Of a stretch of DNA of 43,198 nucleotides, positions 1 to 43,198 are shown one piece after another. The notes under the pieces are model-generated. The model saw only the letters and a list, made by a program, of their open reading frames with translations. It searched no databases and had not been told where the DNA came from. Source of the DNA: Betaproteobacteria bacterium (lineage in GTDB: Bacteria; Pseudomonadota; Gammaproteobacteria; Burkholderiales; Rhodocyclaceae); the NCBI GenBank assembly GCA_028065725.1, contig JAPTVL010000272.1:1-43198 (forward strand). The letters run 5' to 3'. How positions within the stretch are numbered: position 1 is the stretch's first letter; each line of letters begins with the position of its first letter. The position numbers and the translations under genes were made by a program.

Positions 1-965
1 CCCAGGCAGTCTCACTGAAAGTGCACCACTTTCTTTCGCCGACGACCTTCATCCAGGTAGGCGTGTTCGAGCCGTGGTGCGCAAAGCTGGGCAAGGAATC
101 CAACAACCGCATCAAGTGTCAGATCTATCCGGCGATGCAACTCGGTGGCACGCCGCCGCAACTGTTTGACCAGGCCAAGGATGGCGTTGCTGACGTAGTG
201 TGGACCGTGCTTGGCTATTCTGCCAACCGCTTCCCGATGTCGGAAGTTTTCGAACTGCCCTTCACGATGACGAATGCCGAGGCCACCAGCCGCGCCGCCT
301 GGGAATTCACCCAGACCTACGCCAAGCATGAGTTCAAGGACGTCCACGTGCTGGCCGTGCATGTTCATGGACCCGGCTACCTGTTCACCACCAAGAAGCA
401 GATGAAGTCGATGGATGATTTCAAGGGCATGAAGTTCCGCGCGCCGACCCGCCTGACCAACAAGATGCTGGCTGCGATGGGCGCGACGCCGGTCGGCATG
501 CCAGTGCCGGCGGTGCCGGAAGCGCTGTCCAAAGGCGTCATTGAAGGTGCCGTGATTCCCTATCAGGTGGTGCCGAGCATCAAGGTCAATGAACTGGTCA
601 AGTACGCCGCCGAGACCGATCCCAAGTCCAAGGCTCTCTACACCACGGTGTTCACCATCGCCATGAACAAGGCCAAGTATGACTCGCTGCCGGCCGACCT
701 GAAGAAGGTGATCGACGCCAATTCCGGCATCGAGCTTTCCGCCATGGCCGGCCGGGTCCAGGAAGCTGACGACGGTCCCGGTCGCGAAAAGGTCAAGGCC
801 TCGGGCGTCACCATCAACGTGATCCCGGCGGCCGAACTCGACAAGTGGAAGAAGGCCACCGATGCGCTCGACGACGAGTGGATGGCCAACATGACCAAGG
901 CCGGTCATGACGGTCCGAAGCTGTTCAAGACGGCGCAGGATCTGATCAAAAAATACACCAAGTAA
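1..965 (+). CDS. dctP: TRAP transporter substrate-binding protein, DctP family (5' partial)
   Basis: Periplasmic solute-binding component of a TRAP importer, which captures carboxylates for a Na+- or H+-driven permease. The reading frame is open from base 3, and the first residues (QAVSLKVHHFLSP) look like the start of the mature protein just after a signal-peptide cleavage site. The real start therefore lies outside the window, and the GTG at 21 is not the start. Family hallmarks are the early PAMQLGG segment, the central FKGMKFRAPT with the arginine that binds the ligand carboxylate in DctP proteins, and the GVIEGAVIP stretch. A hairpin terminator and then dctQ and dctM follow, so all three TRAP parts are present. 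Next to a box operon, an aromatic or aliphatic carboxylate is a plausible ligand, but the sequence does not show which one. Confidence 0.9.
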   Translation, partial: QAVSLKVHHFLSPTTFIQVGVFEPWCAKLGKESNNRIKCQIYPAMQLGGTPPQLFDQAKDGVADVVWTVLGYSANRFPMSEVFELPFTMTNAEATSRAAWEFTQTYAKHEFKDVHVLAVHVHGPGYLFTTKKQMKSMDDFKGMKFRAPTRLTNKMLAAMGATPVGMPVPAVPEALSKGVIEGAVIPYQVVPSIKVNELVKYAAETDPKSKALYTTVFTIAMNKAKYDSLPADLKKVIDANSGIELSAMAGRVQEADDGPGREKVKASGVTINVIPAAELDKWKKATDALDDEWMANMTKAGHDGPKLFKTAQDLIKKYTK

Positions 966-981
966 GACTGGCGTCACCATG

Positions 982-1014
982 CCGGGTACCGATTCGAGTC
1001 GGTACCCGGTTTTT
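982..1014 (+). terminator. Intrinsic terminator/attenuator after dctP
   Basis: A perfect 11-bp stem (982-992 with 999-1009, CCGGGTACCGA/TCGGTACCCGG) closes a 6-nt loop and is followed by TTTTT. It starts 16 nt after the dctP stop and lies before dctQ. It probably reduces read-through so that the binding protein is made in excess of the permease. Confidence 0.8.
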
Positions 1015-1066
1015 CTGCCCATCTGCGGCTGATGCAGGATGGATTGTTTTATTTCAGGAGTTTCTG

Positions 1067-1591
1067 ATGGCAGAAGCACTGTTTGTCGACAACGATGCGC
1101 GACCTGATGCCCTGATCGGCCGGGTGCTGCACAAGCTCTGCCGTTTTTTTGCGGTGTGCGCCGGCATAACCCTGATCCTGATGGCGCTGATGTCGCTGAC
1201 CAGCATTGTCGGCCGTGCCTTGTTCGACAAACCGATACTCGGTGATTACGAACTGGTGCAGATGCTGTCAGCGGTTGCCGTCACCATGTCGCTGCCCTTC
1301 TGCCAGATGATCCGCGGCCACATCATCGTCGATTTCTTTACCACGGGGCTGCCCGCACGCATCAACAAGAGGCTCGACATCGTCGCCAGCCTGGTGATGG
1401 CTGTTGCGGCCTTCGTTTTCTGCTGGCGCATCACGCTGGGCATGATGGACCTGTACGGCAACGGCGATGCGTCCATGCTGCTGAATCTGCAAACATGGTG
1501 GGGCTATGCCCCCATGGTGCCATCCTTCTTCCTGCTGGGCTGCGCCGCGCTGTATACGGCTTGGGTCGATATCACCGGAGCGCGCGCATGA
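1067..1591 (+). CDS. dctQ: TRAP transporter small permease, DctQ family
   Basis: Small inner-membrane subunit of the TRAP transporter, 174 aa, within the usual size range for DctQ. Four hydrophobic segments are visible: FFAVCAGITLILMALMSLTS, LVQMLSAVAVTMSLPFC, IVASLVMAVAAFVFCWRITL and a C-terminal MVPSFFLLGCAALYTAWV. The segment GRALFDKPILGDYELVQ after the first helix is typical of DctQ. ATG at 1067 is preceded by CAGGAG at 1055-1060. The stop overlaps the dctM start (ATGA, 1588-1591), which implies translational coupling. It acts with DctM and receives ligand from the upstream DctP. Confidence 0.9.
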   Translation: MAEALFVDNDARPDALIGRVLHKLCRFFAVCAGITLILMALMSLTSIVGRALFDKPILGDYELVQMLSAVAVTMSLPFCQMIRGHIIVDFFTTGLPARINKRLDIVASLVMAVAAFVFCWRITLGMMDLYGNGDASMLLNLQTWWGYAPMVPSFFLLGCAALYTAWVDITGARA

Positions 1592-2904
1592 CTGGTATCG
1601 AACAGGGCATGCTGATCGGCGGCCTGATGCTGCTGCTGATGGCCATGCGCATGCACATCGCGATGGCGATGCTGGTCGCCGGTTCCATCGGCTATGTCTG
1701 GATCGCCGGGCCGGCGACGCTGCTCAACTACATGAAGACGGCGGCTTGGGCGCGTTACTCGATCTACGATCTTTCGGTGGTGCCGCTGTTCCTGCTGATG
1801 GGGCAGTTCGCCACGCACGGCGGTCTTTCCAAGGCGCTGTTTCGCGCCGGCAACACCCTGATCGGCCACTGGCGCGGCGGCATGGCCATGGCGGCGGTGG
1901 GCGCGTGCGCCGGGTTCGGCGCAATCTGCGGTTCATCGCTGGCGACCGCCGCCACCATGGGCCAGGTCGCGCTGCCGGAATTGCGCAACCACAAGTATTC
2001 GGGACGGCTGGCGACGGCGGCGATCGCGGCCGGTGGAACGCTGGGCATCCTGATTCCACCCTCGGTGCCACTGGTGATCTATGCCATCCTTACCGAACAG
2101 AACATCGCCAAGCTGTTCGTTTCGGCCTTCATACCGGGTCTGATCGCGATGTTCGGCTACATGCTGGTGATCGGCATCATGGCCCGCGTCGATCCGACTT
2201 CCGCGCCGGCGGGAGATCGCGCCACCTGGAGCGAGAGACTGGCCGCGTTGATGGAAACCTGGCCCGTCCTGCTGATCTTCACCGTGGTGATTGGCGGCAT
2301 CTACGGCGGCTTCTTCACTCCTACCGAAGCCGCATCAATCGGTACGCTTGCCACCGGCTATGTCGCGTGGAAATCCGGCGGGCTGCGCAAGCATGGCTTC
2401 ATCGAATGCCTTTACGGAACTGCGCAGGCGACGGCAATGATTTTCCTGATTCTGCTCGGCGCCGACATCATGAACGTGTTTCTGGCGCTGACCCAGATGC
2501 CCGCGGAACTGTCCAAATGGGTGGTGGGCCTTGGTCTTTCGCCGCTCCTGGTGCTTTTGGTAATTCTCCTCATCTATCTGGTGCTGGGCTGCATCATGGA
2601 CAGCCTGTCGATGATTCTGCTCACGGTGCCGATATTCTTTCCCATCATCATGGGGCTGGACTATTGGGGTCTTGACCCGGAATCCAAGGCAATCTGGTTC
2701 GGTATCCTCTCGCTGATGGCGGTCGAGGTCGGCATGATCACGCCGCCGGTGGGGCTCAATGTGTTCATCATCAGCAGCATGGCCAAGGAAACGAGCATGA
2801 AGGAAACCTTCATCGGCATCGTGCCCTTCCTCACATCGGATTTCCTGAGGATCGCACTGCTGGTGTTCGTGCCGTCAATCGCGCTGATCGCCTTGAAACT
2901 ATAG
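1588..2904 (+). CDS. dctM: TRAP transporter large permease, DctM family
   Basis: Large membrane subunit that forms the ion-coupled transport path of the TRAP importer. It has 438 aa, about the normal DctM length. The start at 1588 overlaps the dctQ stop as ATGA; an earlier GTG at 1495 would extend the protein over dctQ and is not needed. Many hydrophobic helices are visible, with family-typical motifs GFGAICGSSLATAATMG, GGTLGILIPPSVPLVIYA, GGIYGGFFTPTEAASIG and ITPPVGLNVFI near the C-terminus. It is the last gene of the TRAP operon and is followed by a bidirectional terminator shared with the convergent boxA gene. Confidence 0.93.
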   Translation: MTGIEQGMLIGGLMLLLMAMRMHIAMAMLVAGSIGYVWIAGPATLLNYMKTAAWARYSIYDLSVVPLFLLMGQFATHGGLSKALFRAGNTLIGHWRGGMAMAAVGACAGFGAICGSSLATAATMGQVALPELRNHKYSGRLATAAIAAGGTLGILIPPSVPLVIYAILTEQNIAKLFVSAFIPGLIAMFGYMLVIGIMARVDPTSAPAGDRATWSERLAALMETWPVLLIFTVVIGGIYGGFFTPTEAASIGTLATGYVAWKSGGLRKHGFIECLYGTAQATAMIFLILLGADIMNVFLALTQMPAELSKWVVGLGLSPLLVLLVILLIYLVLGCIMDSLSMILLTVPIFFPIIMGLDYWGLDPESKAIWFGILSLMAVEVGMITPPVGLNVFIISSMAKETSMKETFIGIVPFLTSDFLRIALLVFVPSIALIALKL

Positions 2905-2906
2905 GG

Positions 2907-2927
2907 AGTCGGCGCCGGCGGTACGGC
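2907..2927 (-). repeat. Dispersed repeat copy (GCCGTACCGCCRGCGCCGACT family), copy a
   Basis: Minus-strand copy GCCGTACCGCCGGCGCCGACT, 3 bp after the dctM stop and before the bidirectional terminator. Other copies are at 28217-28242, 32414-32440, 33168-33194 and, more diverged, 33969-33992. Confidence 0.55.
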
Positions 2928-2937
2928 ACCCGCCATG

Positions 2938-2964
2938 AAAAAGCCCGCTTCGAGCGGGCTTTTT
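2938..2964. terminator. Bidirectional intrinsic terminator between dctM and boxA
   Basis: The stem AGCCCGCT/AGCGGGCT with loop TCG is flanked by an A-run on the left and a T-run on the right, so it reads as an intrinsic terminator on both strands. It lies between the convergent dctM (+) and boxA (-) genes. Confidence 0.88.
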
Positions 2965-2990
2965 CATGGCGATTTGCGTACAGCCTGTGA

Positions 2991-4217
2991 TCAGTAAGTT
3001 TCTACATGGTAGCGGCCCTGCTGCAGCAATTGCGCCTGCAGCGTTTTCCAGTCGAGTCCGTGCTGGGTACAGGCGTCGCTCAAGGCGTCATCGACGCCTT
3101 TTTCCATGCCCTTCAGGCCGCACAGATACACATAGGTGTTCTCGTCCTGCAGCAGGCGCACGACTTCGGCGCCGCGCGCACGGATCAGGTCCTGCACGTA
3201 TTCCTTGGCCTGCCCGGCCACCCGCGAAAACGCCAGATTGATGTCGATGAATTCCCTTGGCAGCCGGGTCAGAGGGCCGAAGTAGGGCAGTTCATCCGGG
3301 GTGCGGGCGCCGAAGAACAGCATCAGCTTGCCGTCCTCTGCGGGGGCCGACTTGCGCCGCCGGCGCTCGGTCATGGCCCGCATCGGCGCCGAACCGGTGC
3401 CGGTGCAGATCATCAGCAGATTGCTGCCGGGATGGTTGGGCATCAGGAAACTGGTGCCGTAGGGACCGACCACATTGACCTTGTCGCCCTTTTTCAGGTC
3501 GCACAGGTAGTTCGAGGCCACTCCCAGCGAGGGATTGCCATCGTGGTCGGACGTCACCCGCTTCACCGTCAGCGACAGGTTGTTGTAGTGCGGCCGCTCG
3601 CCGTCGCGCGGGCTGGCTACCGAGTAGAGGCGGACGTGGTGCGGTTTGCCGTTGCCGTCCAGCCCGGGCGCCAGGATGCCGATGGTCTGGCCTTCGAGCA
3701 CGGGGAACGAGGCATTGCCGAAGTCGAGCACGATGTGGCGGATGTCGCTCGACGCATCCTCGGCGGTCAGGCGGAAATTGCCGCTGACCGTCGCCACGGC
3801 AGGTTGGTGGATCGAGTAGAGATTGACATAGGGATGCGCCGCCGACCACGGCGGTGGCGCGACGCCGCCCTGTCCGGAGGTGGCGGCGGCGGCAATCCGC
3901 TCGACGTCGTCGGGCAGGGCCGTGTCGGCCTCGATAGCGCTGTCTTCCAGCGCGACCTGCGCCGGCAGGGTATCCCAAAGCAATTGCTCGGCCAGCGGAT
4001 AGGCGTTGTCCGCCTTGACGTTGCGCCAGCTGTCGATGGCGCCGGTCGGGCAGGGCGAGATGCAGTTGTAGCAGAACTTGCACTTGGTGGCGTCGACCAC
4101 GTAGTTGCGTGAGTCGTGGCTGATCGCGTCCACCGGGCAGGTTTCTTCGCAGGTATTGCAGCGGATGCAGATTTCGGGATCGATCAGGTGCTGGCGCAGG
4201 ATCGTGGCCGTGGTCAT
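2991..4217 (-). CDS. boxA: Benzoyl-CoA epoxidase reductase component BoxA
   Basis: Iron-sulfur flavoprotein that takes electrons from NADPH and passes them to the oxygenase BoxB in aerobic benzoyl-CoA degradation. It has 408 aa. The N-terminus holds two [4Fe-4S] ferredoxin motifs, [11 protein letters not shown] (Cys 17, 20, 23, 27) and [11 protein letters not shown] (Cys 46, 49, 52, 56). A linker leads to a ferredoxin-NADP reductase module with the FAD motif RLYSVASP, the nucleotide motif [13 protein letters not shown] and a C-terminal [13 protein letters not shown] at 4217 has AAGGAA upstream. It is the last gene of the boxR-boxC-boxB-boxA operon and is separated from boxB by a long hairpin. 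Its length and domain order fit known BoxA. Confidence 0.95.
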
Positions 4218-4261
4218 GTTGATTTCCTTGGGTCGGTTCGTCGCTTCGGCTGAGCAAAGAT

Positions 4262-4303
4262 ACCAGTCTTCCGGGCGCAGCGGACTGCGGCCGGAAGGCT
4301 GGT
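4262..4303 (-). other. Long RNA hairpin between boxB and boxA
   Basis: A 13-bp outer stem (4262-4274 with 4291-4303, one wobble position) stacks on a 5-bp inner stem (4276-4280 with 4285-4289) with loop CGGA. It lies 20 nt after the boxB stop in the transcribed direction. Only a weak U-rich stretch follows, so a processing or stability element, or a partial terminator, is more likely than a full stop. Confidence 0.6.
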
Positions 4304-4322
4304 GTGGCTTGCCGTCAGTCGC

Positions 4323-5747
<1,425 letters not shown>

Positions 5748-5787
5748 GGCATTCTCCTGATTGGGGTTGGGGTGCTGTCCGGGCGCG

Positions 5788-7458
5788 TCAGACGCGTTCC
5801 CAGTTGAACTTGGCCTTGTTGCCGCTGCCGAAGACCTTCAGCGCGCCGGCTTCGCCGACGGCGTTGGGGCGGATGAAAATCCAGTTCTGCCAGGCCGAGA
5901 GGCGGCCGAAAACGCGGGTTTCCATGGTCTCACCGGGGCCGAAGCGCAGGTTGGCTTCCATCGCCGTCAGCGCATCGGGCGACAGGCTGGCGCGCTCTTC
6001 GAGGACGATGCGGATTTCGTCTTCCCAGTCGAGGTCGTCCGGCGTCGCGGTGACCAGGCCCAGTTCCAGCGCAGCAGCAGCGCCCAGCGGTTTGCCGGTG
6101 GTGGCTTTGGCAGCCGCGATCGGGCCGTCCTCGCCGTAGAAGCGCGCAGCAATGCGGTACTGTCCATTGACCATCGGGTAGCTGCCGAAATTCATCGCCG
6201 ACAGCGTGATCCTGGCTTCGCCCTGTTCGTCCTTGGGCAGCGCCAGCATGTAGCTGCGGTCGGCTGCCAGCAGGAGCTCCGCCAGGGTGCCGGCGAAGCA
6301 GGAATCGCGTTCGGCCAGAGCGATCAGGGTGCGCGAGGTGACATCGAGACGTGCCAGCGTCCGGCGCAGCATGCCGATGGTTTCGCGCACGAACCAGTGC
6401 TGCTGGTGCCGGGCCAGTGCGGCATCGGCGGCCAGTACGTGTTGCGCGTCGCCCAGGGTCTGCAACACCCAGGTGCCGATGTCGAGATCGTTGGTGCGCA
6501 GCATCAGGATCGCGTCGTCGAGTTCGCGCGCCATCAGCAGCGGCCACCAGGAGGCGCCGGCAGCGACGATGCCGGCGATGTCGCCGGCCGGCGCGCTGGC
6601 GGGGGCGGAAACCGTCAGCGTGGCGCGCCGCGCTTTGCGGTCGATGAGCACGTCAACGGTCTCATAGTGGTAGCCGTTGTCATCGATGCTGCGCTTGAGC
6701 GTCGGCAGTGCGATGCCCTTGGCATCGGCTGGACGATCGCTCTGCGCGGCGAGCTCCACGGCGCGCTGCCTGACCTTTTCGGCGAAGACCTGCGGTTTGG
6801 CGTAGTCGTCGATCAGGCGCCATTCCTTGGCGCGCTGGGCGCGGATGCCCTCCGTCAGGGTGCAGAAAATGTCGGCGTGGTCGCGCCGCACGCGGCGCTT
6901 GTCGGTGACGCGAGTCAGGCCGCCGGTGCCGGGCAGCACGCCGAGCAGCGGCACTTCGGGCAGGCTGACGGCGGAGGAGCGGTCATCGACCAGGATGATT
7001 TCGTCGCAGGCCAGGGCCAACTCATAGCCGCCACCGGCCGTGGTGCCGTTGCAGGCGGCGATGAACTTGAGCCCGGAATGGCGGCTGGAATCCTCGATGC
7101 CGTTGCGCGTTTCATTGGTGAATTTGCAGAAATTCACCTTCCAAGCGTGGGTGGACAGGCCGAGCATGAAGATGTTGGCGCCGGAGCAGAAGATCCGCTC
7201 CTTGCCGCTGGTCACCACCACGCTGCGCACTTCGGGATGCTCGAAGCGCACGCGCTGCAGCGCATCGTGCAGCTCGATATCGACGCCGAGGTCGTAGGAG
7301 TTCAGCTTCAGCTTGTAGCCGGGCTTGATGCCGCAATCCTCGTTGATGTCGAGATGCAACGTGGCGACCTGGCCGTCGCAGCTCAGGCGCCAGTGCTTGT
7401 ACTGGTCGGGATGTGTGTCGTAGGTGATGGTCTGCCGGGGGGCATCGGGGCTGTTCAT
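5788..7458 (-). CDS. boxC: 2,3-epoxybenzoyl-CoA dihydrolase BoxC
   Basis: Ring-opening lyase/hydrolase of the aerobic hybrid pathway. It turns 2,3-epoxybenzoyl-CoA plus water into 3,4-dehydroadipyl-CoA semialdehyde and formate. It has 556 aa and is crotonase-related, with two enoyl-CoA-hydratase-like parts. The N-terminal part contains VVTSGKERIFCSGANIFML and NGTTAGGGYELALACD, the oxyanion-hole regions of crotonases. The start is taken at ATG 7458, preceded by GGAGAATTCC. It lies 18 nt downstream of boxR and 40 nt upstream of boxB. No boxD aldehyde dehydrogenase is present in the window, so the semialdehyde product must be oxidised by an enzyme encoded elsewhere. Confidence 0.95.
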   Translation of the reverse strand: MNSPDAPRQTITYDTHPDQYKHWRLSCDGQVATLHLDINEDCGIKPGYKLKLNSYDLGVDIELHDALQRVRFEHPEVRSVVVTSGKERIFCSGANIFMLGLSTHAWKVNFCKFTNETRNGIEDSSRHSGLKFIAACNGTTAGGGYELALACDEIILVDDRSSAVSLPEVPLLGVLPGTGGLTRVTDKRRVRRDHADIFCTLTEGIRAQRAKEWRLIDDYAKPQVFAEKVRQRAVELAAQSDRPADAKGIALPTLKRSIDDNGYHYETVDVLIDRKARRATLTVSAPASAPAGDIAGIVAAGASWWPLLMARELDDAILMLRTNDLDIGTWVLQTLGDAQHVLAADAALARHQQHWFVRETIGMLRRTLARLDVTSRTLIALAERDSCFAGTLAELLLAADRSYMLALPKDEQGEARITLSAMNFGSYPMVNGQYRIAARFYGEDGPIAAAKATTGKPLGAAAALELGLVTATPDDLDWEDEIRIVLEERASLSPDALTAMEANLRFGPGETMETRVFGRLSAWQNWIFIRPNAVGEAGALKVFGSGNKAKFNWERV

Positions 7459-7476
7459 GGAATTCTCCGTTGGGTT

Positions 7477-8388
7477 TTATGGCGCTTCTGGGGTTAGGGT
7501 GACTGCTTGGCGCAGTTTCTTGAGACATTCTTCCGGCGGACATCCGGTGGTGTCGAGCGTGAAGTCCGCTTTCGAATACAGGGGTTCGCGCGCGACCAGG
7601 ATGCGGCGCATGTCTTCCATGGCTTCCGCATTGCCTTCCATCGGCCTGAAGTCGCCCTGGGCGACGACGCGCGACATATGTTCTTCCGGGGTCGCCTTGA
7701 CCCAGACGGTAAAGCAGTTCATCAGCAGCAGGTTGAAGGTTTCCGCTTCGGAAACGATGCCGCCGCCGACGGTGATCACCGCGCTTTCGTGCTGGGCGAT
7801 GAAATTTTCCAGGCAGCGTCGTTCGAGGCGGCGAAAGCCCGGCTGGCCATAGAGCATGAAGATTTCGTTGAGGCTCATGCCGGCCTCGGCCTCGATGGCG
7901 CCGTTGAGCTCGACGAAGGGCAGCGACAGAGTGCTCGCCAGCGCACGGCCGATGGTGGATTTTCCGGCGCCGCGCAGGCCGACCAGGGCGATGCGCTTTC
8001 TGCGCGAAGCATCTTCCTTGCCGAAGTCGCGCATCAGACGCAGCAGCGCCTCTTCCAGGCGATTGGGCGAGAGTTGTTCGAGAAAGCGATGAATCAGCCG
8101 GTATTCCGGGGAGTCCTGCTGCGGCTCGAGCAACTCCATCAGCGAAATGCCCAGGGCATGGGCGACATGACGCAGGACGATGATGGATGGGTTGGTTTCA
8201 CCGTTCTCGACCTGTGCCAGATAGCGTTCCGAGACGTCGGAGTTGAGTGCCAGGGCCTTGCGCGACATGCCGCGACGCGCTCGCGCCTCGCGCACGCGGT
8301 GTCCGAGGGCATCGATGAACTCGGTATCTGCCGCTTCGTCGATGAGTCGCAGGGAGTGGGGCGTGGCGTCTTTAGCGGTCAGTTCCAT
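7477..8388 (-). CDS. boxR: BzdR/BoxR-type benzoyl-CoA-responsive regulator (XRE HTH + shikimate-kinase-like domain)
   Basis: Transcription factor of the BzdR/BoxR family, in which benzoyl-CoA acts as inducer by binding the C-terminal domain. It has 303 aa. Residues 30-85 form an XRE helix-turn-helix (RARRGMSRKALALNSDVSER, ERYLAQVENGETNPSI). Residues 131-290 resemble shikimate kinase, with the P-loop GLRGAGKST at 137-145. It is the first gene of the box operon and lies divergently beside bzdN, so it could serve both operons. Whether it is a BoxR or BzdR orthologue cannot be settled by eye. Translation starts at ATG 8388, with the A/T-rich control region just upstream. Confidence 0.93.
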   Translation of the reverse strand: MELTAKDATPHSLRLIDEAADTEFIDALGHRVREARARRGMSRKALALNSDVSERYLAQVENGETNPSIIVLRHVAHALGISLMELLEPQQDSPEYRLIHRFLEQLSPNRLEEALLRLMRDFGKEDASRRKRIALVGLRGAGKSTIGRALASTLSLPFVELNGAIEAEAGMSLNEIFMLYGQPGFRRLERRCLENFIAQHESAVITVGGGIVSEAETFNLLLMNCFTVWVKATPEEHMSRVVAQGDFRPMEGNAEAMEDMRRILVAREPLYSKADFTLDTTGCPPEECLKKLRQAVTLTPEAP

Positions 8389-8429
8389 GGTGGTTCAGGC
8401 CAAAGTCAAATTTGTCGGAAATCGATTAG

Positions 8430-8441
8430 GTACTATAGTAC
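8430..8441. promoter_or_regulatory. 12-bp perfect palindrome GTACTATAGTAC, possible operator
   Basis: This sequence equals its own reverse complement over 12 bp and contains TACTAT, which resembles a -10 element. It lies 42 bp upstream of the boxR start codon. A dimeric regulator such as BoxR binding here would be well placed to autoregulate the box operon. No binding evidence can be seen in the sequence. Confidence 0.4.
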
Positions 8442-8504
8442 ATGGTCAAACAAAAAAAAGTGAAATATTTTTTTAATCCTAAACAAAAAATGGTTATAAA
8501 GTAC

Positions 8505-8532
8505 TTGCAACAGACTGATAAGAAGCTATAAA
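8505..8532 (+). promoter_or_regulatory. Putative sigma70 promoter of the bzd operon
   Basis: TTGCAA (8505-8510) is separated by 16 bp from TATAAA (8527-8532). This gives a transcription start near 8539 and a leader of about 170 nt before bzdN. It is the best promoter match facing bzdN in the A/T-rich region. Confidence 0.5.
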
Positions 8533-8565
8533 TGATGCTCACTCGGGGTTCTGAAAAATAATTCA

Positions 8566-8592
8566 TGCCCCTATTGACTGGGCAGTTTTTTT
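8566..8592 (+). terminator. Possible short attenuator hairpin in the bzdN leader
   Basis: TGCCC (8566-8570) pairs with GGGCA (8580-8584) around a 9-nt loop and is followed by seven Ts (8586-8592). The stem is only 5 bp, so it is at best a weak terminator. Its place just downstream of the putative transcription start would suit attenuation. Confidence 0.3.
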
Positions 8593-8633
8593 GTCTCATA
8601 CTTCGCTCAGAATGTGCAGTATGGTTCAGTTAA

Positions 8634-8647
8634 GGAACAATAGTTCC
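8634..8647. promoter_or_regulatory. Inverted repeat GGAAC-AATA-GTTCC upstream of bzdN
   Basis: Perfect 5-bp arms are separated by 4 bp, ending 64 bp before the bzdN ATG. This is a candidate operator or a small leader hairpin. The binding factor is unknown. Confidence 0.3.
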
Positions 8648-8711
8648 CAATCTAATGAATGGTCCGCCCGCAGCAAAGCAGCGCGGTGGGTGGCCGAAAC
8701 AGGAGGCACCA

Positions 8712-9851
8712 ATGGCTGATGGTTTGTTCGACCAGTTCCAAAACTGGTATGAGAAGCGCCACGATTACGCGCGTGACTGGAAAGCGCGTACCGGTGGTCA
8801 GGTGGTGGCAACAATGTGCACCTATACCGCGGAAGAGTTGCTGATCGCCGCCGGCATGCTTCCGGTGCGCGTGCTGGGCGCCCATGAACCGCAAAACGTG
8901 ACCGAGCCGCATATCTTCGGCATGTTCTGTCCCTTCTGTCGCGACTCGCTGGCCCAGGGCCTGCTCGGCCGCTACGATTACTGCCAGGGCGTGACCCTGA
9001 CGCAGTCCTGCATCCAGTATCGACAGACCTTCAGTTCCTGGCGCGGCAATGTGCCCACCGTGGAATGGGATTACTTTGTGCCGATGCCGAACGAAGTGCA
9101 GTCGCAGCATGCGCGCAAGGCCCACTACGCGGAAATCCAGGCTTTCCGCACCTTCCTGCAGGCGCTGACCGGCAAGGAACTGACCGATGCGATGCTCAAG
9201 GAAGCGCTGGCCGTGGTCGACGAGAACCGTCGCCTGCTGCGCGAGTTGTTCGAATACCGCAAGGCCGCCAATCCCCAGGTCACCGGTTGCGAAGCGCTGT
9301 ATGCCTCCATTACCGCCCAGTTCGTCGACAAGCGCGAGCACAACGCGATGCTGAAGAAGGTGCTCGCCGCTCTGCCGACGCGCAATCTGAATCGTCCCGA
9401 AGGCGTGCGTTTCATGACCATCGGTTCGGAAAACGACGACCTGGCTTTCATGGCCATGGTGGAGTCGGTCGGCTCGACCATCGTGATCGACGACCAGTGT
9501 TCCGGCACCCGCTACTTCTGGAACGAGTCGAAGCCCGAGGATGACGTGATCAAGGCCATCGCCGATCGCTACTGCGACCGCCCGGCCTGCCCGACCAAGG
9601 ATTATCCGGCCCACACCCGCTTCGACCATGTGCTGGGTCTGGCCAAGGAGTACAACGCGCGCGCCGCGATCTTCCTGCAGCAAAAATTCTGCGATCCGCA
9701 CGAAGGGGATTATCCCGACCTCAAGGCGCACCTCGAAAACGCCGGCATTCCGACGCTGTTCCTGGAATTCGACATTACCAACCCCATCGGCCCCTTCCGC
9801 ATCCGTATCGAGGCATTCCTCGAAACGATGAGCGACGAAGAGCTTTTCTGA
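8712..9851 (+). CDS. bzdN: ATP-dependent benzoyl-CoA reductase subunit BzdN (BcrC-like)
   Basis: Substrate-binding half subunit of class I benzoyl-CoA reductase, which reduces benzoyl-CoA to cyclohexa-1,5-diene-1-carbonyl-CoA with low-potential electrons and ATP. It has 379 aa, close to known BzdN/BcrC. It belongs to the HgdB/BcrBC (2-hydroxyacyl-CoA dehydratase) family, with cysteines in FGMFCPFCRDSL, TLTQSCIQYR and IDDQCSGTRYFW. I chose ATG 8712 because AGGAGG (8701-8706) sits 6 nt upstream; an in-frame ATG at 8655 would add 19 unconserved-looking residues without a ribosome site. It is the first gene of the bzd operon, and bzdO follows after 14 nt. Confidence 0.95.
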   Translation: MADGLFDQFQNWYEKRHDYARDWKARTGGQVVATMCTYTAEELLIAAGMLPVRVLGAHEPQNVTEPHIFGMFCPFCRDSLAQGLLGRYDYCQGVTLTQSCIQYRQTFSSWRGNVPTVEWDYFVPMPNEVQSQHARKAHYAEIQAFRTFLQALTGKELTDAMLKEALAVVDENRRLLRELFEYRKAANPQVTGCEALYASITAQFVDKREHNAMLKKVLAALPTRNLNRPEGVRFMTIGSENDDLAFMAMVESVGSTIVIDDQCSGTRYFWNESKPEDDVIKAIADRYCDRPACPTKDYPAHTRFDHVLGLAKEYNARAAIFLQQKFCDPHEGDYPDLKAHLENAGIPTLFLEFDITNPIGPFRIRIEAFLETMSDEELF

Positions 9852-9865
9852 ACTGAAGGGAGACA

Positions 9866-11179
9866 ATGATGAGTGCACCTAACAAGTATCCGACCGAATC
9901 CCTCAAGCTGTGGGGCAAGGCCAAGCAACTGCGCGAGCAGTATTATCAAAACTATGCTCGCGCCAAGGACAACGGCGGCCTGCGCTGGTCGGGTTCGGCC
10001 TGGGCCCTGGATGCGCTGCCGGCCGGCCTCGGCGACGACGTCTATTCGCTGACCGGCGAGCCCTACGCGGCTGCCGTCGCCCACGACAAGAAGTTCGCCA
10101 AGGAGTGCATGGACGCCGCCGAGTCGGTCGGTTTTGCCCGCGACCTGTGTTCCTACATGCGCATCTACTGGGGTGGCATGCACCTCGACAAGTACCTTTA
10201 CGGCGGCAAGTTCCCCAAGCCCGACTTCATTTTCCAGACGCAGATCTGCTGCTCGCACTCGAAGTGGTACCAGCATGTCGCCAAGGAAGAGAAAGTGCCG
10301 CAGTTCTACGTCGACGTCGGCGTCGGTCCCTACAAGGACATGAACGCGGCGCGCCTCGACTACGTTACCAACCAGCTGCACGATGGCATCGAGTTCCTCG
10401 AGAAGTCGACCGGCCGCAAGTTCGACGACGAGAAGTTCCTCAAGGCCGTCAAGAATGAAATGCGCTCGACCAGTCGCTGGGCCGACATCTGCGCCCTGAA
10501 CAAGGCCAAGCCGGCGCCGCTCGACGAAAAGACCATGTACTCGCTGTACGTGCTGGCCACGCTGTCGAAGTCCTCGCAATGGTGTGCGGATTTCTACGAC
10601 GAGCTCTACGACGAGGTCAAGGATCGCGTCGCACGTGGCATCGCCGCCGTGCCGAACGAGAAGTGCCGCATGATGTCCGACACGCAGCCGCCCTGGTCTT
10701 TCCTCAAGATCTTCCGCTACCTCGAAACCTACGGTGCGGTGTCGATCGGTTCGCTCTACACCTTCGCCCTCGAAGGCATCTGGGAAGACAAGCCGGATGG
10801 CAGCTGGGGCGGTCGTTCGCTGCCCTGGGAAAAGGGTATCGAAATGAATACCCGCGACCAGATCCTGCGCCTCTACGCCGACTGGAACCTGTCCAAGCCG
10901 CAGTGGCAGCATTTCTTCGATCCGCGCCTGAAGACCGCGATGATGCTGCGCATCGTCAAGGAGTGGCAGGTCGATGGCGTGATGCTGCACCTGAATCGCG
11001 GCTGCGAAGGCCTGTCGATGGGCATCATGGAAAACCGCGGCGGCATCGCCAAGGCCGGCGTGCCGATCATGACCTTCGAAGGCAACATGGGCGACGAGCG
11101 CGAGTTCGACGAAGTGCGCACCCAGGCCCGGGTCGATGCCTTCATGGAGCAGCTCGGTCTGCGCCGCCAGGCGGCCTAA
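9866..11179 (+). CDS. bzdO: ATP-dependent benzoyl-CoA reductase subunit BzdO (BcrB-like)
   Basis: Second subunit of the substrate-reducing module, also of the HgdB/BcrBC family. It pairs with BzdN and binds an active-site Fe-S cluster. It has 437 aa, matching BzdO/BcrB. Family-type motifs include [32 protein letters not shown] and [18 protein letters not shown] near the C-terminus; the cysteines in these are the likely cluster ligands. Two adjacent ATGs (9866 and 9869) lie after AAGGGAGA; the first is used here. The next gene, bzdP, starts after 33 nt behind an AAAGGAGG site. Confidence 0.95.
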
Positions 11180-11212
11180 CCTATTCAAGAGATATCAAAG
11201 GAGGAATCAAGG

Positions 11213-12022
11213 ATGATTACCGCTGGAATTGACATGGGGTCCCGCAGCATCAAGGTGATACTGCTCGAGGAACTCAAGGTGGATGGCGCGCCGCAGCTGA
11301 AGTATGGCGTGAAGAAGGCTCACATCATGATGCCGGGCGATCTGGACCAGGACGTCGCGGCCGACAAGGCCTACAACGAAGCCCTGGCTGCTGCCGGCCT
11401 CAAGCGTGAGGACGTCAAGGTCGTGTTCGCCACCGGCGCCGGACGCAAGCAGGTCGGCTTCGCCACCGAAGGCATCACGGAAATGACTGCCGGTGCCAAG
11501 GGCGCGAACTTCATGTTCCCCATGGCGCGTACCGTGGTCGATGTCGGCGCCGAGGAAGGGCGCGGCATGAAGACCGACGCTGAAGGCCGTGCGGTCGACT
11601 TCGCCGGCAACGAGAAGTGCGCCGCCGGCGCCGGCTCCTTCGCCGAAGCCATGAGCCGCGCGCTGCAGATGACGTTGAAGGAATTCGGCGACGCCAGCCT
11701 CAAGTCCGACAAGTCGATCCCGATGAACGCGCAATGCACGGTGTTCGCCGAATCCGAAGTGGTCTCGCTGATCCACTCGGCGACGCCCAAGAACGACATC
11801 GCCAAGGCGGTGCTCGATGCCGTCGCCAGCCGCGTCTGCGCCATGGTGCGCCGCGTCGGCATCGAAGGCGAAGTGGTGCTGATCGGCGGCATGGTGCACA
11901 ACAGCGGCTTCGTCCAGTCGCTCAAGACCGCCATGGGCGTCGATGCGGTGTCCCTGCCCGACATGCCCGAGTACATCAGTGCGCTGGGTTGCGCCCTGAT
12001 TGCCGCCGAACGTCAGCACTGA
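11213..12022 (+). CDS. bzdP: Benzoyl-CoA reductase ATPase subunit BzdP (BcrD-like activator)
   Basis: One of two ASKHA-type ATPase subunits that hydrolyse ATP to push electrons from ferredoxin into BzdNO. It has 269 aa. The N-terminal phosphate-binding motif is GIDMGSRSIKVILLE. The cysteines of NEKCAAGAGSF and NAQCTVFAESE are those that hold the [4Fe-4S] cluster shared between the two ATPase subunits in this family. The C-terminal EVVLIGGMVHNSGFV is the adenosine-motif region. A strong AAAGGAGG site precedes the ATG. It pairs with BzdQ, encoded 20 nt downstream. Confidence 0.93.
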   Translation: MITAGIDMGSRSIKVILLEELKVDGAPQLKYGVKKAHIMMPGDLDQDVAADKAYNEALAAAGLKREDVKVVFATGAGRKQVGFATEGITEMTAGAKGANFMFPMARTVVDVGAEEGRGMKTDAEGRAVDFAGNEKCAAGAGSFAEAMSRALQMTLKEFGDASLKSDKSIPMNAQCTVFAESEVVSLIHSATPKNDIAKAVLDAVASRVCAMVRRVGIEGEVVLIGGMVHNSGFVQSLKTAMGVDAVSLPDMPEYISALGCALIAAERQH

Positions 12023-12042
12023 ACCTTACAAGGAGCGAGAAC

Positions 12043-12945
12043 ATGAATGCAGAAGTGACAGCCCCGACCGCCCCGGAAAAGAAGGAATTCTGGCGCTGGC
12101 AGGAAAACGTGTGGGTCGACGAGACCAAGGACTGGAAGACGGCCAAGATCATCACCTGCGGCATCGACGTCGGTTCCGTGTCGTCGCAGGCCGTGCTGGT
12201 GGTCGACGGCGAGCTCTATGGCTTCAACAGCATGCGTACCGGCAACAACTCGCCGGATTCGGCGACCAACGCGCTGCAGGGCGTGATGGACAAGTGCGGC
12301 ATGAAGCTGGAAGACATCCACTACGTGGTCGGCACCGGCTACGGCCGGGTCAACGTGCCTTTCGCGCACAAGGCCATCACCGAGATCGCCTGCCATGCCC
12401 GCGGCGCCAACTACATGGGCGGCAACGGCGTGCGCACCATTCTCGACATGGGCGGCCAGGACTGCAAGGCCATCCACTGCGACGAAAAGGGCAAGGTCAC
12501 CAACTTCCTGATGAACGACAAGTGCGCCGCCGGTACCGGGCGCGGCATGGAAGTCATCTCCGACCTGATGCAGATCCCGATCGCCGAACTGGGCCCGCGT
12601 TCCTTCGACGTCGATGTCGAGCCGGAAGCCGTGTCGTCGGTGTGTGTGGTGTTCGCCAAGTCCGAGGCGCTGGGCCTGCTCAAGGCCGGCTACACCAAGA
12701 ACAAGGTGATCGCCGCTTACTGCCAGGCCATGGCCGAGCGTGTGGTTTCGCTGCTGGAGCGGATCGGCGTCGAGGAAGGCTTCTTCATCACCGGCGGCAT
12801 CGCCAAGAATCCGGGCGTCGTCAAGCGCATCGAGAAGCTGCTCGGCATCAAGGCGATGGAGACCAAGGTGGACAGCCAGATTGCCGGCGCCCTCGGTGCC
12901 GCGCTGTTCGGCTATACGCTGATGGCGAAGAAGGCCGCGGCCTGA
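12043..12945 (+). CDS. bzdQ: Benzoyl-CoA reductase ATPase subunit BzdQ (BcrA-like activator)
   Basis: Second ASKHA ATPase subunit of the benzoyl-CoA reductase. It has 300 aa from ATG 12043, which follows AAGGAGCGAGAAC; the frame is open further upstream but only as a shadow of bzdP. Motifs are GIDVGSVSSQAVLV, ILDMGGQDCKAI, the cluster cysteine regions NDKCAAGTGRGMEV and SVCVVFAKSE, and FFITGGIAKNPGVV. Its length matches the Azoarcus-type BzdQ (about 300 aa) rather than the longer Thauera-type BcrA (about 440 aa), which places this reductase in the Azoarcus subclass. A stable hairpin separates it from the ferredoxin gene. Confidence 0.94.
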   Translation: MNAEVTAPTAPEKKEFWRWQENVWVDETKDWKTAKIITCGIDVGSVSSQAVLVVDGELYGFNSMRTGNNSPDSATNALQGVMDKCGMKLEDIHYVVGTGYGRVNVPFAHKAITEIACHARGANYMGGNGVRTILDMGGQDCKAIHCDEKGKVTNFLMNDKCAAGTGRGMEVISDLMQIPIAELGPRSFDVDVEPEAVSSVCVVFAKSEALGLLKAGYTKNKVIAAYCQAMAERVVSLLERIGVEEGFFITGGIAKNPGVVKRIEKLLGIKAMETKVDSQIAGALGAALFGYTLMAKKAAA

Positions 12946-12957
12946 TAGCCTCCTGCG

Positions 12958-12980
12958 GCAGCCGGCAGTTTGCCGGCTGC
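12958..12980 (+). other. Stable RNA hairpin between bzdQ and bzdM
   Basis: A perfect 10-bp stem, GCAGCCGGCA (12958-12967) with TGCCGGCTGC (12971-12980), closes a 3-nt loop. No T-run follows, so it is probably an mRNA stability or processing element that sets different levels of reductase and ferredoxin, not a terminator. Confidence 0.6.
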
Positions 12981-13009
12981 CTGCGGAACCTGACCAGAAG
13001 GGAAGAATC

Positions 13010-13294
13010 ATGATCGCCAACTACGGTTACAAGGACGGTTCGGGTGAGTACTACATCAGCATCGACACCGACAAGTGCATCGGTTGCGCCGCCGGGCGCG
13101 CCTGCCTGACGGCTTGTCCGAAGCAGATGTTCGAAATCATCACCGATGACTACGATGATGAAGTCGCCTGGATCAAGAAGCCCAACTGCCGCACCCTGGC
13201 CTACGATTGCGCCGAATGCAAGCCGGCGGGAGGCTACAGCAGCCTGCCCTGCATCACGGCCTGCACGCCGGGCGCGATCAAGCATTCGTGGTGA
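13010..13294 (+). CDS. bzdM: Ferredoxin BzdM, electron donor to benzoyl-CoA reductase
   Basis: Small Fe-S electron carrier of 94 aa that should deliver low-potential electrons to BzdPQ. Cysteines occur in DKCIGCAAGRACLTACPK, which resembles a [4Fe-4S] motif with an insertion, and in a later set (NCRTLAYDCAECK, LPCITACTPGAIKH) that contributes a second cluster. This Alvin-like spacing with insertions fits ferredoxins linked to the bzd/bcr systems. ATG 13010 follows GAAGGGAAGAATC. It lies between bzdQ and the bzdS-like gene. The N-terminal YGYKDGSGEYYISIDTDKC is a beta-strand lead-in rather than a signal peptide, so the protein is cytoplasmic. Confidence 0.92.
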   Translation: MIANYGYKDGSGEYYISIDTDKCIGCAAGRACLTACPKQMFEIITDDYDDEVAWIKKPNCRTLAYDCAECKPAGGYSSLPCITACTPGAIKHSW

Positions 13295-13308
13295 GCGGGG
13301 TGATTCCC

Positions 13309-13602
13309 ATGGCTGAACCGACACGGCGTGTGATCCCCATCGCGCAGGCCAAGGTGATCAGTCCCGAGGATGCGCTGCTCAAGGACGGCTGGGTGCGCCA
13401 GACCACCATCGGCGAACCGCGTCTGTCCGAGATCGTGCAGAACTACAAGGCGATGGGCTTCGAGGTCCATGTCGAGGAGTTCAAGACCGAGGGCGATGGC
13501 TGCAGTACCTGTTTCGACGCAGGTCAGGAAATGGGTTTCATGTACGGCACGGTCTATGTGCGCAAGCGCAGCGAACCGGCCGGCGACGACGAACTGTTCT
13601 AA
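13309..13602 (+). CDS. Conserved small protein of the bzd operon (BzdS position), unknown function
   Basis: 97 aa from ATG 13309; a GTG at 13291, overlapping the bzdM stop, is an alternative start that adds 6 residues. I do not recognise a domain. Visible traits are a hydrophilic N-terminus (MAEPTRRVIPIAQAKVI), an ISPEDALLKDGWVRQTT stretch, a central EGDGCSTCF motif with two cysteines three apart that could bind metal, and a short acidic tail ending DDELF. The tail resembles the DDLF end of BzdV and the DEELF end of BzdN. Its place directly after the ferredoxin matches the uncharacterised bzdS of Azoarcus clusters, so an accessory role in reductase assembly or electron transfer is possible but unproven. 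Confidence 0.75.
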   Translation: MAEPTRRVIPIAQAKVISPEDALLKDGWVRQTTIGEPRLSEIVQNYKAMGFEVHVEEFKTEGDGCSTCFDAGQEMGFMYGTVYVRKRSEPAGDDELF

Positions 13603-13649
13603 GAATTGGCGGCGCCAGGGGTGCTGCCGACCAGACAAGGAGGATTGAA

Positions 13650-14102
13650 ATGCCTGATCAGAAGAGAGTAATGCGCGTTTTGCGCCAAGGGGATGTGGAC
13701 GCCATCGTTGCCATCGACGCATTCGCATCGAAGGAACCGCGCCGTGAATACTACGAGCGCAAGATTGCCGGCATCCTGAACAAGAATGCCAACATCAATA
13801 CCTCGATCGTCTGCGAGATCGAGGGCAAGGTGGTCGGCTTCGTCATGGGTTACATGTTTTTCGGCGAGTTCGGCATTTCCGACGCGACCGCGACCATCGA
13901 TACCCTGGGCGTGCATCCGGATTTTCGCAAGCACGGCGTCGCTGCCGAGATGCTGGATACCTTCATGATGAACATGAAGGCCGCCGGCGTGAAGAAGGTC
14001 TACACGCTGGTGAACTGGGACGACTTCGCGCTCGAGAAATTCTTCTCGGCGAACAAGTTCGTGCCATCCAAGCGCATCAATCTCGAGTGCGTGCTTCCCT
14101 GA
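13650..14102 (+). CDS. GNAT-family N-acetyltransferase in the bzd operon
   Basis: 150 aa, with the acyl-CoA-binding GNAT core: strand ATIDTLGVHPDFRKHGVAAEM contains the R-x-x-G-V-A pyrophosphate loop, and VYTLVNWDDFALEKFFSANKF is the typical GNAT C-terminal half. GNAT enzymes move an acyl group from a CoA thioester to an amine, often a protein lysine. Inside a CoA-thioester pathway it could acylate or detoxify a pathway component, but the substrate cannot be read from sequence. ATG 13650 has AAGGAGG upstream. It is in the position of bzdT in Azoarcus-type clusters. The gap to bzdS is 47 nt and to the PHP gene 25 nt, so co-transcription is likely. Confidence 0.85.
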   Translation: MPDQKRVMRVLRQGDVDAIVAIDAFASKEPRREYYERKIAGILNKNANINTSIVCEIEGKVVGFVMGYMFFGEFGISDATATIDTLGVHPDFRKHGVAAEMLDTFMMNMKAAGVKKVYTLVNWDDFALEKFFSANKFVPSKRINLECVLP

Positions 14103-14127
14103 GAGCCTGACTGCGCGCCGACGGGCC

Positions 14128-14769
14128 ATGTGGATCGACACCCATTGTCATACGAAATACTCGTACGACAACTGGCTCGAACCGCTTGACCTGATCCGGC
14201 GCGCCAAGTCCCTCGGACTCGATGGCGTGTGCATTACCGAGCACTATTCCTACGAGGCCTCGGAGCCGGTCGAGCGGATCGGACGGGAAGAGGGGCTGCT
14301 GGTCCTGCGCGGCGTCGAAATCGCCACCGATCGCGGCCACCTGCTGGCCTACGGCGTTGTCGATGACGGCTGGAACATCTGGAACCGCGACAGCTATCTG
14401 CCGCTGGAGGAAGTGATAGAGCACATCAACGAGCTCGGCGGCGTCTGTGCGCCGGCCCATCCGTTTCGCAACGTCGGGCTCTCCAGCCTGATGGAAGGCT
14501 TGCTGGAGCTGAGGGATATTGCCGCCGTGGAGTCGCACAACGGCGTCAATGCCGAAAGCGACAACGAGCTGGCGATACGCGCATCGACGCATCTGGGGTT
14601 GCCGACGCTGGGGGGCAGCGATTGCCACAAGGTGGTGGCGGTGGGACGTTGTGCGACCGAGTTCTCGCAGCCGGTACACGACATGGCGAGTTTCGTCGCC
14701 GCGGTGAAGGCCGGTGCCTGCCGCGGCGCCTATTACGAACCCTACAGCCGAGTCCAGTTGCAGCAGTGA
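14128..14769 (+). CDS. PHP-domain metal-dependent phosphoesterase-like protein in the bzd operon
   Basis: 213 aa. The protein has the metal-ligand motifs of the PHP superfamily in order: DTHCHTKYSYDNW at the N-terminus, CITEHYS around residue 35, GVEIATDRGHLLAYG near 65-80, GGVCAPAHPFR near 107, VESHNG and GGSDCHKV toward the C-terminus. These would bind two or three metal ions and hydrolyse a phosphoester, possibly a small nucleotide. It has no polymerase domain. It occupies the position of bzdU in Azoarcus-type clusters, between the GNAT gene and bzdV. Why a phosphoesterase belongs to a benzoyl-CoA reductase operon is unknown; repair or recycling of a nucleotide or CoA by-product is only a guess. 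Confidence 0.85.
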   Translation: MWIDTHCHTKYSYDNWLEPLDLIRRAKSLGLDGVCITEHYSYEASEPVERIGREEGLLVLRGVEIATDRGHLLAYGVVDDGWNIWNRDSYLPLEEVIEHINELGGVCAPAHPFRNVGLSSLMEGLLELRDIAAVESHNGVNAESDNELAIRASTHLGLPTLGGSDCHKVVAVGRCATEFSQPVHDMASFVAAVKAGACRGAYYEPYSRVQLQQ

Positions 14770-14832
14770 CAAGAATCGCGTGATCCGGCAAGGCCGCGCG
14801 AGCCAGTAGCAAGACGCATCGAGGAGGAACAC

Positions 14833-17394
14833 ATGCAGGCCGTACAGACGTCCGAGATTAGGTGGTACAAGACCCGGCAGGCACCCGCTGCAGGCGGATT
14901 CGCCGCCGATAGCGGAACCATGGTCAGTCTTACCATAGACGGCAAGGCGGTCGAGGCGCCCGAGGGGGTTTCGCTGCTCTCCGCGGCAAGCGCTGCCGGC
15001 ATTTACATTCCGGCGCTGTGTGCCCATCCGGATCTGCCGCCCAGCGCTCAGCGCGGCGGCGGCTCCAGCGGTTGCAATCTCTGTGTGGTCGAGATCGCCG
15101 GACAGTCTGGCATGCGCACCTCCTGCTCGATCGCGGTCGAGGCCGGCATGGTTGTCACCACCACGTCTCCCGCCATCGAAAAGCTGCGCAAGGAAGGCAT
15201 CGCCAAGACGCTGGGCACGCACCCCCACGTCTGCCTGACCTGTCCGCAGCGTGAGGGCTGCAGCCGCACCACCTGTTCCTTCGGCAATCCGGTCGAACAG
15301 CGCTGCTGCTCGATCTTCAACAGCTGCGAGCTGCGCAAGGTGGCCGACCACATCGGCATTCCGCCGACCACGCCGAACTACAAGCATGTCCAGCTGCCGG
15401 TGATCAAGAACGAACCCTTCTACGATCGCGACTACAACCTTTGCATCGACTGCCGGCGCTGCCTGGTGGCCTGCAACGACGTGCGCGGCGTCGGTTGCCT
15501 CGAAGTCAAGAACACCGATGGCCGTACCTGGGTCGGCACCATCGCGGATACGCTGCTCGAATCCGGCTGCAAGTTCTGCAGCGCCTGCGTCACCGTGTGC
15601 CCGACCGGCGCCCTGATGGATCGCACGCTGGATGTGGCGCGCAAGGAGGAAACGCAGGTGCCGTGCAAGGCCACCTGTCCGGCCGGCATCGACGTGCCGC
15701 GCTACGTGCAGCTGGTGGGACTCGGCATGTACGGCGAGGCCGTTGCCGTGGTGCGCGAAAAGCTGCCCTTCCCGGGCATCCTCGGCCGCGCCTGTTTCAG
15801 CCCCTGCGAATCGGCCTGCCGGCGCAAGGATCTCGACGATCCGCTGTCGATCCGCAGCCTCAAGCGCATCGCCGCCGACAACGACACCGGCCTGTGGCGC
15901 AAGCATTCGATCCAGTTGCCGCCTTCGGGCAAGAAGGCCGCCGTGGTCGGCGCCGGCCCTGGCGGACTGACCGCCGCCTACTACCTGGCCAAGAAGGGCC
16001 ACGCCGTCACGGTGTTCGATGCCTTGCCCGCCGCCGGCGGCATGGCGCGCTACGGCATTCCCTCGTATCGCGTGCCGCTGGAGGTGATCGACAACGAGGT
16101 GGCGGAAGTCGAGAAGCTGGGCGTGGAATTCAAGTTCAATACCCGCATCGAGAACATCGACGAACTGATGGCCCGGGGCTTCGATACCGTATTCCTCGGC
16201 ATCGGCGCGCAGAACGGCGATGCGCTGGGCATCCCCGGCGACAACTTGCCCAACGTGGTGGACAGCCCGACCTTCCTGCGTGCGGCGACCATGGGAAAAG
16301 TCGGCGATGGCGATACGGCGATCGTGATCGGCAAGCGCGTCGCGGTGATCGGCGGCGGCAACGTCGCCACCGACAACGCGCGCTCGGCGCGGCGCCTCGG
16401 CGCCGAAGTGGTGGATATGGTCTATCGCCGCACCCGCGAGGAAATGCCGGCACGCGACGATGAGGTCCAGGGCTGCATCGAGGAGCAAGTGAATTTCCGC
16501 TTTCTGCTGGCGCCGAAGAAAATCGAGCTCAACGACAGCGGTACATCGCGGCTGAAGATCACCTACGTCAAGATGGAGCTCGGCGAGCCCGACGCGTCGG
16601 GTCGCCGTCGGCCGATGGAGATCGCCGGCAGCGAGTTCACCGAGGATGTCGATCTGGTGATCGGCGCCATCGGTCAGCGGCCCGAGGAGTTTCCGGCCTA
16701 CAGCGTGCAGGTGTCGAAGAATGGCCGCGTCCAGGTGCGCGAGGACAGCATGCTCACCAGCCGCCCCGGCGTGTATGCCGGCGGCGATTGCGTGCTCGGC
16801 CCGTCGACGCTGATCGAGTCGGTGGCCCAAGGCCGCAAGGCCGCGGCGGCGATGGATGCCTACCTGGGCGGCGACGGCAACATCGAGGAAACGCTGCTGC
16901 CCGACTGGGATACCGATCCGCATATCGGCCGCGAGGAGGACTTCAATACCCGCAAGCGCCTGCACCCGATGTTCATCGACCCGGCCAGGCGCGACAACTG
17001 GGACGAAGTCGAGCTCGGCTTCGACGAGGCGACCGCGCGCGCCGAAGCCCTGCGTTGCCTCAAGTGCAATCTCGCGGCGAAGATCGAGGACATGGTCCTG
17101 CCGCCGGAAGCCTGGCTGGAACTTAATGCCGGGAACGTGGCCGGAGTGCAGACCGAGTCCGGCGTGTATCAGCTGCTCGACGCCGACAAGAAGGTGCTGG
17201 TGATCAAGGGCGTCGAGAACCTGCGCGAAGGGTTGGAGGCCATGCTCGACAAGGCCGATATCGCCAAGTATTTCGTCTGGGAGGACGCGCCCTTCTTCAG
17301 CCAGCGCGAGAACCAGCTGGTGCAGGCCTACATGCAGCAGTACGGCGGCATGCCGCCGGGCGTCGGCGCCGATGAGATGGACGACCTTTTCTGA
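14833..17394 (+). CDS. bzdV: NADPH:ferredoxin oxidoreductase-like multi-domain Fe-S flavoprotein BzdV
   Basis: Large electron-transfer protein of 853 aa that probably re-reduces the BzdM ferredoxin with NAD(P)H. Residues ~28-105 form a NuoG-like [2Fe-2S] domain (cysteines in YIPALCAHPD, SGCNLCVVEI and RTSCSIAV). Next come a NuoG-type HPHVCLTCPQREGC motif and two [4Fe-4S] motifs, LCIDCRRCLVAC and CKFCSACVTVC. From about residue 275 there is a GltD-like part: CKATCPAGIDVP and FSPCESAC cysteines, FAD motif VVGAGPGGLTAAYYLA and NADPH motif VAVIGGGNVATDN. ATG 14833 follows GAGGAGGAACAC; an internal ATG at 14920 has no good ribosome site. The zinc-ribbon gene starts 2 nt downstream. Confidence 0.9.
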   Translation: MQAVQTSEIRWYKTRQAPAAGGFAADSGTMVSLTIDGKAVEAPEGVSLLSAASAAGIYIPALCAHPDLPPSAQRGGGSSGCNLCVVEIAGQSGMRTSCSIAVEAGMVVTTTSPAIEKLRKEGIAKTLGTHPHVCLTCPQREGCSRTTCSFGNPVEQRCCSIFNSCELRKVADHIGIPPTTPNYKHVQLPVIKNEPFYDRDYNLCIDCRRCLVACNDVRGVGCLEVKNTDGRTWVGTIADTLLESGCKFCSACVTVCPTGALMDRTLDVARKEETQVPCKATCPAGIDVPRYVQLVGLGMYGEAVAVVREKLPFPGILGRACFSPCESACRRKDLDDPLSIRSLKRIAADNDTGLWRKHSIQLPPSGKKAAVVGAGPGGLTAAYYLAKKGHAVTVFDALPAAGGMARYGIPSYRVPLEVIDNEVAEVEKLGVEFKFNTRIENIDELMARGFDTVFLGIGAQNGDALGIPGDNLPNVVDSPTFLRAATMGKVGDGDTAIVIGKRVAVIGGGNVATDNARSARRLGAEVVDMVYRRTREEMPARDDEVQGCIEEQVNFRFLLAPKKIELNDSGTSRLKITYVKMELGEPDASGRRRPMEIAGSEFTEDVDLVIGAIGQRPEEFPAYSVQVSKNGRVQVREDSMLTSRPGVYAGGDCVLGPSTLIESVAQGRKAAAAMDAYLGGDGNIEETLLPDWDTDPHIGREEDFNTRKRLHPMFIDPARRDNWDEVELGFDEATARAEALRCLKCNLAAKIEDMVLPPEAWLELNAGNVAGVQTESGVYQLLDADKKVLVIKGVENLREGLEAMLDKADIAKYFVWEDAPFFSQRENQLVQAYMQQYGGMPPGVGADEMDDLF

Positions 17395-17396
17395 TC

Positions 17397-17627
17397 ATGG
17401 GCCAGGTCATCGATTTCCGGACCGCCCGGGAATTCCGCCCGGCGCCCGTGCCCGAGGCGCGCTGCCGCTGCGGCACCTGCGGCGCCGAGCTCTGGCACAT
17501 TACGCAGTCCGGTGAAGTCTGCTGCGCCGACTGCGATACGGTCTGTCCCTACCGTTTGCAGGAAAGCAGCGCAGGGCAGGGCAAGCGGCAGGCAAATTGT
17601 ACCCTGGCCGACAGCGACATCGATTAA
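17397..17627 (+). CDS. Small zinc-ribbon-like protein, unknown function
   Basis: 76 aa, starting 2 nt after the bzdV stop. The middle carries a cysteine set that looks like a zinc ribbon: CRCGTCG (Cys 23, 25, 28) and CCADCDTVC (Cys 42, 43, 46, 50). The flanks are polar and of low complexity. No signal peptide or membrane helix is seen. The tight spacing makes it part of the bzd operon. It could be a small metal-binding accessory or regulatory protein. A second small zinc-ribbon protein ends the 2-aminobenzoate-like operon at 42799-42993. The overlap-like spacing and cysteine pattern make a real gene likely, but there is no functional assignment. Confidence 0.7.
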   Translation: MGQVIDFRTAREFRPAPVPEARCRCGTCGAELWHITQSGEVCCADCDTVCPYRLQESSAGQGKRQANCTLADSDID

Positions 17628-17661
17628 CCACACCAATCCGGAGTTCAAGAGGAAAACATTC

Positions 17662-18435
17662 ATGGCAGATTTCAAGTTCATCTCCTACGAGGATCAGGGC
17701 GAGGTCATCCGTCTGGCCATCAACCGGCCGCCCTACAACGTGCTCGATATCGCCACCATGGAGGAGATGAATACCGCGCTCGACCTGGCGATGGAAAACA
17801 CCACAGCCAAGGTCCTGGTGATCACCGGCAACGGCGACAAGACTTTTTCTTCCGGCGTCGATGTGGTCGATCACACGCCGGACAAGGTGGTGAAGATGAT
17901 CGAGGTGTTCCACGGCATCCTCAAGCGTTTGATGATGGTGCCGATCCCCACCGTCGCTGCGGTCAATGGCCCGGCGCTGGGCGGCGGCTGCGAACTGGCG
18001 ATCGCCTGCGACATGGTGGTGGCATCGGAGACAGCCAAGCTCGGCCAGCCGGAGATCAAGCTCGGCGTGTTCCCGCCGATCGCCGCGATCCTCTTGCCGC
18101 GCCAGATTCCAATGACCAAGGTGATGGAACTGCTGCTCGGCGGCGGCATCGTCGATGCCAGGGAGGCGCATCGTCTCGGATTGGTGAACACCGTGTTCCC
18201 GAAGGAAAGCTTCGCGGCCGATACGGCGAAGTTCCTCGAACAATTCACCTCGCTGTCGCGCGTGGCATTGATCCACACCAAGAAGGCAGTCAAGGAGGCG
18301 GCGACGCGGCCCTTCTACGAGGCGCTGTTCCACATCGAACAGCATTATCTCAAGGATCTGATGGCCACCGAAGATGCCAAGGAGGGCTTGAACTCCTTCA
18401 TCGAGAAGCGCAAGCCGGTCTGGAAAAACAAATAA
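17662..18435 (+). CDS. bzdY: Cyclohexa-1,5-diene-1-carbonyl-CoA hydratase
   Basis: Crotonase-family hydratase (Dch/BzdY type) that adds water to the dienoyl-CoA made by benzoyl-CoA reductase, giving 6-hydroxycyclohex-1-ene-1-carbonyl-CoA. It has 257 aa from ATG 17662 with AAGAGGAAAAC upstream; the frame is open from 17512 but that part overlaps the preceding zinc-ribbon gene. Oxyanion-hole motifs are TFSSGVDVVDHT and NGPALGGGCELAIACD, with GQPEIKLGVFPP following as in the family. It is followed by the dehydrogenase bzdX after 20 nt, so three successive pathway steps (Y, X, W) are encoded together. Confidence 0.93.
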   Translation: MADFKFISYEDQGEVIRLAINRPPYNVLDIATMEEMNTALDLAMENTTAKVLVITGNGDKTFSSGVDVVDHTPDKVVKMIEVFHGILKRLMMVPIPTVAAVNGPALGGGCELAIACDMVVASETAKLGQPEIKLGVFPPIAAILLPRQIPMTKVMELLLGGGIVDAREAHRLGLVNTVFPKESFAADTAKFLEQFTSLSRVALIHTKKAVKEAATRPFYEALFHIEQHYLKDLMATEDAKEGLNSFIEKRKPVWKNK

Positions 18436-18455
18436 ATCGACACGAGGGCAAGATA

Positions 18456-19523
18456 ATGATTCCAAGCACCATCAAAACATGGCAGATGACCGTACCGGGG
18501 ACGCTGACCAAGACCGAAATCCCGGTGCCGCAACTGCAGCCGGGCGAAGTGCTGGTCGAGGTCAAGGGCTGCGGCGTCTGCCACACCGACCTGTCCTACT
18601 TCTACATGGGGGTGCGCACCGAACAGCCGCCGCCGCTGTCGCTGGGACACGAGATTTCGGGCGTGGTGGTTGCCGGTGAGGCGAGTTATATCGGCAAGGA
18701 AGTCATCATTCCCGCCGTGCTCCCCTGCAACAAGTGCGAGCTGTGCAAGACCGGCCGCGGCAACCGCTGCCTGGCGCAGAAGATGCCGGGCAATTCGATG
18801 GGCATCTACGGCGGTTTCTCCAGCCATATTCCGGTGCCGGCGGCGGATCTCTGCGTCGTCGGCAAGCGCGGCAAGGTGCCGCTGGAACACCTCTCGGTGA
18901 TCGCCGACGCGGTGACCACGCCCTATCAGGCGGGGCGGCGTGCGCGGCTGGCGGCCGGCGATCGCGTCATCGTCATCGGCGCGGCCGGCGGTGTCGGCAG
19001 CTTCATGACCCAGGTGGCCAAGGGCATGGGCGCCGGCACGGTGATCGGCATCGACATCAACGAGGAAAAGCTGGAGTTCATGAAGGGCTACGGCGCCGAC
19101 TTCACGATCAATCCCAAGGGCAAGTCGCCCAAGGAAGTGAAGGAGATCTTCAAGGCCTATTGCAAGGAAAAGGGCATTCCCTCGAACTACGGCTGGAAGA
19201 TCTTCGAGGTCACCGGCACCAAGCCGGGCCAGGAACTGGCGCTGTCGCTGCTGTCCTTCACCGGTTTGCTGATGGTGGTCGGCTACGGTACCGACGAGAC
19301 CTCCTACATGCTGTCCAAGCTGATGGCCTTCGATGCCGAGCTGATCGGAACCTGGGGCTGTCCGCCCGAGTTCTATCCGCAGGTGCTGGAAATGTGCCTC
19401 GACGGGCGTATCAATCTCGGCCCCTTCGTTGAGACGCGGCCGATGAGCCAGATCGAGCAGGTGTTCGATGAGGCGCATCACGGCAAGTTGAAGCGCCGCG
19501 TAATCCTGACCCCCGATTTCTGA
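18456..19523 (+). CDS. bzdX: 6-hydroxycyclohex-1-ene-1-carbonyl-CoA dehydrogenase
   Basis: Zinc-type alcohol dehydrogenase (Had/BzdX) that oxidises the 6-hydroxy group with NAD+ to 6-oxocyclohex-1-ene-1-carbonyl-CoA. It has 355 aa. Catalytic-zinc motifs are GCGVCHTDLS and LGHEISG. The structural-zinc loop is PCNKCELCKTGRGNRC, with four cysteines. The nucleotide-binding loop is IGAAGGVGSFM. The C-terminal half includes EVTGTKPGQELALSLL. It lies between bzdY and bzdW in the known Azoarcus order. ATG 18456 is preceded by ACGAGGGCAAGATA. Confidence 0.93.
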   Translation: MIPSTIKTWQMTVPGTLTKTEIPVPQLQPGEVLVEVKGCGVCHTDLSYFYMGVRTEQPPPLSLGHEISGVVVAGEASYIGKEVIIPAVLPCNKCELCKTGRGNRCLAQKMPGNSMGIYGGFSSHIPVPAADLCVVGKRGKVPLEHLSVIADAVTTPYQAGRRARLAAGDRVIVIGAAGGVGSFMTQVAKGMGAGTVIGIDINEEKLEFMKGYGADFTINPKGKSPKEVKEIFKAYCKEKGIPSNYGWKIFEVTGTKPGQELALSLLSFTGLLMVVGYGTDETSYMLSKLMAFDAELIGTWGCPPEFYPQVLEMCLDGRINLGPFVETRPMSQIEQVFDEAHHGKLKRRVILTPDF

Positions 19524-19576
19524 AGCAGAATTTCACATTCACGAACCACTCACCGAATTCAAAGAGGAGAACTACC

Positions 19577-20719
19577 ATGGCATTGGAATGGCTACGCAGG
19601 GAAAATGAGCTCAAGGATCACCAGCTGATCGACAACAGCCACTTCGGCGGCGCATCTGCCAGTGATGCGCCAACGGTGATCTATGAAGAGCGTCCGGTGC
19701 TGGACGACAAGGGCGCTGCCGTCGCGGGCCTGTATTCGGCCTGGATCTGGCTCAACAACCCGACCCAGTACAACTCCTATACCACCGACATGGTGAAGGG
19801 CGTCATCGCCGGCATGCAGCGCGCATCGAGCGACCGCAAGATCGTCGCCGTGGTGTTCACCGCGGTCGGCGACAAGGCCTTCTGTACCGGCGGCAACACC
19901 GCCGAGTATGCCTCCTACTACTCCAAGCGCCCCAACGAGTACGGCGAGTACATGGACCTGTTCAACGCCATGGTCGACGGTATCCTCAACTGCAAGAAGC
20001 CGGTGATCAGCCGCGTCAATGGCATGCGCGTCGCCGGCGGCCAGGAAATCGGCATGGCCACCGACATCACGGTGACCTCCGACCTCGCCGTGTTCGGCCA
20101 GGCCGGTCCCAAGCACGGCTCGGCGCCGGTCGGCGGCTCGACCGACTTCCTGCCCTGGTTCCTCTCGATGGAAGATGCGATGTACAACTGCATCTCCTGC
20201 GAAACTTGGAGCGCCTACAAGATGAAGTCCAAGGGCCTCGTCACCAAGGCCGTGCCGGTGCTGAAGAAGGACGGCCAGTGGGTGAGGAATCCGCTGGTGC
20301 GCACCGACACCTTCGTCGATGACGGCGAGATCGTCTATGGCGAACCGGTCGCCGCCGACAAGGTCGCCGCCGCCAAGGCGCTGATCGCCGAGTGCAAGAC
20401 CGACTTCGAACTGCTCGACGCCGAAGTGAATCGCCTGGTGTGGAAGTTCGCCAACCTGTTCCCCAACTGCCTGATCAATTCGATCGACGGCATTCGCGGC
20501 AAGAAGAAGTTCTTCTGGGACCAGATGAAGCTGCCGAACCGCCATTGGCTCGCGGCCAACATGAACCACGAAGCCTGGCTCGGTTTCAATGCCTTCGACG
20601 CCAAGAAGCCGACCGGCAAGGACGTCATCGACTTCGTCAAGTTCCGCCAGTTGGTGGCCGAAGGCGCGCTGTTCGACGACAAGTTCGCCGAGCAGGTAAT
20701 GGCCAAGCCGAAGGGCTGA
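19577..20719 (+). CDS. bzdW: 6-oxocyclohex-1-ene-1-carbonyl-CoA hydrolase (ring opening)
   Basis: Crotonase-family hydrolase (Oah/BzdW) that hydrates and hydrolytically opens the ring to 3-hydroxypimelyl-CoA. It has 380 aa, the expected length and longer than normal enoyl-CoA hydratases. Motifs are GDKAFCTGGNTAEYASYYS, RVNGMRVAGGQEIGMATD and FGQAGPKHGSAPVGGSTDF, all typical of this subfamily. ATG 19577 follows AAAGAGGAGAACTACC. A 147-nt gap containing an inverted-repeat element follows before bzdZ, so this may be the end of the main bzd transcript. Confidence 0.94.
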   Translation: MALEWLRRENELKDHQLIDNSHFGGASASDAPTVIYEERPVLDDKGAAVAGLYSAWIWLNNPTQYNSYTTDMVKGVIAGMQRASSDRKIVAVVFTAVGDKAFCTGGNTAEYASYYSKRPNEYGEYMDLFNAMVDGILNCKKPVISRVNGMRVAGGQEIGMATDITVTSDLAVFGQAGPKHGSAPVGGSTDFLPWFLSMEDAMYNCISCETWSAYKMKSKGLVTKAVPVLKKDGQWVRNPLVRTDTFVDDGEIVYGEPVAADKVAAAKALIAECKTDFELLDAEVNRLVWKFANLFPNCLINSIDGIRGKKKFFWDQMKLPNRHWLAANMNHEAWLGFNAFDAKKPTGKDVIDFVKFRQLVAEGALFDDKFAEQVMAKPKG

Positions 20720-20734
20720 GGGTAGGAGGCAATT

Positions 20735-20827
20735 GATCCGCAGATTACGCAGATTGACGCAGATTGAAATACGATCAGGGCAATAGATTCTTCATCTGCG
20801 CAAATCTGCAAAATCTGCGGAGTGATC
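20735..20827. repeat. CGCAGATT-type dispersed repeat element with inverted arms
   Basis: The left arm carries three copies of a CGCAGATT unit (20739-20765). The right arm carries three complementary units (CATCTGCG, AATCTGC, AATCTGCGG, 20793-20820). The outer ends GATCCGCAGATT and AATCTGCGGAGTGATC are nearly complementary. Seven Ts follow at 20828-20834. Similar short intergenic repeats occur in many bacterial genomes. Here it can fold into a long stem and may terminate transcription between bzdW and bzdZ. Confidence 0.75.
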
Positions 20828-20866
20828 TTTTTTTGCTGAATCATCATTCTCAATCGGGACCAGCAC

Positions 20867-21613
20867 ATGCAGCTAAGAGATAGGGTAGCGATCGTCACTG
20901 GCGCCGGGCAGGGCATCGGCGCCTCCGTGGCGGCGGCTTACGCCCGCGAAGGTGCCAAGGTCGCGGTGGTCGACATGAACGGCGAGGCCGCGGAGAAGGT
21001 TGCCGCGGCAATAGTCGGCGCTGGCGGCACGGCGATTGGTGTGGCCTGCGACGTTTCCAATCGCGAACAGGTCGAGGCGATGGCCGCCAAGGTCAACGCC
21101 GCCTGGGGCCGCATCGACATCCTGGTGAACAACGCTGGAATTACACGCACGGCGATGCTGCACAAGATGACGCCGGAGCAGTGGAACCAGGTCGTCGGCG
21201 TGCATCTGACCGGCGCCTTCAACTGCCTGCAGGCAGTGGTCGGCGGCATGATCGAGCGCAAGTACGGCCGTATCATCTACGTTACGTCCGCGGCGGGTGT
21301 GCTCGGCACCATCGGCCAGATCAACTACAGTGCGGCCAAGGCCGGCATCCTCGGCATGACCAAGAGCACCGCGAAGGAACTGGCACGCTACAACATCACC
21401 GCCAATGCCATCGCACCGGGCGCCGCGACGCCGATGACCGAAGTGATCCGTACCGACGAGAAATTCAAGGACAAGTACCTCGACCGCATTCCCCTGGGTC
21501 GCTGGGCCCAGCCCGAGGAAATCGCGCCGGTATTCCTGTTTTTTGCATCCGATGCATCGGCCTACGTGACCGGGCAGATACTCGCCGCCGACGGCGGCAT
21601 GACAATTCACTGA
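20867..21613 (+). CDS. bzdZ: Short-chain dehydrogenase/reductase BzdZ
   Basis: NAD(P)-dependent SDR of 248 aa. The cofactor motif is TGAGQGIGA near residue 12, followed by DMNGEAAEKV (the acidic residue suggests NAD(H)). The NNAG motif is VNNAGITR, and the catalytic Ser-Tyr-Lys are in VTSAAG and INYSAAKAG. It resembles FabG/3-hydroxyacyl-CoA dehydrogenase types. In Azoarcus clusters bzdZ is an SDR of unproven role; oxidation of 3-hydroxypimelyl-CoA or redundancy with BzdX are possible. It is separated from bzdW by a repeat and from gcdH by 179 nt, so it may have its own promoter. No clear ribosome site precedes ATG 20867. Confidence 0.88.
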   Translation: MQLRDRVAIVTGAGQGIGASVAAAYAREGAKVAVVDMNGEAAEKVAAAIVGAGGTAIGVACDVSNREQVEAMAAKVNAAWGRIDILVNNAGITRTAMLHKMTPEQWNQVVGVHLTGAFNCLQAVVGGMIERKYGRIIYVTSAAGVLGTIGQINYSAAKAGILGMTKSTAKELARYNITANAIAPGAATPMTEVIRTDEKFKDKYLDRIPLGRWAQPEEIAPVFLFFASDASAYVTGQILAADGGMTIH

Positions 21614-21701
21614 CGCTTATGGCTCCGACAAGCCGCCAGACATTGTGAAAGTTCGTAACTTCGCCACGGGTCAAGCTGGCAAATTGGCCCGCCCCTCCCA
21701 T

Positions 21702-21719
21702 CCTCCCCTCGCGGGGAGG
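21702..21719 (+). other. Hairpin CCTCCCC/GGGGAGG between bzdZ and gcdH
   Basis: A perfect 7-bp stem (21702-21708 with 21713-21719) closes loop TCGC in a 179-bp stretch without genes. No T-run follows. It may be an mRNA stability element or part of a dispersed repeat. Nothing else is recognised between 21614 and 21792. Confidence 0.4.
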
Positions 21720-21792
21720 CTACTGATTGGCTCGCTGCGCTCGAAAATTGATGTTTGCGCCGACCAAGGTATTTCACGTTAAGGAAAATCAG

Positions 21793-22974
21793 ATGAGCAG
21801 CCAACCGAGATTTCACTGGGAAGACCCCCTGCTGCTGGATCAGCAGCTGACGGAAGACGAGCGCATGGTGCGCGACACCGCCGCCGCCTACTCGCAGGAC
21901 AAGCTGGCGCCGCGCGTGCTGGAAGCCTTCCGCCACGAGAAAACCGACCCGGCGATCTTTCGCGAAATGGGCGAACTCGGCCTGCTCGGCACCACGATTC
22001 CCGAGGAGTACGGCGGCGCCAGCATGAACTACGTCTGCTACGGTCTCGCTGCACGCGAAGTCGAGCGCGTCGATTCCGGCTACCGTTCGATGATGAGCGT
22101 GCAAAGCTCGCTGGTCATGGTGCCGATCTACGAGTTCGGCAACGAAGCCACGCGCAGGAAGTACCTGCCGAAGCTGGCGACCGGCGAACTGATCGGCTGC
22201 TTCGGCCTGACCGAGCCGAATCACGGCTCAGACCCCGGCAGCATGGTCACCCGTGCCCGCGCGGTCGATGGCGGCTACAGCATCTCCGGCTCCAAGATGT
22301 GGATCACCAACAGCCCGATCGCCGACGTATTCGTGGTCTGGGCCAAGGACGACGGCGGCCAGATCCGCGGCTTCGTGCTGGAGAAGGGCTGGAAGGGCCT
22401 GTCCGCTCCGGCGATCCACGGCAAGATGGGCCTGCGTGCCTCGATCACCGGCGAGATCGTGATGGACGAGGTGTTCTGCCCGGAAGAGAATGCGTTTCCC
22501 GACGTGCGCGGCCTCAAGGGTCCGTTCACCTGCCTCAACTCGGCGCGCTACGGCATCGCCTGGGGCGCGCTCGGCGCCGCCGAGTACTGCTGGCACGCGG
22601 CGCGCCAATACACGCTGGACCGCAAGCAGTTCGGCCGGCCGCTGGCGGCCAACCAGCTGATCCAGCTCAAGCTGGCCAACATGCAGACCGAGATCACCAT
22701 GGCGCTGCAGGGTTGCCTGCGCCTCGGCCGCATGAAGGACGAGGGCACGGCGGCGGTCGAGATCACCTCGATCATGAAGCGCAACTCCTGCGGCAAGTCG
22801 CTCGACATCGCCCGCATGGCGCGCGACATGCTCGGCGGCAACGGCATTTCCGACGAGTTCGGCGTAATCCGCCATGTCGTAAACTTGGAAGTAGTGAATA
22901 CTTACGAGGGAACGCACGACATCCATGCGCTGATCCTGGGTCGGGCGCAGACGGGAATACAGGCATTCAGCTGA
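21793..22974 (+). CDS. gcdH: Glutaryl-CoA dehydrogenase (decarboxylating)
   Basis: FAD-dependent acyl-CoA dehydrogenase that oxidises and decarboxylates glutaryl-CoA to crotonyl-CoA, in the lower part of anaerobic benzoate degradation. It has 393 aa from ATG 21793, which follows [27 protein letters not shown] contains the arginine that binds the glutaryl carboxylate in Gcd[16 protein letters not shown] and [13 protein letters not shown] bind flavin and substrate. The catalytic base is Glu372 in [16 protein letters not shown]. These features separate GcdH from other acyl-CoA dehydrogenases. It lies between bzdZ and bzdA, which suits processing of 3-hydroxypimelyl-CoA products. Confidence 0.93.
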
Positions 22975-23039
22975 CCGGCCTGGAGCAGATGCAAGGAGTT
23001 TGACAAGTCAGCCGCCATGGAGCGGAGGAGGAAACCGAG

Positions 23040-24620
<1,581 letters not shown>

Positions 24621-24634
24621 CCCGGTCCGCTTCC

Positions 24635-25321
24635 ATGCGCGTCCTGATCATCGAGGACGATCTCGATATCGCCACCAACCTCTACGAGTTCCTCGAGGGG
24701 CGGGGCAATAGCGTGGATCTGGCGCGCGACGGCGTCACCGGCATGCATCTCGCGGTGTCCGAGGATTTCGACGCCATCGTGCTCGACCTCGGCCTGCCCG
24801 GCGTCGATGGCCTTTGTCTGTGCCGCAAGCTGCGGCGCGAAGCGAAGCAGGACGTGCCGGTGCTGATACTCACGGCGCGTGATCTGCTCGACGACAAGCT
24901 GGCGGCATTCGAAAGCGGCGCCGATGACTACCTGGTCAAGCCGTTCGCCTTGCGCGAAGTCGAGGCCCGCCTGCATGCGCTGGCCGCGCGCCGCCGCGGT
25001 CGCGTGGTCGATCGCCGGCTGTGCTACGCGGCGATCGAATACGATCCGGGCAAGCTGGCGGTGACGGTGGAAGGCAGGGCGGTGCACCTGTCGCGCAAAT
25101 GCCTGCGTCTGCTGGAAATGCTGATTTCGGCGCCGCACCGCGTATTCACCCGCACCGAGCTCGAGCGAGAGCTGTGGGGCGAAGAGCATCCCCAGAGCGA
25201 TTCCCTGCGCAGCCACATGCACATGCTGCGTCGCGCCCTGACCGATACCAGCGGCCAGGCGCCGATCGAGACGGTGCATGGCGTCGGTTACCGTTTCGCC
25301 GTGAGCTCTGCGCGCAGCTAG
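24635..25321 (+). CDS. OmpR/PhoB-family response regulator
   Basis: 228 aa. The receiver domain has the acidic pocket IIEDDLD, phosphorylation site Asp51 in VLDLGLPG, Thr80 in LILTARD and Lys102 in YLVKPF. The C-terminal winged helix (about 130-225) has ALTDTSGQAPIETVHGVGYR, typical of OmpR-type DNA-binding domains. It acts with the sensor kinase encoded 35 nt downstream. Its start is 14 nt after the bzdA stop, so it may be co-transcribed with the catabolic genes, as a downstream environmental control layer. The signal is not known; oxygen, redox or aromatic compounds would fit the context. Confidence 0.93.
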   Translation: MRVLIIEDDLDIATNLYEFLEGRGNSVDLARDGVTGMHLAVSEDFDAIVLDLGLPGVDGLCLCRKLRREAKQDVPVLILTARDLLDDKLAAFESGADDYLVKPFALREVEARLHALAARRRGRVVDRRLCYAAIEYDPGKLAVTVEGRAVHLSRKCLRLLEMLISAPHRVFTRTELERELWGEEHPQSDSLRSHMHMLRRALTDTSGQAPIETVHGVGYRFAVSSARS

Positions 25322-25356
25322 GCCGCCCGCTAGTGCACGTCGCGCAGATGCGCTGA

Positions 25357-26724
25357 ATGTCACGCGATCCCAGGCATAGCCTCCGTCTCAAGTTCGCCTT
25401 CAGCTTCGCGCTGGCGGGCGTGGTGCTGGTGCTGATCCATGCCATCGCCATCCACCAGCTCAACCGGCAGCAGGAATCGCAGCTGATCGACCAGATCGTC
25501 TCCGACGAGATGGAAGGCATGTTGCAGCAGTTCGAGCGCCAAGGCCGGCTTGACGGTGGCCCGCCCTATCGTGCGCTGCATCGCTATCAAGTGCGGCCGG
25601 ATACCGAGGCGCTGGCCCTGCGCAAGTGGTTCCGCGCCAGCTGGCTGCTGCAGGGTTTCGTCGCCCTCGACGCAAACGAAAGAAGCCAGTTGCCGGAGGA
25701 ACTGCGCCTGCTGCGCGCGGGATTCCACGATGTCAGCAGCGGCGACGACCTGTATCGCGTCGAGGTCAGGGAAATCGGCAGCGTCAGTTTCTACGTCGCC
25801 TATTCCGTATCGCTGCACCAGGAACGCGGTCAGCATTTCACCTGGGCCCTGGTCCTCAGCGCGGCAATCGCCACGCTGGCCACCGTGCTGATCGGACTCT
25901 GGCTGTCGGGCCGCCTGACGCATCAGATCGTCGACCTGGCGCGCCGTGTCCGCCAGCTTGACGGCAAGGACGCCGGCGACGCCCTCGCGCAGCACTACCC
26001 CGAGCGGGAAGTCGCCGAACTGGCGGCGGCATTCGACGGTTACCACGAGCGCACGGTGCGCCTGCTGGAACGCGAACGTGCGTTCACCGCGGATGTCAGC
26101 CACGAATTGCGCACGCCACTGACGGCAATCCAGACCACCTGCGAACTGATGCTTGACGACGCGGAACTTTCGCCCAAGGCGCGCAGCCGCGTGGTCAAGA
26201 TAGCGGGGGCCGCAGCGCGGCTCACCGAGCTTGTCAATGCTTTCCTGTTGATGGCGCGGGAAGAAGTCGCCGGCATCAGCGACGAGGTGGACCTGCGCGA
26301 GTGCATCGAGGAGGCGGCGGATAGCGTACGCGAGCGCGCCGAGGCAAAAGGGCTGAGCCTGACGGTCGAATCGAGCGAGCGCATTCTTCTGCGCGCGCCG
26401 CGCCGCGCCTTGCATGTGGTGCTCTCCAACCTTCTGGCCAATGCGGTCAGCTACACCGACAGCGGTTCGGTGACCCTGAGCAGCCGGGGCGGCATCATCG
26501 AAATCGCCGATACCGGTCCCGGTGTGGCCCGCGACCGCATTCCCGAACTGTTCCGGCGTTTTCACCGGGGCGATGCGCGCGGCGGCGACGGCTTCGGTCT
26601 CGGCCTGGCCATCGTCAAGCGCATCTGCGAGCAGGCGGGCTGGGGCATTTCGGTCGAGCCGCGGGAGGAAGGGGGCACACGGGTAAGTCTTTTCATATTT
26701 GACAAGGATTTGACATTCTCATGA
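25357..26724 (+). CDS. Membrane sensor histidine kinase
   Basis: 455 aa. There are two membrane helices: residues ~12-34 (FAFSFALAGVVLVLIHAIAI) and ~162-185 (WALVLSAAIATLATVLIGLW). They enclose a periplasmic sensor region of about 125 residues that I do not recognise. A HAMP-like linker follows (RLTHQIVDLARRV), then HisKA with His249 in DVSHELRTPL and a HATPase with N-box SNLLANAVSYTD, G1 box ADTGPGV and G2 GFGLGLAIVKRI. It forms an operon with the preceding response regulator. The start at 25357 lies 35 nt after it. Orthologous partner and signal cannot be named. Confidence 0.92.
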   Translation: MSRDPRHSLRLKFAFSFALAGVVLVLIHAIAIHQLNRQQESQLIDQIVSDEMEGMLQQFERQGRLDGGPPYRALHRYQVRPDTEALALRKWFRASWLLQGFVALDANERSQLPEELRLLRAGFHDVSSGDDLYRVEVREIGSVSFYVAYSVSLHQERGQHFTWALVLSAAIATLATVLIGLWLSGRLTHQIVDLARRVRQLDGKDAGDALAQHYPEREVAELAAAFDGYHERTVRLLERERAFTADVSHELRTPLTAIQTTCELMLDDAELSPKARSRVVKIAGAAARLTELVNAFLLMAREEVAGISDEVDLRECIEEAADSVRERAEAKGLSLTVESSERILLRAPRRALHVVLSNLLANAVSYTDSGSVTLSSRGGIIEIADTGPGVARDRIPELFRRFHRGDARGGDGFGLGLAIVKRICEQAGWGISVEPREEGGTRVSLFIFDKDLTFS

Positions 26725-26805
26725 CGTGGATTTGATGTTTGCTTCCTATACTGGCGCGACTTCCGGAAAGGCCGTCAAAAAGCCTCGTTCCACCCGCGCC
26801 GCGGC

Positions 26806-26834
26806 TTGACGCATCGGACTTGAGATGCTGTTAT
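26806..26834 (+). promoter_or_regulatory. Putative promoter of the ABC-importer operon
   Basis: TTGACG (26806-26811), 17 bp, TGTTAT (26829-26834). It lies about 65 bp upstream of the binding-protein ATG. CTTGAC and GTCAAG arms (26805-26810 and 26836-26841) flank the promoter as an inverted pair, which could form an operator. Confidence 0.4.
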
Positions 26835-26897
26835 AGTCAAGCGCGCTTCGGAATGGCCGGAAGTCGGGCCGCACATCTAAACATTGGAGGAGAAACA

Positions 26898-28106
26898 ATG
26901 AGTCAGAACGATAAGGATGTATTTGATCGCCGCGAGTTCCTCAAGGGAACGGCGGCAGTCGCGGGCGCCACCGCGGTAGGTAGCCTGTTGCCGTCGGCGA
27001 CGGTCCTGGCGCAGCAGGCCAAGATCAAGGTTGGCCTGATGCTGCCCTACACCGGTACCTTTGCCCAGCTCGGCGTCGCCATCACCAACGGCTTCAAGCT
27101 CGCGGTCGACGAGCGCGGCGGCAAGCTGGCCGGTCGCGAAATCGAATTCATTACCGTGGATGACGAATCCAATCCGGCCAAGGCGCCGGAAAACGTCAAC
27201 AAGCTGGTGCAGCGCGACAAGGTCGACGTCGTCATCGGTACCGTGCATTCGGGCGTGGTGATGGGCATGGCCAAGGTATTGAAAGAGTCCGGCACGCTGT
27301 GGATCAACCCCAACGGCGGTGCCGGCGCCATGACCGGCGCGATGTGCGCGCCCAACTTCTTCCGCACCTCCTTCTCCAACTGGCAGACCACGCACGCCCT
27401 GGGCAAGGTGCTCAAGGCCAAGGGCCACAAGACTGCCGTGTTCATCACCTGGAAGTACGCCGCCGGCGAGGAGATGATGGAAGGCTTCAAGGAAGGCTTC
27501 GAAAAGGAAGGCGGCAAGCTGACCAAGGAGCTGTATGTGCCCTTCCCGCAGGTCGAATTCCAGGCCTTGCTGACCGAGATTGCCAGCATCAAGCCCGATG
27601 CCGTGGTGGCCTTCTTCGCCGGCGGTGGTGCGGCCAAGTTCCTCAAGGACTACCAGGCCGCCGGCCTCAAGGGCAAGATTCCTCTGTATGGCTCGGGCTT
27701 CCTCACCGACGGCGTGCTCGATGCGGTGGGCGATGCCGGCGAAGGTGTGGAAACCACGCTGCACTATGCCGACGGGCTTGAGACCAAGAAGGACAAGGCC
27801 TTCCGCCTGGCCTACGCCAAGACCTTCAAGCTGCAGCCCGACGTTTACGCGGTGCAGGGCTATGACGCCGGGCAGCTGCTGGCGGCGGGCCTCGATGGCG
27901 TCAAAGGCAACATCGGCGACAAGGTGGGCGTGATCAAGGCCATGGAAGCGGCCAGGATCGACAGCCCGCGCGGTCCATGGACCCTGTCCAAGGCGCACAA
28001 CCCGGTGCAGGACATGTACCTGCGCAAGGTGGTCGGCAAGGAAAACAAGGTCCAGGGCGTAGCCTGGAAGGCGCTGGCCGATCCGGCGCGAGGCTGCAAA
28101 GCCTAG
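26898..28106 (+). CDS. ABC transporter substrate-binding protein, LivK-like, Tat-exported
   Basis: Periplasmic binding protein of a branched-chain-amino-acid-type (HAAT) importer, 402 aa. These systems in aromatic degraders often bind benzoate-like ligands. The N-terminus shows a twin-arginine motif, DRREFLKG (Arg11-Arg12), then a hydrophobic stretch VAGATAVGSLL and a likely cleavage site near AQQ-AK at residue 38-40. The mature part starts IKVGLMLPYTGTFA, typical of LivK folds. ATG 26898 has GGAGGAGAAAC upstream. The frame is open further upstream but the twin-arginine motif fits this start. A strong hairpin separates it from the permease genes, which would raise its level relative to them. 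Confidence 0.9.
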   Translation: MSQNDKDVFDRREFLKGTAAVAGATAVGSLLPSATVLAQQAKIKVGLMLPYTGTFAQLGVAITNGFKLAVDERGGKLAGREIEFITVDDESNPAKAPENVNKLVQRDKVDVVIGTVHSGVVMGMAKVLKESGTLWINPNGGAGAMTGAMCAPNFFRTSFSNWQTTHALGKVLKAKGHKTAVFITWKYAAGEEMMEGFKEGFEKEGGKLTKELYVPFPQVEFQALLTEIASIKPDAVVAFFAGGGAAKFLKDYQAAGLKGKIPLYGSGFLTDGVLDAVGDAGEGVETTLHYADGLETKKDKAFRLAYAKTFKLQPDVYAVQGYDAGQLLAAGLDGVKGNIGDKVGVIKAMEAARIDSPRGPWTLSKAHNPVQDMYLRKVVGKENKVQGVAWKALADPARGCKA

Positions 28107-28143
28107 TTCGTTCGCAGCCAAAGGCGGCCTTGCCTGCCGCCTC

Positions 28144-28165
28144 GTCCCCGGTTCCGGCCGGGGAC
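28144..28165 (+). other. Strong hairpin between livK-like and livH-like genes
   Basis: GTCCCCGG (28144-28151) pairs with CCGGGGAC (28158-28165) around a 6-nt loop, 37 nt after the binding-protein stop. No T-run follows. Hairpins here commonly protect the upstream mRNA, giving more binding protein than permease. Confidence 0.6.
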
Positions 28166-28216
28166 CGCATGCCCCGATGGGACCCGTGTCCCGGAAAGGC
28201 CCGCGCGATACGGAAC

Positions 28217-28242
28217 GCCGTTCCGCCAGCGCCGACTCTTGA
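28217..28242 (+). repeat. Dispersed repeat copy b
   Basis: GCCGTTCCGCCAGCGCCGAC followed by TCTTGA. It lies in the gap between the livK-like and livH-like genes, 12 bp before the livH-like start. Confidence 0.55.
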
Positions 28243-28254
28243 CTGCCCAGCCCG

Positions 28255-29121
28255 ATGGATTTCGCTTTCTTCCTGATTCAATTGCTCAACGGCCTGCAAT
28301 ACGGCCTGCTGCTGTTCCTGGTCGCCAGCGGTCTGACGCTGGTGTTCGGCATCATGGGCATCATCAACCTGGCGCACGGCAGCTTCTACATGGTCGGCGC
28401 CTACCTGGCCTGGTCGCTGGCCAGCATGACCGGCAGCCTGTTGGCCGCGATCCTGCTCGCCATCCCGCTCACCGTGATCCTCGGCATGGCGCTGGAGCGC
28501 CTGCTGTTCCGTCATCTCTACCAGCGCGATCACCTTTACCAGGTGCTGCTGACCTATGGCCTGATCCTGGTGTTCGAGGAACTGCGCAGTCTGATCTGGG
28601 GCGACGACGTGCATGGCGTCGCGGTGCCGGCGCTGCTCAACGCCTCGATCCCGCTGACGGAGAATCTGTCCTACCCGGTCTATCGCCTGGCGATTTCCGG
28701 CGTCTGCCTGCTGCTCGCCGCGGCGCTGTATTTCCTGATCCAGAGAACCCGACTGGGCATGATGATCCGCGCCGGCGCCAGCAACCGCGACATGGTGCAG
28801 TCGCTGGGCATCGACATCAAGCTGATCTACACCCTGGTGTTCGCGCTGGGCGTCGCGCTGGCCGCCTTCGCCGGCATGATCAATGCGCCGCTGTCCTCGG
28901 TCACCCCCAACATGGGCAGCCAGGTACTGATCATCTGTTTCGTGGTCGTCGTCATCGGCGGCATCGGTTCGGTCAAGGGTGCCATGGCGGCGTCGCTGAT
29001 GATCGGCCTGGCCGAGACCTTCGGTCAGGTACTGGTGCCGGAAGTCGCGGGCATGATCGTCTATGTGCTGATGGCCATCGTGCTGGTATGGCGGCCGGAA
29101 GGCCTGTTCGGCAAGGCATGA
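28255..29121 (+). CDS. ABC transporter permease, LivH-like
   Basis: Inner-membrane permease of the HAAT-type importer, 288 aa, with many hydrophobic helices. LivH-family features are the N-terminal LNGLQYGLLLFLVASGLTLV, GIMGIINLAHGSFYMVGAYL and FVVVVIGGIGSVKGAM near the C-terminus, the loop that contacts the ATPase. It is the first permease gene; the second, LivM-like, starts 1 nt after the stop, which suggests coupled translation. Upstream lie 148 bp without a gene, holding the livK hairpin and one copy of a dispersed repeat. A ribosome site is not obvious before ATG 28255. Confidence 0.92.
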   Translation: MDFAFFLIQLLNGLQYGLLLFLVASGLTLVFGIMGIINLAHGSFYMVGAYLAWSLASMTGSLLAAILLAIPLTVILGMALERLLFRHLYQRDHLYQVLLTYGLILVFEELRSLIWGDDVHGVAVPALLNASIPLTENLSYPVYRLAISGVCLLLAAALYFLIQRTRLGMMIRAGASNRDMVQSLGIDIKLIYTLVFALGVALAAFAGMINAPLSSVTPNMGSQVLIICFVVVVIGGIGSVKGAMAASLMIGLAETFGQVLVPEVAGMIVYVLMAIVLVWRPEGLFGKA

Positions 29122-29122
29122 G

Positions 29123-30109
29123 ATGAACTCCCGTCTGATCAAATTCCTGCCGTGGCTGGTGGTCGGCCTGCTGGCCCTGTTCCCGCTGGTCGAGAGCACG
29201 TTCTACATGCAGTTGCTGACCAAGGTGCTGATCATGGCGATCTTCGCCATGAGCCTCGATCTGCTGGTCGGCTACACCGGACTGGTCAGCTTCGGCCACG
29301 CCGCCTATTTCGGCCTCGCCGGCTACGCGCTGGCGCTGCTGGCGCCGAAGTACGAGACGGTCTCGCTGTGGTGGACGCTGCCGGCCGCCGTCGGCATCTG
29401 CGCGCTGTTCGCGCTGGTCACCGGGCTGCTGGTGCTGCGTACGCGCGGCATCTATTTCATCATGGTGACGCTGGCCTTTGCCCAGATGCTGTTCTTCATC
29501 TTCCACGACACCAAGCTCGGCGGCGGCTCCGACGGCATCTACATCTATGCCAAGCCGACCATGCAGTGGGGCGAGAGCGTGCTGGTCAATCTGGAGAAGC
29601 TGGAGCAGTTCTACTGGCTGGTGCTGTTCTTCATGGCGGCGACCTACCTGCTGCTGCATCGCGTGCTCGGTTCCAGTTTCGGCCGTGCCCTGCTCGGCAT
29701 CAAGGTCAATGAGCATCGCATGCGCGCGCTGGGTTTCCCGGTGTTTCGCTACCAGCTCGCCAGCTTCACGCTGTCGGGCGCGCTGGCGGGCCTGGCCGGC
29801 TACCTGGCGGCCGTGCAGTACGGCTTCGTCAATCCGGAAATCCTCTCCTGGCATCAATCGGGCGCGGTGCTGATGATGGTGATCCTGGGCGGCATGGGTA
29901 CGCTGCATGGCGCCGTGATCGGCTCCTTCGCCTTCATCCTGCTGCAGGAAGCGCTCTCCAACCAGGCCTGGTTCGGCGCCTGGGCCAAGCACTGGCAACT
30001 GGCGATGGGCATCCTGATCATGCTCGTGGCGCTCTACCTGCCGCAGGGCCTGGCCGGCCTGATGCAGAGATTTGGCAGGAAACCCGTGGTGGAGGCCGCC
30101 GATGAATGA
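29123..30109 (+). CDS. ABC transporter permease, LivM-like
   Basis: Second membrane subunit of the importer, 328 aa. It has the LivM signature region DLLVGYTGLVSFGHAAYFGL, a hydrophobic core with at least eight helices, and the cytoplasmic ATPase-contact loop RMRALGFPVFRYQLASF. The C-terminus ends in VILGGMGTLHGAVIG and a charged tail. It is in one operon with the LivH-like gene. The end overlaps the LivG-like start (30102-30109, ATGAATGA), so translation is coupled. Confidence 0.92.
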   Translation: MNSRLIKFLPWLVVGLLALFPLVESTFYMQLLTKVLIMAIFAMSLDLLVGYTGLVSFGHAAYFGLAGYALALLAPKYETVSLWWTLPAAVGICALFALVTGLLVLRTRGIYFIMVTLAFAQMLFFIFHDTKLGGGSDGIYIYAKPTMQWGESVLVNLEKLEQFYWLVLFFMAATYLLLHRVLGSSFGRALLGIKVNEHRMRALGFPVFRYQLASFTLSGALAGLAGYLAAVQYGFVNPEILSWHQSGAVLMMVILGGMGTLHGAVIGSFAFILLQEALSNQAWFGAWAKHWQLAMGILIMLVALYLPQGLAGLMQRFGRKPVVEAADE

Positions 30110-30887
30110 TCGCACGCAGAGCGCGCAAGACGCGCCGATCCTGCGCACGCGGGGCCTGACCAAGCGCTTCGGCGGCCTGGTGGCGGTCAGCGACGTTTCG
30201 CTCGACCTGCATGTTGGCGAAGTCCATGTCGTGATCGGTCCCAACGGCGCCGGCAAGTCCACGCTGACCAACCTGCTGTCCGGCGACCTGCCGCCGACTA
30301 CCGGCGAGGTGCTGCTCGAAGGCCGCGACATCGCCGGCCTGAGTTCCGACCAGATCTCGCGCATGGGGGTCGGCCGCAGCTACCAGAAGACCAACATCTT
30401 CCTGCCCTTCACGGTGTTCGAGAACTGCCGCCTCGCCGCTCAGTCGCGCACGCCGCATGCCCTGCGCGTGTTCAGCCGGGCCGGGGGCTATGCCGAAATC
30501 AACCAGCGGGCGCAGGCGGCGTTGACTGCCGCCGGGCTCGACCATCGCGCCGAACGTGTGGCGGCCACCCTGTCGCACGGCGAGCAGCGCCAGCTCGAAA
30601 TCGCCATGTGCCTGGCGACGCAACCGCGCGTGCTGCTGCTCGACGAGCCGCTGGCCGGCATGGGGCCGCACGAATCGCAACGCATGGTGGAACTGATCAA
30701 GAAGCTCAGCGCCGACCACGCCATCATGCTGATCGAGCACGACATGGATGCCGTATTCGCCCTGGCACACCGGCTCACGGTGATGGTCAATGGCGAGGTG
30801 CTGGAATCCGGTACGCCGGCGGAAGTGCGTTCCAGCCCGGCCGTGCAGCTGGCCTATCTCGGCGGCGAGGAACTGCTCCATGACTGA
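30102..30887 (+). CDS. ABC transporter ATP-binding protein, LivG-like
   Basis: Cytoplasmic ATPase of the importer, 261 aa from ATG 30102, which is preceded by GGTGGAGGCCGCCG. An upstream in-frame ATG at 30072 lies well inside the permease gene and is less likely. Walker A is GPNGAGKST, the signature is LSHGEQRQLEIAM, Walker B is VLLLDEPLAGM and the switch histidine is in MLIEHDMD. LivG-specific features are LTKRFGGLVAVSDVSL and GRSYQKTNIF. The stop overlaps the LivF-like start by 8 nt. Confidence 0.92.
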   Translation: MNDRTQSAQDAPILRTRGLTKRFGGLVAVSDVSLDLHVGEVHVVIGPNGAGKSTLTNLLSGDLPPTTGEVLLEGRDIAGLSSDQISRMGVGRSYQKTNIFLPFTVFENCRLAAQSRTPHALRVFSRAGGYAEINQRAQAALTAAGLDHRAERVAATLSHGEQRQLEIAMCLATQPRVLLLDEPLAGMGPHESQRMVELIKKLSADHAIMLIEHDMDAVFALAHRLTVMVNGEVLESGTPAEVRSSPAVQLAYLGGEELLHD

Positions 30888-31632
30888 GACCCTGAAAGCA
30901 TCCGCCGCACCGGCCTCGGCGGCCGACACGCTGCTCGAAGGCAGCGGCTTGCACACCTTCTACGGCGTCAGCCATATCCTGCACGGCGTCGATTTCGCGA
31001 TACGGCGCGGCGAGACCATCGGCCTCATGGGCCGCAACGGCATGGGCAAGACCACGCTGATCAAGACCATGCTCGGCCTGGTGCGGCCGCGCGAGGGGCA
31101 GGTCAGGGTGCGCGGCGAGGACATGACCCAGGCCGCGACCCACGCCATCGCCCGTCGCGGCATTGCCTACGTGCCCGAAGGCCGCGGTATTTTCCCCAAT
31201 CTGACGGTGCGCGAGAACCTGGTGATGGCGGCACGTGCCGGCCTGGACGGCCGCCGCGACTGGGATTTCGACCGCGTCATCCATACTTTTCCGCGCCTGG
31301 GCGAACGATGGAACAACGGCGGCGCGAACCTGTCCGGTGGCGAACAGCAGATGCTGACCATCGGCCGCGCGCTGATGACTAATCCCGACCTGCTGATCCT
31401 CGACGAGGCCACCGAAGGCCTCGCGCCGCTGATCGCCCGCGAAATCTGGAGCATCATCAAGACCATCCGCGCCTCGGGCATCGCCACCGTGATCGTGGAC
31501 AAGAATTACGCCGCCGTCATGGCGCTGGCGGATCGCAGCGTGGTGCTGGTCAAGGGCCGCGTGGTGTTTTCCGGCGAGTCGGCCGAACTCGGCAACAACC
31601 CCGAGCTGATGCATCGCTTCCTCGGGGTCTGA
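30880..31632 (+). CDS. ABC transporter ATP-binding protein, LivF-like
   Basis: Second ATPase of the importer, 250 aa from ATG 30880. It has a 25-residue Ala/Ser-rich N-terminal extension (MTETLKASAAPASAADTLLE) before the LivF core. Walker A is GRNGMGKTT, the signature is LSGGEQQMLTIGRAL, Walker B is LLILDEATEGLAP and YVPEGRGIFPNLTV is typical of LivF. VDKNYAAVMALADR replaces the usual LivF EQN motif around the switch region. It is the last transporter gene; the alpha/beta hydrolase starts 4 nt downstream, so that enzyme is probably co-expressed. Confidence 0.92.
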   Translation: MTETLKASAAPASAADTLLEGSGLHTFYGVSHILHGVDFAIRRGETIGLMGRNGMGKTTLIKTMLGLVRPREGQVRVRGEDMTQAATHAIARRGIAYVPEGRGIFPNLTVRENLVMAARAGLDGRRDWDFDRVIHTFPRLGERWNNGGANLSGGEQQMLTIGRALMTNPDLLILDEATEGLAPLIAREIWSIIKTIRASGIATVIVDKNYAAVMALADRSVVLVKGRVVFSGESAELGNNPELMHRFLGV

Positions 31633-31636
31633 GCCG

Positions 31637-32440
31637 GTGCACAGCGGTTTCGTCAAGGTTTGCGGCCACAGTCTCGAGTACCAGATCTTTCCGGCGCACC
31701 AGATCAACCGTCCGACCCTGGTGCTGCTGCACGAAGGCCTTGGCTCGGTCGCCATGTGGCGCGACTTTCCGGCCCGGCTCGCGGCCGCCACCGGCTGCCG
31801 GACGCTGGTCTATTCGCGCTATGGCTACGGTCAGTCCGACGTTCTCGAAGCTTCCTTCGCTACCGACTTCATGCACCGTGAAGCGCGCGAGGCGCTGCCC
31901 GAACTGCTCGCCGCGCTGGATATCGACAAGCCCGTGCTGGTCGGCCATTCCGACGGCGCGTCGATTGCCCTGCTGCATGCCGGCGACGGGCGCTTCGAGG
32001 TCGCCGGGCTGGTGGTCATGGCGCCGCACTGCTTCGTCGAGGATATTTCCATTCGCAGCATCGAAGCCGCCAAAGTCGCCTTCGAGACCACCGACCTCCC
32101 GGCCAAACTCGGCAAGTATCACCGCGACGTGCGGCGCACGTTCTATGGCTGGAACGACATCTGGCTGGACCCGGAATTTCGCTCCTGGAACATCGAGGAC
32201 TGCCTGCCGCAGATCCTTTGTCCCGTGCTGGCGATTCAGGGCGAGGACGACGAGTACGGCACCATGGCGCAGATCGAGGCGATCGCCGCTAAGGCCACGG
32301 CGGCGCCCGACGTCGAACTGCTCAAGCTGGCCGATTGCCGCCATTCCGCGCACAAGGACCAGACCGCTGCCGTGATCGAGGCCATCAATCGCTTTACCGA
32401 AAGCCTCGACTTCGCCGTGCCGCCGGCGCCGACTTTCTGA
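31637..32440 (+). CDS. Alpha/beta hydrolase, possibly an acyl-CoA thioesterase or ring-fission hydrolase
   Basis: 267 aa, with GTG start 4 nt after the LivF-like gene. The alpha/beta-hydrolase triad is visible: nucleophile Ser105 in LVGHSDGASIALL, an acid in IQGEDDEYG and His in ADCRHSAHKDQ. The oxyanion region is LLHEGLGSVAMWRDFP. No signal peptide is seen. Its substrate is not determined by the sequence. In this operon it may cleave a CoA thioester or a ring-opening product. The final residues VPPAPTF are encoded by one copy of a dispersed repeat that recurs in several intergenic sites, so the C-terminus may have been altered by it. Confidence 0.85.
   Translation: MHSGFVKVCGHSLEYQIFPAHQINRPTLVLLHEGLGSVAMWRDFPARLAAATGCRTLVYSRYGYGQSDVLEASFATDFMHREAREALPELLAALDIDKPVLVGHSDGASIALLHAGDGRFEVAGLVVMAPHCFVEDISIRSIEAAKVAFETTDLPAKLGKYHRDVRRTFYGWNDIWLDPEFRSWNIEDCLPQILCPVLAIQGEDDEYGTMAQIEAIAAKATAAPDVELLKLADCRHSAHKDQTAAVIEAINRFTESLDFAVPPAPTF
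32414..32440 (+). repeat. Dispersed repeat copy c (encodes the end of the alpha/beta hydrolase)
   Basis: GCCGTGCCGCCGGCGCCGAC followed by TTTCTGA. It supplies the last codons and stop of the hydrolase gene. The last 15 bp are identical to those of copy d at 33180-33194, so the two flank the Phd-ParE module. Confidence 0.55.
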
Positions 32441-32460
32441 ACGATACCGGCGCATAGCAT

Positions 32461-32506
32461 TTGTATGCGGACTCAAAAAGGAACACAATACAGCACCTTT
32501 TTGAGT
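32461..32506 (+). promoter_or_regulatory. Putative promoter/operator of the Phd-ParE toxin-antitoxin operon
   Basis: A perfect 11-bp inverted repeat, ACTCAAAAAGG (32471-32481) and CCTTTTTGAGT (32496-32506), has a 14-bp centre. TTGTAT (32461-32466) and CACAAT (32484-32489), spaced 17 bp, form a weak sigma70 promoter inside it. This fits autorepression by the antitoxin. Confidence 0.5.
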
Positions 32507-32523
32507 ATCAAACGAGGTAGTCC

Positions 32524-32847
32524 ATGGAACAGCTGCTTGCCACCCGCTCGGTCAGTATCACTGAATTGAAACGCAGCCCCAGCGCCGTCCTCGAACAAGC
32601 GGGCGCCGAGCCCGTGGCCGTGCTAAACCACAATCGGCCCGCGGCCTACCTGCTTTCTCCCGCAGTCTATGAGTCGATGCTCGAACGCCTGAATGCCGAT
32701 CTGCGCAAGGAGATACAGGAAGGCATCGACAGCGGTCCGGCGATAGCCGCCGCTGAACTGTTCGCCGAACTGAATGAACGCTACGCGGAACCGAAGCGTT
32801 CGACTTCGAAGCAAGCCGTCAAGACCCCCGGTAAACGCGCGGCCTGA
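32524..32847 (+). CDS. Antitoxin, Phd/YefM-like (StbD type)
   Basis: 107 aa. The N-terminal half is a Phd/YefM fold: SVSITELKRSPSAVLEQAG, then EPVAVLNHNRPAAYLLSP, typical of these antitoxins, which bind operator DNA as dimers. The C-terminal part (NERYAEPKRSTSKQAVKTPG) is charged and probably disordered, the part that wraps the toxin. The next gene is a ParE/RelE toxin whose ATG overlaps the stop (TGATG). A perfect inverted repeat lies upstream. The module maintains itself; it has no clear link to aromatic degradation. Confidence 0.88.
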   Translation: MEQLLATRSVSITELKRSPSAVLEQAGAEPVAVLNHNRPAAYLLSPAVYESMLERLNADLRKEIQEGIDSGPAIAAAELFAELNERYAEPKRSTSKQAVKTPGKRAA

Positions 32848-33155
32848 TGGCGGCCGTAACTTTTTCGCCAAAGTCCCGGCAAGACCTGCTCGATATCGGC
32901 GACTACATCGCCAAGGACAGTCGAGCCAATGCCCGGCGCTTTGTTGCCAGGCTGATCGATCAGTGCAAGCGAATTGGCCGGGCACCGTTCGGCTATGCCG
33001 GCAGGGACGATTTGGCGCCGGGTCTGCGGATGGCAGCGCTGGATCGCTATGTGATTTTCTTTCGCGTGATCGACAGCGTGGTTCGCATCGAACGCGTGTT
33101 GCACGGCGCCCGCAACCTGCCTGTGGTGCTTGACAAGCCCGCTGGTACCACCTGA
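32847..33155 (+). CDS. Toxin, ParE/RelE superfamily
   Basis: 102 aa, overlapping the antitoxin stop by one base. The sequence MAAVTFSPKSRQDLLDIGDYI, a central RFVARLIDQCKRIGRAPFGYAG and the C-terminal DRYVIFFRVIDSVVRIERVLHGARNLP follow the ParE/RelE fold. ParE members inhibit DNA gyrase and RelE members cut mRNA; the C-terminal RVLHGARN is ParE-like, but gyrase inhibition is not proven. Together with the Phd-like antitoxin it forms a type II module. Confidence 0.87.
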   Translation: MAAVTFSPKSRQDLLDIGDYIAKDSRANARRFVARLIDQCKRIGRAPFGYAGRDDLAPGLRMAALDRYVIFFRVIDSVVRIERVLHGARNLPVVLDKPAGTT

Positions 33156-33167
33156 GGCGGAAAAGCC

Positions 33168-33194
33168 GCCGTACTGCCAGCGCCGACTTTCTGA
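33168..33194 (+). repeat. Dispersed repeat copy d
   Basis: GCCGTACTGCCAGCGCCGAC followed by TTTCTGA. It lies between the ParE-like toxin stop and the end of the HigA-like antitoxin gene, just beyond the HigA-like stop. Confidence 0.55.
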
Positions 33195-33200
33195 GGCTTG

Positions 33201-33542
33201 TCACGCCGCCGCTTTGTTGCGGGGTTCAGGCCTCGATGTGCTGTTCGGTGCAAGGTGGTCGATGACCACCGGCGGCCGGTTGGGAAATTGCGCCACAAGC
33301 TCCAGCTTGCCTCCCATCGCCTCGACATAGCGGCGTAGCGTGGAGAGCAGCATGTCGCTGCGCTTTTCCAGTCGCGAAATGGTGTCCTGGCCAACCCCCA
33401 GTGACGCGGCAAGGTCTTGCTGGGTTTGTGCCACGGCTTGGCGCAAGTCTTTCAGCGTCGCCAGTTCGCCAGCGCGCGCCTCGATGGCTGCGCGGCGCTT
33501 GGCCGGCAGTCGCTCCATCAGGTGATCAAGTTTTTTTGCCAT
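33201..33542 (-). CDS. Antitoxin, XRE-family (HigA-like)
   Basis: 113 aa. It has a helix-turn-helix of the XRE class: VAQTQQDLAASLGVGQDTISRLEKRSDMLLSTLRRYVEAMGG is split by recognition helix VGQDTISRLEK around residues 49-59. The N-terminus is basic and a short proline-rich tail follows. It overlaps the end of the toxin gene by 17 nt (33526-33542), in toxin-first order, as is typical of HigBA. It probably autoregulates the promoter upstream of the toxin. Confidence 0.87.
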   Translation of the reverse strand: MAKKLDHLMERLPAKRRAAIEARAGELATLKDLRQAVAQTQQDLAASLGVGQDTISRLEKRSDMLLSTLRRYVEAMGGKLELVAQFPNRPPVVIDHLAPNSTSRPEPRNKAAA

Positions 33543-33912
33543 GCCGATGCTCCTTGTTCGTTGCGGTCAGTGTGACCAGATGCGCGTCAAATCGTGCGTC
33601 CGCCAGGGCAATCAACCGTTTGTAAAAGCGCCGTTGATCCGCGCCACCCTTGTCACCGCCTACCAGCAGAATCGCCCGTCGCGCCGGATCAAAGGCAAAC
33701 GCTACGCGCCATACCTCGCCCGCCCAGCCAACGCGCAATTCCTTCATGTTGGCGTGCTTTGATCCCTTCAGCGTATCCACCGTCGGTCGTCCCAAGCCGG
33801 GGCCGAAATCCCGCAGCAACAGAGCATGGGCAAGCAGTTCGTCTTGTAGGGGTTCGGCCAGGGCCGCGAATTCGGCGGCGAAGTCGTCGTGAAGGAGGAC
33901 GGTCCAACTCAT
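33526..33912 (-). CDS. Toxin, RelE/HigB superfamily
   Basis: 128 aa. The C-terminal half WRVAFAFDPARRAILLVGGDKGGADQRRFYKRLIALAD matches the HigB/RelE-like phage-derived toxin fold: GxxxVWR, FDPARRAILLVGGDK and the KRLI region. Toxins of this fold usually act as ribosome-dependent mRNA nucleases. It comes before its antitoxin gene, as in higBA. The start codon lies directly downstream of a promoter-like pair, so the message could be leaderless. It faces away from the first toxin module. Confidence 0.87.
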   Translation of the reverse strand: MSWTVLLHDDFAAEFAALAEPLQDELLAHALLLRDFGPGLGRPTVDTLKGSKHANMKELRVGWAGEVWRVAFAFDPARRAILLVGGDKGGADQRRFYKRLIALADARFDAHLVTLTATNKEHRHGKKT

Positions 33913-33918
33913 GTGCGA

Positions 33919-33947
33919 ATTATGTACTTAAAGCCATAATTATTCAA
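33919..33947 (-). promoter_or_regulatory. Putative promoter and operator of the HigBA-like module
   Basis: On the minus strand TTGAAT (33942-33947), 17 bp, CATAAT (33919-33924). The -10 lies 6 bp before the toxin ATG, which predicts a leaderless or nearly leaderless transcript. A 7-bp inverted repeat, AATTATG (33918-33924) and CATAATT (33935-33941), overlaps the -10, which suits HigA autorepression. Confidence 0.5.
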
Positions 33948-33968
33948 GCGGCCCGATGCACTCAAATC

Positions 33969-33992
33969 ACCGTCCCGCCAGCGCCAGCGCTC
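33969..33992 (+). repeat. Dispersed repeat copy e (diverged)
   Basis: ACCGTCCCGCCAGCGCCAGC followed by GCTC. It lies between the HigB-like start and the end of the LysR gene. It matches the first 17 bp of the consensus with few changes but differs at the 3' end. Confidence 0.35.
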
Positions 33993-34012
33993 TGCGTCCC
34001 TTCGGGAACTTT

Positions 34013-34915
34013 CTAGCGCGAGAAGATGTCCATGAACTGCTGGCGCAGCCAGCGGTTGCCGCGGTCGTCGTGAAAGCGCTCCTGCCAGCACTGCTTGATG
34101 TCAAAAGCCGGGATCGCGATCGGCAGCGGCAGCAGCTTGACCTCGTTGTGCTGCGAGAGCTGGCTGCCGACACTGTGCGGCACGATGGCGATCATGTCGG
34201 TGGCGGCGACGATGCTGGCCAGCACCAGGAAGTTCTGCATGCGCAGCGCGATGCGTTGCTCCAGGCCATGCTCGATCAGCGTGCGCTCGATGATGCCGTG
34301 GCCCCAGCCGCCCGGCGTGACGATGGCATGTGCGGCGGCGGCAAACTGCTTTGCCGTGATGCGCTCGCCGATCGACGGATGGTCCTGGCGCACCACGCAG
34401 ACATAGCGGTCGCGAAACAGGCGCTGCATGTAGAACCCGGCACCCAGGTCGGGCAGGTTGCCGATGGCGAGATCGACCTCGCCGTTGCGCAAGGCGACCT
34501 CCGCAGACTCGGTCGGCATCGGCAGGGTACGCAGGTGCACGCCGGGCGCGACCCGGTTCAGGCGCTCGAGCAGGCGCGGCAGGAAGTAGGCTTCGCCGAG
34601 GTCGGTGAGGTAGATGGCGAAGCTGCGCTGCGAAGTCGCGGGGTCGAATTCCTGGCTGGCGCCCAGCGAAACGCGGATGCCGGTCAGGGCCTGGCGGACC
34701 GGATCGGCAATGCCCTGGGCATAGGGCGTCGGCGCCATGGCGTTGCCGAGGCGGACGAAAAGACGGTCGCCGGTGGCCTTGCGCATGCGCGCCAGGGCGT
34801 TGCTCACGGCCGGCTGCGACAGATCCAGCCGATCGGCGGCGCGGCTGATCGAGCCTTCGGCGAGTACCGCCTCGAAGACCGGCAGCAGGTTCAGATCGAA
34901 TTTTGAGATATTCAT
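34013..34915 (-). CDS. LysR-family transcriptional regulator
   Basis: 300 aa. The N-terminal winged helix-turn-helix (residues ~5-65) reads LLPVFEAVLAEGSISRAADRLDLSQPAVSNALARMRK. The C-terminal two-lobe effector domain starts near residue 90 (QRSFAIYLTDLGEAYFLPRLL). It is transcribed divergently from the aromatic ligase at 35042, a usual arrangement for LysR regulators that control the neighbouring operon. The effector is probably a benzoate-type compound or its CoA ester. No gene lies in the 126-bp gap to the ligase. It is followed by the HigBA-like module. Confidence 0.92.
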   Translation of the reverse strand: MNISKFDLNLLPVFEAVLAEGSISRAADRLDLSQPAVSNALARMRKATGDRLFVRLGNAMAPTPYAQGIADPVRQALTGIRVSLGASQEFDPATSQRSFAIYLTDLGEAYFLPRLLERLNRVAPGVHLRTLPMPTESAEVALRNGEVDLAIGNLPDLGAGFYMQRLFRDRYVCVVRQDHPSIGERITAKQFAAAAHAIVTPGGWGHGIIERTLIEHGLEQRIALRMQNFLVLASIVAATDMIAIVPHSVGSQLSQHNEVKLLPLPIAIPAFDIKQCWQERFHDDRGNRWLRQQFMDIFSR

Positions 34916-35041
34916 GGCGTGAATTGGATGTATTGATCGTATTCGCTACAAGTAGATAGTGTTTTGCTCTAGAGTGCAAGTCGCGATGAAGCTTCTGTCG
35001 CCACAGACCGGCTTACCCGGCGAACAAAAAGGAGGAGAAGC
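34916..35041. promoter_or_regulatory. Divergent control region of the LysR regulator and the ligase operon
   Basis: A 126-bp gap without a gene, richer in A/T than its flanks. TTG-N13-CAA (34933-34951) resembles a LysR-type T-N11-A dyad. CTCTAGAG (34967-34974) is a perfect 8-bp palindrome. A strong ribosome site, AAAAAGGAGGAGAAG, precedes the ligase ATG. Confidence 0.45.
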
Positions 35042-36700
35042 ATGCTCGAAGGCTGCGTGCCCTGGCCCGCCGACGTGGCGGCGCGCTACCGCCAGCGGGG
35101 CTGGTGGGAAGGCATCACGATTCCGCAACTGCTGGAGCGCAGCGCCGCGCGCCATCCGCAGAAGACGGCGCTGGTCTGCGGCGAACTGCGGATCAGCTAT
35201 GGCGATCTGGTGACGGGCTATCGGCGCCTGGCCTGCCGCTTTCTCGAAGCGGGGATCAAGACCCTCGATCGCGTCGTGCTGCAACTGTCCAACGGCCCGG
35301 AATTCGTCCTCGCCTACTTTGCCCTGACGCGCATCGGCGCGATACCGGTGATGGCGCTGCGCGCCCATCGCCATAGCGAAGTCCGCCACTTCCTCAAGGC
35401 CTCGGGTGCCGCGGCCTACGTGATTCCCGATCGCATCGGCAACTTTGATTACCGCGACATGGCGCGCGAGGTCGGTTCCGACGCGCCTGCCTTGCGCCAC
35501 GTGTTCGTTGCCGGCGAGCCCGGCCCCGGCCAGATCGACCTGCGCGCGATGATTGCCGCGCCGCTGGCAGACGCCGACGTTGTTGCGACACTGGCCGGGC
35601 ACGATCCCGATCCCGGCGAAGTGACGACCATGCTGCTGTCCGGCGGTACCACCTCGCTGTCGAAACTGATCCCGCGCACCCACGAGGATTACGTGCTGAA
35701 CGCGCGGCTCTGCGGCCGTGCCGGTGGCTTCGACGAGGCCACGGTGTTCATGGCCATCCTGCCGCTGGGACACAACTACAACCTGGCCTCGCCCGGCATG
35801 CTCGGCACCTTCTACTACGGCGGCACCGTGGTGCTGGCCGCATCCGGCGACGCCGCCGAGGTGTTCTCGCTGGTGCAGCGCGAGCGAGTGACGGCGATCG
35901 CGGCCGTGGTGCCGCTGATTTCCAACTGGCTCAATTCGCCGGTGCCGGATAGCTACGATGTCTCCTCGCTCAAGGTGATCCAGAACGGCGGTGCGCGTCT
36001 TGCCCCGGAACTGCGCGGCCGCCTGCGCGAGCGTTTCGGCTGCCTGCCGCAGGAAATCTACGGCACGGCAGAGGGCCTGATCAACATGGTGCCGCTGGAT
36101 GCGCCGGACGACATGCTGCTCACCAGTTCCGGCATTCCGGTGTGCGCGGACGACGAGATCAAGGTGCTCGACGACGACGGCAACGAAGTGCCTGACGGCG
36201 AGCCGGGCGAACTCGTCACGCGCGGGCCCTACACCATCCAGGGCTATTACCGGGCGCCGGAAAAGCAGGCCGAGGCCTTCACGCCCGACGGCTTCTACCG
36301 CATGGGCGACATCGTGAGGAAGCAGGGCCGCCACGTGTTCACCGAGGGGCGGCGCAAGGACCTGATCAACCGCGGCGGCGAGAAAATCAGCTGCGAAGAG
36401 GTGGAGAACCTGATCTTTGGCCATCCCAAGGTCAAGGCCGTGACCCTGGTGGCGATGCCCGATCCGGTGTTCGGCGAGAAGGCCTGCGCCTTCGTCATCC
36501 CGAAGCAAGGCGAAACCCTGGAGTTCGCCGAGCTGATCGCCTTCCTGCGCCAGCAGAAGATCGCCAGTTTCAAATTGCCGGAACGCCTCGAAGTGGTCGA
36601 GGAATTTCCCCTGAGTCCGGTGGGCAAGATCCTCAAGCGCCAGCTGCGCGAAATGATCGCGGCCCGGATAGAAGGCGAAACGGCGGACGCCAGGACATGA
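35042..36700 (+). CDS. Aryl-adenylating ligase, EntE/DhbE-type (salicylate- or dihydroxybenzoate-AMP-ligase-like)
   Basis: ANL enzyme of 552 aa. The N-terminus (EGCVPWPADVAARYRQRGWW) and LSGGTTSLSKLIPRTHEDY follow the EntE/DhbE family, which adenylates 2,3-dihydroxybenzoate or salicylate. EIYGTAEGLIN is the A5 region and GRRKDLINRGGEKISCEEVE the hinge. The C-terminal lysine is in SPVGKILKRQLRE. The SdgA/SdgB pair of Streptomyces salicylate degradation is a close functional parallel: one adenylates, one makes the CoA ester. Here a second ligase is 3 kb downstream. The gene is first in the operon divergent from LysR and overlaps the monooxygenase start (ATGA). The actual substrate is not shown by the sequence. 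Confidence 0.85.
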   Translation: MLEGCVPWPADVAARYRQRGWWEGITIPQLLERSAARHPQKTALVCGELRISYGDLVTGYRRLACRFLEAGIKTLDRVVLQLSNGPEFVLAYFALTRIGAIPVMALRAHRHSEVRHFLKASGAAAYVIPDRIGNFDYRDMAREVGSDAPALRHVFVAGEPGPGQIDLRAMIAAPLADADVVATLAGHDPDPGEVTTMLLSGGTTSLSKLIPRTHEDYVLNARLCGRAGGFDEATVFMAILPLGHNYNLASPGMLGTFYYGGTVVLAASGDAAEVFSLVQRERVTAIAAVVPLISNWLNSPVPDSYDVSSLKVIQNGGARLAPELRGRLRERFGCLPQEIYGTAEGLINMVPLDAPDDMLLTSSGIPVCADDEIKVLDDDGNEVPDGEPGELVTRGPYTIQGYYRAPEKQAEAFTPDGFYRMGDIVRKQGRHVFTEGRRKDLINRGGEKISCEEVENLIFGHPKVKAVTLVAMPDPVFGEKACAFVIPKQGETLEFAELIAFLRQQKIASFKLPERLEVVEEFPLSPVGKILKRQLREMIAARIEGETADART

Positions 36701-37848
36701 AGATCCGCATCATCGGCGGCGGACCGGCCGGCCTCTACTTCGCCTCGCTGATGCAGCGCGAGGATCCGGCGCACGACATCGTGGTCTACGAGCGTGGGCC
36801 GCGCAACGCGACCTGGGGTTTCGGCGTGGTCTTCTCCGACCGCGCGCTGGAGTTCCTGCGCGCCGACGACGAGGCCATGTACCGGCTGCTGACGCCGTTG
36901 ATGGAGACCTGGCCCAACCTGACCATCGTCCATAACGACACGCCCGTTCCCATCGCCGGCAACGGCTTCGCCGCGATCGGGCGGCTGGAACTGTTGAGCC
37001 AGTTGTACGCCCATGCCGAATCGCTGGGCGTGAAGATCGAATTCGACAGCGAGGTGGTCGCGCTGGATCATCCCGCGCTGGCGGGCGCCGACCTCATCGT
37101 CGCCGCCAACGGCGCCTTCTCCTGGGTACGCAACGAGCACGCGGACAGGTTCGGCACCGAGACCGACCTGCGCCACAACCGCTTCATCTGGTACGGCACC
37201 AGCAAGGCCTTCGACAGTCTGTCGCTGACCTTCCGCGAGACCGAACACGGCGTGTTCTGCGCCCATCATTACCGCTACAGCCCGGGCATGAGCACCTTCC
37301 TGGTCGAGGTGACGGATGCGACCTGGCAGCGGGCAGGGTTCGCCGACATGGGCGAGGACGACACGATCCGTCATTGCGAACAGGTCTTCGCCAGGGACCT
37401 CGACGGCGCGCCGATACTCTCCAACAAGTCCTACTGGCGCCAGTTTCCGGCGGTCACCAACCGGCAGTGGAGCTTCGACAATGTGGTGCTGATGGGCGAC
37501 GCCCTGCGCACGGCGCATTTCTCGATCGGCTCCGGCACGCGCCTGGCCATGGAAGATGCCATCGCCTTGTGGAAGGCCCTGCGCGATGCGGGCAGCCTGC
37601 CGGAGGCGTTGGCGCTGTATCAGCAGCGCCGCCTGCCGCCGATGCAGAAGATCCTCGATGCGGCCAATGCCAGCATCGGCTGGTACGAGCGCATGGATGA
37701 ATTGATCCGGCTGTCGCCGCTGGACTTCGCCTACAGCTACATGACGCGTACCGGCCGCGTCGACCACGATGAAGTGACGCGCCGCGATCCGAAACTGGCG
37801 GCCGCGTGGGAGCACGATCACCCCGAAATCTTCGGTTCGTCGTATTGA
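36697..37848 (+). CDS. FAD-dependent aryl-CoA monooxygenase (N-terminal-half equivalent of 2-aminobenzoyl-CoA monooxygenase/reductase; salicylyl-CoA 5-hydroxylase-like)
   Basis: Class A flavin monooxygenase of 383 aa. The FAD motif is IIGGGPAGLYFASLM at residues 4-18, with VVYERGPRNATWGFGVVFSD next. The second FAD motif is VVLMGDALRTAHFSIGSGTR near 265-284. The C-terminal MTRTGRVDHDEVTRRDP is typical of the salicylyl-CoA 5-hydroxylase and 2-aminobenzoyl-CoA monooxygenase/reductase group. In ACMR this domain is fused to an old-yellow-enzyme domain; here it ends after 383 aa with a stop. It should hydroxylate an ortho-substituted benzoyl-CoA at C5. It overlaps the ligase stop by 4 nt. An 85-bp gap with its own promoter-like elements separates it from the reductase. 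Confidence 0.87.
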   Translation: MKIRIIGGGPAGLYFASLMQREDPAHDIVVYERGPRNATWGFGVVFSDRALEFLRADDEAMYRLLTPLMETWPNLTIVHNDTPVPIAGNGFAAIGRLELLSQLYAHAESLGVKIEFDSEVVALDHPALAGADLIVAANGAFSWVRNEHADRFGTETDLRHNRFIWYGTSKAFDSLSLTFRETEHGVFCAHHYRYSPGMSTFLVEVTDATWQRAGFADMGEDDTIRHCEQVFARDLDGAPILSNKSYWRQFPAVTNRQWSFDNVVLMGDALRTAHFSIGSGTRLAMEDAIALWKALRDAGSLPEALALYQQRRLPPMQKILDAANASIGWYERMDELIRLSPLDFAYSYMTRTGRVDHDEVTRRDPKLAAAWEHDHPEIFGSSY

Positions 37849-37878
37849 CGCGCCGACCCTTTGCGCTTAATGTATACA
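37845..37878 (+). promoter_or_regulatory. Possible internal promoter and TGTATACA palindrome upstream of the reductase gene
   Basis: TTGACG (37845-37850), 17 bp, TAATGT (37868-37873), overlapping the perfect palindrome TGTATACA (37871-37878). The gap in an otherwise tightly packed operon suggests an extra promoter or operator for the reductase and downstream genes. The -10 match is weak. Confidence 0.3.
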
Positions 37879-37933
37879 GTATCCAAAGATAAGCAAACGC
37901 CCGCCTAAGGCCGGGCCATCAGGAGGAATCATA

Positions 37934-39901
37934 GTGACACGACCGGGCGAAGCGAAGCTCAATCATCTGTTCCAGCCGGGCAGGATCGGCAAGTTCGAAG
38001 TCAAGAACCGGATCAAGTACGGGGCGTGCTGCGTCTCGAACTACAACGGCCGCGACGGCACCATCACCCCGCGCGAACTGGCGCGGGTCCGCGTCATCGC
38101 CGGCACCGGCTGCGGCCTGATCACCAACCAGGGCGCCTATCCCGACCCGCTGGGGGAGGGCAAGTCCTACTTCCGCCAGGTCGCGATCCACGACGACAAG
38201 TTCCTGCCGCAGTTCGAGAAGATTGCCCAGTACATCCATGACGCCGGCGCCATGGCCATGCAGCAGATCCTGCACGCCGGGCGCTACGGCGGCATCGACC
38301 TCGGCTACTGCGTCCAGCCCTCGGTGGTGCCGCAGACCCTGCCGCACTTCCGTCCGCCGCGGGAGATGACCAAGGATCAGATCAAGCTTACCGTGCAGCA
38401 GCACGCCGACGCCGCCAAGCGCGCGATCCGCGCCGGCTTCGACGGCACCGAAGTCACCAGCTTCATGGGCTACCTGCTGGCCAACTTCAACTCCCGCTTC
38501 ACCAATCAGCGCACCGACGAATACGGCGGCTCGGTGGAGAATCGCGGCCGCTTCATGCGCGAACTGATCGACGCCATCAAACAGGCCACGCCCGACAATC
38601 CGCTGTCGATCCGCTTGAACGGCGCCGAACTGATGGACCGCTGGGGCGGCAACACCCAGGACGAATCCTTCGAACTGATGCAGCAGGCCGTCGATTGCGG
38701 CGTGGACATGATCTCGGTCACGGTGGGCTGGCAGGAAGCGCCGGAGTCGTCCTTCGGCCGTGACGTCGAACCGGGCTACTGGAACTTCCTCTCCGAGAAA
38801 GCCAAGAAGATGTTCCCCAACACCCTGGTCGCCTTCGGCAATCGCCTGCCCGACCCGGCCATGGCCAACGCCTGCGTCAAGGACAACATCTTCGACTACT
38901 GGGAAGTCTGCCGCCCGCTCTTGGCCGACCCGGAAATGATCCACAAGGCCGCCGAAGACCGCATGGAAGAAGTCCGCCCCTGCATCGGCTCCTTGAACTG
39001 CCTGTCGCGCCTGTTCCGCGACCTGCCCTACACCTGCACCATGAACCCGATGCTGGGCCACGAAGTCGAGCCCGAGTACCACGTCACCGAAGCCACCGAG
39101 AAGAAGCGCATCATGGTCATCGGCGCCGGCCCGGCCGGCATGGAAGCAGCCATCACTGCCCGCAAGCGCGGCCACGCCGTGACCGTGTTCGACAAGGCCG
39201 ACCGCATCGGCGGCGCGCTCGGTGCCTATGCCGCCAACGACCTGGCGCGTCCGGCCGACCTGCAAAGCGTGATCGACTACTACGGCGTGATGGCCAAGAA
39301 GCTCGGCGTCGAAGTGCGTTTGAACACCGAGGCCAATGCCAAGTTCATGCGCAGCGTCTTGCACGAATACGACGTCTGCATCGTCGCCGCGGGTGCCCGC
39401 ACCGACATGGCGGTGTTCCAGTACCTCGAAGGCGCCGAACTGCTGGTCGATGCGCTGGACGTGGCGCACGGCAAGGTCAAGACCGGCAAGCGCGTGGTGA
39501 TGATCGGCGGCGGCATGATCGGCCTGACCATTTCCGAATTCCTCGCCAAGGCCGGTCACGAAGTCACCGTGGTCGAGAACGAAAAGCGCATCGGCGGCGA
39601 CATCATGCCGACCTTCAAGTGGCGCCACACCGCCTGGGTGGACGAACTTGGCATCCAGACCGTCTGCTCGGCGCAACTGGTCAAGGTGAGCAAGGAAGGG
39701 GCAACGGTGAAGACGCCCAAGGGCGAGCAGTTCATCCCCTGCGACAGCGTGATCGTCTCCAGTCCGCGCAAGGCCAACCATGACCTGTTCCACGAGTTCC
39801 AGTGGATGGTGGACGAATTGCACGGCGGCGGTGACGCCACGGTGCCGCGCGGCCTCGATGCGGCGATCCAGGAAGGCTACAAGCTCGGCGTGCGCATCTG
39901 A
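37934..39901 (+). CDS. Old-yellow-enzyme/TMADH-family reductase (2,4-dienoyl-CoA-reductase-like) with altered Fe-S motif
   Basis: 655 aa, three domains as in trimethylamine dehydrogenase and 2,4-dienoyl-CoA reductase. Residues ~8-340 form the FMN barrel (ILHAGRYGG, NSRFTNQRTDEYGGSVENR). Then comes the Fe-S motif, and from about residue 390 FAD/NAD(P) domains (IMVIGAGPAGMEAA; VVMIGGGMIGLTISEFLA). The Fe-S motif reads RPCIGSLNCLSR...YTC: the family pattern has a cysteine where Ser is found, leaving three cysteines. The start is GTG 37934, 7 nt after AGGAGG. In this operon it could reduce the 5-hydroxylated aryl-CoA, the job of the C-terminal half of ACMR, but it is a longer protein type than that half. 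Confidence 0.88.
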   Translation: MTRPGEAKLNHLFQPGRIGKFEVKNRIKYGACCVSNYNGRDGTITPRELARVRVIAGTGCGLITNQGAYPDPLGEGKSYFRQVAIHDDKFLPQFEKIAQYIHDAGAMAMQQILHAGRYGGIDLGYCVQPSVVPQTLPHFRPPREMTKDQIKLTVQQHADAAKRAIRAGFDGTEVTSFMGYLLANFNSRFTNQRTDEYGGSVENRGRFMRELIDAIKQATPDNPLSIRLNGAELMDRWGGNTQDESFELMQQAVDCGVDMISVTVGWQEAPESSFGRDVEPGYWNFLSEKAKKMFPNTLVAFGNRLPDPAMANACVKDNIFDYWEVCRPLLADPEMIHKAAEDRMEEVRPCIGSLNCLSRLFRDLPYTCTMNPMLGHEVEPEYHVTEATEKKRIMVIGAGPAGMEAAITARKRGHAVTVFDKADRIGGALGAYAANDLARPADLQSVIDYYGVMAKKLGVEVRLNTEANAKFMRSVLHEYDVCIVAAGARTDMAVFQYLEGAELLVDALDVAHGKVKTGKRVVMIGGGMIGLTISEFLAKAGHEVTVVENEKRIGGDIMPTFKWRHTAWVDELGIQTVCSAQLVKVSKEGATVKTPKGEQFIPCDSVIVSSPRKANHDLFHEFQWMVDELHGGGDATVPRGLDAAIQEGYKLGVRI

Positions 39902-39913
39902 CGGGAGGCGGTC

Positions 39914-41554
39914 ATGGCCTACAGCGCCCATGTCGATACCTTTACCCGTGACAACCTTCCGCCAGCCGGGCAGCAACCGGAGTTTCTGTTCGATCTGCCG
40001 GAACTGAAGTTTCCCGAGCGGCTCAACTGTGCCGGGCCGCTGCTCGACGAGCATGTCGCGCAGGGGCGCGGCGACCGCATCTGCATCCAGGCGCCGAATG
40101 TCCGCTGGACCTACGCCGACCTGCAGGAGCGCGCCAACCGCATCGCCAACGTACTGGTGAATGACCTCGGCGTGGTGCCGGGCAACCGCGTGCTGCTGCG
40201 CGCGCCGAACAACCCGATGATGGCCGCCTGCTGGTTTGCGGTCATGAAAGTCGGCGCTGTCGCCACGGCGACCATGCCGCTCCTGCGTGCCAAGGAACTC
40301 AAGCACGTGATCGCCAAGGCGAAGGTGAGTCACGCCTTGTGCGACCTGCGCCTGGCTGAGGAACTCAAGCTCGCCGCCGCCGAATCGCCCGATACATCGA
40401 CGGAACTGAGGCACATCCGCTGGTTCAACGACACTTCCGCCGACGGTCTCGAAGCAGCGATGGCGAAGCAGTCCCCGGAGTTCCGCAACGTCGATACGGC
40501 GCGCGACGACACCTGCATCCTCGCCTTCACCTCCGGCACCACCGGCCAGCCCAAGGCCACGATGCATTTCCACCGCGACGTCATGGCCTCCTGCGTCTGC
40601 TGGCCGCCCCACGTGCTGCGGCCGACGCCGGACGACATCTTCATGGGCACGCCGCCGCTGGCCTTCACCTTCGGCCTCGGCGGCTTGTTGCTGTTCCCCT
40701 TGAGCATCGGCGCCTCGACCGTGCTGCTGGAGCAGGGCGGGCCGCAGGACCTGGTCGATGCGGTGCTGAAATACCGGGCCACGATTCTGTTCACCGCGCC
40801 GACCTCCTACCGCGCCATCGCCGCGATCGCCGGCCCGCTGCGCGGCAGCACGCTGAGGAAATGCGTCTCGGCCGGCGAGGCGCTGCCGGCGGCGACCCGC
40901 GCGCTGTGGAAGGAGGCCACCGGCATCGAGATGATCGACGGCATTGGCGCCACCGAACTCATGCACATCTTCATTTCCGCCGACGAGAAGGAGGCGTTGC
41001 CCGGCGCCACCGGCAAGGTGGTGTCCGGCTACGTCGCCTGCGTCATGGACGACGAGGGCCGACCGGCGCCGCTCGGCCAGGTTGGCAAGCTCGCGGTCAA
41101 GGGCCCGACCGGCTGCCGCTACCTGGCCGACGAGCGCCAGGCCCGCTACGTGATCGATGGCTGGAATTACACCGGCGATGCCTATTCGCTCGATGGCGAT
41201 GGGTATTTTCACTATCACTCGCGCACTGATGACATGATCATTTCGGCCGGCTACAACATCGCCGGGCCCGAGGTCGAGGATGCCCTGCTGCGTCACCCGA
41301 AAGTGGCCGAGTGCGGCGTCATCGGCGTCGCCGACGAGGAACGCGGCCAGGTGGTCAAGGCCATCGTCGTGCTGCGTCCCGGCTTTGATGCTTCGCCCGT
41401 GACGGCGAAGGAACTGCAGGATTACGTCAAGCAGAGCATCGCTCCCTACAAGTACCCGCGTCAGGTCGAGTTCGTCACCAGCCTGCCGCGCACCGAAACC
41501 GGCAAGCTGCAGCGCTTCCGGCTCAGACAATCCGCCCAAGGAGAAACCAAGTGA
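39914..41554 (+). CDS. 2-aminobenzoate-CoA ligase-like enzyme (benzoate-CoA ligase family)
   Basis: ANL ligase of 546 aa. The N-terminus YSAHVDTFTRDNLPPAGQQP and FLFDLPELKFPERLNC follow the 2-aminobenzoate-CoA ligase group of the benzoate ligase family. The P-loop is FTSGTTGQPKATMHFHRD, the A5 motif DGIGATELMHIF, the hinge YHSRTDDMIISAGYNIAGPE and the catalytic lysine Lys531 in TGKLQRFRLR. It should form the aryl-CoA used by the monooxygenase; 2-aminobenzoate or salicylate are the best guesses. ATG 39914 follows GGGAGGCGGTC. The stop overlaps the RidA-like start (GTGA). A second, EntE-type, ligase in the same operon suggests either two substrates or a two-step activation. Confidence 0.88.
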   Translation: MAYSAHVDTFTRDNLPPAGQQPEFLFDLPELKFPERLNCAGPLLDEHVAQGRGDRICIQAPNVRWTYADLQERANRIANVLVNDLGVVPGNRVLLRAPNNPMMAACWFAVMKVGAVATATMPLLRAKELKHVIAKAKVSHALCDLRLAEELKLAAAESPDTSTELRHIRWFNDTSADGLEAAMAKQSPEFRNVDTARDDTCILAFTSGTTGQPKATMHFHRDVMASCVCWPPHVLRPTPDDIFMGTPPLAFTFGLGGLLLFPLSIGASTVLLEQGGPQDLVDAVLKYRATILFTAPTSYRAIAAIAGPLRGSTLRKCVSAGEALPAATRALWKEATGIEMIDGIGATELMHIFISADEKEALPGATGKVVSGYVACVMDDEGRPAPLGQVGKLAVKGPTGCRYLADERQARYVIDGWNYTGDAYSLDGDGYFHYHSRTDDMIISAGYNIAGPEVEDALLRHPKVAECGVIGVADEERGQVVKAIVVLRPGFDASPVTAKELQDYVKQSIAPYKYPRQVEFVTSLPRTETGKLQRFRLRQSAQGETK

Positions 41555-41952
41555 AGGAAAAAACGCTGCTCCCCCCTGGCTGGCCGCTGGCCAAGGGCTA
41601 TGCCCATGGCGTCGCGGCGCGCGGGCAGATGATCTTCGTTGCGGGCCAGGTCGGCTGGGACGAGAAATGCGAATTTCCAGGCGATGACATTGTCACACAA
41701 GCGGAGCAGGCGCTGAAGAACGTCGTCGCCATCCTCGCCGAGGCCGGCGCCAAACCCGAGCACATCGTGCGCATGACCTGGTACCTCGGCAGCAAGGAGG
41801 AGTACTGGGACAAGCAGAAGGAACTCGGCGAGGTCTTCCGCCGCATCATCGGCACCTACGGCGCGGCGATGACCGCGGTGCAGGTCGCCGGCTTCGTCGA
41901 GCATGGCGCTAGGGTCGAGATCGAGGCCACCGCCGTGATCCCGGATGCCTGA
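41551..41952 (+). CDS. RidA/YjgF/Rid-family protein (enamine/imine deaminase-like)
   Basis: 133 aa. The Rid fold is clear: ARGQMIFVAGQVGWDEKCEF, then ITQAEQALKNV-like VTQAEQALKNVVAILAEAG, and a C-terminal TAVQVAGFVEHGARVEIEATA. Rid proteins hydrolyse enamines and imines to ketones plus ammonia; some members lack the catalytic arginine, and here ARVEIEATAVI carries an arginine near the usual site. In 2-aminobenzoyl-CoA degradation the product of the monooxygenase/reductase is an enamine, so hydrolysis by this protein would be logical. GTG start overlaps the ligase stop. Alternative role: general removal of reactive imines. Confidence 0.87.
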   Translation: MKEKTLLPPGWPLAKGYAHGVAARGQMIFVAGQVGWDEKCEFPGDDIVTQAEQALKNVVAILAEAGAKPEHIVRMTWYLGSKEEYWDKQKELGEVFRRIIGTYGAAMTAVQVAGFVEHGARVEIEATAVIPDA

Positions 41953-41954
41953 AC

Positions 41955-42338
41955 TTGGATGAAGCACGCTGGTCGCGCCTGCTGGAACGCCTGCCCGAGG
42001 TCGAGGAAACCGCCGGTGCGCCGCTGGCCGTGGCCTTCATCAACAGCGCAGACTACGCCGCGAAGCGCGGCCAGGCCTGGCTGTGGTGGCCGGGCAGCCG
42101 CGCGCGCGCCACGGGGCCGGTCGCCTTCGACGGCCGCTTTCCGGCGGACTGGGGTCTGCTGCTGGTGATGAACGACATGGCCATTGCGAAAGTCGGCGCT
42201 GACGGCACGGCGTGCATGGCCCACCTGGCGCGCCTGCTCGACATCAAGCCCTTCGTGCTGCAACAGCGCGACGAGCTGGAGGCCGCAGGCATACTTGAAT
42301 TTATCGAAACACTGGAACTGGCGACACCCAAACACTGA
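41955..42338 (+). CDS. Unknown protein, 127 aa, in the aminobenzoate-like operon
   Basis: I do not recognise this protein. It starts with TTG at 41955, 2 nt after the RidA-like stop; no in-frame ATG is near, so the TTG start is the best choice. It is soluble, with no signal peptide or membrane helix. Features are an amphipathic N-terminal helix (DEARWSRLLERLPEVEE), AVAFINSADYAAKRGQAWLW, a central FDGRFPADWGLLLVMNDMA and a C-terminal acidic helix. The stop overlaps the next start by one base. Tight packing in the operon supports a role in the same pathway, perhaps in folding or regulation, but no function is inferred. Confidence 0.7.
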   Translation: MDEARWSRLLERLPEVEETAGAPLAVAFINSADYAAKRGQAWLWWPGSRARATGPVAFDGRFPADWGLLLVMNDMAIAKVGADGTACMAHLARLLDIKPFVLQQRDELEAAGILEFIETLELATPKH

Positions 42339-42802
42339 TGAACGCAGTCATAGAACAAGGCTTTGGCAACATCGCCCCCTGGCAGGCCATGCTGGACCGT
42401 CACCAAGAGCTGTTCCTCGACATGGTGCCGGGCTCGCGCATCGGCTTCGTCTCGCGCGAAGCCTCGGGCATTCTTCCCGGCAAGCATCTCGACGGCGTCA
42501 AGCTGGCGACGGACGTGCCGATGCTGGCCTGGCAACTGGAGAACGGCAGCATGTCGGCGCGCATCGAGCGCTTCGCGGGCATGGCCGCGACCAAGGTAGA
42601 CCTATTGCTGGTGGCCGACGAAGAGGCCATGGCGACGATGCTGGGCGAACTGGAAGGCGACACCCTGGCGGTGATCAAGCGCCTGATCCGGCGCGGCCGC
42701 ATGATGTTCTTCGTGTTCAAGAACAAGGCCCAGTTGCAGGACGCCGGCTACGAGGATTTTCTCGACTCGCTGGGCCTGGCCTTCCTCGGCGCCTGCCGAT
42801 GA
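42338..42802 (+). CDS. Unknown protein, 154 aa, in the aminobenzoate-like operon
   Basis: I do not recognise this protein. It starts at ATG 42338, overlapping the preceding stop by one base, and its own stop overlaps the next start (ATGA). It is soluble and alpha/beta in appearance: SRIGFVSREASGILPGKHLDG, then LAWQLENGSMSARIERFAGM, VDLLLVADEEAMATMLGELEG and RRGRMMFFVFKNKAQLQD. No catalytic motif or cysteine cluster is seen, apart from one cysteine near the end. It may form a complex with its small neighbours. Coupled translation indicates a conserved unit with the preceding and following genes. Confidence 0.72.
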   Translation: MNAVIEQGFGNIAPWQAMLDRHQELFLDMVPGSRIGFVSREASGILPGKHLDGVKLATDVPMLAWQLENGSMSARIERFAGMAATKVDLLLVADEEAMATMLGELEGDTLAVIKRLIRRGRMMFFVFKNKAQLQDAGYEDFLDSLGLAFLGACR

Positions 42803-42993
42803 TTTTCATCAATCCGCGCGGCGCGCCGGAGCTGGCCTGCGACCATTGCGGCTGCCGCTGGGTCGATCGGCTCAAGGGTGTCGCCTACTGCTACGAGTGC
42901 GGCGAGGAAATCACCGCCGCCGCGATCGCGGAATTCCAGCAGGCCTTGGCCGAATTCGCGGCGCGGACGCCGCGTTCCGATACAGCCGATTGA
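42799..42993 (+). CDS. Small zinc-ribbon-like protein, 64 aa
   Basis: Starts at ATG 42799, overlapping the preceding stop (ATGA). The cysteines occur as CDHCGC (14, 17, 19) and CYECG (31, 34), a zinc-ribbon-like arrangement with hydrophobic core residues between. The C-terminal third is an acidic helix (AAIAEFQQALAEFAART). No function is known. It recalls the small zinc-ribbon-like protein at 17397 in the bzd operon, although the sequences are not clearly alike. It is the last recognised gene in the window. Confidence 0.7.
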   Translation: MIFINPRGAPELACDHCGCRWVDRLKGVAYCYECGEEITAAAIAEFQQALAEFAARTPRSDTAD

Positions 42994-43198
42994 GACCGCC
43001 CGGGCCTGTGCATGGTAGGCACAGGAAGGGCAAACGAAGGCAGACTGGAGTGGCCTTTGCTTGGCTGGATGAGACTGATTGCTGACAGGCTCACGGCAGC
43101 CGATCCAAACGAGCCATCCGGTTCATCGCCGCATATACGACAGATACATGAATAAACCGGCCACTTTGATAACGACTATTGGCCCTTGGTAGATCAGT
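42994..43198. other. Window end without recognised gene
   Basis: No reading frame I can support. A hairpin, CCTGTGC-N7-GCACAGG (43005-43025), sits just after the zinc-ribbon gene; it has no T-run, but could mark the transcript end. The rest up to 43198 shows nothing recognisable. Confidence 0.6.

Follow-up and report, generated by a model that had tools for sequence, protein, structure and literature searches.

Two neighbouring gene modules in a Sulfuritalea-like bacterium and a candidate reductase for 2-aminobenzoyl-CoA

Excerpts of a review describe anaerobic growth of Thauera aromatica on 2-aminobenzoate and call the genes for anaerobic 2-aminobenzoate degradation "barely known" (PMC8388817). 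The product of anaerobic 2-aminobenzoyl-CoA reduction is given as benzoyl-CoA in an excerpt of a second source (PMC4539516). Type III aryl-CoA reductases are known only for the degradation of polycyclic aromatic hydrocarbons (PAHs) according to the cited part of PMC13365417, and Y197 and Y82 of 2-naphthoyl-CoA reductase (NCR) act as proton donors according to that of PMC6502838. The 2-aminobenzoyl-CoA monooxygenase/reductase (ACMR) is a single fused protein of approximately 770 amino acids.

Gene content and order of the locus

The window, the whole 43,198-nucleotide stretch of DNA analysed, encodes on its forward strand an EntE-type ligase (35042–36700, 552 aa), a stand-alone flavin monooxygenase (MO; 36697–37848, 383 aa), an OYE-type reductase (RED; 37934–39901, 655 aa), a 2-aminobenzoate-CoA-ligase-like protein (ABL; 39914–41554, 546 aa) and a Rid-family protein (41551–41952, 133 aa). 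An earlier sequence-only reading had placed all five genes correctly, and its gene identities agree with the family matches (EntE, PRK08255/VioD, OYE, benzoate-CoA-ligase-like and Rid). Its list lacked two small genes following rid on the same strand, encoding the conserved proteins o127 (41955–42338; no NCBIfam/Pfam match) and o154 (42338–42802; weak SCP2-like fold). A LysR-type regulator gene (34013–34915, reverse strand; NCBIfam/Pfam LysR) diverges from the EntE-type ligase gene. The order LysR, EntE, MO, RED, ABL, Rid, o127, o154 was kept in 10 of 18 related loci, the remaining eight being cut by contig ends, and the five-gene arrangement is thus not due to chance.

The five genes more likely represent two neighbouring modules than one split enzyme. 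Module 1, the EntE-type ligase and MO, is consistent with salicylate breakdown in the presence of oxygen, with salicylyl-CoA and gentisate as intermediates, and module 2, comprising RED, ABL, Rid and the two small proteins, is probably built around an oxygen-independent 2-aminobenzoate enzyme. We hold with moderate confidence the whole reading, in which an oxic salicylate module adjoins an anoxic 2-aminobenzoate module with RED as its reductase. That the substrates are likely to be ortho-substituted benzoates, that the chemistry runs on CoA esters and that the two ligases serve one hydroxy acid and one amino acid had all been suggested earlier, and these suggestions were borne out or remain plausible.

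The salicylate-type module

Profile matches assign the EntE-type ligase to the EntE/DHB-AMP ligase family, and its best PDB match is salicylate-AMP ligase 5wm2 (516 bits); judged by homology, it is an EntE/DhbE-type aryl-CoA ligase, probably for salicylate. At the aligned place in its pocket it carries Ser as in DhbE, versus Cys in CahJ and PchD, a residue counted against the salicylate reading of module 1. In 30 of 31 MO loci, no more than 400 bp separate the EntE gene from MO, the exception being plasmid locus L129. MO, which matches the N-terminal half of PRK08255 and VioD and is 48% identical to a plasmid protein annotated as the salicylyl-CoA hydroxylase CehH, is a probable, predicted salicylyl-CoA 5-hydroxylase. 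The combination of a stand-alone flavin monooxygenase, a CoA ligase and gentisate genes marking such a hydroxylase is present, its gentisate part through relatives: gentisate-type genes lie directly 3′ of MO in three loci (L011, L013 and L014) and a gentisate dioxygenase homologue was found in 19 of 23 MO genomes, while none lies beside MO in the window itself. The MO-EntE pair also occurs without RED in other genomes, and in L109, L110 and L112, which lack RED, the LysR gene still accompanies EntE-MO. In genomes G288 and G206, EntE without MO adjoins RED, had and oah.

Under oxic conditions, the EntE-type ligase would convert salicylate to salicylyl-CoA, which MO would hydroxylate at C5 to gentisyl-CoA. 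A gentisate dioxygenase and a hydrolase of the FAH type would then cleave gentisate; their genes would lie elsewhere or, in some relatives, in the gap before RED. SdgA-D, to which module 1 may be likened, take salicylyl-CoA to gentisate.

RED and the 2-aminobenzoate-type module

RED contains OYE and pyridine-nucleotide oxidoreductase domains (NCBIfam/Pfam), and its best PDB match by sequence is NCR (389 bits, versus 227 for 2,4-dienoyl-CoA reductase), which is also the first Foldseek match of its predicted model (33% identity; pLDDT 73). It thus has the OYE barrel, the pyridine-nucleotide/FAD domains and the nearest relative of a type III aryl-CoA reductase. Both the catalytic and the second donor tyrosine of that type are present, since RED Y180 corresponds to NCR Y197 and Y79 to Y82, each invariant in 41 sequences. 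C350, C356 and C368 align with Fe-S cysteines of NCR, but the second of the four cysteines binding a [4Fe-4S] cluster is absent in all 65 RED sequences (60 with CIGSLNC and five with CVGSLNC), and the position of NCR His284 is Gln267 (GWQE in 65 of 65). RED thus cannot be counted as a canonical enzyme of type III. By eye, the second of its GxGxxG motifs looks intact, so that it may use NADH. RED is probably a 2-aminobenzoyl-CoA reductase, a three-domain OYE flavoprotein resembling type III aryl-CoA reductases.

A TTGAC box overlapping the MO stop codon and the conserved element ATGTATACAGTATCCA precede RED (37845–37885, forward strand). The sequence-only reading had not listed this conserved element, which contains GTATAC and lies between the two genes. 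Exact ATGTATACAGTAT occurred only at RED in 11 of 12 genomes, and the twelfth (G134) carried it at RED plus one further copy before a GntR gene; a control pattern gave no matches in 17 genomes. In 24 of 58 readable loci, strain EbN1 among them, RED is not preceded by the element. In many loci, then, RED carries a conserved element of its own upstream.

Each of the 43 fully flanked RED loci, with 4 kb present on either side, has at least one of oah, had, rid and ABL no more than 4 kb from RED; Rid is near RED in 33 of these, o127 in 31 and MO in 11, leaving 32 in which RED occurs without MO. RED is accompanied by had or oah in 13 fully flanked loci, 10 of which have neither ABL nor Rid in the 4 kb around it, and a general role of RED in the benzoyl-CoA pathway is thus possible. 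The genes dch-had-oah-RED-ABL-Rid are contiguous in L086 and L088. RED tends to share genomes with the anaerobic benzoyl-CoA pathway: ignoring kinship, oah was found in 56 of 59 RED genomes (three of the 56 matches being only 52–53% identical) versus 23 of 336 other genomes.

ABL belongs to a benzoate-CoA-ligase-like family and scored 347 against the benzoate-CoA ligase profile TIGR02262, below its curated cut-off of 375.25. Its closest solved relative, as expected of a 2-aminobenzoate-CoA ligase, is the anthranilate-CoA ligase 4wv3 (301 bits, versus 247 for benzoate-CoA ligase 2v7b). The Rid protein scored 61.7 bits against TIGR00004 (cut-off 106.25). Met occupies the place of the canonical Arg of the imine deaminase RidA, Arg105 in E. 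coli, both in the window protein and in each of 11 sequences displayed from an alignment of 45. Hydrolysis of an enamine by Rid, as suggested earlier, is kept in changed form: Rid is tied to RED and to fused ACMR (L116–L121, six Sulfuritalea-type ACMR loci), not to MO, and its usual Arg is replaced. Rid is also present in the presumed salicylate clusters L054 and L082, where no amine is expected; a Rieske oxygenase near L054 most resembles the anthranilate dioxygenase AndAc, below the cut-off for the latter.

Which genes are present, their order and linkage, their homologies, the conserved residues and the conserved upstream element are observed here; substrates, electron donor, products and regulation are proposed. 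In the scenario for an anoxic module 2, ABL would convert 2-aminobenzoate to 2-aminobenzoyl-CoA, and in RED low-potential electrons would travel by way of FAD, and perhaps an Fe-S centre, to FMN, from which a hydride would reach the ring. The reduced ring may lose ammonia, giving benzoyl-CoA, or, as an imine or enamine, be hydrolysed by Rid to 6-oxocyclohex-1-ene-1-carbonyl-CoA, the Oah substrate, which would bypass ATP-dependent benzoyl-CoA reductase. Either product would feed the anaerobic bzd-type benzoyl-CoA pathway encoded at 8655–20719 on the forward strand (bzdN, bzdO, ATPase, oxidoreductase, and dch-, had- and oah-like genes). A sister clade of RED accompanied by an EntE-type ligase, Had and Oah may do the same on salicylyl-CoA, where addition of two hydrogens would give the Oah substrate directly. 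The formula balance of the proposed reactions was counted in favour. With benzoyl-CoA as the product reported in the excerpt, neither Rid nor the Oah shortcut is needed (PMC4539516).

We suggest only tentatively that RED represents a new branch of aryl-CoA reductases that work without ATP on single-ring benzoyl-CoA esters carrying an ortho-amino or ortho-hydroxy group. Transfer of a hydride and tautomerisation, plus Rid hydrolysis for the amine, would then yield 6-oxocyclohex-1-ene-1-carbonyl-CoA for the ring hydrolase Oah, and denitrifiers would degrade anthranilate and salicylate without ATP-dependent benzoyl-CoA reductase. If RED does dearomatise a single ring without ATP, type III enzymes extend beyond PAHs and an energy-saving entry to the anaerobic ring-cleavage pathway exists. 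Anoxic 2-aminobenzoyl-CoA reduction being already described, RED is a named candidate gene for that activity, and its homologues in the cultured Thauera aromatica and Aromatoleum aromaticum EbN1 make its role directly testable.

Alternative readings and comparison with known systems

OYE enzymes commonly reduce enones. RED might accordingly reduce enones or dienoyl-CoA esters that arise in the benzoyl-CoA pathway once the ring has been reduced, such as 6-oxocyclohex-1-ene-1-carbonyl-CoA, its link to 2-aminobenzoate being secondary, and RED does follow dch-had-oah in many clusters without ligase or Rid. However, Oah already uses up that compound, and RED-Rid without pathway genes, RED-ABL-Rid and the RED-ACMR linkage would stay unexplained, so that we regard this role as rather unlikely.

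The sequence-only reading had taken MO and RED for an ACMR split into two polypeptides, with Rid hydrolysing their product. The two genes are indeed adjacent, 85 bp apart in the window and neighbouring in nine of the 10 complete loci (two extra genes intervene in L011), and identity to ACMR is 40% for MO against the N-half and 29% for RED against the reductase half, the latter match being confined to the OYE domain. The genome search recommended then did recover the gene order in ten loci, but it also showed RED mostly without MO, and MO without RED. Moreover, a gentisate-type gene pair separates MO and RED in L011 and L013, RED is nearest NCR and preceded by its own element, and fused ACMR lies near RED in L056, L059 and L079. 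All 15 sampled genomes with a stand-alone MO of at least 82% identity encode a second, ACMR-like fusion of 773–901 aa. MO and RED reach 398 and 129 bits against PRK08255 (cut-off 1078, for one polypeptide), which the fusions of L056 and L116 exceed. A split ACMR is thus improbable, and neighbouring monooxygenase and OYE genes should not be annotated as one.

That RED serves an aerobic 2-aminobenzoate route after fused ACMR, reducing its cyclohexene product, would suit the contiguous RED-Rid-o154-ACMR of L056 and L059 and the spacing of 35–78 kb in six genomes (contigs of 0.6–5.4 Mb), but is very unlikely given that in G003 (L116) genes recognised by eye as SDR-, ECH- and acyl-CoA-dehydrogenase-like, together with a separate Rid, come after the ACMR-like gene on a contig that does not carry RED, that RED and ACMR lie more than 750 kb apart in G089 and G026, and that bcr/bzdV genes share the stretch with RED in 12 of 60 fetched loci.

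The two-module reading places the locus among known systems as follows. MO and ACMR fall into one monooxygenase group, and ABL (as a 63% homologue) and Rid recur beside fused ACMR in L128, although MO and RED are separate proteins. The annotated CehG/CehH/CehI resemble module 1 in ligase, stand-alone salicylyl-CoA hydroxylase and gentisate-type genes, although the window ligase is EntE-type and only 24% identical to CehG. The 2-aminobenzoyl-CoA reductase activity of Azoarcus evansii, as excerpted, shares the expected substrate and anaerobic setting of RED (PMC4539516). RED resembles NCR/AprB-E in size, in both tyrosines and in being a three-domain OYE flavoprotein, its 33% Foldseek identity to NCR lying inside the 33–57% range among characterised type III members in the cited parts of PMC13101529 and PMC13365417, and differs in its three rather than four Fe-S cysteines and in Gln for His284. 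Unlike the known type III enzymes, RED occurs in Rhodocyclaceae together with single-ring pathway genes.

Gene order and relation to fused ACMR

Open reading frame checks and family-model searches confirmed the positions and families that the sequence-only reading had given to five genes, which encode an EntE-type ligase (EntE), a stand-alone flavin monooxygenase (MO), a 655-amino acid OYE flavoprotein (RED), a 2-aminobenzoate-CoA-ligase-like protein (ABL) and a Rid protein. Scanning genome contigs with MO as the query yielded 18 loci, all from metagenome-assembled genomes labelled Sulfuritalea, Rhodocyclales, Rhodocyclaceae or beta-proteobacteria; many of the relatives compared were incomplete assemblies. 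The gene order running from a divergent LysR gene through EntE, MO, RED, ABL and Rid to the small proteins o127 and o154, held in full in 10 of the 18 loci, and the remaining eight were interrupted by contig ends. The adjacency of MO and RED held in nine of the ten; in L011, two additional genes separate them, and the same two genes lie between MO and RED in L013, whose contig ends after RED. In L010 (15153–19147), the genes 3' of o154 encode a protein resembling a zinc ribbon (by eye), another single-domain OYE, a protein similar to TrpB (by eye) and an XdhC/CoxI protein.

The suggestion that MO and RED are the two halves of 2-aminobenzoyl-CoA monooxygenase/reductase (ACMR) on separate polypeptides was not borne out. 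RED shares 29% identity with the OYE half of ACMR and carries further domains, and in the family search with MO, all 15 genomes holding a stand-alone MO (at least 82% identity) had a second match in a frame of 773–901 amino acids. In genome G003, this second match is a 767-amino acid protein scoring 1281 bits against the PRK08255 cut-off of 1078, and its gene is followed by SDR-, enoyl-CoA-hydratase- and acyl-CoA-dehydrogenase-like genes (by eye) and Rid. With a complete ACMR alongside, two separate halves of that reaction are not expected, and RED is thus unlikely to be its reductase half. Fused ACMR lies 1.3–2.5 kb from RED in L056, L059 and L079, 2–3 kb in genomes G064 and G301, 35–78 kb in six genomes (contigs of 0.6–5.4 Mb) and more than 750 kb in G089 and G026.

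The EntE–MO pair

EntE and MO look like an aerobic salicylate pair. EntE lies within 400 bp of MO in 30 of the 31 MO rows scored, which count four loci twice (L001/L127, L009/L126, L012/L124 and L014/L125), the exception being a plasmid of Rhizorhabdus wittichii RW1, in which an MO homologue (68% identity) lies 3' of a gene annotated as gentisate 1,2-dioxygenase. Genes for an FAH-family hydrolase and a gentisate 1,2-dioxygenase-like protein directly follow MO in L011, L013 and L014, preceding RED wherever the contig extends to it; the top model for the L011 dioxygenase was TIGR02272 (257 bits, below the cut-off of 442). In L001/L127, homologues of both lie 5–6 kb from MO on the opposite strand. 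A 48% identical MO homologue on an Agrobacterium plasmid is annotated as CehH, salicylyl-CoA hydroxylase, and lies between CehI and CehG; FAH, maleylacetoacetate isomerase and cupin genes come next. Among the 30 genomes searched, 19 of the 23 bearing MO had a gentisate dioxygenase homologue (only 38% identical in G022), and none was found in the other four (G002, G004, G013 and G014). EntE and MO also occur with no RED adjoining in L109–L114, four of these six loci coming from genomes in which the family search found no RED (G048, G054, G022 and G361).

The closest solved structure to EntE was a salicylate-AMP ligase (516 bits); however, the alignment places in its pocket a Ser, as in DhbE, where CahJ and PchD have Cys, and salicylate is therefore a likely but not certain substrate. 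An alpha/beta hydrolase gene (window 31637–32440) lies beside a liv transporter, and in L110, EntE, MO, liv genes and a similar hydrolase (by eye) all run on one strand, suggesting that this hydrolase could be the missing gentisyl-CoA thioesterase. The interval 32524–33912, which separates the liv/hydrolase genes from the LysR–EntE–MO unit, contains two toxin–antitoxin-like pairs: a Phd/YefM antitoxin paired with a ParE toxin, and an HTH protein paired with a Gp49-like one.

Distribution, neighbours and upstream element of RED

RED (E-value of 1e-150 or better) was found in 59 of 395 genomes sampled from the family of G003 and in one of 369 sampled from the class, that one being the centre genome, although a separate homologue search also recovered RED homologues from Ramlibacter and Burkholderiales. 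The anaerobic benzoyl-CoA pathway gene oah (E-value of 1e-100) was present in 56 of the 59 genomes with RED vs 23 of the 336 without it (Fisher p = 2e-45, uncorrected for kinship). Some of the genomes counted had first come up in the search for MO loci, and in three of the 56 the oah match is only 52–53% identical.

Sixty flanked RED loci were fetched and scanned with 21 query proteins; 62 loci were scored, including the window and L123, and 43 have 4 kb on either side. The genes found no more than 4 kb from RED in these 43 were Rid (33), o127 (31), o154 (21), ABL (15), EntE (14), had (13), oah (11), MO (11) and dch (9); one or more of oah, had, Rid and ABL was present in every locus. Besides the window-type order, the arrangements included RED-Rid-o127 in Aromatoleum/Thauera-like genomes, including G116; dch-had-oah-RED closing clusters with bcr/bzdV genes, which occur in 12 of the 60 fetched stretches; dch-had-oah-RED-ABL-Rid (L086 and L088); RED-Rid-o154-ACMR (L056 and L059); and had-RED-o154-oah-had-Rid-o127 with LysR and EntE divergent (L054 and L082). 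In Thauera-like L051 (11464–15390), L055 and L064, RED lies 3' of an AraC-type regulator gene and of genes whose products carry Fe-S/TPP-enzyme and pyridine-nucleotide reductase domains; the latter genes may be phenylglyoxylate-dehydrogenase-like.

The element TGTATACA lies 5' of RED in 34 of the 58 loci with readable upstream DNA (seven of eight positions in L084), about 29–103 bp ahead of the assumed start, whether MO, gentisate dioxygenase, oah, another gene or nothing recognised precedes RED. In exact searches of 17 whole genomes, the 13-mer ATGTATACAGTAT occurred only at RED in 11 of the 12 genomes whose RED carries it, with one additional copy in G134; G288 had a single copy away from RED, four genomes had none, and the reversed control sequence had no occurrence in any of the 17. 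In the window, the 13-mer lies at 37870–37882, and a TTGAC box sits on the MO stop codon. The element, a putative promoter, suggests that RED has a regulatory start of its own. A GntR-FCD regulator gene lies 3' of the extra G134 copy and of 13 other sites of the 12-mer TGTATACAGTAT. GntR-type genes with this element, which they share with RED, occur in L049, L063, L066, L068, L069, L071, L072, L073, L076, L085, L088, L094, L105 and L149, and often lie just 3' of RED.

A midpoint-rooted maximum-likelihood tree (65 rows, 60 different) divided RED into RED-S (six rows, support 100/100) and RED-A (59 rows, including the window). EntE and had are close to RED in the RED-S rows L054, L057, L081 and L082; L083 stands at the end of a bzd cluster, and L106 is truncated. 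The EntE-type ligase of G288 and G206 occurs without MO and adjoins RED, Had and Oah, and no Dch or Bcr genes were found in the stretch around them. No other arrangement hints as strongly that products of RED can join the pathway at the Had/Oah level. Some kb from this RED-S operon lies a cluster with a Rieske-oxygenase-type gene (L134 1–10400 and L135, paired with L054 and L082), which also encodes an ABC transporter, homologues of gentisate dioxygenase and of FAH, and a GST-like protein (by eye); the top model for the L134 Rieske-type gene was AndAc (367 bits, below the cut-off of 750). The neighbouring EntE/had/RED/oah cluster is a candidate anaerobic salicylate route.

Proposed chemistry and comparison with type III aryl-CoA reductases

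The window has aerobic genes for BoxA, BoxB, BoxC and a BoxR/BzdR-type regulator (2991–8388, minus strand) side by side with anaerobic ones for a benzoyl-CoA reductase of the bzdN/bzdO type together with had and oah (8655–20719, plus strand), and thus holds oxic and anoxic benzoyl-CoA routes. If MO serves ortho-substituted benzoates under oxic conditions and RED does so under anoxic ones, the window would have a second pairing of this kind.

By formula, salicylate plus 2 H, or 2-aminobenzoate plus 2 H and H2O minus NH3, gives 6-oxocyclohex-1-ene-1-carboxylate, and 2-aminobenzoate plus 2 H minus NH3 gives benzoate. A single hydride-transferring enzyme could therefore yield either benzoyl-CoA or, via an imine, the Oah substrate. 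The canonical Arg of Rid proteins binds a carboxylate; in the Rid protein encoded here, Met stands at the position that Arg occupies in solved members (Met in all 11 rows displayed of 45 aligned), a loss of Arg that would fit, but does not prove, a CoA thioester substrate. The links of RED to Rid and Had/Oah favour the Oah substrate, whereas the literature favours benzoyl-CoA, the anaerobic product in A. evansii according to passages of one report (PMC4539516).

2-Naphthoyl-CoA reductase (NCR) was the top match of RED both in the sequence search of solved structures (389 bits) and, by E-value, in the Foldseek search. In the passages of the NCR study concerned, H284 and Y82 make Y197 more acidic, an arrangement called unique among OYEs, and the enzyme strips fluoride from 6-fluoro-2-naphthoyl-CoA (PMC6502838), which is a precedent for reductive leaving-group loss. 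Passages of a further study describe AprB, AprC and NCR as approximately 33–34% identical with four Cys kept, and AprC as performing two successive two-electron steps and accepting NADH at 40% (PMC13101529). Like NCR, RED has Y180 and Y79 aligned with Y197 and Y82, respectively; unlike NCR, it has Q267 at the position of H284 and three of the four Fe-S cysteines. Though it fails these last two residue tests, RED, with its matched Tyr pair, may work like the type III aryl-CoA reductases.
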